64,000 bases of DNA from Eunapius fragilis. Its lineage: Eukaryota > Porifera > Demospongiae > Spongillida > Spongillidae. This document shows, piece by piece, positions 1 through 64,000 of the stretch. How positions within the stretch are numbered: the first letter of the stretch is position 1; every line of letters begins with the position of its first letter. The DNA is taken from NCBI GenBank assembly GCA_963681505.1, contig OY811972.1, positions 15,237,665 to 15,301,664 on the forward strand, in the 5' to 3' direction. Below the pieces are notes generated by a model. It did no database searches. It saw only the letters and a program-made list of their open reading frames with translations, and was not told the origin of the DNA. The translations under genes and the position numbers were made by a program.

Positions 1-60
1 CACACCACACACACCATCAATTGGAAATTGGTAAAAAATTTATTTAATGATTTTTAAAAG

Positions 61-165
61 GAGGAAAAGGAGGTAGGAGGAGGATAAGGGGAGGAGGAGG
101 AGGAGGAGGAGGAGTAGTAGGAGGAGGAGGAGGAGTAGGAGGAGGAGGAGGAGGAGGGAGAACAG
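61..165. repeat. (GGA)n purine tract
   Basis: Almost pure purine run of GGA/GGAGGAGTA units in the intron upstream of the first semaphorin-like exon seen here. No coding value. Confidence 0.9.
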
Positions 166-216
166 GGCTTATATCCTTTGGTGATTCATGTTTTGTGTGA
201 TTGTGCTTGTCATCAG

Positions 217-671
217 GTACAGTCCACAGACCTCTATCTGTGTCTACCGGGCCAATGACAGTGATGCCCTTGTCCCCAATGGCAACAACAACAGAGGAGT
301 GTTTGACATCTTCAGGTCACTGGTCTTTGATCCCGTCAGCGGTAAAAATATTGCAAATGCCTATGTGGAGGTATGTGCGTGTGGCCTGTCAGGTGGCAGT
401 CAGGTGACAGGCCCTTTTTATCTAGTGCAATACAAATGGCAGGACAGATTCAGCTGCGCAACGCATCAACTTGGTACAATCAATAGCCCAATACACCCCT
501 GACCCCCTGGCTGTGCTGAGTGGTGTGGTGTAAGGCCTTACCACCTGTGGTGATCACATCTCATGTCACCATCCCTTTCCTCTTAACAGGGTAACAAAGA
601 TGGTGTAGACCAGACCTGTGTGCTAAATGGATCATCATGTACAATACAAGATGTCCTCTTCCTGGGAACAA

Positions 672-768
<97 letters not shown>

Positions 769-3249
769 TGTGTCAGGGAGCAAGTAATTGCACGTTTTCA
801 TTCCCTCCCCCCCCCCCCCCATTGTTAATACATGTTCAAAATAGTCCTATCGTGATGTTGGTTATGTGGAATTACCACAAAGGCACATTTCTAGCTCAAT
901 GATCTGTCTTTCCCATCAGGTACAGGCTCAGTGCTGAAAATGACAATGTCCTCTATCAATGGATCATTTACTCCAGTCATATCTGACAATTATGTTAGTT
1001 CTTAAAATAATCGATTCAATAATTACGTTGTTTCAGTTACACAGAACATTACTATCATCAAATTATCCCCTTATCCCCAATCCTACATGTACTATCAACC
1101 TTTCCTACCATCTTGTCCTCAGTCCTACCATCACGTTGTCCCTTGTCCCCTTTCCTACCATCTTGTCCCCAGTCCTACCATCAAGTTGTCCCCTTACCTA
1201 CCATCTTGTCCCCAGTCCTACCATCAAGTTGTCCCCTTTCCTACCATCTTGTCCCCAGTCATACCACCAAGTTGTCCCTTGTCCCCTTTCCTACCATCTT
1301 GTCCCCTTTCCTACCATCTTGTCCCCAGTCCTACCATCACACCCCAACCATCAAGTTGTCTCCTTGTCCCCAGTCCCTTTTGTCATTCTGGTGTGGAGTT
1401 GTTTTTATTTTTAACTCACCATGTCTCATTTTGCAGCTTACTGATACATCAACCGTGCGTCAAATGCAAATGAAAGTAAGCCTGCAGGTGAGTTATTCCT
1501 GTTCAGTGCGGCAAACCTCTATATAATGATGCTGTTGCTTTGGCTGGTTTGGCTTTAGTAAACCATATATGTAGTAAGGCTTTTCATTTCAGCTTTTGTT
1601 TCATCATTAATCAACATGTGTCATACCAAGTACTAGAGCTACTGCATGGTATGAGCTACCTCCCCCCCTCCCCTCCACCCCCTCCCCACCACTCCCTCCC
1701 CCCCACTCCCTCCCCTCCCCTCCCCCTCCCCCTTTCACCACCTCCCTCCAGCTCCCTATAACTAATTGGGACATAAGTGAGATGCTCCTTACATCAATAC
1801 CATAATGATTCAGGTTGACCCTCTTTTTGTTGATAATGTATGCAGGATGGAGTGAAGTACCTCTATGTGAACACTGACAATGGCATCTACAGACTGCCAC
1901 TGGAGAGGTGTGTTCAATACCTGGACTGCAGGTAAGGCTTCATACCCACGTGACCACACCTGTACCCTTGTTCTCTCTATCTCTCTCTCTCTCCTCTCTC
2001 TCTACCCCTCTATACCTCCATCTCCATCTCCCTCATAATCCCTTTCTTCAGTGGCTGTGTGGGCTCCAGAGATCCCTACTGTGTGTGGAACAATGTTACC
2101 AGTCAGTGTGTGAAGTATACCTCAGACCTCAATATCACCATGTAAGCCATAGTTCTAAGACACTTCATACATTGCACCTCCACCCATCACAAGGAGTCAT
2201 GGTATAATACACTGACCCATCCATTTCCTCCAGGCTGTACCAAGACATCACCACGGGAACACGTTTGGACTGTCCTGCTCCAGGCAAGTGTTGAAGCAAG
2301 CCCATATTTGTGCACCCTATGGATATCATTGTATATTTTTGTGCACCCTATGGATATCATTGTATATTTTTGTGCACCCTATGGATATCATTGTATATTT
2401 TTGTGCACCCTATGGATATCATTGTATATCGATGTAATGATATTCTTCCTATGTGACAGCACAGGACCGACCACGCCCACAAATAACATGGCTACGTCCC
2501 CCACCACATCCAATCTTTCACAGGGGGGTGTGATGCAGCGGCTGACGCCCATCTCTAACGGCCAAGTTACTACAGTGGGCGTGGCTGTGGGCGTGCCACT
2601 GGGTGTCCTGGTCATTACTATGCTATGTATCAACATCACCTTGGTCGTCTGCATCTTAAAGAGGTACATTGAATCCTTCTGATATGTAATTATGAGATGG
2701 GGCTGGTAGGTTGTAGTGAGTGGTTAATCTAGCTTCTAGAGAATTGTTTTACAAGCCATAGGTAACCAAGCTGTAGATGAGAGTAAGGGAAGGAGCCTGT
2801 CATCCATGGCACTGGTGTACGCAAAGATTAAGCATTATGTTGTATGCAGTAATAATTCATTCATGAACAAAATGGTTTGGGAACTTAAATTTAGTTGATG
2901 TAGTGCACATTTATGCAAAACAAAATCAAATTATCCTGCAAATCTTCCTTCCCGTTTCACCTCATTCCTGTTTTGCCCCTCCTCCTTCCTTCTCCTCCTT
3001 ACTGCCCCTCTCCACCTTTTCTTATTCACCAGATCATCCAAAAAGTCATTTGAAATTAATGGCTTAGCTGAATCTCCAAATGTTTGTAACTCTGTCACGC
3101 CTCCTGACAATAAGGGTGCCCCACATGAGAGTTCAGAAGACCAGATAGAGACATCCATGAATCCAGTATATGATATGCAAGGGCAGATCCAGCAAAGGGC
3201 TCCATCCCAGCCCCCCCTACTTGACCAAGATGAATCTGTTTACTTTTAA
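217..3249 (+). CDS. Semaphorin-like single-pass receptor, 3' exons (5' end outside window)
   Basis: Nine exons join in phase: 217-370, 590-671, 920-993, 1437-1487, 1846-1931, 2052-2141, 2234-2283, 2465-2663, 3033-3249, about 333 residues and a stop. The order is: end of a sema-type beta-propeller (VLFLGTSTGSVLKM, then DGVKYLYVNTDNGIYRLPL), a PSI cysteine module (CVQYLDCSGCVGSRDPYC), a Thr/Pro stalk, one hydrophobic transmembrane segment (VGVAVGVPLGVLVITMLCI), and a cytoplasmic tail of about 75 residues. The DPYC signature is typical of semaphorin PSI domains, which on known members are cell-surface guidance or adhesion proteins. The tail has an NPVYDM motif (NPxY type) and ends DESVYF. All introns are GT-AG except 2284-2464, which appears to be GC-AG. 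Exon joins are inferred from splice sites and phase. Plexin or another sema/PSI protein is the alternative. The missing N-terminus prevents finer naming. Confidence 0.8.
672..773. repeat. (GT)n microsatellite
   Basis: About 100 bp of nearly pure GT immediately after the exon donor at 672. The donor itself (GTATGTGTG) grades into the repeat. Confidence 0.95.
1083..1375. repeat. Intronic minisatellite, CTACCATCTTGTCCCC units
   Basis: Tandem units of about 19-21 bp (CTACCATCTTGTCCCCAGTC alternating with CTACCATCAAGTTGTCCCCT) fill most of the 994-1436 intron. ORFs here arise from the repeat and are not genes. Confidence 0.9.
1660..1755. repeat. C-rich low-complexity tract
   Basis: CCCTCC/CCCCTCCC run in the intron before exon 1846-1931. 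Confidence 0.85.
2310..2433. repeat. 31-bp tandem repeat, four copies, in a GC-AG intron
   Basis: Four near-perfect copies of a 31-bp unit beginning GTGCACCCTATGGATATCAT at 2310, 2341, 2372 and 2403. They occupy most of intron 2284-2464 of the semaphorin-like gene. Confidence 0.95.
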
Positions 3250-3865
3250 ACCACGCATGCATCCATGTTGTTCGTGAAACACCATTTCTATGTATACAGT
3301 TACATGATACATGTGTGTAATGTGAATTATGATGTACAACATATAGATGTCAGCACTCCTCATGGCTCTTCCATGCAGTATTTTTTTTTGTCATACTGCA
3401 GAGTAATGTGTGGGCATGCAGAAAATAACATAACGAAAAATACATACAACAATGGCATAATTTGGGAATGGTACGGTGACATGTATAGCATACCTTCTCC
3501 CAGTGCATAGTAACAGAGTGAGCACATGTATCTACTTGATAGCAGTAAAGAGGTTGGTCATTGGAAATGATTCTGAGTGAAGTTGAGTTGGAGCAACATG
3601 CCAGATAGATTTTCATTTTCAATGTGATGGGCTTATGGTTGAACCATGTGGTAAGATTGAAGACATTATATTTGTAGGGGTGAAACCAAACGTGAGAGAG
3701 TTGTTCAGTAAAGGAAGATCATTGGGGTTAAATGTATGAAATGTAAGGCTGGTACCAGAGGCCTTGGTGTAGTCACTGCGAGTGAGTGAGAGAGGAAGTG
3801 AGGGAGACAGTGTAGGAAAACACTGAAATTTAATTAACTGGTGTATGGTTTCTCTCTGCTTACAG

Positions 3866-3946
3866 TTGAAGAATATGTCTACTGACGGAATGTTTGGATC
3901 TGATGTGAGCAGTGTGGAAGACGATGGAACAGCATCTGTTGCCATG
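3866..3946 (+). other. Orphan exon-like segment
   Basis: A pyrimidine-rich acceptor ending TTACAG precedes 81 bp that is open in phase 0 (27 residues, starting LKNMSTDGMFGSDVSS, acidic/serine-rich) and ends ATG|GTGAGA, a good donor. No partner exon was found. It could be an alternative 3' exon of the upstream receptor gene or chance. A diverged copy of the donor side lies near 45070. Confidence 0.3.
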
Positions 3947-4256
3947 GTGAGAGATTTCCGATGTCTATTTAAGATAGGAGTGAATGAAAGATAAGGGGAG
4001 GAGGAAGTATATTTTCACAAGAGCTGACACAGGAAAAAGTTTCGTGTTCCCATCCTTGGATTTTGATCCACATTCCCAGGGTGGAATGGCTTATGTCAAC
4101 ATTGTACATGTACCTTAGATGTGGTTAGCAAAGAAAACTGCAAACCTGGGAAAACCCTGGGAACATGGATCAATATCCAAGGAGGGAACATGAAACTTTT
4201 TCCTGTGTGAAGCACAAGAGCTGAAGCATGCTTTGCCTCCATGCCCTCTAAATGTA

Positions 4257-4425
4257 CCTTACATGTTAAAATTAGTTATTAAGTGTCCCTTACATTAATC
4301 AGTTAGTTATTAGTGTTCCTTGCATTAACCAGTTAGTTATTAAGTGTCCCTCCAGTAAGTAAACAAATGTCCCTGAGATTAATCAGTTAGTTAATAAATG
4401 TCCCTTAGATTAACCAGTGGGTACT
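4257..4425. repeat. ~37-bp tandem repeat (GTTAGTTATTAAGTGTCCCT)
   Basis: About five diverged units of TTAGTTATTAAGTGTCCCTT + ACATTAATCAG. The same array recurs at 45185-45330 inside an older duplicated stretch. Confidence 0.85.
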
Positions 4426-4689
4426 AAGGTCCAATGCTCCTATGTTGGTATCATCATAGTACAGACAGGCACATGGCTAGTATGACAAAAGGGTATGGTC
4501 TGGAGGAAAGGACAAGAGGGAGGGAAAGCAGAGCACTGTACAGTTATGTGTAATGTATGAGTGCGTGTTTGTTTGCACGCACATACCCCTCCAGGGCAAC
4601 CCGATAGAATTTGTGTGGTGCTAAAGTTGGTGGACGTGGGTCATATTATGATACATGATGACAAGAATTTATGTCTGTGGTGTGTGAGA

Positions 4690-4815
4690 ATAGTGTGTGT
4701 GTGCATGTGTGTGCATTTGTGGATGTGTGTGTGCATTTGTGTGTGTGTGTGTGTGCATTTGTGGATGTGTGTGTGCATTTGTGGGTGTGTGTGTGCATTT
4801 GTGGATGTATGCGTG
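4690..4815. repeat. GT-rich tandem repeat
   Basis: Units of about 20-24 bp built on GTGTGTGTGCATTTGTGGAT. Long ORFs on both strands here are repeat artefacts. Confidence 0.85.
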
Positions 4816-5275
4816 TTCATAAATACATACCTTCCACCTACCAACTCTCTGACGAAAAGGACTGGTGTAGGTGGAGGTGGGTACCCTGTGAGGAGGGAGG
4901 ATACAAAAATTTAAAAATGAAAGGTAATTGAAATCAAAGTGAAAGAGGGTGACAAGTGGAAAGGGAAAGCACAGTATGAGTGGGTTATGAGAAAAGTAGT
5001 CCTTGCGCTACATTCCCCGGAACCAACCACTCTCCCCTTACTCAGACATACATCCACAAGCCAACATGCTATGCTTGCAGCTATGTTTGCACAAAATACA
5101 TGGTCAACAGAATCCATGCAACCATGCCAACACCAAATAACTATGTGCACTAAATGGAAAAGACTGCATACATCAATGGCTCCCGTGGCCCTATTTTAAT
5201 ATTTAAGTTAGTTTTCCCCTGAACTTTAATTAAAAAATAGTGCCTGGGGTACGAGGTTAGTGGTCATAGGTTATG

Positions 5276-5450
5276 CAGTGGAACCCCCCTAAATGCGGGC
5301 TCCGTGAAATGCGGACATCTAGATACCGTATACTGGACACATGAAATTTTGAAATCCTTAAAATACTTACTTACATTATGAACTCTTGAAATGCAGAGAC
5401 CTCGATAATCAGGGTGCTTGACAGTGTCCTAATTAGAGGGGGTTCCACTG
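5276..5450. mobile_element. 175-bp MITE with CAGTGGAACCCC termini
   Basis: Begins CAGTGGAACCCCCCT and ends AGGGGGTTCCACTG, a terminal inverted repeat of about 14 bp, followed by TA. The termini resemble those of pogo/Tigger-type mariner derivatives, which target TA. The TA on the left appears mutated (TG). No coding sequence. Confidence 0.75.
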
Positions 5451-5916
5451 TATTCTTTGTATTCATGCTTATTGCCCAAAGGAGAAACATTAACGTGATT
5501 CGGGTCCAGATACCACAAGTACAGATTCAAAGTTGTCATGTGTGGCTGAGATGAACCAATACATCAAAAAGCACATCACTTTAACTTCTTACCAAGCGGC
5601 CCATTTATGACTGAATTGTTGAGTGCGTACATTGTAACCAAGCATAGCTGGTCTGGGGACAAAACTAGTCGTGCACAGCAAGGCATAATGACCAAGGTGT
5701 CATTCCATAATCATCAGGCCAGGTGTCATTACGTAAGGATATGACAATTTTTTTTTTAAATTTACAATTTTAGTGCAAGCATGTATTTTAATGTATTACA
5801 CAAGAGAGATCCGAGGCTGCAGCCATACACAAGACAGAAGTTGCCATCATCCAAAACATTAAGAGCCATATGGAGCGATTTATCTAAGAGGGAGGTTCAG
5901 TGTTGAACCCCCTCCT

Positions 5917-5943
5917 GCCCCCCCCCCCCCCCCCCCCCCCCCA
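5917..5943. repeat. Poly-C tract
   Basis: Uninterrupted C run. Its length may be affected by assembly slippage. Confidence 0.85.
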
Positions 5944-6545
5944 CCCACCCCATTCCCTCTTTTGCCAAGTAGGGTTCACATGTTCTTCATTTTAAAAAGA
6001 AAAGCTTTGCACCCAGACACCCAGACACCTGAGCCCCGATCGCTCGTCTTTAGAGGAGGAAGAGAAATATGCATGCTCGCGTGCACACACACCCCACATG
6101 TGCATACACACACAAACACAATATTCACTGCAACATACGTGACCTGTGCTTGCAGCTTTGTGCTGTAACAGTGTGCATGCATGTGTGTTGATGTGTGTGT
6201 GTGTGTGTTTGCGTGCTATTATCTCAAGGCCACACAGATCTAAGCATGCATTCCACCACTTTATCAACTGTATAGCAGCCAAGAGAAATCATAAGACCAC
6301 CCATCTCACGCCAAAGGCCGGGACTTGTACTTCATCTGGGTGTCATGCTGTTATCCCTTCTTGCTATCTCTTCTGAACTCAACATCTCTTATCTCTGTAT
6401 CCAGTAATTCAAACTTCATTGCTGCCCCTAATGTAATCCTAATGTGTGATCCTGCTTCACTGAGTGACTCAATTAAGGATCTCAAGTTTGGGTTTGGTAT
6501 CACACCTTTGAAAAATGCGTCGAATCTGATTACATTGTGTAGTGA

Positions 6546-6547
<2 letters not shown>

Positions 6548-6583
<36 letters not shown>
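6548..6583. repeat. (CA)n microsatellite
   Basis: Pure CA run of about 18 units. Confidence 0.95.
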
Positions 6584-6584
<1 letters not shown>

Positions 6585-6775
6585 ATTACATACTGGTTTA
6601 ACTACTTTTTGTTTCAGCTTAAAGCTGTAAGCAGAAATGCATTTAAGTTGCAGTCAATGCATGCCTGGAGTGTATATATTCATGGTAACTGAAATCAGCC
6701 TGTTTAGACAAATGCATGTATCATATGAAATAGTCACTCACATGTACATTGCATATTAACATTCTATAACATTGT

Positions 6776-7456
6776 TCATTGCAAAGTTGCAAGATATGGT
6801 TTCACAGATTCAAGTGTCGCTTCCTTCTGAAGATAATATGCATTCAGTATGCTAACAATGGAACCCATGATCATCTTCCCATCGACAGTATCAACAGCAT
6901 TTGTAACAGCTCTGACCAGCCCCACAGTGGCATCCAAAGCTGCATCATTAGATAGCTCGTTTATTCGGCTTAGCCCAGACGTTGTATCCACTTCCTGAAA
7001 AATGCGACACAGTAGCTTTTCAAAAAACAGCACAATGGAGTCCATTTCTGTCAGTTCGTCATCCTCAAATTTGCGAAGTTTGGGAGTAAATTCCTCCATT
7101 TCTGGCAAACATAATTTCCTACGGATAGCCATCCATTCTTCATCAACGCTGGTATTTGTCAGGGACAATGCCATGGCTAGGTCCTGCATTGTTTGAGCGC
7201 GTCGGAATTTTGACAGCAATCGTTTTCCGGCGCCAGTTTTGAGGTCGACTCCCTCTGAAGCAAGGTTCAAGTCACAGATTCGTTCTCGATAAGTGCCTAT
7301 TATTGCTGTCTCCAACTCTTTCAGCTCACCGTGCTTACCAATCTCGCTACTGATAGAAGCAAAGGCTGAACAAATATCAAAGGGAGAAGCGCGTTTAAAT
7401 TGAAGAAACACGCACTTTGCTACCAGTTTTTTCCTAATGCCACGCCACGAATCCAT
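6776..7456 (-). CDS. Hypothetical 226-aa protein, intronless
   Basis: One uninterrupted ORF from ATG at 7456 to stop at 6776, with ordinary codon use and no low-complexity sequence, so it is probably a real gene or the main exon of one. I do not recognise the family. The protein looks soluble and mostly helical, without a signal peptide or transmembrane segment. It has a possible internal repeat: WRGIRKKL at residues 4-11 and WMAIRRKL at 108-115, suggesting two related helical modules. A CACGTG box lies just upstream of the start. The interval is absent from the second copy of the surrounding duplication (45.1-46.1 kb). Function unknown. Confidence 0.6.
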   Translation of the reverse strand: MDSWRGIRKKLVAKCVFLQFKRASPFDICSAFASISSEIGKHGELKELETAIIGTYRERICDLNLASEGVDLKTGAGKRLLSKFRRAQTMQDLAMALSLTNTSVDEEWMAIRRKLCLPEMEEFTPKLRKFEDDELTEMDSIVLFFEKLLCRIFQEVDTTSGLSRINELSNDAALDATVGLVRAVTNAVDTVDGKMIMGSIVSILNAYYLQKEATLESVKPYLATLQ

Positions 7457-7672
7457 TTAATACTGCAGCCACGTGGGAAAGTAGTCTCGTACCCAGACGC
7501 AGTCCCGAATATTCTAGCGCATGCGTCACCTATTAATCTTTCTAATCAGCTGAAATATCTTCAGAGTTTCTTTTTTTTCATCGTACTTTTAAATAGCTGT
7601 ACATAAAGGTGGCTCAATCCGCGCTTAATTGACCTTCGATCGCTGTTAAACACGGCGAGAGTGTCTGTGGAT

Positions 7673-8180
7673 GTACCCATATATTGCCCAGGAGATAAAT
7701 TTTACTTGGCCCATTAAAAAGTAACTATATCTGAATGAGCAACGGGAAAAAAAATGTTATTGTGCAGCCCTTGGCGCGCGAGTATCAACGCTGGTCTAAT
7801 CTCTCTCGAAAACGAAACTCCCAATCCAAACAAAATCGACACTGTCGGTTGCTGATATTGTGAGTACTGCCAATCTATGGACGTTCAGTTTTTCATGTGT
7901 GCAAATAATTCAAGTATTTCTAGTGTTGTGGCATAGGAGCACGTGATCCCTGAATTCTGATGGAATACTCACTATTTGTCCCGCTGTAGCGACCGTAATC
8001 CTTCAGCGCAGAGCTTTAATGCATTAGATCACTCTTCCCATCAAGAGTGGAGTTACGTTCTCCCACACAACCACCCTCCACAGAGATGGGGCAGAGCCTA
8101 TAGCATAGAACCTCTTGCAAGTTGAACGGAAATGGAGCTTTGCGTCAGCAGCTAAATAACTAAATAACATAAGATATAAC
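7673..8180. repeat. Segmental duplication, copy 1, short block
   Basis: About 96% identical by eye to 45625-46135. In copy 2 this block is joined directly to the equivalent of 14875 onwards, so the roughly 6.7 kb between (8181-14874) is absent there. Confidence 0.85.
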
Positions 8181-8182
8181 AT
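8024..8182 (-). CDS. F-box-like fragment, 52 aa
   Basis: ATG at 8182 opens a short ORF whose sequence (MLFSYLAADAKLHFRSTCKR, then FYAIGSAPSLWRVVVW) matches the F-box pattern: a FSYL core, a basic CKRFY segment and SLWR. F-box proteins bring substrates to SCF ubiquitin ligases, but no substrate-binding domain is visible, so this is a fragment or a single exon. The duplicated copy at 45976-46134 carries a stop codon at 46075. Confidence 0.4.
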   Translation of the reverse strand: MLYLMLFSYLAADAKLHFRSTCKRFYAIGSAPSLWRVVVWENVTPLLMGRVI

Positions 8183-8744
8183 CTTCCACAGCAATTCGGC
8201 CGTCCGCACGCGGGTGATTACAAATTACGCATTCAGACATGCATCCGTGCATATCACAAAGCGTGCACTCACGATTAACGTTGTAGTCGTGATATTTTTT
8301 TAAACTTCAATGTCCAACCCGTACGGAATTTAATTAAACGCACATTTAACCCTCTCCAAGCATTTATTAAATTTGAATTCGAATGTCACCTCCTCTACGC
8401 ACACTGAGTCTGCAACTGCAGTCACCGCGACACAGGCACTGCACACATGATGTATTCAATGAAGGTATGTGCGTACACAATCGGCTAGTTTTTCTAATGC
8501 CTAAAATTGAAAGCAATGTGCTCAGATAACACATGCGTAAAAAGCATCGCTGACCTGTCGCTGCTGCTACAAAGGGGTGACGCAAGGCTAGTTGTTCAGA
8601 GGCCCCACCTTTATGGTGTTCTAATCTATGGGTCTTGTCACTCTGACGGGTGTGTCTATCTCGCGTTAGTGGTGTGCTTAATGCTATGCACACTTACATG
8701 TCTCTATGTGTACCTTGTCATGCCCTTCTCTCCCCTCCCAACAG
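8183..8744. other. No gene recognised
   Basis: Non-coding DNA between the F-box-like fragment and the first kinesin-like exon. Nothing with coding character or a known repeat was seen. Confidence 0.5.
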
Positions 8745-9883
8745 GATTCGGAGGAGGTCATGAGGAGGACTTGGACTCAGTGACAGCAAACATTGAGTAT
8801 GTACAACAGAACATTCTTGATTTGCAAAATGAGCTGATAGCCGTTGAAGACGCAAGGGTGGGTAATGATGAGCGAGTTGGAACAGCATCATGATCCATTA
8901 TCTCCCCCCACTCTCCCCCTTCCCTCAGACCTGTGAGGGTGACACAGTGGAGGCTCATAGCTCCTGCAATCCATGGGAGTGCAAGTAACATCATGGAGCA
9001 TCTCCTGGACCTTCTCCTCCATCTTGTAGGTTATATGTGCCCAGCAAACATAAGGCATGGGGAGGGGGGGGGGGGGGGGGGGGGGGGGGGCAGGGCGGGA
9101 ATAAAATACATTTATTGGCATCTAGAGCACCATATCATGGCAACGCCCTATAGCGGGGGGGGGGGGGGGGGGGAACGTTGGGTACTTTAAACAATCCACA
9201 CCCCCTCCCCCTTTATAATTCCTGGATGCACACATGTCACATTCCCATTTCTGGTTTAACAGTTATCAAACTTTTGATCATTATAAGGAAGTGGTTTCTG
9301 TAGGGGGGGGAGTACATTGTGTGACTGGTGATGACAGATGGCCCAATGCTGATGCAGCATTTGGCACCTATTTGATGACACACTGCCTCCTCCCCAACTG
9401 CCATCTGTATACTTGTGCTCTGTGCATTTCACAAGAGTATTTTAAATTGCTATCCACTGCACCACTGCCACAATAAACTATTACGTGTACATGTTTATAG
9501 GTGCAACTACAATGTATTATCCCTACATGTATGTGTTTTGCAGAAGCATGTACAAGTTTTTGGCTATGTACTAACCATGGTCATCATACAAGTGTCACCA
9601 GAGCACCTGTCTCCCCCCCCCCCCCCCCCCCCCCCATTTCACAGGGTGTCACGGCACAGCAGAAGGAAGCAGACGTGAAGGCTCTGGAGGTGCGGCTCAA
9701 GGCCTCGGAGCAGAGTGTGGAGGTGATGACCTCCATGAGCACACCACAACTACAGCCTCCCCTCTCCGCCAGCAGGACTGTCACCAAGGCAACACACCAT
9801 GTTGCTATGGTGGGTCCTCCCCCTCCCTTCTTGCTGAGTTCACAAGCTCCGAGGAGGGCAAGCATAGCGACTCAAGCAGTGAG
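8745..9883 (+). pseudogene. Kinesin-tail-like exons (KIF21/KIF4-type coiled coil), probably eroded
   Basis: Four exon-like pieces with good splice sites: 8745-8857 (coiled-coil text EEDLDSVTANIEYVQQNIL), 8929-9025 (ends SNIMEHLLDLLLHL), 9645-9809 (GVTAQQKEADVKALEVRLKA), and 9839-9883 (acidic FTSSEEGKHSDSSSE). Order and content resemble the post-motor coiled coil of KIF21-type plus-end kinesins. Neighbouring phases agree (0/0) except that 8929-9025 is 97 bp, one base off, so the reading frame breaks inside it. No motor domain or WD40 tail was recognised in the window. Family assignment is by pattern only. A sequencing indel rather than a true pseudogene is possible. Confidence 0.4.
9063..9090. 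repeat. Poly-G tract
   Basis: Near-pure G run. A second lies at 9157-9172 and a poly-C run at 9613-9636. Homopolymer length is unreliable. Confidence 0.8.
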
Positions 9884-9976
9884 GTGTGTATAGCCCAGAA
9901 CAAGGTCTTCATAGTTTGGAAGGTAAGGGAGGAGTGTTCTAACACTAGCAATGGTGTCTGATGTTGGTAAAACATC

Positions 9977-10240
9977 TATAGGGAGGGAATAATGGTGGGT
10001 GGGGGTGGAGGTGGGAGGGAGGGAATAATGGTGGGGAGGAGGTGGAAGTGGTGGGTGGGAGGGAGGGAATAATGATGGTTAGGGGTGGAGGTGGGAGGGA
10101 GGGAATAATGGTGGGGAGGAGGTGGAAGTGGTGGGAGGGAGGGAATAATGGTGGTTGAGGGGGGGAGGTGGAAGGGAGAGAATAATGGAGGAGGAGGTGG
10201 GAGGAGGGAACAATGGTGGGTGAGGGGAGATGAAGGGAGA
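9977..10240. repeat. G-rich minisatellite (GGAGGTGGGAGGGAGGGAATAATGGT)n
   Basis: Imperfect tandem units of about 25-40 bp with repeated GGG runs, capable of forming G-quadruplex on the + strand. Confidence 0.85.
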
Positions 10241-10694
10241 GGAGTTGCCTCTGTATGCTACAACACCTTTGGATATGTTTCTTTACAAGACCCATCACCA
10301 TCCAAGGCGTTTAGCACCACAGTGCATGCCCACGTATCACTGAAGAGAAAGGTGTGGGCATGTAGCTTAAATATGGATGTGTGTCAAAAGGAACGCAAAT
10401 GTGACAGCTGAACTGCTAATATGTATGTAGTATGGAACTAGGATTAGATATATCATACATGTACACCAATGCTGAGGGAGTGGGTCAGTAATAGGGAAGT
10501 GGGAGGAGTTACATGTCTGTGCTTCATTTACAGGTTCACTGTATGTGTAAGCCATCATCATCTATAAGAATGTTGTCACCAAGACACCCAACAACACAGG
10601 GCTCACCTTTGGTTATGAACCAACCAGCCAAGCAGGGAGAGTGGACAGAGGGGACACCAAGGTAACCATAGTGAGTGCTGACCACACCTCCCGT

Positions 10695-10697
<3 letters not shown>

Positions 10698-10734
<37 letters not shown>
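10698..10734. repeat. (CA)n microsatellite
   Basis: Pure CA run of about 18 units. Confidence 0.95.
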
Positions 10735-10736
<2 letters not shown>

Positions 10737-11227
10737 TAATATGCACACCTAATGTACATGAACATAGAGACAGTTGGTTAGAGCGTGCTACAGTACATCT
10801 ATGCCATCACACATGCATATACTTTGGATCCAGTTCGCTATAACATTGATCCACTTCTGTCTTCTCTCTCATATGCAGTGACGTCGGTTTACTGCCTTGC
10901 CATCCGATATCATATCAACGTTGTCACGGCGACAGACAAGCCTATTGGCTGGCATGAGCAGAACCCCCATAGCTGATCTGGAGGAGGGGGAAGGTGTAGT
11001 ATGATGTGGCACAAGGTTTGTCAAACATGCTGCTTCACATTGGTCAGAGGCTGGACCCTAATGAGCATGTAGGGGTCATGTGACTGAGGGGTGGCTATCT
11101 TGGGTGAGTGGTTTGCTAATGTTTTGCACATGCACTTACATGTCGCATGTACTTTTTAGTTATGTGACACACGTTTGGTTAAACTGGTCAGAGGTCACAC
11201 CCTAATGATAATATAAGGTCATGTTAA

Positions 11228-11471
11228 TACTAGAAACTCTTATGCACGGGGTCATGATTGTGATATTTGTGGGCATGTCCACATCAGGTGAGCTACAAAC
11301 TGTAATATTGTGGCACTTTTCAGAGTATCCATGGCAACTCATATCTTCCAAGCGTTCTAGTTGAAGTCCTCGTCACAGCAACTCTTTTGCACGGGGTCAT
11401 GTGACGTTTGTGGGCGTGTCTACATTAGGTGAGCTTTAAACAGAATTTTGTATAACGTGTCATTTTGTATA
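11228..11471. repeat. Two-copy direct repeat around GCACGGGGTCATG
   Basis: Units starting near 11240 and 11388 share GCACGGGGTCATG, then TTTGTGGGC(A/G)TGTC and AGGTGAGCT. The stretch is otherwise non-coding. Confidence 0.6.
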
Positions 11472-12081
11472 CCGTACTGCCAAGACATAATGGCGGAGAG
11501 AACTATTTGGCGGAGCCAAAACTATTTATTTTAACTAACTGGCGATTTGTAATTGGCGGAAGTCTCAGAATCATTAAATTTATGGCGATTTATAATTGGC
11601 AGAAATGAAATGATTAATGTTAGCGTAGCTGTTGATCATACTTCAAAAGCGGGCTCCCTGGGGGATTCGGGGGAGGATCCTCAGCAGAGAGAGTACCGGG
11701 GGTATGATACAGCTCAGTGCCTTCCATGAATTGAACAGTATCAGTTGTATAGCGGGGAGAAAGGAATTATTTCGTATGGCCGACCCGCTACCGGGTATAT
11801 AGTAGTACCGGTATGAACACTACAGGCGCCGTATGTCTGTGCATTGTATAAGAAGTATATGTACATGTACGGTAATCATTTAGCATGGCAAGATTAAGAG
11901 CCATAGGTCTAGGGGTACTTATACAATTACGTGGGTAATGTTCCTCCCCCCGCCCCCCTCCGCGACGCCGTGGATCCGCTGATAACATGTTGGCGGAAAA
12001 AATTAAGTATTAAGTTGATGGCGGCACAGTTGGCGGAGCCTTCCGCCAAATAGTCGCCGCCAAAACGTCTTGTCAGTACGG
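11472..12081. mobile_element. ~610-bp non-autonomous TIR element, GGCGGA-rich
   Basis: Starts CCGTACTGCCAAGAC and ends GTCTTGTCAGTACGG, flanked by TA on both sides. Inside each terminus are several GGCGGA/TCCGCC motifs in opposite orientation (11490-11560 and 11990-12060). No transposase ORF. A TA target duplication suggests the Tc1/mariner superfamily. Confidence 0.7.
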
Positions 12082-12089
12082 TACGTGCT

Positions 12090-13765
12090 TTTCAGATATG
12101 GAAAGCTCGGATTTCAATCCAGAGGACTGCGATTAAGTGTATAATAACCCTTTGCTTGTTTGCGTTGATTTGTGTAACCCGGCAATAAAATATTTGATTC
12201 TTATATAATGGAATGCGGGGAGCGGTGGAGACGGGCCTCTTTCGTATGCGGATGGATATATAAGACTTAGCGGATGGGCCGGGTATCGGCTGGTGTGCAG
12301 AATATTCTCATATCATTCGTATTGTCAATTGTGTTATGCAGAGTCTGCATACGACGACGCGATTAAAAGTCTGTAGGGCGCAGACCATACACGTGTGCAT
12401 TATGCCGAACCGCATACGATGGGAACACTCGCCGTGATACTTTATTTATACATGTATACAGTACGTGTATCGTACAGAGGGGTGGGGCACATAAACACCG
12501 AGTACGTATATCTCGTGCTATCTCGGTAGCTCCTCGGCTGTGCCAAGTGCAGACTATGGAACTGATGTACATGTTATGAGCCCAGTCGTACAGATGCTTC
12601 TCGCGCTAAGGTATTCAATGCTACCGTAGTAGTGAGAAAAGCTAGCTAGCTTTACCGCAGCGGGGATGACAGCGAAACAGGTGTAGCATGTAACGACATG
12701 TACAGATTGTATTGTGTATTGAATATATATGTGTGCATATCCTACCACTCATTGTCATCAGGTTTTGCAGTTAATTCTCCGCTGGGTAATGCTTGCTTCT
12801 ACCATAGATATTCTACTCCAACTCACGGATATGCACTGATTTATATTATATACCTTGCCGGTAAAGCGCGAGAGGCATCTATATGGCAGGAAGACATGTA
12901 CTTCAGTTCCATAGTCTGGGCATGGCTATGTTAGCACCCACAGCTGCTTTTCGGCCGAGACATCCCGTTTGTCTGCATGTTTACGTGCCCCGCCCCTTCT
13001 TAAGTACATTCTACTTTGCATGAGTAAACATCAAAAATATTTGTCGTTTAAGAGGCTTCGTATAATCAGTTTCAAGATGACTATGTGACTTAGAGGTTAT
13101 ATGCAAAACCTAAGATCCAAACATATCTACTCTATACCGAGCATGCACGTAATTTCCCGCATCAGTATAATAGTTGCAGTAACGTCGCTTGTTTAAATCG
13201 CCTATCAATGACGCTGAGAAAAAAACGCTTCTGTCTTTCTTGAAGGAGATCTGACACCTCTATCTCGTTGTGTGTACCTGAGCCTGCTGATATAGGGCAT
13301 ATAATTATAGTCAGTTGTATGTTGGTTTGTAACATACAACCAAATGGAAATGGAACAGTGCCCAGCAAATTATCAAATGTTCCAGACAAGCAAAATAAAA
13401 CTATATAACGTTAGCTCGCGTGTATGGCTAATTATAACTTCAGTGCCTAATAAGTTTACCCATATATACATATGATATATATACATGAAGATATGTATAT
13501 GGGATCGTGGCAGCGAAAGGGACATAGCGCATTTTTTTTTTTTTTCATAATTCTTATAAGAGGCACTTTTGTCCTCTACAACTTCTTTCTTACGCATTGG
13601 ATATTAGCCTGTCATCGTAGTGGCCTGAATTTTTAATTACGTACATTTTGATTGCAAAGGTCAACTTTGATGCACTTTCCAGGAAAATTTTTAAATAATA
13701 TTCTTTAAAAATGTGAATCAAGTTGTGAGGTTTACAACGCATGCGCGTCTGACTGCATTCACGCC
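12090..13765. other. No gene recognised
   Basis: AT-moderate DNA with scattered short ORFs and no splice-consistent coding sequence, known domain or long repeat that I could see. Confidence 0.5.
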
Positions 13766-13770
13766 ACGTG

Positions 13771-14472
13771 ATGACCATTTTTCGTCGCGAGTCGGTAAGT
13801 ACAGACTCAGTACCTCACAAAATGTTAATCTGTGCGATTTTCAGGATCTGATGACCACTGTACTGTGGAACACCACTACATCTTCCACCGCTAGTCAAGT
13901 AGGAGCCATGCAGCTTATAGGAAAACGTTGTGGACCCAAAGCCAGCGCCAGGTGAGTTACTGTAAGCTTTGCTTGTCAGGAAATCTGAAAAAGATTATTG
14001 GGAAGTCATTCTAGTGGCGTTTTTTTGGCTAGTACGAACCGCTACGCTTCATCACCCGGTAAGCTTTTTTAACTATACGTCAGATAAGTGTGCGGTACCA
14101 TGTTTGTTCATAACCTTCTTAGACTGACCTTTACGGCTGTTGGTCAACGTAACTTCAGGAACCAAATAATAGTGCTTTAATTTGTACTGTAGGCGGAAAA
14201 GTTGGTTCCTGGTGTGTTCTTTTAATTTTGCAACATTCGTCTGAACAAGAGCGCTAGAAGGTAACGGTAAGTCGCTGGCTATAGTTGTTATCCTTTTCCT
14301 TCCACAGATGGTGTCCTTTGGGGTATCGCTTTGACAGCAGTGAAGAACGGTTTAGAAATCAGATGCTACCACGTACCGCCGAGGTAAAGGCATGTATCGA
14401 TCAGTGCATGATGTCTCAGTATGCTTTTCATTTTATAAACAGGTTTTGTCCCAGTTATCGTCAACTTTCTAA
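13771..14472 (+). CDS. Small 4-exon gene, hypothetical 78-aa protein
   Basis: Exons 13771-13794, 13845-13951, 14308-14383 and 14443-14472 have consensus GT-AG sites and matching phases (0, 2, 0), giving a full ORF from ATG to TAA (24+107+76+30 = 237 bp). Introns are 50, 356 and 59 bp. The product starts MTIFRRESDLMTTVLW, has a middle segment QLIGKRCGPKASARWCP, and ends AEVLSQLSSTF. No signal peptide, membrane segment or known domain is evident. The perfect phase closure across three introns is the main support. The gene lies in DNA missing from the second copy of the segmental duplication. Function unknown. Confidence 0.5.
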
Positions 14473-15167
14473 GCATAGTGTTTCATACATGTACTGTATT
14501 ATATGTATTTTGTAAACTTTGAGTCAACAAATTAAATTTTTTAAATAACTTCTGCAAAATATAATTTAACTATTACCAATAACCTTGCACAGCATACAAT
14601 AAGTTTACTTAACCCGTTACGTCAAACAATAATTGTCGGCACACGGGTGAGTTGCTCGGTCTCGTACAAAATTGCACGTTCGCGCACGATGTAGATCTCG
14701 AATTACCCCGTACGCATACAAATTATCCTCCAGGACCGAGAAATCATTCGGATGAAATCGGTCCACTCACGATTTCGAGAGCACATGGCGCGCAAATTTC
14801 GGAAGCACGCTCTTCCGGGTGATATTGCGTGCTGTTACGGGCCCGGAATCAAAGCCCTGAATTGCTGTGAATTCTGATAATGAGTCGCAGTCCGTGTTCG
14901 CTTGGCGCAAGCTATAGTAGTACGCACTGCGTTACGTCACTATATAATAATTTTTACATCAGTCAGTCACACGCAAAGTTACCCTTTCACATCCACGCGT
15001 AATCGCTATCAACTTACAATCATGGGTATTATATACATAATGTCCTACCTAAAAATTTCCTGCCAAAGAGAGGGTGTTGATAATTTACTGCACGACGCAG
15101 GTCTGGCAAATACGCCACGACAGAACGGCCTATAATCAACCTCTAGTTCTGCTCTACACAGGGTTCC

Positions 15168-15343
15168 TCGGACGAAGCAACAGTTGCTGTCATTCACTTG
15201 CTGCGCTCGTGCACGGAAGCCGCTGACTCGACTCTTTTAAATGAGATGGCTAGTTGTTGCTGGTTCATCACAGCAGTCTTCCCAATCAGGAACAATCGCG
15301 CGAGGCGGTTAAAAACATCGCTGCCGGTTTGTGAAAGTGTCTT
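15168..15343 (+). pseudogene. Exon-like segment before receptor A1, frameshifted
   Basis: Acceptor TCTACACAG precedes sequence reading GSSDEATVAVIHLLRSC and LLNEMASCCWFITAV. The copy at 52105-52277 stays open to a TGA, but here one A is missing near 15291 (AGGAACA versus AGGAAACA) and the frame changes. Most substitutions between copies alter the amino acid, so constraint is doubtful. Origin of the exon unknown. Confidence 0.35.
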
Positions 15344-15591
15344 GTGATTATAAAACACGTGGGGCTGGGTGGTCCTTAGACTGCATGGAATGAAAAGATT
15401 AAATTATATAGACATAAAAACATTTCAATTCATTTAGGGGATCGAGTTCATAGCCATGCATGCAATATAATCAAAGAATACAATTATTGTGCATGTCATG
15501 CATATTCGTGTTGATGGAACGCCCAATGCAAGTCTCGCGTGAAATCACACGACCTTTCACAACAGCTGAAGTTTTAGACGGCCGTTTTACC

Positions 15592-16467
15592 ATGAATCGA
15601 TCCATCTGGGAAGTGGACTTCGCATTCACTGCACTCAACGGTGTCGCAGGACTCGTGTGCCTGCTGGTGGCCATCTTGGTGTTGGCTCTAAAGCTCCATA
15701 AAACGCTCGTCTACCGCCTGGCTCTCTACCAGGTGCTGTCAGCGCTAGCCTTTGCAACTGTGGAAGCATTTCAAATTATCTTTATCAGTTATGACATCAG
15801 CACAGTTGTCTACGGCCAAACGTGCAACACTATTGGATGGCTCAGTTTTTACACCAGATGGGCGAAATTACTCTTCACTATGTGGGTAACCTTCCATCTA
15901 TTCTGCTTTGCATTACTCCAAAAGAACCTGAAGAAGCTTGAAGTTTTGTACGTTGTGATCTCACTACTCGTACCCGCTCCGATAGCCTCCGTCCCGCTGG
16001 TAACACGCACATACGGAGTTAGCTCATTCCATAGTTATTGCTATATTTACAGCCATAATGGCAGCCCTCACCTACTTGATTTAACTGAAAGGCTTGTTCT
16101 CTGGGACGTTCCAGCGATGGTTATCTTAATGATATCGTCTGCTGCCATGGTCATCATAATTATCACCATTGCTAAACGACTGTGTCAAAAAATGGAATAT
16201 GAACCAATTACCAAAGGTGACACTTTTTGGAAAGCTCTCAAAGAACTCCTCCCACTGGCTGCCTTTCCTATATTTTTCTTCATCTTCCAAGTACCTGGGC
16301 TCATGTATGACCTATTTAGCGGCAAAGTTGAAAGCGAAGCGGCGCTTGGCACTCCTGTCATGTGCACTTCGCTGTGGAGCTTGTCTTCAGGTGTCACACT
16401 CATCATCCACTTATTAGTGATGGCTTGCATTCACCGGGGAAGACGAAGGAACAGATTGCCATACTGA
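15592..16467 (+). CDS. 7TM receptor A1, 291 aa, single exon
   Basis: Seven hydrophobic helices are visible at about residues 9-33, 42-66, 82-110, 118-137, 168-195, 215-240 and 252-275. Landmarks: NRS glycosylation site at the N-terminus, a YRLALYQVL motif after helix 1, a Cys at the start of helix 3, the second-loop Cys in HSYCYIY (the likely disulfide pair), and WKALKELLPLAAFP before helix 6. This suggests a plasma-membrane G-protein-coupled receptor of a lineage-specific family, perhaps the cAMP-receptor-like/secretin side. The ligand is unknown. I prefer the ATG at 15592 (TTACCATGA) because it aligns with the start of paralog B; an in-frame ATG at 15460 would add 44 residues. Differs from A2 at only three residues in the 291. 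Confidence 0.85.
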   Translation: MNRSIWEVDFAFTALNGVAGLVCLLVAILVLALKLHKTLVYRLALYQVLSALAFATVEAFQIIFISYDISTVVYGQTCNTIGWLSFYTRWAKLLFTMWVTFHLFCFALLQKNLKKLEVLYVVISLLVPAPIASVPLVTRTYGVSSFHSYCYIYSHNGSPHLLDLTERLVLWDVPAMVILMISSAAMVIIIITIAKRLCQKMEYEPITKGDTFWKALKELLPLAAFPIFFFIFQVPGLMYDLFSGKVESEAALGTPVMCTSLWSLSSGVTLIIHLLVMACIHRGRRRNRLPY

Positions 16468-16469
16468 TG

Positions 16470-17375
16470 AAGAAAAAAAAACGAACAATATGCATGACTT
16501 CATTACTTTTTACATACAGTATATATACTGCATGTTGCGTGCACCAAATACCCCGTGCACACCCAATACATTGGCCGCTTGTTATGTATCCTTGAATGCA
16601 CGTACGCATCTTACCTCAGCACGCATGGATTCTTTACGTCGACGTAACGCTTGAAGAACTATGACGGCTGCATGAACTGCATGTCGTAAGGCAAAGACAT
16701 CTATACATACAGCACTTCAATCTCCTTGTAGTTATTAGTTGCATGCATGTGTTATTGTACACCGTTATTTGACAGTCGACAAAATATATCATTGGCATAA
16801 AGCATGATTTAAAAACAGTGCATTAGCCCATGAAGAGATAATTTGTGCAATCAATTAGCAACCTCGAGCACTCGAGCTCATGCCTGAGCTTGTGCATGCA
16901 CGCGTGCGCGCGTTAATGCCTACGCTATAAGTATGACATTTATCGTGTTCGGTAGAGCCGCCAGCCTTGACTAGAAAAGGCACCTATAATATGCACAAGG
17001 TTTTCAAGTTTTTTATTTATTATTATTTAATACTCGAAGCTAGATAGAGATGCCTGTATAAAGTCCTCTCTACAATTTCTTTCTTCCGCACTTCACGTTT
17101 CTTGCGTGGAAATTGGTTTGATCGCAGAATTACATTACAATGGCGTCGGAACAAATTGGTGAATTTGGGGGTCGCGGTGTGTGAGTGGGGGGGGGGGGGG
17201 GGGGGGGTCATCCTAATATCGATTTATTAGCGTTTAATTCGCTTGTACAGTAACAATATATATGGATAGAGCCGGGCTATATATATATATACAGCGCTTG
17301 AAGTTGAAATCGGATGAGGTTGTTATACGGTAAAATGGGGGTCGGAAGCCTACGTCTGCCCCCGAAATAATGGGC
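16470..17375. other. Intergenic, no gene recognised
   Basis: Spacer between receptor genes A1 and B1, matching copy 2 closely. A poly-G run sits at 17187-17207 that is much shorter in copy 2. Confidence 0.6.
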
Positions 17376-17379
17376 ACCT

Positions 17380-17590
17380 CTGATGATCAAAACCGATCGA
17401 TGAGGAACCCATCGCGCAAGCCGGCTACGATGTACCCAGCAAAAAACCTCATCCGGGTGCCCGGCCAGGACTGAAACCCATGCACTTCTCCCATCTCAAC
17501 GGACACCTCTGCATGATCCACACACATGCACTGATGTATGCGCCATCCATCCATGTAGCTATATATGCAATATCCTGCCGCATGCATACC
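17380..17590 (-). repeat. Possible tRNA-derived SINE remnant
   Basis: On the minus strand, GGGTTTCAGTCCTGGCCGGG resembles a Pol III B-box (GGTTCRANTCC) within a conserved block upstream of receptor B. The same block is at 54280-54490. No clear A-box or tail, so this is tentative. Confidence 0.3.
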
Positions 17591-17771
17591 TGCGTACGTA
17601 AGGTATAAGGATTACGTAAACTATATATACAAGAAGGTACTCGTGCATGAGCTTGTACCCAAGCTTTTACCCCCGCGGAATGTAATGATTTCCATCGCTT
17701 TGACACGCGTGCCATCAGTAAAAAAAGTTTATATAATCATTGGACTTCCGTGGTGCTGCCTCACTAAAGTA

Positions 17772-18717
17772 ATGAATCGATCCGTCTTGCTCTGGGATGT
17801 GGACCTTGCATTCACCATTATCAATGGTGTCGCGGTATTCGTATGTCTATACTGGCAGCCATCTTGGTGTTTGCACTAAAGCGGCACAAAAAAGTCGTCT
17901 ATCGCCTGGCTCTCTACCAGGTGTTGGCTTCGCTGTCTTTTGTAACGGTGGAAACACTGCAAATCGTGTTCATCAATTATGAATTAAATCCGAAGGTCTA
18001 CGGTCGCCTGTGTGCCGCTATTGGATGGTTTAACATGTACACGCGATGGGTGAAGCTACTCTTCACGATGTGGGTGACCGTCCATCTCTTCTGTTTCGGA
18101 GTGCTTCGCAAGAACCTCGATAGGTTTGAAGTGTTGTACGTTGTGACCTCATTACTCGTACCCGCTCCGATGGCTACAATACCATTGACTACAAACAACT
18201 ACAGAGTTATAGTTCGTTTCATAGTTATTGCTACATTTACAATTCCAGCAATAGTTCTGAAATTGAGCTGATAGAAAAGGTCGTTCTGTGGGACGCTCCT
18301 TCAATGGTCATCCTTATGGCAGTCTCCGTTGCTATGGTTGCACTGGTGATAATAGTCATTAAACTACTGTGGCTAAGGTCAAAGTACGAACCAATTACCT
18401 ATAATGACACGTTTTGTAAAGCCATTAAAGAGCTCCTCCCACTGGTTGCCTTCCCAATACTGTTTTTCGTCTTCATGATACCTGTGCTCTGGGCTCATGT
18501 CTACGCAGCCACAGTTCCCACGCCTGACGAGGCGTACATGACGCCGGCGTCGTTGTCCACCTCGCTGTGGAGCGTGGCCTCAGGGGTCACCCTCATCGCT
18601 CACTTTTCTGCGGCGAGATGTTTCTCAAAGAGGAAGACCGACGCTGAAACGAGCCATACGCAAACACAACTACAACCCTCGTTCGGTGCGATTGTACCGA
18701 ATGGTACATTGTACTGA
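17772..18717 (+). pseudogene. 7TM receptor B1, two frameshifts
   Basis: Aligns along its whole length with B2 (54671-55612), but is 946 bp against 942. Two separate TA dinucleotide insertions, at about 17849 (first helix) and about 18210 (second extracellular loop), shift the frame by two each time and do not restore it. All seven helices are recognisable across the frames. Other differences from B2 are few (V for A after helix 2 and before helix 6; NGTLY versus NRILY at the end). Either a very young pseudogene or an assembly error at two TA-rich sites. Confidence 0.8.
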
Positions 18718-18729
18718 TACTGCATCGCA

Positions 18730-20155
18730 TTAAGTTTCTTTTTTTTTTCTTGCAGACTTAATTTTGTTTCTTTTTTAAACTGGCAATACTTATATTTGGC
18801 TATTTTTATACAACAGTTTATAAAGTATTATTCGGTGATTTTCTAATCACTGTCTAGTTTGCATGGATTTAATTCTATATGGATGTTTTTTTAAGGAGCC
18901 GTTTTTTTTTTTTTTCCCTATCCGAAGTATGCGATGCCCACGAAATAGGTGTATATACCTCAACGCGCGAAGATTATTGAACTTGATCCACCCGGCATTG
19001 TGCAGGAGAGCCTTCATCAATGCAAACTTGTTAATTCATTGAGCTGAATTATACCCTCTATCAGAGATCATTATATATAATATATACATATGATCATGCC
19101 ATGAAAGCAAGGATGGCAATCACTTTATTTAGGCACCCTGGTAAGAAGGAGGATTCCTAAGTGGTTTTGTGATCTTAGGAAGGGAGCGGGGGGGGGGGCA
19201 TGAATGTCCCTGGCGTAAAAGGATCGAAACCGGGGCCTGATGTCACACGGGTCGGTTTTCAGGTCACAAATCTTAGATCTCTGAAACACAACGAGTTAAT
19301 TAATAATGTACACATAAAATGTAGGCAATGATATATTATGCTCAAATTTCGGAGTCACCACGTTGCAATTATAACCGTTGTGTTATTTAGAATGTTGAGT
19401 AATTTTTGAACGGCAAAGTAGGGGCTACCGCCTCAGAATTAAGACCGCTTTTGCGATAGTTATATAACATCTAATGACTCAGAAACTGATATATTTCAGC
19501 TGCATGCAACGTAGTAAGAGCGTAACACTAAATGGTATAGCTATCCTTTAGTTACTACAAACGCACCTCTAGCTCAATAGAATCGTAACTATTTACTGGA
19601 CTTATAAACCCAAAAGGTTGAATCGCTTAGGTGCATAATGCATAATTGGTAAAGATCTATCATTGCCTGCCAGGGGAGAAATTCTCCTTACAACATTTTT
19701 TAGTACCGGGGTCGCTACCAGGGTTAATTAATACCGAAGGTAAAAAACACGTGATGCATTTTTACTTTTAGTGTGTATATATAGAAAAACAGTTGTACAC
19801 AAATTTGCGCTGTCAGATTTGCATTATAACTCATTGTTTTTAAAATAAATTGAAGTAAAGATAATTAAATTATAATTTGCGTTGATTGGGCCCTCTATAT
19901 AATATCTCTGGTTTGTATGTTCATCAATAAATATATTATCTCTGATCAAAATAAAATGAAATCGTATCCCGATCACTTTTTGTGATTCGGCCGGGGCAAT
20001 TTTACTCGAATCAATTATTGCGTGACAGTACCACCGTACTACCACGGGCCATTCTATATATAGAAAAAGACCCGCTCGATGAGCATTAATCTCGTTCCCG
20101 CGCCTCCTTTTTCCAAGCAAATTTATTGCGACACAAATTATACCTATGCATTCAT
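18730..20155. other. No gene recognised, copy-1-specific spacer
   Basis: Non-coding DNA with poly-T runs. At 19195-19265 the minus strand contains CCGGTTTCGATCC, a B-box-like sequence, perhaps from a SINE. The whole stretch is missing from copy 2, where a poly-T/AT segment (55630-55720) sits instead. Confidence 0.6.
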
Positions 20156-20769
20156 GCACAGGTTAGTACCAAGACAGTTGGCGTGCGCATGCATGCGCAT
20201 GCCAGCGCCCAAACAATGCAACGTAATAAATTGGGAGCTTTCTATAGTCAACACCAGAGGTAGAAACAGGTAGTCATATTTTCCTTTGGGACGGTACAAG
20301 CAGTCATCATAGGCCAGCAGTTGGGCGTGGCGGAAGATCCGAGCAGCACTGAATCACTCGAACCAAATTCCAACGAAACAGATACAGAAACCCTTCTTTG
20401 TCACCGTGACCATCTAGCTTTACGGAGCTAGGGAATAGCTTTAGGCACCACTCTCATGTGATCTACATCCCTGCACTGACCAAGGAAAAGATGACTTGCA
20501 TGTAGTTTACTGATGCATGTTTTCTAATTTCATAGTGTTGATCGCGCAATTGTTGGCCTTATCTAAAGGCTAAGTTCATTCATAGGTGTAGACATATATA
20601 TGGCCAATGAAGCCACGTACCCAGACCCACACTTCGCTGCGTATGAAATACACACAAACAACTTTTATATCCGATAGACACCTCATTCAGAGTGCATGGA
20701 GGCTCTCTTATTAAGCTAGGAAACTGACGTGTCCCTAAAGTTTTGGGCGGGTCCAAAGCGATGTAGATT

Positions 20770-21080
20770 ACAGGATGGGGTCAAATTCACAACCACCGTT
20801 AACCAAAGTAGGCAGATCGGTTACCAAAGAAACCCGTAAAATAGCTCGTAATTTTTACGGGTTTCCTTGCATGGTCATGAGCCATTATACGTTAGTCTGC
20901 GGACGTTATTTCTGACGTAGATCAAATTCACAACCACCGTTAACCAAATTCAGGACCGTAGGCAGATCGCTTACCAAGGAAACACGTAAAATAGCTCGTA
21001 ATTTTTACGGGTTTCCTTACATGGTCATGAGCCATTATACGTTAGTCAGCGGACGTTATTTCTGACGTAGATCACACTCA
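20770..21080. promoter_or_regulatory. Duplicated ~160-bp hairpin repeat upstream of receptor C1
   Basis: Two tandem copies each contain GGAAACCCGTAAAA (GGAAACACGTAAAA in the second) followed after about 10 bases by TTTTTACGGGTTTCC, a stem of about 14 bp. Copy 2 (56395-56560) has only one unit. It ends about 100 bp before the C start codon, so a role in transcription or in the 5' leader is possible but inferred. Confidence 0.5.
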
Positions 21081-21184
21081 CTGTGTAAGAGGGGGTGTGA
21101 ATAACCAAATACTCTGTGTAACCGAGGGTGTGGCTACTGGTGAAAATTGATCGTGACACGATCTCAAATTAAGATTCATAAACG

Positions 21185-22102
21185 ATGAGTCAATCCAACG
21201 ACAAGGTGATCATTTCGTTCACAGTAATCAACTGTCTCGCAGTTATCGTATGTCTACTGGCGGCCATTTTGGTTTTTGCCCTGAAGCTGCACAAAAAGGT
21301 CGTTTACCGTCTGGCTCTCTACCAGGTGTTGGCTTCGTTGTCTTTTGCAACGGTGGAAACACTGCAAGTGATTTTCAGAAATTATGACCTAAACCCCGAA
21401 GTCTATGATCGACTGTGTGCCGCCGCTATGGGATGGTTCGTCATATACACACGATGGGTGAAGCTACTCTTCACGATGTGGGTGACTGTCCATATCTTCT
21501 GTTTCGGAGTACTTCGAAAGAACCTCGATAGGTTTGAAGCGTTATACGTTGTGACCTCACTACTCGTCCCCGTTCCAATTGCTGCTATACCAGCGATTAC
21601 TAACAACTACAGTCTTGGTCCGTTTCATAGTTATTGCTACATTTACAATTCCAACAATAATAATCAGACGACAGAACTGATCGAAAGGCTGTTTCTTTGG
21701 GACGTTCCTGCCACTTGTATCCTTATCGCCTCCACCGTTGCCCTAGGTCTCTTGGTGATTAAAATAGTGCGTGTGAAAGTATTCATGGAAACAATAATTG
21801 GTGGGAAATGGTTTTGGAAGGCGCTCAAAGAGCTCCTACCACTGGCTGCTTTTCCAGTTTTGTTCTTCATCTTCATAATACCAACTATCATATATCATTT
21901 TTATGTGGCCATGAACCCCATAGCCGCTAACAGCGACACAAGGCTCATCATCACGGTTACCACTTGCATATCGCTGTTGAGCTTGTCCTCCGGTGCTACC
22001 CTCATCCTTCACTTATCTTTGGTTAGCAGATGTCGTGCACAGAAGGCCCACGGGGCTTTGCGCCGTGGGTCATATTCTGAGATTAGGGAGGAGCCGCTGT
22101 GA
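21185..22102 (+). CDS. 7TM receptor C1, 305 aa, single exon
   Basis: Starts MSQSNDKVIISF with no plausible upstream start. Helices at about residues 8-33, 42-66, 82-109, 118-138, 172-197, 218-241 and 258-283. Shares YRLALYQVL, the helix-3 Cys, HSYCYIYNSN with NQT glycosylation nearby, and WKALKELLPLAAFP with receptors A and B. Likely a plasma-membrane GPCR of unknown ligand. The last residues differ from C2 because a one-base difference near 22091 changes the frame after SYSEIRE (EPL here, SRFDSHA in C2). The coding sequence is otherwise open, with only about a dozen amino-acid changes between copies. Confidence 0.85.
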   Translation: MSQSNDKVIISFTVINCLAVIVCLLAAILVFALKLHKKVVYRLALYQVLASLSFATVETLQVIFRNYDLNPEVYDRLCAAAMGWFVIYTRWVKLLFTMWVTVHIFCFGVLRKNLDRFEALYVVTSLLVPVPIAAIPAITNNYSLGPFHSYCYIYNSNNNNQTTELIERLFLWDVPATCILIASTVALGLLVIKIVRVKVFMETIIGGKWFWKALKELLPLAAFPVLFFIFIIPTIIYHFYVAMNPIAANSDTRLIITVTTCISLLSLSSGATLILHLSLVSRCRAQKAHGALRRGSYSEIREEPL

Positions 22103-22269
22103 CAGTCATGCATAGGACTGTATGTCGCCGCATACTGAATACATGAGATTAACGTATTATGTATTCAGCTGCTTTCTGTCTCTTTGTACTGTATGTCCGT
22201 GTGTGCTATTTAGCTTGTATTTTTCTTCCGAGTATTATTAAAATAAAAATATGTATAGAGAATGTATGG

Positions 22270-22425
22270 ATATACAAATACGTACATTAATATTATTATT
22301 TATAATAATAGGGTGCAAGATACAAGAGAATACACAAATGGGAATAAATGCACATGCAGGATTATTTTATTATAATAATAATAATTATTATTATTTATTT
22401 TTTTCGCCATTATTATTATTATTAA
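22270..22425. repeat. TAA/TTA microsatellite cluster (empty retroelement target)
   Basis: TAATATTATTATTTATAATAATAGGG followed by GTGCAAGATACAAGAGAATA and, at 22363, more TTATTATAATAATAATAATT. In copy 2 the same flanks are split by retroelement insertions (57778-59590 and from 59653). Confidence 0.9.
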
Positions 22426-22427
22426 AA

Positions 22428-24578
22428 CATAACATTACAACATTAAACAGTAGCACGTATCAATAACATGAACAAAATGACATCACGTGGGAGTCCTAAA
22501 CTAAAGTTTTTAACCCTCTGGGGTCTGGGTGCCGACACAGGAAAGTAAGGCCCTGGCTGCGCAGCGAACCAAAGTGAGGTTCAGCCGTTGGTAAATGCTG
22601 ACCAAGGCTTTGGATTTGCTGCAATGTAGCTGTAAGGCCAGCCGAGCTGCTAAACGAGAGAAGGAGTCCCTGGCTTCTGTTCCCCAGCACCCATAGGTCT
22701 CGACGGCCAGTGGAATGCAAACCCACCCCAAGGCCCTGCACTTGGGGTCGTTGGAGATGTGTTTGCGCATCTCGGCCATCCGAGCTGCAGAACCACCAGT
22801 GACCTTCGCTTCAGGCAAAGGAATAGGGTTAAGCGGAGAGGTCACTGTGATGTCGAAAGCAGCTGGTTTGCCTGTGGACCAATTGGGCACCAGGTAGTCG
22901 GCTGGCCGGCTTCGGGAACCATCAGCCTCAGTCCCTCCGCCCACCTCGAGTTGACCACCCAGGCGAGCCCTGTGGCAGAATTGGGCAACGACATCTCGCA
23001 GGCTGTTGTGGCGCAGGACAGCGTCCCCACCTCTCCTGCACGTTAAGGCATGGTGACCAAGAGGGTCTAACTGGTGGTCAGGGCAATGAGGGTACCGAAG
23101 GTGAGGTGACGTGTCGACGCCCAGCCACCATTTGAGAGCCACCTGGAACTCGGCTGGGTCCATGTGCAGGTTGAGGCCCTTAGCTGGAATGACCGACAAC
23201 CAGGATGAAGCGTGGCAGGATGCGACTGAGAGCAGGCGAGCACGGTTGGCAGGGGTGGCAGCGAGGAACAGCTGGTCAAATTGGTGGTCTTCAATCCTGG
23301 CGGATAGGTCTTTTTGACGCATGGTTGAAGTCTGCAAAACTTCCATTGAGATGGAGCATGCAGGGGGGGACCAAGCTGTTGAAAATGGCAACAGTGTGTG
23401 CTGTGAACTCGTCAGGTGGGGTTGTGCATCCTGCCGTGTTAACAGAGGCCAGGAAGGCAGCCGAACAGTGCAATGCCAATTTGCGGAGTCCTAGGCCGCC
23501 CCGGCTAAGGCTCAGTTGGGCTTGCTGCCACACCGAGTCTGAGGCATCAATTGCCACACAGTCAGAGAAGTGACGGCGAACATCAGCGTCGAAAAGGGCC
23601 AGGCCGTCGGAAATGAGAGGTGTGGTGTGGACCGAGCCAGGTGAACAAACTTGCAAAAGGATGCGCAATGGCGCAGGAGGAGGAGGGCAATTTGCAGGTC
23701 GATGGAACCCACCTCCGTCAGCTGGGTCAATAACCTGGCTGCCCTGGCCCGTTTCTGAGCCATGAACTTGGCGCAAAAGATGATGTCGCCAACAGGGGCC
23801 CCTAGGATCTCCATGTTGGGTTCATTGAACCTCTTGATCTCTACTGGGAGGCCCTCTAGGTTGCTGCGGGAATACAGTTCACACTTGGCTGTGTTGATTC
23901 TTAGCCCCAGGGGAGGGCCTTCCAGTTGGATTAGGTGGATGGCGTGGTTGATCGCAGACTTCGGCCCAGCGAGGGTGCCGTCATCAAGGTACTAGCAATT
24001 GAATGTGAGCCCTGAGCATTCGGCAGCTCCTGCGATGGACTGGACAAGTTTGTGCAGCACCAAGGAAAATAGGAGGGGGCCCAGTGGGTCCCCCTGCTGG
24101 ACTCCCTGTTCGGAACCTAGTGTGCCCATGGGGTGCCACAAGGTAGGGTGTTGACCGTAACACCAGTAGACCCACTTGACGAGAAGCGGGAAGTGGGTTG
24201 CACATTCAGTTAGGAGGGCATTCCTAGAGACTTCATTGAAGGCATTGCTGAGGTCAATTTTGCAGACCACAAATTCATCATCCCCCCAGTGATCTGTTAG
24301 GCAGCGCCTAAAGTTGTGAATCAATTTCTCTGCCCCGGCTGGGCAGGCCACGCCAAGCTGGTGTGGGTCGAAAAACTCTGAAGCCTTCGCTCGCATCAGG
24401 ATACAGAGGCATTTCCCTGTCAATCGTCGTAAGGCTTCCCCTGCGGCGATTGGGCGTATATCTTGCGTGGCACCCTCCTTCTTCTTGTTCAAGGCTGTGA
24501 GAGAGCCGCCTGCCATGAACTTGGCGATCCCCGCTGGCGCATCACCAGCCACTAGGATGTTGATCACTGCCCTGAGGG
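22428..24578 (-). pseudogene. Non-LTR retroelement copy A: RT + CCHC + nuclease-like domain, truncated and frameshifted
   Basis: Read from 24567 leftwards: reverse transcriptase with KIDLSNAFNEV (motif A), QQGDPLGPLLF (motif B) and YLDDGTLAGPK (catalytic motif C), then a thumb/linker, then CPHCPDHQLDPLGHHALTC (CCHC-type finger), GGDAVLRHN, and RPADYLVPNW...AAFDITVTSPL, a PD-(D/E)XK-like pattern as in restriction-like endonuclease retrotransposons. The 5' part upstream of the RT fingers is missing. An in-frame TAG precedes YLDD (about 23993) and at least two frameshifts follow (about 23630 and 23350). TAA-type repeats flank both ends. The known R4/Dong clade has the same domain set and TAA targeting, so that clade is a reasonable comparison, not a proven assignment. 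Confidence 0.8.
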
Positions 24579-24579
24579 A

Positions 24580-24613
24580 TTATTATTATTATTTTAAAAT
24601 AATAATAATAATG
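24580..24613. repeat. ATT/AAT microsatellite between retroelement copies
   Basis: GATTATTATTATTATTTTAA followed by AATAATAATAATAATG, separating copy A from copy B. Confidence 0.9.
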
Positions 24614-24888
24614 ACAGTTACATGAATACACGAATATACAGCAGTAAGGTAATCAAATGCACCCTACTAGAGGTACTAGACAGGGACAAAACACATGGAG
24701 AGGATGGCTGTGGCATTGGCTCTAACTAGTATTAGGTTCAGCCTCCCATATAAGGCAGCTAGGACCTTAGCCTTAGCCCTGTTGGAGCTAGTTGCAAGGC
24801 GAGAAGCCAGAAGAGAAAAAGACTCCATTGCTTCTGTCCCCCAAGCACCATATGCCTCAACCACCATGGGGACGCAAACCCACCCATT
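24614..24888 (-). pseudogene. Retroelement copy B, 3' fragment
   Basis: C-terminal end of the same retroelement type (YGAWGTEAMESFSLLASRLA, then LYGRLNLILVRANATAILS) with its 3' tail against the TAA repeat. 5' truncated at about 24888, where it meets copy C head to head. Confidence 0.8.
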
Positions 24889-25292
24889 AATACCTCACCA
24901 CTCTGCTCTGTCATCTTGGGTGAATCATGTCACCAGGCTGGTGTGGCAGCCCTGGCAGCTGAGACCCACAAGCTCCACTCCAATGGACCCAAGTGCCAAG
25001 AGTTGGGCTGGTCCTGCATCCCATTGGCGGTGGAGACTTATGGCAATTGGGGCAAGCAGGCACATGATACCTTCTCCAGGCTGGCATCCTTCCTAGCCAT
25101 TCACCAGTCCTCCCCCAAGGCAGTAGTTGTGGCTGAAATGTATGGCCGGTGGAATGTGGTCCTGGTTCGGTCCATTGCTAGAGCCATCCTGGCCAGGGAG
25201 CTTCCACCCTCCTAACTTGCCATTAGTAGTTTAGTTATACTTAGTATATATGGTTGTATATTTTTTGATATACAACTTATTAATAATAATTA
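24889..25292 (+). pseudogene. Retroelement copy C, 3' fragment, opposite strand
   Basis: C-terminal nuclease region (HSNGPKCQELGWSCIPLAVE, then YGRWNVVLVRSIARAILA) to a stop at 25215, followed by an AT-rich tail ending ATTAATAATAATTAAAG. It belongs to a different subfamily from B, so the pair is two insertions rather than one inverted element. Confidence 0.8.
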
Positions 25293-25394
25293 AAGATACG
25301 AACAACAGAATACAGTTACAGCAGGATAAATGGACAAACACAATTACATTATTATAAGGATAACTAACTTACAATAGATGTCGCTAACAAACCT

Positions 25395-26175
25395 TATTAT
25401 TATTATTTTGATATCATTGAGTATGTACATTATTGAAAGAAATCTAAGCTACACAGTAAACAAACCACTAGGACGGAGAAGGTGAGGAGGCTAACAACCA
25501 GTTGCCAACGAACGGGACAACAAAGCTCTGGCATTCGCTCTGGCTAGGACCAGGTTTAACCTGCCATAGAGAGTAGAAGTGGCCTGGGACTTGCAACAAT
25601 TCGACCTAATTGTAAGACATGCAGCAAGTCGAGAAAAGTTGGTCTGTGCTTCAGGCCCCAAATAACCATAAACCTCGACCGCCAAAGGCACACACAAGCT
25701 CCGAGCACTGCTGGAATGTTTCCTGTTTTCAGCCACCTGAGCTGTTGACCCACTTGTCACACTCGCTTCATGTAGAGCAATTGGAGTAAGCGGTGATGTG
25801 ATGTCAAAGGTTGCAGGTTTCCCCGGCACCCAATTAGGAACAAGCACGTCGGCCGGCCTTGTACGTCGGGCATCATGTCCCAAACCACTTCCCACTTCCA
25901 TTTGGCCACCAATACCAGCTTGCCTACAAGATTCAAAAAAGCATCCCAAAGCCTATTGTGGCGAGAGACCACATCACCATTATAACGACAAGTTAGTGCA
26001 TGATGGCCAAAGGGATCTAATGGCAGAGTAAGACAACGAGGGCATTTCTCACCACTGAATAGGTCAATTCCAAGCCACCATTTTATTGCTGTTTGGTACT
26101 CTACAGATTCTAGATGGAGATTGAGACCTGGAGATGGCATGACTGAAAGCCAAGAAGCCGCATGGGGGGATGTTA
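25395..26175 (-). pseudogene. Retroelement copy D, 3' half
   Basis: From right to left: LNLHLESVEYQTAIKWWLG, CPRCLTLPLDPFGHHALTC finger, RPTCLFL (frame slips), FDIT(S)PLTPIALHEASV and RLNLVLARANARALLS. Same subfamily as 63140-64000. A short deletion removes part of the FDITVTSPL motif and shifts the frame. 3' tail lies in an ATTATTATTATT tract at 25395. Confidence 0.8.
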
Positions 26176-26199
26176 CTTTAAACCAAGGTAGACAAATAT

Positions 26200-26915
26200 A
26201 TAAAGGTCATAATACGAAATATATATTCTATATGTCCGATCGAATGAGCTGGGTAACGAGTATGCATTAATATCTTGCATGCTGTCTTAGCTTTCTAAGC
26301 GTATGCTGTTTCACTAGTGATATATTCGCCGTCGGAATATATATCCGTACTAAAATTCTGCTAACCGTTAATTAATTTCACGACGTCGACATCTCAAGGG
26401 TCTGTTTGCCTTTCCGCCATTTCGATTTCTCTATTAATGGCACTCTTGTTTGTCCATTTTATTGCCATTTTTTGATCCTTCGTTTTATGACATAATCACA
26501 TTTTGCCTGATATTCGCCTCAATTTCGATGGCAGCTTGGATACTCGTTACCCTTGGCCTCATTCAATCGGACATATAGTTTATATTTCGTATTAACGATG
26601 ACCTTCTGAACCAGAATACATATATTTGTGTAGCTAGGTTTAATTACATCATTAACGGTATCATGCACCACTTGTATTCTATTATAATAAACAATAGATA
26701 TATATAACAAAAGAGGGTGCTAGTATAAGCAGACGAGTCGCAAGATATTGCTTTGTATGTGCAGAGCGTGGCATTTTTGACAAGAACCGTTACGCAAACG
26801 ATCCAGAAAGCAAGAAGTCTTACAAAAAGGCCAGGCGCCTTCAGTCTTTCGTAAGTTAATAGTAACTAGCCAGGGGTTTGGTGTAGAACAGAATCTAGTG
26901 GTCACTTAACACAAG
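26200..26915. mobile_element. Foldback-type element with captured exon piece
   Basis: 26205-26265 is the inverse of 26545-26605 (motif around TATGTCCGATCGAATGAG and ACGAGTATG). 26403-26545 matches 36577-36720, and 26530-26900 is the reverse of 35380-35860. On the + strand 26735-26878 reads CFVCAERGIFDKNRYANDPE then SKKSYKKARRLQSF, ending at a GTAAGT donor-like site: an exon fragment carried inside the repeat. Confidence 0.6.
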
Positions 26916-26920
26916 AAAGG

Positions 26921-27042
26921 TGTAATATAATCCCACTAGAGCAGTATTACAGTCAGACTGAATAACAAAGCAATGTCTCACTTTAAATAGTTCTAATCAT
27001 ACAATATAATTGGCTAGTTGGCAACTACAGTTAAATCATTAC
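26921..27042 (-). repeat. Gypsy 3' LTR
   Basis: Differs from the 5' LTR at only a few positions (CCCACTAG/CACATTAG, CTTTAAAT/CTTTCAAT, GTTGGC/GTTAGC) over about 122 bp, so insertion is not ancient. Confidence 0.9.
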
Positions 27043-27084
27043 GTTACTCCCCCTTTTATGAGAGTGTGTCCTCGCACTGCCTTC

Positions 27085-28364
27085 TCAACCAAAGAGATCT
27101 TCATCTTGTATGGTCTCAGGAATTTCAACTGGGTCACCATAGCGCATGGTAGGCCTTCTGACTCTGCTTGAACGTCGTGGCCCTGGAACATCTGGAACTA
27201 GTTCAATGACAGGTTGTCTATCCTCAGGCTCAGGTTGTCTATCCTCTGGCTCAGGTTGTCTATCCTCTGGCTCCATTGGTACAATGGGAGGTTGAATATC
27301 TTCATTGTGATCACCAGCATTAAGTAGAGCACCCGCAGGATCTGTTGGCAGTCTTGGTGTGCATGGCCATAGGATAACCTCAGGTGGTGGTCGTGATTCA
27401 GCCTCTGCTGGGGCAGGCTTTAGCCGGTTAAAATGCACCACTTTCTGCCTTCTGGGGTTAGCGCATTCTGCTATTCTGTACACAGTTGGCCCTAACACTT
27501 CCACAACCTTGAATGGCCCTTGCCATGGCTTGTGGAACTTTTTGGGGTATCCTCGACCAACTGCTTGATTGTGGAGAAATACAAAGTCATTAACCACATA
27601 TGTCTTCCCTCTCACTCCTTTATCATAATACTCTTTCTGTCGATCTGCTGAATTTCCATGTATTTCAGGACTCGTGCGCGAGCTTGCTGCATCCTATTCT
27701 TCAGTACCTCAGCATATTGTGAGGGATCTTCAACTGCACCTGGAATAGAAAACAACGCATCTTCAGGAAGACGAGGGTCACGACCAAACATCAATTCAAA
27801 TGGTGTAGATCCAGTTGTGGCATGATGACTAGTCCTGTAGGCTAGCAACAGAGTTGGGAGAAGGTCTCACCTCTGTTCATCCTCCCTCACTGCCATGCTC
27901 AACATACCAAGTAAGGTTCTGTTGAACCTCTCCACAAAGCCATCCGACTGAGGGTGGTATGCAGTGGTGCGTGTCTTCTTGATGTCCAGCAATGTGCATA
28001 TTTCCTTTATGGTCTTAGCTTCAAAGTTCTTCCCCTGGTCTGTATGGACGGAATCTGGGACACCAAACCTACACACAAACTCATTAACAAATACCCTCGC
28101 TATAGTCAGTGCCTCTGTGTCCTTCAAAGGAAATGCCTCCTTCCATTTGGTGAAATAATCACCAATCACCAGGATGTAGCGGTTACCTCTTGGTGTTTCA
28201 GGTAGTGGACCCAGGATATCCATTGCAACTCGCTGTAGGGGCCTTTGAGCTAAGCTGATTTCCAGAGGGGGCCTGGCTCTCCCTGGAGGTGCCTTACGCG
28301 AATTACAGATGGCACATTTCCTACACCACATGTCCACATCATTTCTTTGACCTGGCCAGTAAAA
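27085..28364 (-). pseudogene. Gypsy integrase region
   Basis: Zinc-binding HHCC end (MWCRKCAICNSRK), core with MDILGPL (first Asp), HTDQGKNF (second Asp) and SDGFVERFNRTL (Glu), then the AYRTSHHATTGSTPFELMFG segment and a C-terminal region with three tandem EPEDRQP repeats. Broken by stops at about 28362 (before FYWPGQR), at 27867 (after EDEQR) and by a frameshift near 27615. In an intact element this enzyme inserts the cDNA. Confidence 0.85.
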
Positions 28365-29130
28365 TCAGGCACGCACTTTTTCTAATGTTTTTGCTGCCCC
28401 CATGTGTCCACCCACCAGAGTACTATGCAGACCTTCCAATACATTCTTAACCAAACTGGCTGGGAGTACAAGTTGAAGGTGTCTACCCACCGCACCACCC
28501 GGTATATCCTCCCAGATGCGATGCAAAACCCCATCTCTCAAAGTGAGATACCTTCTCTGCACCCATAGGGAAGATAGTTTCCAAGACACACCTCTAGGGC
28601 ATTTGTCCGGTAAGGTATTCATCTCCAGCCAGCTGATCATCTGATGTAGGTCAGGGTCAGAACTCTGTTGAGCCTTAATCTCCTCTTCAGTCCAAGCTGG
28701 TAACATGAGGTGTGATACAGCATCAGAGGGTAAGGTTTCGTCCTCTTCCTCCTCTTCCAGTCCACACTGGCTGCACCTGCCACGTGATAATGCATCAGCA
28801 TTTGTGTGTCGCTTACCTGCACGGTGCACCACTGTGTAGTCAAACTCAAATAGTACTTCCAACCAGCGGACAACTTGCCCCTCCGGCTCCTTGAATTTGT
28901 GTAGCCATTGCAGAGAATGATGGTCTGTTCGGAGAACAAACTTCTTCCCATAGAGGTAGGGCCGGAAATGACGAGCAGCCCACACCAAGGCAAGCATCTC
29001 CCGTCTTGTGGCACAATACTTCCTTCCTGACCTGCTTAAAGCCCTGCTGGCATATGCCAGTACCCGTTCTTCTCCATTAGTCACCTGAGAAAGCACAGCA
29101 CCCAAGACCACCCCCACTGGCATCTGTGTC
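28365..29130 (-). pseudogene. Gypsy RNase H and linker region
   Basis: RNase H text is clear: RVLAYASRALS, EMLALVWAARHFRPYLYG, RTDHHSLQWL and HTNADALSR. A 1-base difference at about 29105 shifts the frame from the upstream DTDASGG motif. Ends in the H-x-H zinc region preceding integrase. Confidence 0.85.
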
Positions 29131-29931
29131 TAAAACAAAATCCAAACTGAAGTCAGGTAAAGCAAGTATTGGTGATGACATGAGTAGTTTTTTTAGCTCA
29201 AAAAATGCATTATTACACCCTTCAGTCCATACCCACTGTGCACCTTTCTGAGCAAGGCATGCAAAGGGGACGCCAATTGAGCAAAACTCCTTACAAAACG
29301 TCTGTAGTAAGACGCAAAACCAAGGAAACGTTGAAGGTCAGCCTTATTCCTAGGAATGGGCCAGTTGGCTACACATGATATTTTTGCTGGATCAGTCCTA
29401 ACACCTTCACCTGAAATAATGTGACCGAGGTACTGCACACTAGTCTGTAGCAATCGGCACTTTTTAGGCCTGATCTTCAGCCCCGCCCCTTTCAAATGTG
29501 CGAGCACGTCACTAAGCTGCGCTAAGTGCTGTTCAATGTTCGCGTGATGCCGTTTGGGTTGTGCAATGCGCCAGCACTCTGTCCTGGACACCCGGCGCCA
29601 GACTGGAAGTCATCTGACCAATAGTATCCTTGATGGCCTGTTTAGGTCTAGATTGCTTGCGTGCAGGCTGTATCTTAGCACAATCAACAATAGAGTGCAA
29701 CATACCTACCCTCACGTTTTCATGTACAGTGACAGGTGCAAAACGTGGGTTCATCACCTGGACCATTGTGTGGTTGGCAACTGCATCTGTGATAAAATGA
29801 GCAACAGGAAAACCATATGCGTGCACAAACTCTTCACGTGGCTCCACTACTAGCACCCCAGCTGCAGACTTAGGTCCCGTCATCTTTACAGGCAAACACA
29901 TCTGACTGTTTGGTGGAACCGTCTTTTTCAC
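29131..29931 (-). pseudogene. Gypsy reverse transcriptase remnant with deletion and inverted filler
   Basis: The 5' piece (TGPKSAAGVLVVEPREEF to SLAPGVQDRVL) jumps straight to the RT thumb (NIEQHLAQLSDVLAHLKGAG, RPKKCRLLQTSVQYLGHII). The fingers, palm and YxDD catalytic box are missing. Between them, about 29547-29576, the plus strand reads MPFGLCNAPA, a conserved RT motif now in the wrong orientation. A 1-base frameshift follows HALL at about 29250. No active polymerase can come from this copy. Confidence 0.85.
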
Positions 29932-31276
29932 TCAGTGCAACAAAGCATACAGGGGTATTATGATCAATACATACAGATGACACAAAATGTACAGGCCCTT
30001 GCTCTGTGAACATAATCTTCTGTTGGAGGTCTAAAACACAGCCATGACGCATCAAAAAATCCGCACCAAGAAGACATTCCTGGTGTAGATTTTTTGCCAC
30101 CAATCCAACACGGTCTTTTGACAAGGGACCCACTGCTATCTGGACGGTGCATTGTCCAGTGATATTAAGCTTTCCTCCATTTGCAGCAACAACCATATGT
30201 ACTGGTGCCTCCAATTGACAAGCACCTCCTGATTTAGCCTCTACCCATACGTCTTCCCTCACTAGCGTTACCGCAGAACCGGTATCGACTAATATGTCCG
30301 TAACACGACCTTCAATGGAACCCTTAATCATTAAGGTGGAACTTACAGCCGCTGAATCCACTGACCTCTTCTTCCCCGATGGACAATTTCTCTTCATATG
30401 TCCTCGTTCTCCACAGTTCCAACAGACCACACCTGGCTGCTTACGTGGATAGTTTGAAGGGCGTCTTCGCCTATCGTCCACACCCGAGCCTTGGCCAGGT
30501 TCCAACTGCTGGAGCTGCCTCTTTAGCTGTTGGACGAGTTTTTCAGACTCCTGCACCTGCCTCCTCAGCCTCTCCACAGTCTTATCTCCCTCTCCGCGTT
30601 CGACAGTCGCAGCTATCTCCTTGAAGTCACCGTCACATTTTGTCGTCTCCTTTTCCACCGCCAATGTTTCCTGAGCGCGTTGTCTATACAGCCTCTTTTG
30701 CGCTATCTCTACAGCTTCCTGCTGCGTCGCTAGCATAAGCGCTTCCTCGATTGACTCAGGCATCTCATTCATTAGTCGCAGCTGCATACTGGAGGAATGA
30801 ACACCTTGAATACACTGGTTTCTTACCAATTCAAGACGTTGCTCCATGGTCCACCCGGGATATGCTCTACCTGCCAACATGCGCAAATGTCCGACGTACT
30901 CTACCAGCTGTTCGCCTGAATTCTGCACGCGTCGCTGAAATTTCGCCTGCCATTCTAACTGGTTACCCTCCGGAGCGTACTGTGCTCGGAGACACTGCGT
31001 CACCTCCTTGTAGTTCTCCGAAGCCACCAGGCCTTGTTGCGAAACTAGCCTGAACGGACCCTTAGCCAGCAACGGAAGAAGCTCCTTTGTCCACCGTCTC
31101 TCTGGTATCTCAGCTTGTGTCACATACATCTCGAAACGAGTCAGCCACAACACCAGGTCCGTCGCTTCTGTAAAGTGGGGAGGAGGCCTTAAGCTCATCC
31201 TTACCGCTTGTACTTCCGGAATTAGCCGTTCCTTGCTATCGGCCGAGCGCTCCGCCGTATCCATGGGTTCTACCAT
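29870..31276 (-). CDS. Gypsy gag-protease ORF, 468 aa
   Basis: Open from ATG at 31276. Contains a gag capsid-like region (residues about 30-200), a coiled-coil stretch rich in R/Q/L/E (225-260), a CCHC knuckle CWNCGERGHMKRNC (285-298) and an aspartic protease with VDTGSAVTLV (catalytic Asp 331). Gag packages the element RNA; the protease cuts the polyprotein. The ORF stops after KDDGT because of a frame difference from the downstream pol text, which may be decay or a frameshift site. It is the best preserved part of the element. Confidence 0.85.
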   Translation of the reverse strand: MVEPMDTAERSADSKERLIPEVQAVRMSLRPPPHFTEATDLVLWLTRFEMYVTQAEIPERRWTKELLPLLAKGPFRLVSQQGLVASENYKEVTQCLRAQYAPEGNQLEWQAKFQRRVQNSGEQLVEYVGHLRMLAGRAYPGWTMEQRLELVRNQCIQGVHSSSMQLRLMNEMPESIEEALMLATQQEAVEIAQKRLYRQRAQETLAVEKETTKCDGDFKEIAATVERGEGDKTVERLRRQVQESEKLVQQLKRQLQQLEPGQGSGVDDRRRRPSNYPRKQPGVVCWNCGERGHMKRNCPSGKKRSVDSAAVSSTLMIKGSIEGRVTDILVDTGSAVTLVREDVWVEAKSGGACQLEAPVHMVVAANGGKLNITGQCTVQIAVGPLSKDRVGLVAKNLHQECLLGADFLMRHGCVLDLQQKIMFTEQGPVHFVSSVCIDHNTPVCFVALSEKDGSTKQSDVFACKDDGT

Positions 31277-31293
31277 CCCACTTCTGACACCAA
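31276..31293 (-). other. Primer-binding-site-like sequence
   Basis: Minus-strand TTGGTGTCAGAAGTGGGA directly adjoining the 5' LTR, as expected for the tRNA primer site of a gypsy element. The matching tRNA was not identified. Confidence 0.6.
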
Positions 31294-31416
31294 TGTAATA
31301 TAATCACATTAGAGCAGTATTACAGTCAGACTGAATAACAAAGCAATGTCTCACTTTCAATAGTTCTAATCATACAATATAATTGGCTAGTTAGCAACTA
31401 CAGTTAAATCATTACA
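31294..31416 (-). repeat. Gypsy 5' LTR
   Basis: 123 bp, TG...CA ends, pair of the LTR at 26921. Very short for a gypsy LTR. Confidence 0.9.
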
Positions 31417-31457
31417 AAGGTATACATGACATGCATGACGTCATGTACTAATAGGTA

Positions 31458-31758
31458 CAAGATATAAAAATTTAATTAAAATAAAATTGGTGATGTAGGA
31501 TTTGTAGACAGCAATTGAGTAAAAAGTAAGGAAACAAGGAATTACGGATATTAGGCATTCATTTAATTATAAATATTACATACCTACATTTAGCACAGAA
31601 TTTCAAGGAGGTAGATTTGCTAAATAATGTAGGTCTGTAATATTTATAATTAAATGAATGCCTAATATCCGTAATTCCTTGTTTCCTTACTTTTTACTCA
31701 ATTGCTGTCTACAAATCCTACATCACCAATTTTATTTTAATTAAATTTTTATATCTTG
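31458..31758. mobile_element. Foldback MITE, ~130-bp arms
   Basis: Near-perfect inverted repeat: CAAGATATAAAAATTTAATT at the left, its complement at the right, with arms including AAGTAAGGAAACAAGGAATTA. The loop is about 40 bp. It shares the AAGGAAACAAGG core with the element at 44361-44646. Confidence 0.85.
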
Positions 31759-31759
31759 T

Positions 31760-32425
31760 TTCACACATTTTTATGCATGAGAATAAACAAATGAGGAAGT
31801 ATATACGCATATTGAGGCATGTATTGGGCAACCTAAGAATCATACTCTATCGTAGCACAAGAGACTGTTTGATCTGCTCACATGCAATCGAACAGTGGGC
31901 AAGGGTGGGGTGCAATGGGCGGAGCAGGGCATGCTTACTCCCAGCTAGACACTGTACATGTAAGCCGGGATCCCCCTCTGGTAATAAGCTAAAATTATAA
32001 TATCAGAGATACATGTATTGAATAATTGTGCCACTGTGCCGTGTCATGCAAGATTACTTTGCATGGTGAGAAAGTAATTCATCCCGGCGCAATCACATGC
32101 ATGCTCTTAACTAAACTGTCTTAACTTGGTCGGAAGATCGGTATAGAGATGTTAAGACCACATGCTGGGACACCATACATGGAATCATGCAGGAAGTTAG
32201 TTATTCCACAAAACACAACCAGTGTGTAGTGTGAATGTGGTATAAAAATCCCCTCAAAGAGTATCACAAGCATATACTCCAATGCAAATTGATCACATTT
32301 CATCATGGGGATTTTTAGACACACATACACATATTATGCTGTCATCAACAAATGGTACAGAAAGGCAAAGAAACGGTGAAAGCAACTAAATCGATGTACA
32401 GCCAATTGCCTGATTGTGTCAATGA
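31760..32425. other. No gene recognised
   Basis: Non-coding spacer between the foldback MITE and a GT array. Confidence 0.5.
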
Positions 32426-32427
<2 letters not shown>

Positions 32428-32504
<77 letters not shown>

Positions 32505-32517
32505 GTGTGTGTGTGTA
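32428..32517. repeat. (GT)n microsatellite
   Basis: About 85 bp of GT. The ORFs overlapping it are repeat artefacts. Confidence 0.95.
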
Positions 32518-32574
32518 TCAGGTCAGGGGAGGACAACCTTGCTGCAGGAAGGTGTGCTTTCATTATTGTTTTTG

Positions 32575-33050
32575 CACATCACTCACTCAACCCTTCGCGT
32601 TCTCCTTCTTACTTTCTGGATCAAGCCACTGAAGCCAGTATTGGGCCTTCGCGCTCTCCTTCTTACTTTCAGGATCAAGCCAGTATTAGGCCTTCATGCC
32701 AGTATTGGGCCTTCATGCCAGTATTGGGCCTTCATGCTATCCTTTTTACTCTCAGGATCGGCTTTGTAGCGCTTCCTGTCGCAAGTCTTTTTTTCATGCG
32801 CTTCTTGAAAACTGTCACGCTCCTCAATATCTTGCGACTCGCCAACACAACAGTCATCCTTTAACTTTGCTTTTCTCTTCGCGACCGACGTGACGGCATT
32901 TTGAAGAAAACAAACTAGACACGTCAAGCTTTTGGTACAACCGTGACAACAATTGAATAGTATTAACTGTAGCGCGTGTTCAACCACACGTTCCCGCCCA
33001 CTTTTATGTCTTCCAAAGGCCGATAAAATCTGTTGTGGGCTAACTAACAA
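32575..33050 (-). other. Coding-like repeat with DPESKK units
   Basis: On the minus strand from 33050: CLVCFLQ, then ESQDIEERDSFQEAHEKKT and CDRKRYKADPESKKDSMKAQ, followed by two or three further DPESKK(E)...KAQYW units encoded by a minisatellite (32590-32790). The text matches the captured exon in the elements at 26735-26878 (+) and 35395-35610 (-). I read it as a fragment of a repetitive KRYxADPESKK-type protein, of unknown function and probably transposon-associated. Confidence 0.45.
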
Positions 33051-33289
33051 AACTAAGTTTGCTAGAGATTGAAATTTGTGTCAAGCATAACTCTCGTTAC
33101 TAATGTAATAAAGCAAATCCAACTCGACAATAAGTTTCTAACTTGTTGGTTCTAGTGCTTCCGCATAACGGCTAACATTATACTTCAATCGTGACAAAGA
33201 TGCAATGCAATAAACCTCTTATCCGAGCAAATCTTATCTTATCAGATCCGGAATTAGAAGGAATCGTTTTTTAAGGTTCTAGTGTGGGA

Positions 33290-33455
33290 ACGAGTGAGCG
33301 TTATCTCTGTTGTCCGAGCTTTCTAAGCGTCGGCAGTTTTATTACATTGTAGGTAATTGTTGGCTGTATCCAAATACGCTCGCTAAATTCCAACTGTACG
33401 TTGCAACGGCAATAGTGGAATCTGATGTTTTGCTAATCGTATTCATCACACTTCA
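33290..33455. repeat. Diverged copy of foldback terminal sequence
   Basis: Resembles 37617-37765 (TTTCTAAGCGT, TTATTACATTGTA, CTGTATCCAAATACGCT, CTAATCGTATTCA). Likely an old end of the same foldback family. Confidence 0.5.
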
Positions 33456-33837
33456 AATCCTACATAGGACCTACTAACGTAGGTCCTGATATTGCGCTCC
33501 CACACACTGCTGTATACATTTTTTAAATGAGTGGAACAATGAATATAAAGTTAAATGTAGTAATTACATAAAATCATGTAATCCATGCCTGTCAGTGATC
33601 CTCGTTTGGGGGTGAGTTTGTATGCCTAATTATCCAACTTTCAACCCTTAAAATCAGCAACGTTACTACACAGAACCATGCATATACAAAGCATTTCACA
33701 CATGACACATGCACAACCACATGCCTTAGAAAGTGTATTGTGATGTCACATTTATTCTTCTTTCATATAAATGGCGTCTTTCATATAAATGGGCAAAAGT
33801 GTCACTGGTCACATTAACTCATCATTTATTTATACAA

Positions 33838-34440
33838 TAATAATCAATATTACAATACATACAAGGGTACAATCTTAAACATAGCCTATAGTTAATGTTA
33901 ATTCAAAATACATCTGGAGAGGATGGCAGTGGCATTGGCCCTCACTAGATGGAGGTTGAGTCTGCCATAGATGTCTCTAAGTACAGCCGGCTTGGGCCTG
34001 CATGTGAGCGTGGCAAGCCGAGAAGCCAGCATCAACTGCTTCACTTCCCCATGCACCATAAGTCTCTGCTACCAGGGGAACACACAACCAGCCGAGTTCT
34101 TTGCATTTTGCATCATTGGCCCTGTGCTTTCTGCCTTCACTGGCAAGGGCAGCTGATCCTGCAGACACTCCCACTTCCATAAGGGTATGTGTATTAAGTG
34201 GAGAGGTTACAGAGATATCAAAGGCAGCTGTCTTGCCTGTTGTCCAGTTAGTCAACAGAAGGTCAGCAGGATGGGTGTGGCTATGATCGATCGGCTGTGA
34301 GGTATTGCCAGCTTCCACTTGGATGCCAAGATGGGCTCGGTGGCATGTTTCAGCCAGAACATCACGAAATGTGTTGTGTCATACCACCACATCACCACCA
34401 CGCTTTCAAGTGGTGGCATGATGTCCCAGAGGGTCAAGGG
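33838..34440 (-). pseudogene. Retroelement copy E, 3' fragment
   Basis: Reads (right to left) a GGDVVV-type segment, HPADLLLTNWTTGKTAAFDI, CKELGWLCVPLVAETYGAWG and a diverged RLNLHLVRANATAILS end. Frameshifted near 33990 and 34320. 3' tail against AATAATAATCAATATTAC. Confidence 0.75.
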
Positions 34441-34686
34441 CTATTAATCTTAACAACTGATTCGCGGTCCTGTGCGCGTGTTTGCTCCAAAGGTACAGTA
34501 TTTAGTGTATCTGATTAACTGCATTAATGTTCTATATAACCTAGCTTCTTTATGTATAAGTTAAGCCTTCAAAAAGTGGTCATTGTGCACACTTTGCGGA
34601 CATGAAGAACTTGATTTCCCGCAATGTAATAAAAATATATATTCTACCGGGTGTCTATGGAGAGCTGGGTACCATAACAACGCATA

Positions 34687-34925
34687 CTAATGAACAATGG
34701 GTTAAATCCCTGCATGGCCACTGGTCAGAGTTGTGGTTCATACTCAGGACAGCAATGGGGTAAATCCCTGGTCACTGGTCATGTGATATCTGGGTGGGGG
34801 TCCACAGTGGGTTATATCATTGGCCTCTGGTCATGTGTGATACCTGGGTGTGGTTCATACTCTAAACAACAATGTATTAAATCCCTGGCCACTGGTCAGG
34901 GGTGGTGGGAAACAATGGGTTAAAT
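34687..34925. repeat. Tandem repeat around AATGGGTTAAATCCCTGGCC
   Basis: About four diverged units of 50-60 bp with the motifs GGTTAAATCCCTGG, CCACTGGTCA and GTGGTTCATACT. Not coding. Confidence 0.8.
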
Positions 34926-35384
34926 TTTTGTCAATGAAATTAACCAACTTAATGGCTATGGCATGCATGTGAAACTGATTTTGAGCCATGGAAGAATCAT
35001 TTAAAATCGGAAAAGGTACCAATGGGGAGTAAATATATGTATAATGGATGGGTTTGCAGTGATTGTATACTGTAGTCATCGAACAATTTTTGTCAGGTTA
35101 CAAAGTTGACCCCAAAACCAAAATTTAAATAATATTCCCTCCCTCCCTCCCTCTCTCTCGTGTCTCTCTCTAACATGACTCGTGTCCATCCCAGCTTGTT
35201 ACCTTTTGGTACTGGTTGTATTTATGTATTCTAAATGCATAGGCATCCTTGTTCGCTTACTTTCTACACAATGATTATTGATACTTACACAAATCTTACA
35301 TCCCAATTTCATCTATATTTTGTTCCACTCATTTTAAAATGTATGCAGTTGAGTGTGTCATGAATGTGATGAATATCTTTATGA

Positions 35385-35880
35385 CCAGTTAGCTGAATTC
35401 TGTTCTACACCAGACCTCTGGCTAGTTACTACTAACTTACGAAAGATTGAAGGCGCCGGGCCTTCTTGTAAGACTTCTTGCTTTCTGGATTGTTTGCGTA
35501 ACGGTTCTAAGACTTGTCACGCCGGCGGCGCCTTCTTTCTTTCATTCGCTTCCACGAAAATGTCACGCTCTGCACATTCAAAGCAACTATCTTGCGACTC
35601 GTCTGCTTTCATTTATTACATGCACCCCTTTTGTTATATTCATTATAATAGAATACAAGTGATCGATACCTATGTACGTCACTATAGATATATAACAAGG
35701 GGTGCATTGATAGTACCTTTTGCATATAACATATCCTTTGTTACCGTTAATGATGTAACTAAACCATGCAAGCTAGACAAATATATGTATTCTGTTTCAG
35801 AAGGTCATAACACAAAATATAAACTATATATGTCCGATCGAATGAGGTAACGAGTATGCATTATCTTTGCTGTCTTAGCT
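35385..35880 (-). mobile_element. Inverted copy of the 26.5-26.9 kb exon-carrying repeat
   Basis: Reverse of 26530-26900. On the minus strand it reads KADESQDSCFECAERDIFVE, EANERKKAPPA and, in another frame, NRYANNPESKKSYKKARRLQ followed by a GTAAGT donor-like site. A stop precedes NRYANN. Confidence 0.65.
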
Positions 35881-35912
35881 TTCTAAGCGTATGAAGTTTC
35901 ACTAATGATACA

Positions 35913-36068
<156 letters not shown>

Positions 36069-36071
<3 letters not shown>

Positions 36072-37085
36072 CTATAAGTTATTTATGAGACCGGGGGAAG
36101 TAAAGTTCATTGGCCAAGCTCGCCCCATAGTAAATGTGGATGCCGCCGACATGCTAGATGAAGAATAATTCAGGCTCTATATAGTTTCTCACTCGCGTAT
36201 AGTCTCGCGGAGCTAGAACCCGCAGTATATATATGCAGCTAGGCTATAGAAGGACAACCGGGAGAAAGATGTGGCTTCGTAGTTATTAGAAAGCCCGATT
36301 CCATTCCGGATACACTTCGGTTCCATACCAAATTTTCACATTTTCGATTTTAAAAAGTATTTAAATTCGACAAAACCAATAATTGAACCAATTTTACGCA
36401 ATCGTTCGAATTCTCGACTTCCCAATCCAAGCTGCCATCGAAATCGAGGCGAATATCTGGCAAAATGCGATTATGTCATTAAACGAAAGATCAAAAAATG
36501 GCAATAAAATGGACAAACAAGAGTGCCATTAATAGAGAAATCGAAATGGCGGAAAGGCACACAGACCTAGTACGGTCTGTGTGCCTTTCCGCCATTTCGA
36601 TTTCTCTATTAATGGCACTCTTGTTTGTCCATTTTATTGCCATTCCTTGATCTTTCGTTTTATGACATAATCACATTTTGCCAGATAATCGCCTCGATTT
36701 CGATGGCAGCTTGGATTGAGAAGTCGAGAATTCGAACGATTGCGTCAAATTGGTTCAATTATTGGTTTTGTCAAATTTAAATACTTTTTAAAATCGAACA
36801 TTTGATAATTTGGTATGGAACCGAAGTGTGTCCGGAATGGAATCGGGCTTTCTAATAACTACGAAGCCACGCCTATATCCCGGTTGTCGTTCTATAGCTG
36901 CATATTTACGGCGGGTTCCGGGCTAGCTAGCGCTCCGCAAGACTACACGCGAGTGAGAACTATAGAGCCAGAATTATTCTTCATCTAGTTACAGACACGC
37001 ATGTCTGCGGCACCCACATTTCGTATGGGTGAGCTTGGCCAATGAACTTTACCTTCCCTCGGCCCCATAAAAACTTAGAGCAGAG
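36069..37085. mobile_element. Large imperfect palindrome (foldback element), ~500-bp arms
   Basis: Left arm 36069-36565 and right arm 36576-37085 are inverse copies, folding at CCTAGTACGG. The arms contain GCCATTAATAGAGAAATCGA, ATTGGCCAAGCT and other blocks. A third, half copy lies at 37840-38330. No transposase ORF. Such structures are typical of foldback or MULE-like non-autonomous elements. Confidence 0.85.
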
Positions 37086-37310
37086 ACGCGCGCGCGCACG
37101 CACACACACACGTACACACACACACACACCGCACACATACACACATGCAAGCAGACGCACGCACGTACACACACACTCCAACTGGCGTGGATCTTTATGT
37201 GTCGTGAATACGATTAACAAACACCGATCGAACCGCGGCTTCTATTTAGCAAACGCGCGTATTAGGATAGAGCCAGCGAATACCTTTCACTAATGATATA
37301 TTCGCCGTCG
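37086..37310. repeat. CA/CG-rich tract and outer foldback sequence
   Basis: Alternating CGCG/CACA then TCCAACTGGCG...GATAGAGCCAGCGAATACC, the inverse of 37670-37800. Together with the palindrome this extends the element to about 37.3 kb. Confidence 0.7.
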
Positions 37311-37616
37311 GAATAAAGTTCATAGAGGCCACATATACTGTCTGCTAACCGTTTCACGACGTCGACATCTCAAATAATAGAATCGCTATCATTACATTTA
37401 GCAGAAGGGGTGTGCCTGTTTACTGTGTGCATGTCGTGCTCTAACGGTAATAAAATCAAGCTTTACCTAAACACCGGCGAAACCTGTATTCAACATAACT
37501 CCGGATCTAGTTTAAAAAGTCATAATACTCGGCAAAAAGTTCCTAACTTTTCTGCTATCCATGCATGAGTACTAGTGCGCTGACATTAGGCATAAATCGT
37601 GAACACAGAGAACGAG

Positions 37617-38335
37617 TATGGATTATCTCTACTGTCTTACCTTTCTAAGTGTATGAAGAGTTATTACGTTGTATAGGTATTCGCTGGCTCTATCCTAATA
37701 CGCTTGCTAAACTGAAATAGAAGCCGCGGGTCGATCGGTGTCTTGTTAATCGTATTCACGACACATAATCACGCATGCACCTGTGTGTGTGTGTGTGCGT
37801 GTGTGTGCGTGTGTTTGTGTGCGTGTGTGCGCGGTGTGTGTGTGCTATAAGTTATTCATGAGACCGGGGAAGGTAAAGTTCATTGGCCAAGCTCGCCCAT
37901 ACGAAATGTGGGTGCCGCCGACATGCCAGATATAATTCAGGCTCTATATAGTTCCTCACTCGCGTATAGTCTCTCGGAACCAGAACCCGCAGTATATATA
38001 TGCCGCTAGGCTATAGAAGGACAACCGGGATATAGGTGTGGCTTCGTAGTTATTAGAAAGCCCGATTCCATTCCGGACTCACTTCGGTTCCATACCAAAA
38101 TTTCAAATTTTCGATTTTCCAAAATATTTAAATTTGACAAAACCAATAATTGAACCATTTTACGCAATCGTTCGAATTCTCGACTTTCCAATCCAAGCCG
38201 CCATCGAAATTGTAGCGAGTATCTGGCAAAATGTGATTATGTCATAAAACGAAAGATCAAAAAATGGCAATAAAATGGACAAACAAGAGTGCCATTAATA
38301 GAGAAATTCAAATGGCGGAAAGGCACACAGGTCCG
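37617..38335. mobile_element. Single-arm copy of the foldback element
   Basis: Carries outer sequence, a GT tract (37781-37850), and the same arm as 36069-36560 in the same orientation, ending at CGGAAAGGCACACAG. The second arm is missing. Confidence 0.75.
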
Positions 38336-38680
38336 TGTACTTTTCGACAATTTAATTTCTCGTCTTTCAATTTATACATGGAGGACCTTTTGGGCTCGAA
38401 TGTCAATGTTGCACGTGATCGAATTCAATTTGTGGCCTAAATTCAGCGCATCGCAAAGTATTGGAAAATAGAAAATGAATTATCGTCGTCTTTATCAATA
38501 TAATGAACAATGTTCCATCTGCAAAGGAATAATGGTATGGAAGCGGTGCCGACCTGTCTCCAATGACCGGAATCGATCCCTCTGCACGGAACACGTACGC
38601 TCTGAAGGCGTGTGTACCTATTTATAAGTTGTTGCGTTCTGTATCGTGTGGTGTGTACCCGATACTACAAACAGTATAAT

Positions 38681-38790
<110 letters not shown>

Positions 38791-38834
38791 GACGAAGATT
38801 AATAGTGTGTCTCAAGTTTTTACGTAGCTATACC

Positions 38835-41790
38835 TCAATCGCCAGCCAGCGTCCTGTTTAATGGCATACGAAATGTGATCAAATGTGACAGTTTAGACAT
38901 AGATTATAAATCACCTTAATTATGACCTTATGGAACCCTTCCTCCTCACCCTCCCTCCCTCTCCCTCTCCCTACCTACCCCTGCCTTTCTATATCTATAA
39001 AGTGTGTACAACAACAGCACTGACAATTCTAAGATGGTTGCACAAGGTCAGAGCACCTTATCAGGTTGCCATGGTAACTAATAAGAACAATATGAGAGAG
39101 GTGGAAGGTGTGACACATCACATAGTATCTTTTCATGGGGTGAGAAAACTGCACTTCATTAGTACATGGTGCAAAGGATGATCTGTCTCTGGGCTTCAAA
39201 TTACTGCTTAATAATGTCATTTCTTGCATGCAACATGTACAGCTCTCTAATGTGATGAAATTTTTAGTATGTAAGTATTTTCTGTCAAGGCACACGAGAT
39301 ATTATGAAGGCATGCATGCTGTGCACATGATGTATGTATGTGTGATGTGTGTATGTGCGTGTGTACATATGCATGCATACCTACAGTCTAATACACCCCT
39401 TTCGTATGAAATGGACTAACTGGTTAACATCAGTACTTCATTTCCAAATTTATCTACTTTAAACCAGTACCCTAAGTTTTTATGCGTGTACATGCAGGAA
39501 GGGTCAGGATGAAGTCTTTATCACAAGGAAAAAAACAAAACTGGAAAACAAATTAAAATTTTATGTGTTGTTGAAAATAGTTTTCCACGCTTAGGGACCT
39601 GCAGTTTGAAAGTATTGAATTAGACACAAAATGAGCTTCAACCTAAATAGGGCTGGTACTCATGATATCGACCGGGGATGGTACATGTAAAATGGTGGGG
39701 TTGTGCTTGGTTATTGGCAGGGCCAGCTTTAAGTGGCAGCTGGCAGCCCAGGTGTAGTACCTACCACTTATACTGACAGGTCAATTGGTACACACTATAA
39801 TGACTTAGGCAGCAACACCAATACAACGCACACAATGTACAACAATAAGCACACCATACGTAGTTCAATGACAGGTATTGTTCTCCAGTCTAGACTGACT
39901 CTTTACTTCAATTTAGGCCTTAAGAATGCCCCAAACTGGTTCTACCGGATTCTGCCATCTCACTGCGCATGCTCCCTTGCATGTTCTATTGTTAACCAGT
40001 TACTACACCAGGTAAAAGCAGCAGCTGGAGGCAGTTGCTCAGTCGAAGCGTTTGTGCATGCACAACACTTGTAGGCAGCAGTAATTCTATTTTATTTGGT
40101 TGGTCATTAATCAGTGCCAAATGGTAGCACTGATTAATGATTAAGAGCAGATGATCCCTGGGCACAGAGATGGTGGAAGCTGTTGGACTCTATGTTGAAT
40201 ATGTTCTAAGTTGTATGTGGCTGGGCAATGCTAGGTAGAGGTTTTTTCTCCAACATGTTTGGTGGGTTTTTTTTCCTGCTAGAGGTTTTCCCATAAGGAG
40301 ATGTGGGCTCATCTCCAGGTTGAGCCCCTTGCCTAGCCTTGTGTGATTGCTGTAGCAGTGTGCAAGTGTAAAGTCTATCATGTACTATTATTAAAAGTTG
40401 GTGTGCACAGGTGACACAAATCGTCATGGCATGTGATCTGGGAAGTGGGAAGGTATGTACCACTAGTTTACTTGTTGCGACTTTGCTTGAAATATATATA
40501 ATTGTTCAGTACATAAAGAATCCACATGCATGTACAAATTATCTCCCTTTGGAGCAGAAAGACAAAAACGTATCAATAGTGTAGAGAAGGTCCAATGCAT
40601 CTATACAGTACATAAGGTACTTCACGTGGTTAGTTGGGCATTTATATGCGCGTAGCCGAACAGTTATGGGGATAGCTGTATCGTATATACAGCTGTGCCA
40701 TTGATACCTATAGTCATCGATGTTGTCCTGTTTGAAGCAGGTGCAACTCTCTACTTCAGGGCCGTTCAGGCCACTCAGGCCAATTTGTATTTTCCAAACC
40801 ACTCAACGTTAATGTCTAATTGCAAACTAAAAAAAAAAGCGTAACAGCTGCATAAGTAATCACACACACACACACACACACACACACCACCATTACATAT
40901 ATAGATGGGAAGCATGTGGCTCTATAGAGCATTCAGAACAATCTGTACAACAATATCATTCGTAAGGTGGACAGTTTACTACTGTGTGTGTGTGTGAACA
41001 TGAGTGTACGGTAACACTTAGCCATCTCTCGGCTCCATGCAGGCCCTAAAACGTCTCAACATTAATGATGTCACTGTTGTGCAAAGGTCCGGCCGTGCTT
41101 AATTAACGAAGCTAGTTATTTACATGCCATGATTCATTTGACGATGAAGCGGACCTTATGACCAGCGTGTGTCTCACTCTAGCTGACAACAAATTGCACC
41201 TTTAGATAACACGCTATAAAATATCCTAATATCGCGTGTATACCCTTGGCTTGCATGCCCAAATAGAAGTTAGTGTTTGTGTGTTACGCCTATAGGTTTT
41301 TAATTTTTGTACCCATTCAGTTGAACGTATACTACAAATGGCTGGCATTAAGGTTTTCGATCCGTAAATGGGACTTCGAGAACAGCGAGAAAGGAAAAAG
41401 GAAAGAGCTGCAGCTAGCTGCTCTACACTTGACCACTTCCTACCCATGCACGAGAGGAAATAAAGCTGCACTTGCAGCTACGATCCCTTCTACTTGTCCT
41501 GTTTTCGACCCAGAGCCTGGTATTGTTAACTAGGTCAACTATTCGTCCTGCTTCCAAATCCACGCTCCAATTGCACTCATCTCTCCATCCCGTACTCAAA
41601 AATTACTAAACAAGGCTAAATACAAACTAGTATACTTTCAGAAGCACATGGCAGTGCCTAGCTGATTCATGATTATCTCTGTAATGATTTGCTTTGCAAT
41701 TAAGTTGGTTAAACCAAAATCTGGTTTGACGCAGTGTAAACCAACTAATGGTTTACTTTTTTTTTGTTTGAAGTTTGAACCACCCCAGTC
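38835..41790. other. No gene recognised
   Basis: About 3 kb without convincing coding sequence. It holds a (CA)n run at 40860-40887 and a perfect 14-bp hairpin at 40104-40140 (TCATTAATCAGTGC stem, 9-base loop). The longest ORF (39733-40074) has no recognisable domain or coding signature. Confidence 0.5.
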
Positions 41791-41794
41791 ATAA

Positions 41795-41885
41795 TTAGGA
41801 TGACTCAGGTGGGTGGGATACGAACCTACAGTTATGTACTTTCGTTAGCCAATACCCTAGCGCATTGACCAGGTTCTTTTGCATG
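41795..41885 (-). repeat. Possible tRNA-derived SINE remnant
   Basis: Minus strand: CAATGCGCTAGGGTATTGGC (A-box-like position) and TGTAGGTTCGTATCCCACCC, a close match to the Pol III B-box, about 30 bases apart. No SINE tail identified. Not a foldable complete tRNA as far as I can see. Confidence 0.4.
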
Positions 41886-42199
41886 TACACAAAATGAGGT
41901 AGTCTTTTAGATGGTTACAGCAATTTACAGTAATTTACTCTTCCTCATAGCATTGCGTGAACATGGCTTCGGTTTGTTCTGTCAGTATTGCAAGAACTAC
42001 TGGTAGAACAAACTGAAGTCTTATTCATTTACATCACCATCTCCTTTAATTCCTATATACCCCAAGTTATTATCATTAATTTATTCTCATGCTTCAGTAT
42101 ATTTAAAATTACATTTTATTTTCATACCATGAAATCATGGATATGGAATATAGTGTCAGAAAAGTAATTACTGTGGTTAGAACATTATCATGCCCACAA

Positions 42200-42372
42200 A
42201 GCGGTAGTGATGGTAGTGTGTAGTTGGGTAGGGCAGGTGGTAGTAGCATACATACTTTCCACCTGTGCATAGTAACAGACAGAGATTTTCCTGAGCACAT
42301 ATAAGTACTTGATAGCAATAAAGTGCTTGGTGATCGAAAATGATTCTGAGTGAAGTTGAGTTGGAGCAATTT
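42200..42372. repeat. Older duplicate of 3480-3600
   Basis: Shares GTGCATAGTAACAGA, ACTTGATAGCA and TGATTCTGAGTGAAGTTGAG with the area after the semaphorin-like gene, at lower identity than the receptor blocks. Confidence 0.6.
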
Positions 42373-42373
42373 T

Positions 42374-43435
42374 TATTAAGCTATAAATAGAATTGTCCAA
42401 AATCAATAAAACGAGGCAGGAGAGGAATGTTGCGTAGCAGGAAGAGGGTTTCAACAATATAATCTGAAGCCATGAACATGAGTAACATAATATTTCAAAG
42501 GGTCTGGAAGAATTCTTTGGTATAACGGTAAACACATATGGGACGCAGATATGCGTCTCTCAGCGGTAATCGGTAAATAACAGTTGGCTTAACATGCGAC
42601 CCATGTTGAAATTCAGTCAGTACTGTTGTCCCAGCGATTTAGTATACACATGAACAGTCTCTCCTTCAAGGGAATGACGTTGGCTGGTGGCTAAAGAACT
42701 TGGTGTGTATTTTGTCCTGGGGACCGGCTACCTGTGTCCGGGCCCTATAACATGTGACCCATGCGCGTGTTCACTGTACTAGAAGCCCGTTTGGTTTACA
42801 TGTAATCGTTGTAATAATACTTGAATGCGCGCAACGTGCAGAGAGAAAAATGTGCGAACTGGAAAAAAGTAAGCCCCATCACTGTTTGCGCATCGTAGAA
42901 AAAGAATCGAAATTCGAAAGAGCCCACTTTTTTTCAAAAATGGCCTAGCCAGACTCTCAAGAAACGAACAGCGACGGATGGACAGACTATCTGTGAATTT
43001 ATAATTAGGTGCTGGGGCAAATCATTTAGCGTTAGCCGGAATTGGGACGGGATTTTGACTCCATTTCTTTTACACCCGCTGGCCATATAGTTACATAACA
43101 ATGGGACAACTTTGCGCGCATTCATATGTAACATTTCCGCGTTGTTCCATTGCTTTAGCCACCAACGAAAGTCATTAAAGGGATACTGTGCAGATGTATA
43201 CTGAATCACTGGGCCAACAGTACTGACGGACTGAATTTCAACAAGAGTTGCATATTAACGCATATCTGCGTCAAATATGTGTTTACCGTTACCAATAAAT
43301 TCTTCCAGACCCTTTGTAATTTGAAGTTTTTCATGTTCATGGCTTCAGATTATATTGCTGAAACTCCCTTCCTGCTACGCAACATCCTCTCCTGCCTCAT
43401 TTTATTGATTTTGGACAATTCTACTTATAGTTAAA
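42374..43435. mobile_element. Long inverted repeat, ~300-bp arms
   Basis: 42374-42740 and 43130-43435 are inverse copies (shared blocks: AATTGTCCAAAATCAATAAA, CAATATAATCTGAAGCCATG, TCTGGAAGAATT). The inner 390 bp is unique. No ORF of note. Confidence 0.7.
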
Positions 43436-43449
43436 ACAAAATATTCAGG

Positions 43450-43700
43450 CAAGGACACAGGTAGCCGGTCCCCAGGACATACACACCAAATTTGAGCTTT
43501 AGCCACCAACCAAAGTCATTCCGTTGAAAGGGAGACTGTGCAGGTGTACTGAAGTAACTGAACCACTGGGCCAACAATACTGACTGAGTTTCAGCATGGT
43601 TAGGGCCATAATTAGGTAGCCGGTCCCCAGGACATTCACACCAAATTTGAGCTTGCGCCACCAACCAAAATCATTCCCATGAAAGGCTAGGGAGGCTGCA
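43450..43700. repeat. Two-copy ~160-bp tandem repeat
   Basis: GGTAGCCGGTCCCCAGGACA recurs at 43456 and 43615, each followed by ACACCAAATTTGAGCTT and a GCCACCAACCAAA segment. A third, inverted unit is in the arm at 42660-42740. Confidence 0.75.
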
Positions 43701-44175
43701 TGTGCAGGAGCCAAGAGTAGTGGCTATAAGATGGCTTGCATGATTCTATGCTGTTGCATTAATTATCAAGATCGGAAGTTTCGTTAGAAACTTTCATATA
43801 GGATTTGACCCCGACTATGAATGTCATTAAAAAAACGCGACCCGTCTGTAACAACACTCCCGACGATCGGATCGTGTAGCTTGTTTTAGCAATCGATCTA
43901 GAAGTCAAAAATGAGTAGTTTCGTTTTTGTTTCATGTCGCTGAACCGCGTGGTTGTTGAGAACAAGAGTGTACTGCCCGTCCTCGTACCCAGTCTCGGAA
44001 CAAGGGGCGGGTCGTCTTCTCATTCTTCTCCTTCATCTTGGCAACGCATAACTCAGGACAGGAACATTTCTAAGCGATGAAAATTTCACCAATAGCTTCA
44101 GAATCGGCTGGAGGACTCGCTTTTATATTATATAATACTTTGATAAACAATCGACTATCAGCCTCCTATGTCTTG

Positions 44176-44319
44176 TTAGTCTCGTACCCAGACCGTTTAT
44201 GACGTAAGCGATTATCGCTGTAAACAGTATAATCACTACGTCCATACGTATGGACGTAGTGATTATACTGTTTACAGCGATAATCGCTTACGTCATAGAC
44301 GGTCTGGGTACGAGACTAA
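44176..44319. mobile_element. 144-bp palindromic MITE with TGTCTTG target duplication
   Basis: Nearly perfect palindrome centred on TCCATACGTATGGA, with ends TTAGTCTCGTACCCAGACC and complement. TGTCTTG flanks both sides (44169-44175 and 44320-44326), consistent with a hAT-like 7-8 bp duplication. The GTCTCGTACCCAGAC end motif also occurs at 7485. Confidence 0.85.
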
Positions 44320-44360
44320 TGTCTTGTATAATTAAATGGGTATGAAAAAAAATAAAGAAA

Positions 44361-44646
44361 ACAAGTAAATAAAAACATTCTCTACGAGAAAGTTGTTGGG
44401 ATATAGGATTTGATTATGACATTGGTGGTGTAAAAAGCAAGGAAACAAGGTCTTATCAGAAGGGAAAATGTCATAGTCCTATATTTAGCACACAAACAAC
44501 ACATGCCCTAGAAATGTGCTAAATATAGGACTATGACATTTTCCCTTCTGATAAGACCTTGTTTCCTTGCTTTTTACACCACCAATGTCATAATCAAATC
44601 CTATATCCCACCAACTTTCTCGTAGAGAATGTTTTTATTTACTTGT
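44361..44646. mobile_element. Foldback MITE, ~115-130-bp arms
   Basis: ACAAGTAAATAAAAACATTC at the left and its complement at the right, arms sharing CTTATCAGAAGGGAAAATG, loop around ACACAAACAACACATGCC. Related by the AAGGAAACAAGG core to 31458-31758. Confidence 0.85.
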
Positions 44647-44838
44647 TCAACATTAAACTGATCGATACACACTATACCCAGACATACACAATAGATAGGC
44701 CAATCACAACATAACAGCGTGAACGCACACAGAAACGCACTTCCCGATCGAGCACATTGGCAACGCGACTGCGCAAGAATAAAACAGCGCTAATGCAATA
44801 ACGCCCCATCCCTATGGGACAACTTTAGATTAATTGCG

Positions 44839-44840
<2 letters not shown>

Positions 44841-44922
<82 letters not shown>

Positions 44923-44934
44923 CACACACACACA
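44841..44934. repeat. (CA)n microsatellite
   Basis: About 90 bp of CA. Confidence 0.95.
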
Positions 44935-45064
44935 TTCATCTCGTGGATCTCATGTAAATTTATGCGATACACCCACCATGGGGCGAGGCATAAACGTACG
45001 ATTAATACAGTTACAATGATTCAATCAGAAGCCTTGTTCCCTTGCTTATTACACCACCATCGCC

Positions 45065-45513
45065 TATTGCCATGGTGAGAGTTCCACCTGATGTCGAATC
45101 ATGATAGGAGTGAATGAAAGATAAGGGAAGGAGGGAAGTGTATTTGCACAACAGCTGAAGCACGATTTGCTTACCTTTTTCAAATTAGTTATTAAGTGTC
45201 CCTTCAATTGATCGGTTAGTTATTAAATGCCCCTTGCATTAACCAGTTAGTTATTAAGTGTCCCTCCAGTAAGTTACTAAATGTCCCTGAGATTAATCAG
45301 TTAGTTAATAAATGTCCCTTACATTAACCTATGGGTATCGTCATTGGGGAGATGAGTACAGACATTATAGCACACACGTAGTACCACAAAAGGGTGTGGT
45401 CTAGAGGGAAGAACGAGAGGGGGAAAGCTGTGTATGAGTGCATGTTTGCTCACACACACATATCCCTCCAGGGCACCCCGATAGTTCTTGTGTGGTGCTA
45501 AAGTTGCTGGACA
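45065..45513. repeat. Older duplicate of 3937-4640
   Basis: Same order of landmarks (GCCATGGTGAGAG, AGGAGTGAATGAAAGATAAG, the TTAGTTATTAAGTGTCCC array, CCTCCAGGGCA) but with a deletion and about 80-85% identity, lower than in the receptor blocks. Confidence 0.7.
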
Positions 45514-45624
45514 TCATGGCAGGGGGCGGGGCGGGGCCAGGGGCCCATGGCCTCGTCCCTCCCGTGGTTATGGCCCCCCCAAGCCCTATAATTCATTTTA
45601 CTGTAGCGTTGCTATAAGATTACT

Positions 45625-46135
45625 GCATATATTGCCCAGGAGATAAATTTTACATGGCCCATTAAAAAGTAACTATATCTGAATGAGCAACGAAAAAAAA
45701 ATGTTAATGTTGTTATTGTGCAGCCCTTGGCGAGTATCAACGCTAGTCTAATCTCTCTCGAAAACGAAATTCCCAATCCAAACAAAATCGACACTGTCGG
45801 TTGCTGATATTGTGAGTACTGCCAATCTATGGACGTTCAGTTTTTCATCTGTGCAAATAATTCAAGTATTTCTAGTGTTGTGGCATAGGAGCACGTGATC
45901 CCAGAATTCTGATGGAATACTCACTATTTGTTCCGCTGTGGCGACCGTAATCCCACAGCACAGAGCTTTAGTGCATTAGATCACTCTTCCTATCAAGAGT
46001 GGAGTTACGTTCTTCCACGCAACCACCCTCCACAGAGATGGGGCAGAGCCGATGGCATAGAACCTCTTGCAAGTTCAACGGAAATGGAGCTTTGCGTCGG
46101 CAGCTAAATAACTAAATAACATAAGATATAACATC
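45625..46135. repeat. Segmental duplication, copy 2, short block
   Basis: Counterpart of 7673-8180, joined at 46135-46137 to the counterpart of 14875. Confidence 0.85.
45976..46134 (-). pseudogene. F-box-like fragment, second copy, with stop
   Basis: Same sequence as 8024-8182 but the Ser codon after KLHFR has become TGA (46075-46077), truncating it. Confidence 0.5.
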
Positions 46136-46514
46136 TACTGATAATGAGTCGCAGTCCGTGTTCGCTTGGCGCATGCAAGCTATAGAAGTACGCACTGCAT
46201 TACGTCACTATATAATAATTTTTACATCAGTCAGTCACACGCAAAGTTACCCTTTCACATCCATGCGTAATCGCTATCAACTTACAATCATGGGTATTAT
46301 ATACATAATGTCCTAGCTAGCTCGGTTAAAAATTTCATCCCAAAGAGAGGGTTTGATAATTTACTGCACGACGCAGGTCTGGCAAATACGCCACGACAGA
46401 ACGGCCTATAATCACCCTCTGGTTCTGCTCTACACAGGGTTTGTCACGGTAAATTAGGTCCGCCAGAAATTTTGGTCCCGGACCAAAATTTTCAGGAAAT
46501 ATTGGTCCGGTCGG

Positions 46515-48806
46515 TAGCTTTGGCATGCTTTACGTAAAGTACAGGAAACTTTACACTTTTTACGTAAACTTTACTTTACACGTTTACGTAAAGTAGACAA
46601 AACAAACTCGGTTAATCAACAAAGGAGTGGTAGCAAGTGTACACATCATTTAGAACTCAACACTAGAGCTATAACTGTCAGCAATCACCACGTCACTATC
46701 ACTGTCACTATCACCTCCTCTTGAACTGGACTCATCACTGTCAGACAAAGATTCCTCCATCATAATTCTAGCAAAGTCAGCCTCTTTCTTTAACAAAGCC
46801 TCAATAGAAGCATTTGCATACAATGAAACCAGTTTATCAACTTTATCAGTATTCAAACGATTTCGACGCTTGGTGTGTATGAAATCATACACACTCCAGA
46901 TACGCTCACTAGCTGCAGATGATGTAGGAATAGCAAATAATCGTGAAGCAACTTTGAAAAGAATAGGAAACTTCTCTTTACCAATAGTGTTCCACCAAAC
47001 CTTTCCTGGGTAATTAATAATATTTTCCTTGGCAACTCCTGTCACATTTACAACACAATCAATGAAGGAACTTATTTCACTAACTACTGCTTCAGCATCT
47101 AAATTAGCATCAAGTGAAAGAACCTCTTTGTGATTGAGGATATATAACTTCAACTGATGCAATGTATCATCTTTGTCGTTGCCATACATATTCATCCCAC
47201 CACATGTATTTGGCTCAAGAAAATATGCAAATCCCATGGATTCAGTGTGAATGAACTGCCATCTAGAAAATGCTAACTCATAGCACTCTTCATCCACATC
47301 CTTCCACAAATTGAGGAGCTTTACAAAACACTTATACACTTCTGCAAGACTTGCTGAATTGGATTCAACAATACCAATTACCTCAGTAATAGGAGCTAAC
47401 TTCTGCTCTGCAATCATTGCACTGGCCCAGAAGTTATCATCACCAATCATATTACAAAATGTCTCTTTATCGTGGCCTTTAACCCTTGTAACAACAGCAT
47501 GAGTAGCAAGACTACAGAGCACAACATGATTATCTAGAACCCTGCGAAGACATGCATGCTGAGTGTACCACCTAGTTTCACAAGGATACACAAGGTTTCG
47601 TTTGTACTGAATGTCCTTATGCTGGAAATGAAACAATTGTAGTGCCCTAAACCTCTCTATAACAGCAGTCCTAGATCTTACAAAGTGTGTAATAAATCTG
47701 CACTTCTCTAGTATGCCACTACAAGCATCAGTATCACAGATATCCTTCACAAGTAAGTTAAAAACATGAGCAGCACAACCATTGCAAAAGATGTGTGGGT
47801 ACTCTGCTTCTAAGATATCCCAGGCAGCTTTCATGTTGGCAGTATTATCTGTGATTACTGCTGTCACTTTATTGACACCAACCACTGCAATAACCTCCTT
47901 AATAATCTTCGCAACATTATTTCCTGTTAGCTGGGTTTCTCCGGTTGAAATGGACTTAATAAAAACAGGCTTGTTCTTGAGGTTTGGAATGGACACTATA
48001 AAATTGACTATATGCTCTCTCCTAATATTCGACCACCCATCTGATATTAAAGCAACAACATTTGACTCTGCAATATACTCACCAATAACGGTCTTCTGCT
48101 TCTCAAATGCATTATCGAGAAGGCGTGTTGCGAGTACCTTACGAGAAGGTACCTTGTATGCAGGCCTAGCAACAGATAATAGATGTCTCAATGATGAACT
48201 GTCAGCTACATGAAATGGGATTGCTGTTTGGAAGAAGAAAGAAGCAAATGCCTCATCCAATCGCTGCTGTAATGCACTATCCATGTGGTCAACCCAAGCG
48301 GTTAATTTCCCGCGCGCGGTGACCTCCTCCGCGACTTCCAAGCCAGCACGTGCACGTCGTTTGGGTTCAGGGGTGCACAAAGAGCTGCTGGTGTGTGAAC
48401 AGGAGGGTTGATCATCGCTGCAGGACGGTCCTGGACCAGGCTGCTGGCTGCCATCAATAACAATAACGCTACAGTTTTCCTTGGCTGTAGGCAGCATAGA
48501 CTTTGTTTCAGAAGCGACATTAGCGCAGCCTCTAAGATGAGATGCCCAGCGTTCAATACTGTCCGAATTTACTACTTTTCCACACTTCTTGCATTCGTGC
48601 TCTTTGGAGCCATGATGAGTAAACGAATCACGAGCAACTTTCTTCTGTAGAGCGCTTAGTGGCATCACTGGCATTGACCTGAAGTATTATTTATCCGAAT
48701 AATACCGTATAGATCCACTTCACGTTAAGCGAATAAATGTGCTTTAAAACTGTACGTAAAGTTTACGTAAAAAAAACTTTACGTACAGTGTAAAGTGCCA
48801 ACAGTA
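46515..48806 (-). mobile_element. hAT transposon nested in Ginger, 2.29 kb
   Basis: Direct repeat CCGGTCGG at 46507-46514 and 48807-48814 gives the 8-bp duplication expected of hAT. Imperfect ends TAGCTTTGGCA and (inverted) TACTGTTGGCA, then GTAAAG-rich subterminal repeats (TTTACGTAAAGT type) at both ends. The single gene inside is intact. Confidence 0.85.
46650..48674 (-). CDS. hAT transposase, 674 aa, intact
   Basis: Uninterrupted ORF. Residues 28-50 form a BED-type zinc finger (CKKC...HLRGC). The RNase-H-like core has SDGWSNIRR (Asp 212) and ITDNTANMKAAW (Asp 276), then FCNGCAAHVFNLLVKDI, as in DUF659-containing hAT transposases. The C-terminal dimerisation region includes WWNTIGKEKFPILFKVASRL and TSSAASERIWSVYDF with the likely catalytic Glu 590. 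An acidic Ser/Asp tail ends the protein. The enzyme would cut at the element ends and reinsert it in the nucleus. The length is normal for the family. With an intact ORF, 8-bp duplication and terminal repeats, this copy may be recently active, but activity is inferred. Confidence 0.92.
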   Translation of the reverse strand: MPVMPLSALQKKVARDSFTHHGSKEHECKKCGKVVNSDSIERWASHLRGCANVASETKSMLPTAKENCSVIVIDGSQQPGPGPSCSDDQPSCSHTSSSLCTPEPKRRARAGLEVAEEVTARGKLTAWVDHMDSALQQRLDEAFASFFFQTAIPFHVADSSSLRHLLSVARPAYKVPSRKVLATRLLDNAFEKQKTVIGEYIAESNVVALISDGWSNIRREHIVNFIVSIPNLKNKPVFIKSISTGETQLTGNNVAKIIKEVIAVVGVNKVTAVITDNTANMKAAWDILEAEYPHIFCNGCAAHVFNLLVKDICDTDACSGILEKCRFITHFVRSRTAVIERFRALQLFHFQHKDIQYKRNLVYPCETRWYTQHACLRRVLDNHVVLCSLATHAVVTRVKGHDKETFCNMIGDDNFWASAMIAEQKLAPITEVIGIVESNSASLAEVYKCFVKLLNLWKDVDEECYELAFSRWQFIHTESMGFAYFLEPNTCGGMNMYGNDKDDTLHQLKLYILNHKEVLSLDANLDAEAVVSEISSFIDCVVNVTGVAKENIINYPGKVWWNTIGKEKFPILFKVASRLFAIPTSSAASERIWSVYDFIHTKRRNRLNTDKVDKLVSLYANASIEALLKKEADFARIMMEESLSDSDESSSRGGDSDSDSDVVIADSYSSSVEF

Positions 48807-48910
48807 CCGGTCGGACCATAATTTCCTGGAAAAAATGGTCCGAATCTGGAATAAATGGTCCGTGAAGTGATTATTGGGCCACGTGTCCGAAAAAACAGAC
48901 GAAGAAAGAA

Positions 48911-50650
48911 ATGGAGAGCGACATTGTGGATGACCTGAGCGAGGATCTAATCCGCGACGTCTTTACGTACTTTTCCACAAATAAGTACCCAGAGGCATCC
49001 TCTTCTCGGAAGAGAGTGATACGAAAAAAGGCTTTAAAGTCTTTTATTTCCACAAACGGCGAGCTGATGTACAAGCAGAAGTTAAGGTACGTATCAACGC
49101 CCTGTTGATGTATTTGGAGCTACGTGGAAAGCCTAGCATGACGTGATGGTGCGCCCTATTGATGTATTTGGAGCTACGTGGGAAGCCTGGCATGACGTGG
49201 TGGTGCGGTTTGAAGCCCACTTTTGAATAGCGTTTATTTTCCATCAGGAGCCCATGCACATTTCTTCGCTATGTTCAAAGTCCAGAGGAAAGGAGACTAA
49301 TTCTGCTAGCCTGTCACGTTCATCCAACTTCAGGCCACATGGGAAGAACTAGGACGCTACATAGGATAAAGGAACGTGTCATGTGGCATGGAATGGTTAA
49401 AGAATGCACTGAAATGGTAGGTTACAGTTCAATAATTACATTATACTGCCAGAGAAGCAACCTCAATTTGTGACTGTGACTAGTATAGTAGAGTATGCAT
49501 TTTAAAAAGTAACCACACTAAAAATTGATTGTCCAACTAGACAATGCTTGACATCACTCAAATGTTAAATCTATAATAGTCAGCATTATAACCATATGGT
49601 CATATTTTATAGATACGAAAATGTGATATTTGCCAGTGAATGAACAGAAAGCTCTCTTGTGGCGTGCCTGAACTTCACCCAATTCCCGTGAAATCCCCAT
49701 GGTACATGATAGGGATCGATTTCATTGGTCCTGTTAGCCCACCTGGAGAAGATGGAAGTAAATATATTCTGACAATTAGTGACTATTTCACGAAGTGGGT
49801 CGAGGCCATTCCAACACCAGACAAAACAGCAACTACAGTTGCAAACTGCCTTTTTAAGGTATGGCATGTATGAACTAATGATTTATATGCTGCAATTCAT
49901 TACACTTTAGTGTTTATATTGCTTAGCATTAGTATTGCCTAGATGTATGTGCATAATGTAGCAGTGGGGTATGCACGTTAGGTGTTATTTCAGCAAATGT
50001 CTGCCATTTTGTGCTGTGCATATATAATCATGTATTCTTGTGCAGATCTTCATGAGGATGAGTTATACTCTCTGATAATGGTTCAGAGTTTTGCAATAAA
50101 TTGAAATTGAATGACAAGCTGGCTGAGATTCTTGGAGTGAAGAGGCGGCTTACTACACCATACCATCCTCAGGTAGGTGTCTAAAGCTATACTACATGTC
50201 ATGAAACCTTGATTAACATTAATCACAGGCAAATGGTCTGGATGAACGTTACAATCAGACACTGCAAAACATGCTGGCAAAGTTTGTTTCAACCAAACAA
50301 ACAGTGTGGAGCTCCTACCTAGACACTTGTACTTTTGCATACAATACATCAAGACATGAGTCAAGCACATGAACACCATTTCAATTAATGCTTGGTCGTC
50401 AAGCAATTCTACCTACAGAAGGAATCAGGTGATGAATTGCATCACAAGTATCAAGTGTTGAATGATCCAGATATTGTATAGCAGTTCAACGCAAACATCA
50501 GGTCATTTTGGAAGATGCAAAAAAGCACATTCTTGATGCTCAAAAGAAACAAAAGCAGAAGTATGACTCAAAATGTGCCAAGCCAGATTGCTTCAAGTAG
50601 GAGAGCTAGTGATGAAGAAGAATTTTAGAATAAATGAAATGAAAGGTAGT
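48911..50650 (+). pseudogene. Ginger integrase (DDE) gene, degraded, spliced
   Basis: Exon-like blocks with GT-AG sites: 48911-49087 (MESDIVDDLSEDLIRDV start), 49248-49416 (zinc-binding CHVHPTSGHMGRTRTLHRI), 49613-49858 (KCDIC; IGIDFIGPVSPPGEDGSKY; SDYFTKWVEAIP), 50046-50172 (SDNGSEF; TTPYHPQ) and 50229 onwards (NGLDERYNQTLQNML; TPFQLMLGRQA). It is a gypsy-type integrase used as transposase. Inactivating changes: TGA at 49637, a frameshift before SDNGSEF, TGA before TPFQL near 50369, and further frame breaks. The 49090-49210 intron contains a two-copy 57-bp tandem repeat. Confidence 0.8.
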
Positions 50651-50869
50651 AAACTACAAGACTGATTAGTGCTGCTGAGCATGATGGTCTACTCACACTC
50701 AGTGATATTGGGTGTGATGACACACTTACCACCAGTGATGTTGAGCATGATGGCTTAACCGCACCCAGTGATGTTGGATGTGATGGCACACAATCCATCG
50801 GTCATGCTAAACCTGATGACCAACCCACCACAAGTGCATGATATTGAGCCTAAAGACCTACTCCCCCTC

Positions 50870-51776
50870 AAAGATGCTAAATCTCCTGTCTTACTATTTT
50901 GCTCCTGCAAAACACGTTGTGCTACTAAAAGATGTCTGTGCTAGTTAAATCATTCATGCTGTGGACACTATTGCCATCCAGGGAAAAGTTGTTGTAATAT
51001 GGAAACAGCAAAACCACAAGAAGTTGTAAATCTAAGTGCCAGTGAAGATGATGCCCAAAACGATTCTGCATGCATAAAAGTAGGAGAATCTGTGTTGAAT
51101 AAGGAGGACAAAGTGTTATTGTCGAATAATGGATGGTTAACGGACAATATAGTACATGCAGCTCAACAGCTTCTTAAACAAAGTCATCCTCACATATCTG
51201 GCCTTCAAAACCCAATTCTTCAGAAAACAAATACCTTTGGTGTGCAAAGAAACCTAGACTTTGTACAATGCCTGAATATCAGAGACAACCACTGGATAAC
51301 ATTCCAGACACCATAAATGTATATGATAGCTTGAATGGCACATTAACTGAAACTTTGAGACAAATTAGTGCAGATTTAATGCATTCTGTGGGAAAGCAAA
51401 TCACAGTACAGTACGGGAATGTTCAGTACCAGAAGGGTTCGCAGGACTGTGGTTTATTTGCAATAGCCTTTGCCTGTGAAATTTGCTTTGGCAAAGATCC
51501 TTCATCCGTTAAGTTTGTCCAATCCACAATGAGACAGCACTTCATAGAGGGACTAGAGCAAGGAAATATTTTGCCATTCCATCAGCTGTGCGACGACAAA
51601 GATCACAGGTGGTGCGTCAGGAGGTGTTCAAAATATTCTACTCTTGCAGGATGCCTAATGATGGTAGAAAAATGATTCAATGTTCAAAGTGCAGAGAGTG
51701 GTATCATTTGAACTGCGTCCGAGTCGACAGGAAATTTTTGTGACACACTGTGCCATGGTTCTGTGGTTGTAAATAA
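50870..51776 (+). pseudogene. Ginger accessory region: Cys cluster, Ulp1-like protease, PHD finger
   Basis: In order: a tesmin/CXC-like cysteine cluster (CSCKTRCATKRCLC, then CGHYCHPGKSCCN, with a stop between); a C48/Ulp1-type cysteine protease with GWLTDNIVHAAQQLL, His in DNHWITF, Asp in VYDSLNGTL and Cys in SQDCGLFAIAFA; and a PHD finger (YSCRMPNDG, MIQCSKCREWYHLNC, PWFCGCK). Frames change between His and Asp (about 51310) and again before the PHD. Known Ginger proteins can carry Ulp1 or OTU proteases and PHD fingers; exact roles in transposition are not settled. Confidence 0.75.
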
Positions 51777-52104
51777 GCTGATCAGTTTAGTACTCAACGT
51801 AATCTATTGTACTCTGGTTTCATAGTCTGTTATTACTCTGGTTTCATGTGATGAATGTATCAATTACTTTTCAAAATATTTGCATGTACTTGCACTGACA
51901 TTTCCACGGCAGACCATTATTTCCGGTAAAACTCACGGCTGGAAATTTTGGTACATGTACAAACATATATACGCCAGTTAACGGACCAATATTTCCAACA
52001 CGGACCATTGTTTCCGGTAATATCGGTCCGGGCGGACCAAAATTCGTTGGAAACTTTGGTCCGCCCGCGGACCCAAATTTTCAGGACCAAAATTCCGGTG
52101 ACAG

Positions 52105-52277
52105 GTTCCTCGGACGAAGCAACAGTTGCTGTCACTCACTTGCTGCGCTCGTGCCCGGAAGCCGCTGACTCCACTCTTTTAAATGAGTTGGCTAGTTGCT
52201 GCTGGTTCATCACAGCAGTCTACCCAATCAGGAAACAATCGCGCGAGGCGGTTAAAAACATCGCTGCCGGTTTGTGA
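52105..52277 (+). other. Exon-like segment before receptor A2, open
   Basis: Reads SSDEATVAVTHLLRSC, LLNELASCCWFITAVYPIRK and ends AAGL then TGA. The Ginger right end lies directly at its acceptor; the transposon's ACAG plus the duplicated GGTT recreates an AG next to the exon. Same exon as 15168-15343, which has a 1-base deletion. Gene identity unknown. Confidence 0.35.
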
Positions 52278-52522
52278 ATGTGTCTTGCGATTATATATAC
52301 ACGTGGGGCCGGGTGGTCCTTAGACTGCATGGAATGAAAAGATTAAATTATATAGACATAAAAACATTTCAATTCATTTAGGGGATCGAGTTCATAGCCA
52401 TGCAATATAATCAAAGAATACAATTATCGTGCATATTCGTGTTGATGAAACGCCCAATGCAAGTCTCGCGTGAAATCACACGACCTTTCACAACAGCTGA
52501 AGTTTTAGACGGCCGTTTTACC

Positions 52523-53398
52523 ATGAATCGATCCATCTGGGAAGTGGACTTCGCATTCACTGCACTCAACGGTGTCGCAGGACTCGTGTGCCTGCTGGTG
52601 GCCATCTTGGTGTTGGCTCTAAAGCTCCATAAAACGCTCGTCTACCGCCTGGCTCTCTACCAGGTGCTGTCAGCGTTAGCCTTTGCAACTGTGGAAGCAT
52701 TTCAAATTATCTTTATCAGTTATGACATCAGCACAGTTGTCTACGGCCAAACGTGCAACACTATTGGATGGCTCAGTTTTTACACCAGATGGGCGAAATT
52801 ACTCTTCACTATGTGGGTAACCTTCCATCTATTCTGCTTTGCATTACTCCAAAAGAACCTGAAGAAGCTTGAAGTTTTGTACGTTGTGACCTCACTACTC
52901 GTACCCGCTCCGATAGCCTCCGTCCCGCTGGTAACACGCACATACGGAGTTAGCTCATTCCATAGTTATTGCTATATTTACAGCCATAATGGCAACCCTC
53001 ACCTACTTGATTTAACTGAAAGGCTTGTTCTCTGGGACGTTCCAGCGATGGTTATCTTAATGATATCGTCTGCTGCCATGGTCATCATAATTATCACCAT
53101 TGCTAAACGACTGTGTCAAAAAATGGAATATGAACCAATCACCAAAGGTGACACTTTTTGGAAAGCTCTCAAAGAACTCCTCCCACTGGCTGCCTTTCCT
53201 ATATTTTTCTTCATCTTCCAAGTACCTGGGCTCATGTATGACCTATTTAGCGGCAAAGTTGAAAGGGAAGCGGCGCTTGGCACTCCTGTCATGTGCACTT
53301 CGCTGTGGAGCTTGTCTTCAGGTGTCACACTCATCATCCACTTATTAGTGATGGCTTGCATTCACCGGGGAAGACGAAGGAACAGATTGCCATACTGA
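52523..53398 (+). CDS. 7TM receptor A2, 291 aa, single exon
   Basis: Near-identical twin of A1: changes are I to T (TM4 region), S to N (second loop, HNGNPH) and S to R (third extracellular loop, KVEREA). All seven helices, the paired Cys and the WKALKELLPLAAFP motif are kept. A longer in-frame start at 52400 differs from A1 by a 9-base deletion, which keeps the frame but supports the inner ATG as the conserved start. Plasma-membrane GPCR, ligand unknown. The Ginger insertion ends about 420 bp upstream, within what would be its promoter side. Confidence 0.85.
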   Translation: MNRSIWEVDFAFTALNGVAGLVCLLVAILVLALKLHKTLVYRLALYQVLSALAFATVEAFQIIFISYDISTVVYGQTCNTIGWLSFYTRWAKLLFTMWVTFHLFCFALLQKNLKKLEVLYVVTSLLVPAPIASVPLVTRTYGVSSFHSYCYIYSHNGNPHLLDLTERLVLWDVPAMVILMISSAAMVIIIITIAKRLCQKMEYEPITKGDTFWKALKELLPLAAFPIFFFIFQVPGLMYDLFSGKVEREAALGTPVMCTSLWSLSSGVTLIIHLLVMACIHRGRRRNRLPY

Positions 53399-54279
53399 GA
53401 GAAAAAAACGAACAATATACATGACCTCTTTACTTCTTACATACAGTATATATACTGCATGTTGCGTGCACCAAATACCCCGTGCACACCAAATACATTG
53501 GCCGCTTATTATGTATCCTTGAATGCACGTACGCATCTTACCTCAGCACGCATGGATTCTTTACGTCGACGTAACGCTTGAAGAACTATGACGGCTGCAT
53601 GAACTGCATGTCGTAAGGCAAAGACATCTATACATACAGCACTTCGATCACCACGTAGTTATTAGTTGCATGCATGTGTTATTGTACACCGTTATTTGAC
53701 AGTCGACAAAACATATCATTGGCATAAAGCATGATTTAAAAACAGTGCATTAGCCCATGAAGAGATAATTTGTGCAATCAATTAGCAACCTCGAGCACTC
53801 GAGCTCATGCCTGAGCTTGTGCATGCACGCGTGCGCGCGTTAATGCCTACGCTATTAGTATGACATTTATCGTGTTCGGTATAGAGCCGCCAGCCGTGCC
53901 TAGAAAAGGCACCTATAATATGCACAAGGTTTTCAAGTTTTTTATTTATTATTATTCAATACTCGAAGCTAGATAGAGATGCCTGTATATAGTCCTCTCT
54001 ACAATTTCTTTCTTCCGCACTTCACGTTTCTTGCGTGGAAATTGGTTTGGTCGCAGAATTACATTACAATGGCGTCGGAACAAATTGGTGAATTTGGGGG
54101 TCGCGGTGTGTGAGTGGGGGGGTCATCCTAATTTCGATTAATTCGCTTGTACGGTAACAATATATATGGATAGAGCCGGGCTATATAAATACGGCGCTTG
54201 AAGTTGAAATCGGATGAGGTTGTTACGGTAAAATGGGGGTCGGAAGCCTATACGTCTGCCCCCGAAATAATGGGCACCT

Positions 54280-54490
54280 CTGATGATCAAAACCGATCGA
54301 TGAGGAACCCATCGCGCAAGCCGGCTACGATGTACCCAGCAAAGAACCTCATCCGGGTGCCCGCCCAGGACTGAAACCCATGCACTTCTCCCATCTCAAC
54401 GGACACCTCTGCATGATCCACACACATGCACTGATGTATGCGCCATCCATCCATGTAGCTATATATGCAATATCCTGCCGCAAGCATACC
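54280..54490 (-). repeat. Possible tRNA-derived SINE remnant, second copy
   Basis: Counterpart of 17380-17590 with the same B-box-like GGGTTTCAGTCCTGG on the minus strand. Confidence 0.3.
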
Positions 54491-54670
54491 TGCGTACGTA
54501 AGGTATAAGGTTTACGTAAACTATATATACAAGAAGGTACTCATACATGAACTTGTACCCAAGCTTTGACCCCCGCGGAATGTAATGATTTCCATCGCTT
54601 TGACACGCGTGCCATCAGTAAAAAAGTTCGTACAATCATTGGACTTCCGTGGTGCTGCCTCACTAAAGTA

Positions 54671-55612
54671 ATGAATCGATCCGTCTTGCTCTGGGATGTG
54701 GACCTTGCATTCACCATTATCAACGGTGTCGCGGTATTCGTATGTCTACTGGCAGCCATCTTGGTGTTTGCACTAAAGCGGCACAAAAAAGTCGTCTACC
54801 GACTAGCTCTCTACCAGGTGTTGGCTTCGTTGTCTTTTGCAACGGTGGAAACACTGCAAATCGTGTTCATCAATTATGAATTAAATCCGAAGGTCTACGG
54901 TCGCCTGTGTGCCGCTATTGGATGGTTTAACATGTACACGCGATGGGTGAAGCTACTCTTCACGATGTGGGTGACCGTCCATCTCTTCTGTTTCGGAGTG
55001 CTTCGCAAGAACCTCGATAGGTTTGAAGTGTTGTACGTTGTGACCTCATTACTCGTACCCGCTCCGATGGCTACAATACCATTGACTACAAACAACTACA
55101 GAGTTAGTTCGTTTCATAGTTATTGCTACATTTACAATTCCAGCAATAGTTCTGAAATTGAGCTGATAGAAAAGGTCGTTCTGTGGGACGCTCCTTCAAT
55201 GGTCATCCTTATGGCAGTCTCCGTTGCTATGGTTGCACTGGTGATAATAGTCATTAAACTACTGTGGCTAAGGTCAAAGTACGAACCAATTACCTACAAT
55301 GACACGTTTTGTAAAGCCATTAAAGAGCTCCTCCCACTGGCTGCCTTCCCAATACTGTTTTTCGTCTTCATGATACCTGTGCTCTGGGCTCATGTTTACG
55401 CAGCTACAGTTCCCACGCCTGACGAGGCGTACATGACGCCGGCTTCGTTGTCCACCTCGCTGTGGAGCGTGGCCTCAGGGGTCACCCTCATTGCTCACTT
55501 TTCTGCGGCGAGATGTTTCTCAAAGAGGAAGACCGACGCTGAAACGAGCCATACGCAAACACAACTACAACCCTCGTTCGGTGCGATTGTACCGAATCGT
55601 ATATTGTACTGA
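54671..55612 (+). CDS. 7TM receptor B2, 313 aa, single exon
   Basis: Start MNRSVLLWDVDLAFTIING aligns with receptor A; an upstream in-frame ATG at 54566 would add 35 residues that are not conserved in A. Seven helices, a Cys near helix 3 (GRLCAAIGWF), HSYCYIYNSSNSSEI with glycosylation sites, and FCKAIKELLPLAAFP. The C-terminal tail is longer than in A and is Thr/Gln-rich (SHTQTQLQPS). The paralog B1 at 17772 is frameshifted, so in this haplotype B2 is the only open copy. Likely plasma-membrane GPCR; ligand and coupling unknown. Confidence 0.85.
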   Translation: MNRSVLLWDVDLAFTIINGVAVFVCLLAAILVFALKRHKKVVYRLALYQVLASLSFATVETLQIVFINYELNPKVYGRLCAAIGWFNMYTRWVKLLFTMWVTVHLFCFGVLRKNLDRFEVLYVVTSLLVPAPMATIPLTTNNYRVSSFHSYCYIYNSSNSSEIELIEKVVLWDAPSMVILMAVSVAMVALVIIVIKLLWLRSKYEPITYNDTFCKAIKELLPLAAFPILFFVFMIPVLWAHVYAATVPTPDEAYMTPASLSTSLWSVASGVTLIAHFSAARCFSKRKTDAETSHTQTQLQPSFGAIVPNRILY

Positions 55613-55629
55613 TACTGCATCGCATTAAG

Positions 55630-55720
55630 AATTTTTTTTTTCTTTAATTTTTTTTTTTTTTTTTTACATTACGATATTATTAAATACATACAATATACAG
55701 AGATCATACATAGATCTCTG
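55630..55720. repeat. Poly-T/AT tract
   Basis: T-rich run followed by AT repeats, present where copy 1 has the 18730-20155 spacer. Confidence 0.7.
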
Positions 55721-56394
55721 GTAGTAGCAAGACAGTTGACGTGCGCATGCGTGCCAGCGTGCGCGCCCAGACAGTACAACGTGGAAGCTTTCTGTAGTCA
55801 ACACCAGGGGTAGAAACAGGATATTTCCTTTGGAACGGTACAAGCAGTCATCATAGGCCAGCAGTTGGGCGTGGTGGAAGATCCGAGCAGCACTGAACCA
55901 CTCGAACCAAATGCCAGCGAAACAGAAACCTTCTTCGTCACCGTGACCATCTAGCTAGGGGATAGCTTAAGGCACCACTCTCATGGGTTGACTGCTCTGC
56001 TGACATGTGCCCGTACATCCCTGCACTGACCAAGGAAAAGAGGTTGGCTTGCATGTTGTTTACTGATGCATGTTTTCTAATTTCATAGTGTTGATCGCGC
56101 CTTAAGTTCATTCATAGCCCATAGGTGTAGGCATATATGGCCAATGAATCTATATGGTTAAGTTCCTATACATTAGATCACCAACAAACAACATAACACA
56201 TATATAGACAACTAGTAAAATATTGTATAGTAGCCACGTACCCAGACCCACACTCGCTGCCGATGGATTACACACAAACAACAATATCCGATAGACACCT
56301 CATTCAGAGGCTCTCTTATATTAAGCTAGGAAACTGAAGTGTCCCCATATTTTTGGTGTTCAATCGCGGGTTCAAAGCGATGTAGATTACAGGA

Positions 56395-56562
56395 TGGGGT
56401 CAATTTCACAACTACCGTTAACCAAATTCAGGACCGTAGGCAGATCGGTTACCAGGGAAACCCGTAAAATAGCTCGTAATTTTTACGGGTTTCCTGCATG
56501 GTCATGAGCCATTACGTTAGTCTGCGGACGTCAGGAGAGTTATTTCTGACGTAGATCACACT
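56395..56562. promoter_or_regulatory. Single hairpin repeat upstream of receptor C2
   Basis: One unit of the repeat at 20770-21080: GGAAACCCGTAAAA, 10-base loop, TTTTTACGGGTTTCC. About 100 bp before the C2 start. Confidence 0.5.
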
Positions 56563-56665
56563 TGTAAGAGAGGGTGTGAATAACCAAATACTCTATGTAT
56601 AACCGAGGGTGTGGCTGCTGGTGAAAATTGATCGTGACACGATCTCAAATTAAGACTCAGAAACG

Positions 56666-57595
56666 ATGAGTCAATCCAACGACACGGTGATCCTTCCGTT
56701 CACAGCAATCAACTGTCTCGCAGTTATCGTATGTCTAGTGGCGGCCATTTTGGTTTTTGCCCTGAAGTTGCACAAAAAGGTCGTCTACCGCCTGGCTCTC
56801 TACCAGGTGTTGGCTTCGTTGTCTTTTGCAACGGTGGAAACACTGCAAGTGATTTTCAGAAATTATGACCTAAACCCCGAAGTCTATGATCGACTGTGTG
56901 CCGCCGCTATGGGATGGTTCGTCATATACACACGATGGGTGAAGCTACTCTTCACGATGTGGGTGACTGTCCATATCTTCTGTTTCGGAGTACTTCGAAA
57001 GAACCTCGATAGGTTTGAAGTGTTGTACGTTGTGACCTCACTACTCGTCCCCGTTCCAATTGCGGCTATACCAGCGATTACTAACAACTACAGTCTTGGT
57101 CCGTTTCATAGTTATTGCTACATTTACAATTCCAACAATAGTAATCAGACGACAGAACTGATCGAAAGGCTGATTCTTTGGGACGTTCCAGCCACTTGTA
57201 TCCTTATCGCCTCCACCGTTGCCCTAGGTCTCTTGGTGATTAAAATAGTGCGTGTGAAAGTATTCATGGAAGCAATAATTGGCGGGGAATGGTTTTGGAA
57301 GGCGCTCAAAGAGCTCCTACCACTGGCTGCCTTTCCAGCCTTGTTCTTCATCTTCATAGTACCAACTATCATATATCATTTTTATGTGGCCATGAACCCC
57401 ATAGCCGCTAACAGCGACACAAGGCTCATCATCACGGTTACCACTTGCATATCCCTGTTGAGCTTGTCCTCCGGTGCTACCCTCATCCTTCACTTATCTT
57501 TGGTTAGCAGATGTTGTGCACAGAAGGCCCATGGGGCTTTGCGCCGTGGGTCGTATTCTGAGATTAGGGAGAGCCGCTTTGACAGTCATGCATAG
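56666..57595 (+). CDS. 7TM receptor C2, 309 aa, single exon
   Basis: Open throughout. Differs from C1 at about a dozen positions, several in the N-terminus (VILPFTAIN versus VIISFTVIN) and the TM5-TM6 loop (FMEAIIGGEWFW versus FMETIIGGKWFW). The C-terminus ends SRFDSHA because of a one-base difference from C1. Same family hallmarks: YRLALYQVL, HSYCYIYNSN, WKALKELLPLAAFP. Plasma-membrane GPCR, ligand unknown. Confidence 0.85.
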   Translation: MSQSNDTVILPFTAINCLAVIVCLVAAILVFALKLHKKVVYRLALYQVLASLSFATVETLQVIFRNYDLNPEVYDRLCAAAMGWFVIYTRWVKLLFTMWVTVHIFCFGVLRKNLDRFEVLYVVTSLLVPVPIAAIPAITNNYSLGPFHSYCYIYNSNNSNQTTELIERLILWDVPATCILIASTVALGLLVIKIVRVKVFMEAIIGGEWFWKALKELLPLAAFPALFFIFIVPTIIYHFYVAMNPIAANSDTRLIITVTTCISLLSLSSGATLILHLSLVSRCCAQKAHGALRRGSYSEIRESRFDSHA

Positions 57596-57777
57596 GACTG
57601 TATGTCGCCGCGTACTGAATACAGTACATACACATGCAGATTATGTATTCAGCTGCTTTCTGTCTCTTTGTACTGTATGTCCATGTGTGCTATTTAACTT
57701 GTTTTTTTCTTCCGAGTATTATTAAAATAATAATATGTTTAGGGAATGTATGGATATACAAATATGTACATTAATAA

Positions 57778-59590
57778 TATATGACCAATGCCTTTAATTT
57801 GGTTTCTCGTCAAGCTATCCTGTCAGAGTGTGCTAAGCACTTTCCTGAACTTCTCCCTTGGGTCAGCTGGTGCTACGGACAGCATCCCCTTCTTTGGCAC
57901 TCACTAGGTTGCTTGTCATCAGAATCAGGTGTCCAACAAGGGGATCCACTTGGACCCATGCTATTTTCACTAGTCTTAAACATCCTAGTAATGAAAATAG
58001 CAAGAGACAGTGCCTGCTCAAACATTCCTTTCCATGCCTGGTACTTGGACGATGGGGCTGTGGCTGGCCCAAGGTCTTCCTTATGCAGGATATTGACTCT
58101 GCTCCAGAAGGAAGGCCCTGCTCTGGGTATTATCATCAACCTGCCTAAGTGTGAGGTGTTTAGCCGACATGGGCTTGATATGTTCCCATTGAACATTAAG
58201 AAATCTGACAAGCCCAATATGGAGATTCTTGGGATTCCCATCGGTGACCTGGATTTTTGTTCCTCCTTCATCTCCAAAAAACACTCTAAGGCCAAGATCC
58301 TATTGTCACAACTTGAGGAGGTTGGAGTTGTCGACCCTCAGGTTGCTTTAATCCTTCTTCGTCTCTGTGGATCCATATGCAAACTGGTACATCTGGCAAT
58401 GGCAACTCCATCAACTCTTACATGTAAAGCCTTTGCTCTAATTGATGATGACATTAGAATGTCCTTCTGTCGATGCATTGATGTTGACACATCTGATACA
58501 TCTTGGCAGCAGGCTCAGCTTAGCCCAAGTAGAGGGGGCCTTGGGTTTCAGCCATTATCTCGCCACTCATCAGCAGCATTCATCTCCTCTTTATGCTCAT
58601 CTGGCATTGGTATGCATTCATCTCCCCACCTGACTCAAGCAGTAGATATCTTTAACAGCTTGGTCTTGCCTGCAGATGTAGTCAGTGTCGAGTCGCTCCT
58701 TACCACACCAGTCTCTCAAAAATCCCTTTCTGGTAAGATAGATGACCATGTCGTCAACTTACTGCTGAACTCATCTTCAGTAGCAGACAAAGCACGTCTT
58801 TTGTCAGTTTCCTCTCCCCATGCAGCATCCTGGCTTTCAGTTGTGCCCTCCGAGAGCTTAGGGCTTCACATGGATCCTCCTGTTTTCCAGGTAGCCATCA
58901 AATGGTGGCTTGGCCATGATGTTTCAGAGGGCTCACAATGTGCACTATGCCCAGGTAGTACACTTGACCACCTTGGCCACCATGCAGTTACCTGCAAGTA
59001 TGGTGGTGATGTGGTAACTCGGCATAACATGATTAGGGACATCCTGGTGGAGACATGTCGTCGGGCTCACATAGGGGTTAAGGTGGAAGTCGGCAACAAC
59101 CTAAGTAGAGACCACAGTAAGACCCGTCCAGCTGACATACTTCTTCCTAACTGGTTTTTGGGCAGAACAGCAGCATTAGATGTGTCATCACCTCACCGCT
59201 AAACCCTGTTAATTTTTTGGAAGCGGAAGTGTCAGCCACAGCTGCTGCCCAGGCCACTGAGTCTAGGAAACACCACGCCAATGACCCCAAATGCTCAGAT
59301 CTAGGATGGGTATGTGTCCCTATGGTAGTTGAAACATATGGAGCTTGGGGAAAAGAAGCCATTGCCATTATCTCCTCTGTAGCCTCTAGACTTGCCACTA
59401 CCATGTGTCGGCCAAAGTCCATCGTACTTAATGAGATCTATGGCCGACTGAATCTCCACCTGGTCAGGGCTAATGCTACAGCTATCCTCTCTAGGATAGC
59501 TCGTGTACTGTAGAGCTGTACTTTGTATTTAATCAGTGTTGTTTCTGTATATTCATGTCATTTAATAATCAATAAAAAATAATACCATTA
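57778..59590 (+). mobile_element. Non-LTR retroelement copy F inserted in TAA repeat
   Basis: Starts exactly at the RT motif A (TNAFNLVSR) after TTAATAATAT and ends with a 3' UTR (AGAGCTGTACTTTGTATTTA) and ATTAATAATAATAGGG. The empty site is preserved in copy 1 at 22290-22310, so the insertion boundary is known to within the TAA tract. 5' truncated. Nearly identical 3' sequence at 62588-63150 shows recent amplification. Confidence 0.88.
57781..59513 (+). pseudogene. Retroelement F ORF: RT, CCHC finger, nuclease-like domain
   Basis: 473 open codons cover RT motif B (QQGDPLGPMLF), motif C (WYLDDGAVAGPR), the thumb, a CALCPGSTLDHLGHHAVTC finger, GGDVVTRHNMIRD and RPADILLPNW. A one-base deletion at about 59188 (GTGTCATC against GTGTCCATC at 62748) shifts the frame inside the ALDVSITSPL nuclease motif. 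The remainder continues at 59190-59513 (CSDLGWVCVPMVVETYGAWG, IYGRLNLHLVRANATAILS). Apart from 5' truncation and this indel, it is the best preserved copy here. Known relatives: restriction-like-endonuclease non-LTR clades. Confidence 0.85.
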
Positions 59591-59591
59591 A

Positions 59592-59652
59592 TAATAATAG
59601 GGTGCAAGATACAAGAGAATACACAAATGGGAATAAATGCACATACAGGATT
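59592..59652. repeat. Flanking sequence shared with 22303-22362
   Basis: AGGGTGCAAGATACAAGAGA and following bases match copy 1 almost exactly; they are the right flank of copy F and the left flank of the next element. Confidence 0.85.
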
Positions 59653-60093
59653 ATTGCATCACTCTTTGGCCATACCTAAACTTTTGTACCTGCTTAGAGC
59701 GTCACCTTGTTTTCTCTCATCCAGTTTAAAGATCTATGATGATGAACTCAGAGCAACAGTCTGTAGTTCTTTTTATATCCAACTGGCTGAAAGTGACCCC
59801 TCTTGGACACAATCCACTGTGCCTGTGCGTCATGGTGGGCTTGGAATTCGGAGCGTTGTGCAGCTGGCACCTTCTGCCGTCTTGGCTTCAGCTGCTGCCT
59901 CCTCCAGACTTGCTCACCTAATGTTCTGCCAGCAAATATGCAACCACCCCAGCTCAGCTATGTGGATGAGGCTCTTGCTGCATGGTCCCACGGGTGTCAA
60001 GAACAACCCCCCACTGATGCTGCTGCTTATCATCAGAAGACCTGGGATACAATCAGAGTATCTTCAATTGCAGATACACTATTAACAGACTCA
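59653..60093 (+). pseudogene. Second RT family, thumb fragment (5' piece)
   Basis: Reads SLAIPKLLYLLRASPCFLSS, SWTQSTVPVRHGGLGIRSVV, QLAPSAVLASAAASSRLAHL. Belongs to a different RT lineage from copies A-F; its C-terminal part resumes at 61503. Starts at a TAA-type junction and is interrupted by the minus-strand copy K. Confidence 0.65.
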
Positions 60094-60905
60094 TCTGATC
60101 CTAGTTTCAGCAGACAGAGCTGCTACACCTGCAATTCTACTTGAGTCTTTCAAGGAGACTGGAGTGAGGGGAGAAGTGACTGTGATGTCTAGGGCAGCAG
60201 GTTGGCCTCTCTCCCAACCCTCCACAAGGACATCAGCTGGACGGAGTGATTGATGTCACGACACATACCATGACCTGCTTCCACCCTGACAGACAGGTGT
60301 GCCTTGCGACATAAATCTGCAATGATGTCACGCAATTTGTTGTGTCTGATGGCTGTGTCACCTCCATGTCTACAGGACACAGCATGGTGACTAAGAGAGT
60401 CAAGAGCGACCCCTGGGCAAAATGGGCACACTGAGGCAACTGAAGTGTCCAGACCCAGCCACCATCTGACAGCAGTTTGGAATTCCGGTGAGTGTAGATG
60501 CAGATTTAGGCCAACAGAGGGAGCAGCTGAGAGCCACGCACTGGCATGGGGGGCCGAAGTTGATAATAGCCAAGCTTTATTCGCTGGAGAGGAGGACATC
60601 AAAGTGAATCAAAGAGATGTCTGTCCAACTTCTGGGACAAGGATCGCTGGCGAGGCTGATCAGCAAGAACTGTCTCGATAGTAACTGCATCAGAATGTGA
60701 GACCTGACTGTTGAATGTGATTAAAGATTGCTGAAGATGGAGGTTATTGGTATTGCCTACACCTGAGGCTGAAAATGATGCCAGGAATGCTGAGCTAGAA
60801 TGGAGTGCAAAGGAGTGGAGTCCAAGCCCGCCAAAGGAGAGGCTTGTTGCCAGGCCACATCGTGACATCTGCAGCAAGACAGGCTGAGAAGCAGGATCAG
60901 TTATT
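60094..60905 (-). pseudogene. Retroelement copy K, middle fragment
   Basis: Right to left: GLGLHSFALHSSSAFLASF, LNLHLHSPEFQTAVRWWLG, CPFCPGVALDSLSHHAVSC finger, GGDTAIRHNKLRD, and in another frame the RPAD...ALDITVTSPLTPV nuclease motif, ending at LSAETR. It lacks the 3' terminus, which is unusual for a retrotransposed copy and indicates later breakage. Right end meets TTATTATTATTATTATCG. Confidence 0.75.
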
Positions 60906-61039
60906 ATTATTATTATCGTTCTTACTGCTGTATATTTGTGTATTATTATATATCAGTAATAATAAAGTTCTCTATGTTTTATTTAGACATAAGGTAGTTA
61001 ATTCTACAAATCTAGGAATACAATAGGAGAAACAACATG

Positions 61040-61449
61040 CATGAATTATTAATAAATCATGCTACAGTTCAATAAACTTTAATATGGGAGCCACCTGGAA
61101 AGGATTGCTGTCGCATTTGCCCTCACCAGATGCAAGTTGAGCCTGCTATACAGTTCAGACAGCACAACTGACTTTGGTTTGCCCGATAGGATGGCAAGAC
61201 GGGAGGCAAGCATCTTAAATGAGTCCATGGCTTCCTTTCTCCAAGCACCATAGGACTCCGTGACCAGAGGTATACAACACCAGCCCAAAGCATTGCATTT
61301 GGGGTCATTCTCAGTATGCTTTCGCTCTTCAGTGGACAAGGCGGCTGCCCCAGCTGACAATTCCGCTACTGAAACAATTTTGGGGTTTAGCGGTGATGTC
61401 ACTGAAATATCAAAGGCAGCTGGTTTGCCAAGGGCCCAGTTGGGTTTTA

Positions 61450-61450
<1 letters not shown>
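61040..61450 (-). pseudogene. Retroelement copy L, 3' fragment
   Basis: KPNWALGKPAAFDISVTSPL, NALGWCCIPLVTESYGAW, LYSRLNLHLVRANATAILS to a stop at 61079. 5' end abuts the (ATT)n at 61449-61492. Confidence 0.8.
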
Positions 61451-61489
<39 letters not shown>

Positions 61490-61492
61490 ATA
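61449..61492. repeat. (ATT)n microsatellite
   Basis: About 13 ATT units between copy L (-) and the plus-strand fragment at 61503. Confidence 0.95.
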
Positions 61493-61502
61493 AAGTACAC
61501 AA

Positions 61503-62210
61503 ATGCAACCTACCACAGATCATCATTTTGACCTTTCTGCTACCGTGTTTCGTGATGCTTTAACAGTCAGATATCATAGACCCCGTTTGAAGATGCCAGC
61601 AACATGTGATGGATGTGGTGCAACCTTTAGTTATGAACATGCCCTGGACTGTAAGAAAGGGGGTCTCATTACCAGATGTCACAATGAAGTAAGAGACACT
61701 CTTGGTGACCTGTCATCTATTGTTTATAAGGACATTATCAGGGAACCAGTGATACAAGAGGCATGTGAAATAGCAGGCGAACCCTCCTTAATAGCTGACC
61801 TTGGTGTACGAGGGGTTTGGCAGCCTCAGGCTCAAGCACTTTTTGATGTACGTGTGATAGACACTGATGCACCCTCTCATGTTCAAAGAAATGTGGCAGC
61901 AATCCTAGCATCAGCTCAAACAGAAAAGTACAACAATGCAGCTATTGCTAGATGAGCCTCATTTACACCATTTGTGGTATCAGTTGATGGTGCCTTGGGA
62001 TGTGAAGCAACCAACTATCTTAAAAACCTCTCTGAGCACATCTGCATGAAATGGGGAATGGCCTATGGAGAAGTGATGGGATGGCTGAGGGCCAGTTTGT
62101 CATTTGAAATCATTAGAGCCACTGATTTGTGTCTCCGGGGATCTCGTATCAGATGGAGGAGTGTTATGGATATGGCTGATGGAATAGGACTTCCATATAT
62201 AGTAGAATAG
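61503..62210 (+). pseudogene. Second RT family, C-terminal part
   Basis: QPTTDHHFDLSATVFRDAL, finger CDGCGATFSYEHALDC, KGGLITRCHNEVRD, ADLGVRGVWQPQAQALFDVR with DTDAPSHV (PD-(D/E)XK-like), then a stop at 61953 and the in-frame continuation ASFTPFVVSVDGALG to RATDLCLRGSRIRW and a final stop at 62210. Order and frame fit as the continuation of 59653-60093. One in-frame TGA, otherwise open. Confidence 0.75.
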
Positions 62211-62399
62211 TTAGTTCTTCCAATAATATTTCCCAGTATTTATTTATTTCATTTCTTCTCTGGTATTATGGATTCTATACTTACTTAATTATTCTATGTA
62301 TGTATTCCTTGTTTATTTATTTAGACTAAAGGAAGCAGCAATAATCACCAACACAAATGCAACAATAACCAAACACATGTCACAAAACAACATACAAAC

Positions 62400-62585
62400 T
62401 CAAATGTATTCCTGATGATGGCAGGAAAGTCTGCACAAAATAGCCCTCACATTTGGCCTAACTAAATGGAGATTGAGCCGGCCATACAGTTCAGACAGAA
62501 CCATAGATTTGGGTCTGGATGAAGACGTGGCTAGGCGAGAGGCCAACATGGAAAACTCCTCCAAAGCCTCCTTCCCCAGGATTAT
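62400..62585 (-). pseudogene. Retroelement copy M, 3' fragment
   Basis: GKEALEEFSMLASRLATSSS, LYGRLNLHLVRPNVRAILC. Joined head to head with copy I at GGATTATTATAAC. Confidence 0.8.
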
Positions 62586-62587
62586 TA

Positions 62588-63150
62588 TAACATGATTAGG
62601 GATATCCTGGTGGAGACATGTCGTCGGGCTCACATAGGGGTTAAGGTGGAAGTCGGCAACAACCTAAGTAGAGACCACAGTAAGACCCGTCCAGCTGACA
62701 TACTTCTTCCTAACTGGTTTTTGGGCAGAACAGCAGCATTAGATGTGTCCATCACCTCACCACTAAACCCTGTTAATTTGTTGGAAGCGGGAGTGTCGGC
62801 CACAGCTGCTGCCCAGGCCACTGAGTCTAGGAAACACCACGCCAATGACCCCAAATGCTCAGATCTAGGATGGGTATGTGTCCCTATGGTAGTTGAAACA
62901 TATGGAGCTTGGGGAAAAGAAGCCACTGCCATTATCTCCTCTGTAGCCTCTAGACTTGCCACTACCATGTGTCGGCCAAAGTCCATCGTACTTAATGAGA
63001 TCTATGGCCGACTGAATCTCCACCTGGTCAGGGCTAATGCTACAGCTATCCTCTCTAGGATAGCTCGTGTACTGTAGAGCTGTACTTTGTATTTAATCAG
63101 TGTTGTTTCTGTATATTCATGTTATTTAATATAATAATTATTATTATTTT
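62588..63150 (+). pseudogene. Retroelement copy I, 3' fragment
   Basis: Open 161 codons from NMIRDILVETCRRAHIGVKV through RPADILLPNWFLGRTAALDV, SITSPLNPVNLLEAG to the stop at 63077, then the same 3' UTR as copy F. About 98% identical to F and without its frameshift. Confidence 0.88.
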
Positions 63151-64000
63151 TATTATTTTGATTTTATTGAATATGTACATTATTGATGTGTATAATTATT
63201 AATACAAGATATCTAAGCTACACAGTAAACAAGCCACTAGGACGGAGAAGGTGAGGAGGCTAACAGCCAGTTGCCAACGAACGGGACAACAAAGCTCTGG
63301 CATTCGCTCTGACTAGGACCAGGTTTAACCTGCCATAGAGAGCAGAAGTGGCCTGGGACTTGCAACAATTCGACATAATTGCAAGACACGCAGCAAGTTG
63401 AGAAAAGTTGGTATGTGCTTCAGGCCCCCAACAACCATAAACCTTGACTGCCAAAGGCACACACAAGCTCCGAGCACTTTGCATCATTGCTGGAATGTTT
63501 CTAATTTTCAGCCACCTGGGCTGTTGACCCACTTGTCACACTCGCTTCATGTAGAGCAATTGGAGTAAGCGGTGATGTGACAGTTATGTCAAAGGCTGCA
63601 GGTTTCTCCAGCACCCAATTAGGAACAAGCACGTCAGCTGACCTTGTACATCGGGCATCATGTCCCAAACCACTTCCCACTTCCATTTGGCCACCAATAC
63701 CAGCTTGCCTACAAGATTCAAAAAAAGCATCCCGAAGCCTATTGTGGTGAGAGACCACATCACCATTGTACCGACAAGTTAGTGCATGATGGCCAAAGGG
63801 ATCTAATGACAGAGTAAGGCAACGAGGGCATTTCTCCCCACTGAATAGGTCAATTCCAAGCCACCATTTTATTGCTGTTCGGAACTCTACAGATTCTAGA
63901 TGGAGGTTGAGACCTGGAGATGGCATGACTGAAAGTCAAGAAGTTGCATGAGGGGATGTGACTGATAGTAGCCGCGCCCTATTTAGCAGTAAAGAGGACT
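63150..64000 (-). pseudogene. Retroelement copy J, 3' half, runs off the window
   Basis: LNLHLESVEFRTAIKWWLG, CPRCLTLSLDPFGHHALTC finger, GGQMEVGSGLGHDARCTRSA, FDITVTSPLTPIALHEASV, then a frameshift at about 63530 and CVPLAVKVYGCWG to RLNLVLVRANARALLS. Same subfamily as copy D. The tail is in ATTATTATTATTTTTATTAT. Confidence 0.82.

Follow-up and report, generated by a model that had tools for sequence, protein, structure and literature searches.

Does the retroelement in this locus seek out TAA-rich DNA as its landing site, or does the TAA around it have another origin? We addressed this question for an insertion in a window of 64,000 nucleotides (the whole stretch of DNA that was analysed), which lies on contig C2 of the searched genome (219 Mb, 24 contigs). 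How LINEs with a restriction-like endonuclease (REL-type LINEs, the R2 group) choose their targets is understood only in part. Within this genome, related families are unlike each other in the N-terminal module as well as at the junctions, which makes the part of the protein that aims the element directly testable.

Element F and its insertion site

Element F is a non-LTR retrotransposon copy in the second copy of a duplicated block (Table 1). Its relatives at genomic loci L002-L006, L011 and L012, found by searching the genome with the window protein, show 81-96% protein identity, and because the similarity to them starts only at 57779 the F copy is 5'-truncated, a feature absent from the original prediction. 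In the open frame of F the domain RVT_1 was significant by Pfam (E 4.3e-9), and the C-terminal part of the element matched in a different frame. The original prediction had named a reverse transcriptase (RT), a CCHC finger and a PD-(D/E)XK-like domain; the first was confirmed by this match, while the CCHC knuckle and the REL motif are present as patterns only.

The original prediction also held that the duplicated block retains an empty site with an uninterrupted repeat tract, and the empty site was confirmed. In block copy 1 the sequence reads GTACATTAATATTATTATTTATAATAATAGGGTGCAAG, and in copy 2 equal flanks are parted by F. The corresponding block pairs in BLAST were 20922-22296 against 56400-57780 (94.5%) and 22289-22366 against 59578-59655 (93.6%). 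The tract in copy 1 is indeed uninterrupted, but it is short and imperfect, and "long microsatellite" is the wrong description of it. As read from the sequence, the 10 bases CATTAATAAT on both sides of F are likely a target duplication. The DNA to the right of the F site is a relic 3' end from a different family of the superfamily, and it recurs at six further places (seven loci, of which two overlap). Since this right flank is an older relic pointing in the opposite direction, the insertion of F took place in a TAA tract next to an older tail.

Table 1. Features of element F, its insertion site and other superfamily copies in the window (positions of the whole stretch).
Feature	Position	Strand	Basis
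Paralogous uninterrupted site CATTAATATTATTATTTATAATAATA, pre-insertion type	22285..22310	+	sequence and BLAST
Relic 3' end of another superfamily family, tail facing the F site	22312..22366	-	DNA matches L070, L032, L018, L008, L103, L057/L098
Superfamily copy, broken frames; 3' end toward ATTATT/TAA tract at about 22367-22425	22540..24885	-	match search
Superfamily copy, C-terminal part	24892..25212	+	match search
Superfamily copy, C-terminal part	25497..26182	-	match search
Superfamily copy, C-terminal part	33904..34477	-	match search
Likely target duplication, left copy, CATTAATAAT	57769..57778	+	read by eye
F open frame, 474 aa, mid-RT through REL motif; frame breaks ahead of the C-terminal end	57778..59202	+	translation
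Retroelement F, 5'-truncated non-LTR retrotransposon copy including 3' tail	57779..59585	+	alignment with relatives
RT active-site motif YLDDG	58042..58056	+	read from sequence/translation
CCHC knuckle CALCPGSTLDHLGHHAVTC, CX2CX9HX4C	58939..58995	+	pattern by reading only; equal pattern in 6/7 full-length proteins
REL (PD-(D/E)XK-like) motif RPADILLPNWFLGRTAALDV	59125..59184	+	pattern by reading only; present in 7/7 full-length proteins
Variable AT/TAA-rich 3' tail, past the conserved end ...TATTCATG	59558..59585	+	comparison of copies
Likely target duplication, right copy, CATTAATAAT	59586..59595	+	read by eye
Copy-2 counterpart of the relic 3' end at 22312-22366	59597..59655	-	DNA matches
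Superfamily copy; (TTA)14 at 61447-61488 = (TAA)14 on the copy's 5' side	60100..61444	-	match search
Superfamily copy, C-terminal part	62427..62579	-	match search
Second F-family copy, 98.5% over 545 b, C-terminal part and 3' end	62586..63131	+	match search
Superfamily copy, DNA 90% to copy at 25394-26177	63266..63998	-	match search

Other elements and genes in the window

Stacked superfamily copies were seen at both block copies. The detectable right edge of the block duplication, 22366 / 59655, lies at an ATTATT tract; recombination at TAA or later insertions could account for this edge. A second parallel insertion hotspot at 22366/59655, with different fillings and similar right-hand copies (25394-26177 and 63144-63963), was considered and dropped. 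In the sequence past the window, homology was seen to stop with that right-hand element, and a single ancestral site for 22366/59655 is therefore not shown.

Pieces resembling a second RT/REL-type family, CKKGGLITRCHNEVRD, lie at 59664-60250 and 61494-62123 (forward strand); with the cut-offs applied, Pfam recognised nothing in their frames. The piece at 61494 starts directly past the (TTA)14 tract. On the reverse strand, a 678-aa open frame at 46650-48686 is a hAT-like transposase by Pfam (DUF659, 4e-27; hAT dimerisation domain, 2e-11), and pieces of an LTR retrotransposon were found at 27085-31303, with RNase H and integrase domains significant and the remainder assigned by eye. A tandemly duplicated receptor-like membrane protein family occupies 15454-22102 and 52382-57595 (forward strand). 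The two members checked (15454-16467 and 56654-57595) had no Pfam match.

Proteins and relationships of the superfamily

When the genome was searched with the window protein, 90 matches were scored out of 7124 first-look candidates. Ten longer stretches were taken, seven with a full-length frame of 1148-1390 aa (start codon chosen by us) and three shorter. The full-length proteins follow the plan N-terminal cysteine cluster, Ser/Pro-rich stretch, C2H2-like motifs, RT, linker, CCHC and REL motif. Identified by pattern, the cluster of nine or ten cysteines is present in one or two copies in 6/7 of them, and C2H2-like motifs as well as the REL motif RPAD...D are found in all seven. The CCHC of the form CX2CX9HX4C occurs in six; L100 has no CCHC. 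Family B (L092) is without the cysteine cluster and has one extra C2H2-like motif. The N-terminus of the F family lies outside the sequence seen; the nearest of the seven full-length proteins, L096, carries the cluster.

Searched against solved structures, an 8-row profile gave R2 as the best match (9nl3 3e-10, 9dou 4e-10, 8gh6 2.2e-8; R2 chains from 3e-10 to 3.9e-5), followed by LINE-1 structures from 1.8e-4 on. The RT is of LINE type and, among solved structures, nearest to R2. A single-protein search for RT relatives returned only matches with E above 0.5. The REL motif is collinear with PD...DVTV of R2 in an alignment stretch that is not significant. Used by itself, the C-terminal profile matched no R2 in PDB and no endonuclease in Pfam. 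Structure predictions from the window proteins reached a mean pLDDT of 39 and 35, which made the models unusable. A tree of 33 RT rows, built from copies of this genome only and rooted at the midpoint, placed B in the half that also contains the cysteine-cluster families A, C, D, E and H (100/99), with no finer placement inside it. The window protein had no match in plasmids or viral contigs, and the family profile had no confirmed relative in viral contigs or prokaryote genome contigs. The full-length copies (L071, L072, L079-L083, L086-L090, L121-L140) start nearly at the ATG, with a leader of at most about 25 b and hardly any 5' UTR.

TAA runs at the junctions

A junction was scored when a perfect 9-base (TAA)3 run in coding-strand orientation lay within 75 b of it, or within 100 b for full-length starts. 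For F, 20 of the 64 places with an exact 3' end were sampled, hand-picked at about every third (allowing up to 2 mismatches there are 123 places). Of these 20 copies, 18 could be followed to the 5' end, while L105 and L120 extend past the fetched stretch. The A sample comprised 3' ends at 16/16 places and 5' ends in 6 of 8 newly fetched copies. For B, 3' ends were sampled at 14/15 places (one inverted neighbour excluded), and the ten 5' ends came from six truncated copies, three full-length starts and L077; L142 and L146-L148, whose 5' ends were not cleanly delimited, were excluded from the 5' count. Full-length starts with the cysteine cluster were sampled at 33/35 places.

At the 5' side a run was present in 8/18 F copies, 4/6 A copies and 17/33 full-length starts, against a background of about 1% (1.1% of 75-b pieces drawn at random from the window, 0.3% outside element zones). 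At the 3' side the counts were 12/20 for F and 12/16 for A. Family B had no run at the 5' side (0/10) and two at the 3' side (2/14; 5/14 with TAA or TTA). Runs in the opposite orientation were rare in the 5' flanks (F 1/18, A 0/6, full-length 3/33), which gives 29 TAA versus 4 TTA runs. When counted per 75 b moving upstream, F gave 8, 2, 1, 0, 0, 0, 0, 0 and 0 of 18; the TAA signal of the F family is confined to the junction and fades beyond 75 b.

Counts of this kind might result from a loose preference for AT-rich DNA, in which TAA runs would serve as abundant AT-rich microhomology for priming and TAA itself would go unrecognised. The nearest 25 b of the flanks are 78-93% A+T in every set, B included, the junctions of B are AT-rich without TAA at the 5' side, and sequences other than TAA served as targets too (TTTTTAAAAAT in L108, for example), all of which fits this explanation. 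However, 300 dinucleotide shuffles gave 5' means of only 1.2 for F, 0.7 for A and 2.0 for full-length starts, with maxima of 4, 4 and 6, far fewer than the 8 and 17 runs observed for F and full-length starts; for A the maximum equals the observed 4 in a set of 6, so that A alone is not beyond shuffling. The strand bias of 29 to 4 also speaks against this explanation, and we regard a preference for AT-rich DNA alone as rather unlikely.

The specificity for TAA microsatellites, as originally predicted, was found in part: the junctions, 5' flanks included, carry an excess of TAA, but a run in coding-strand orientation was missing from 10/18 F 5' flanks and 16/33 full-length starts. The TAA preference is real yet incomplete, with about half of the copies lacking a (TAA)3 run on their 5' side.

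The families with the cysteine cluster differed from B. Together, A and the full-length starts had a 5' run in 21/39 cases, versus 0/10 for B (p = 0.003), and with starts judged by eye added the counts were 22/40 for cysteine-cluster families versus 1/16 for B-type copies (p = 0.0008); copies within a family are not independent, and both p values therefore overstate the contrast, which leans mainly on one family. Among the starts judged by eye, the near-identical L163 and L164 were counted once and L162 and L168, in which no start was seen, were excluded. The B-type copy L165 has TAA at its start.

Target and tail

An element cannot encode its 5' flanks, and the 5' excess of TAA is thus not element-encoded. 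The 3' tails are AT/TAA-rich and vary among copies. The longest stretch shared by both flanks was better than all mismatched pairs in 5/18 F, 0/6 A and 1/6 B copies. It contains TAA in L104 and L118 (14 b each) and is non-TAA in L107 (9 b), L108 (11 b), L112 (8 b) and L143 (12 b, family B). The duplications of the clearest copies measure 9-14 b, and L104, L108, L118 and L143 have 17-30 b of tail between the conserved 3' end and the duplication. L108 has a TAA-rich tail on the non-TAA target TTTTTAAAAAT. We concluded that TAA is favoured as target and can also be added as tail. The TAA tracts proving to be element tails had been named as a refutation of targeting; this is true in part, since some of the 3' TAA is tail and not target, as in L108. 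The non-TAA duplications of L107, L108 and L143 count against the explanation by TAA targeting.

TAA runs across the genome

(TAA)8 occurs at 757 positions of the genome, overlaps counted. Among 100 places listed (contig C1 together with C2 up to 12.85 Mb) there were 45 distinct runs, and 22 of these lay within 5 kb of an element place, versus 1.9% of random points; the list of element places was partial and hand-typed, and several runs share one element and are hence not independent. The longer TAA tracts are concentrated near elements, and copies occur nested at TAA runs. Sixteen of the other 23 runs were read. Superfamily coding was found near three of them by protein search and near two more by DNA match (L176, L185), eight matched other fetched loci (at least two of these, L177 and L179, through a simple TACA repeat among the hits listed), and three had no match to any fetched element. 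A pattern that required a C ahead of (TAA)n, found at 15 places, proved biased and overly restrictive, and plain (TAA)8 was used instead.

Two further sequences accompany TAA runs. A repeat with GGCAAGTAATGGCAT adjoins them in L172, L180, L183, L184, L007, L013, L037, L051 and L112 and is possibly the end of another element. In L040 and L173 a 143-b sequence beginning CGGTAGCGGTGACTG follows the TAA run, 98.6% alike in the two loci while the left sides differ; it is perhaps the start of another TAA-associated element.

In the I factor, TAA tails are made during reverse transcription. By analogy the TAA runs here could mainly be such tails, and 5' TAA would mark new copies that landed by chance in older ones. 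The variable TAA-rich tails agree with this, as does the higher frequency of TAA at the 3' than at the 5' side of F (12/20 vs 8/18), and a second superfamily copy was found near the 3' end in 4/8 A (within 320 b) and 4/20 F copies (within 160 b), compared with 0/4 in B. But to land in tails at such a rate would be a preference in itself. Moreover, superfamily coding within 320 b upstream was found in only 3/18 F copies, a search that short tails would escape, and the three read (TAA)8 runs that match no fetched element also speak against tails as the main source. An origin of the signal mainly from tails appears improbable.

The neighbouring copies, tandem or tail-to-tail and linked by TAA, could also have been arranged by template jumping or by recombination between TAA runs, the TAA joints then being a record of recombination instead of insertion sites; the position of the right edge of the block duplication at the ATTATT tract is in line with this. 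Simple jumping, however, does not yield neighbours of different families that often face each other, as seen here, and most sampled F copies have no detectable superfamily coding alongside. We consider such an origin of the joints very improbable.

Proposed mechanism

In our interpretation, which draws on sequence comparison, the superfamily probably consists of restriction-like-endonuclease LINEs that insert by target-primed reverse transcription and favour TAA-rich DNA with TAA on the coding strand. The endonuclease would nick within or next to TAA runs, and the freed 3' end may then pair with the element RNA at its AAU-rich end and prime synthesis. Additional TAA would join at the 3' joint, and an insertion could thus leave a new TAA run as a landing pad for the next copy. 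In the most speculative part of the model, the N-terminal cysteine cluster, perhaps together with the C2H2-like motifs, would read the AT-rich target, and the missing cluster of family B would accompany the loss of TAA preference.

A wider version, which we put forward tentatively and hold to be doubtful as a whole, is that a CXC-like cluster was gained as an aiming part that reads AT-rich minor grooves and directs insertion to TAA runs, that it was lost together with the aim in B, and that TAA tails self-seed targets and so shape the placement of the microsatellite. This would give a retroelement a concrete means to disperse a microsatellite across a genome and later to insert into it again. 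If self-seeding is true, later copies can pile up at the same TAA spots.

Comparison with known systems

From its domain content and TAA placement the element had been predicted to be of R4/Dong type. According to PMC7998251, Dong has a single ORF with RT and REL endonuclease and inserts into (TAA)n in Darwinula as well as in the majority of insects, molluscs and cnidarians; TAA repeats also appear in PMC3774820. The superfamily resembles R4/Dong in its single ORF with RT and REL motif, and its own preference for TAA is strong but not exclusive. The N-terminus of Dong is described in PMC7998251 as a diverged Myb-like domain without zinc fingers, whereas here a cysteine cluster (6/7) and C2H2-like motifs (7/7) are found. 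In two full-length proteins Pfam recognised RVT_1 alone at E up to 5, and no Myb domain; the published Myb-like domain of Dong needed HHpred. Dong and R4 carry an HDV-like ribozyme at the 5' end (PMC3774820), and no HDV-like family was among the 8 Rfam matches (E up to 0.1) in 14 sources, mostly 5' regions. Judged by architecture against these published descriptions, membership in R4/Dong is not supported; the RT tree comprises copies of this genome only.

With R2 the superfamily shares its best solved RT relatives, the order finger-RT-CCHC-REL and the collinear REL motif, whose alignment stretch is not significant. The target of R2 is 28S rDNA, whereas the junctions sampled in this genome consist of TAA or otherwise AT-rich DNA that varies between copies. 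The CCHC spacing given for REL-type LINEs in PMC5678591, CX2-3CX7-8HX4C, was found in none of the seven full-length proteins, six of which have CX2CX9HX4C and one (L100) no CCHC. The HERO clade and the Togen families are similar in that these are REL-type LINEs with some microsatellite-specific families, but the target of Togen is (TG)n instead of TAA (PMC4640811).

The cysteine cluster, which had no Pfam or PDB match, resembles the CXC domain of Tesmin, LIN54 and MSL2 in its nine or ten cysteines within about 35 residues, ending in CxN, but one cysteine is displaced and one gap is shorter. According to PMC4974476, the CXC of LIN54 binds TTYRAA in the minor groove. The CXC consensus given in PMC3447885, CX[C/H]X2-13CX4-7CXCX5-60CX2-4CX1-2CX2-15CXN, matched 0/8 domain copies; CXC membership was rejected, and the resemblance serves as a lead. 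A relaxed pattern fits 8/8 copies; it was written after the copies had been seen and is therefore no test of membership.

In a literature search that mainly covered papers outside subscription journals, we found no paper joining sponge, non-LTR retrotransposon and restriction-like endonuclease, and none joining a restriction-like-endonuclease retrotransposon with an N-terminal CXC, which does not make the family an undescribed one. Targeting of (TAA)n is already known, in Dong. New here are the CXC-like N-terminus, its absence in the family without TAA preference and the possible self-seeding of targets.
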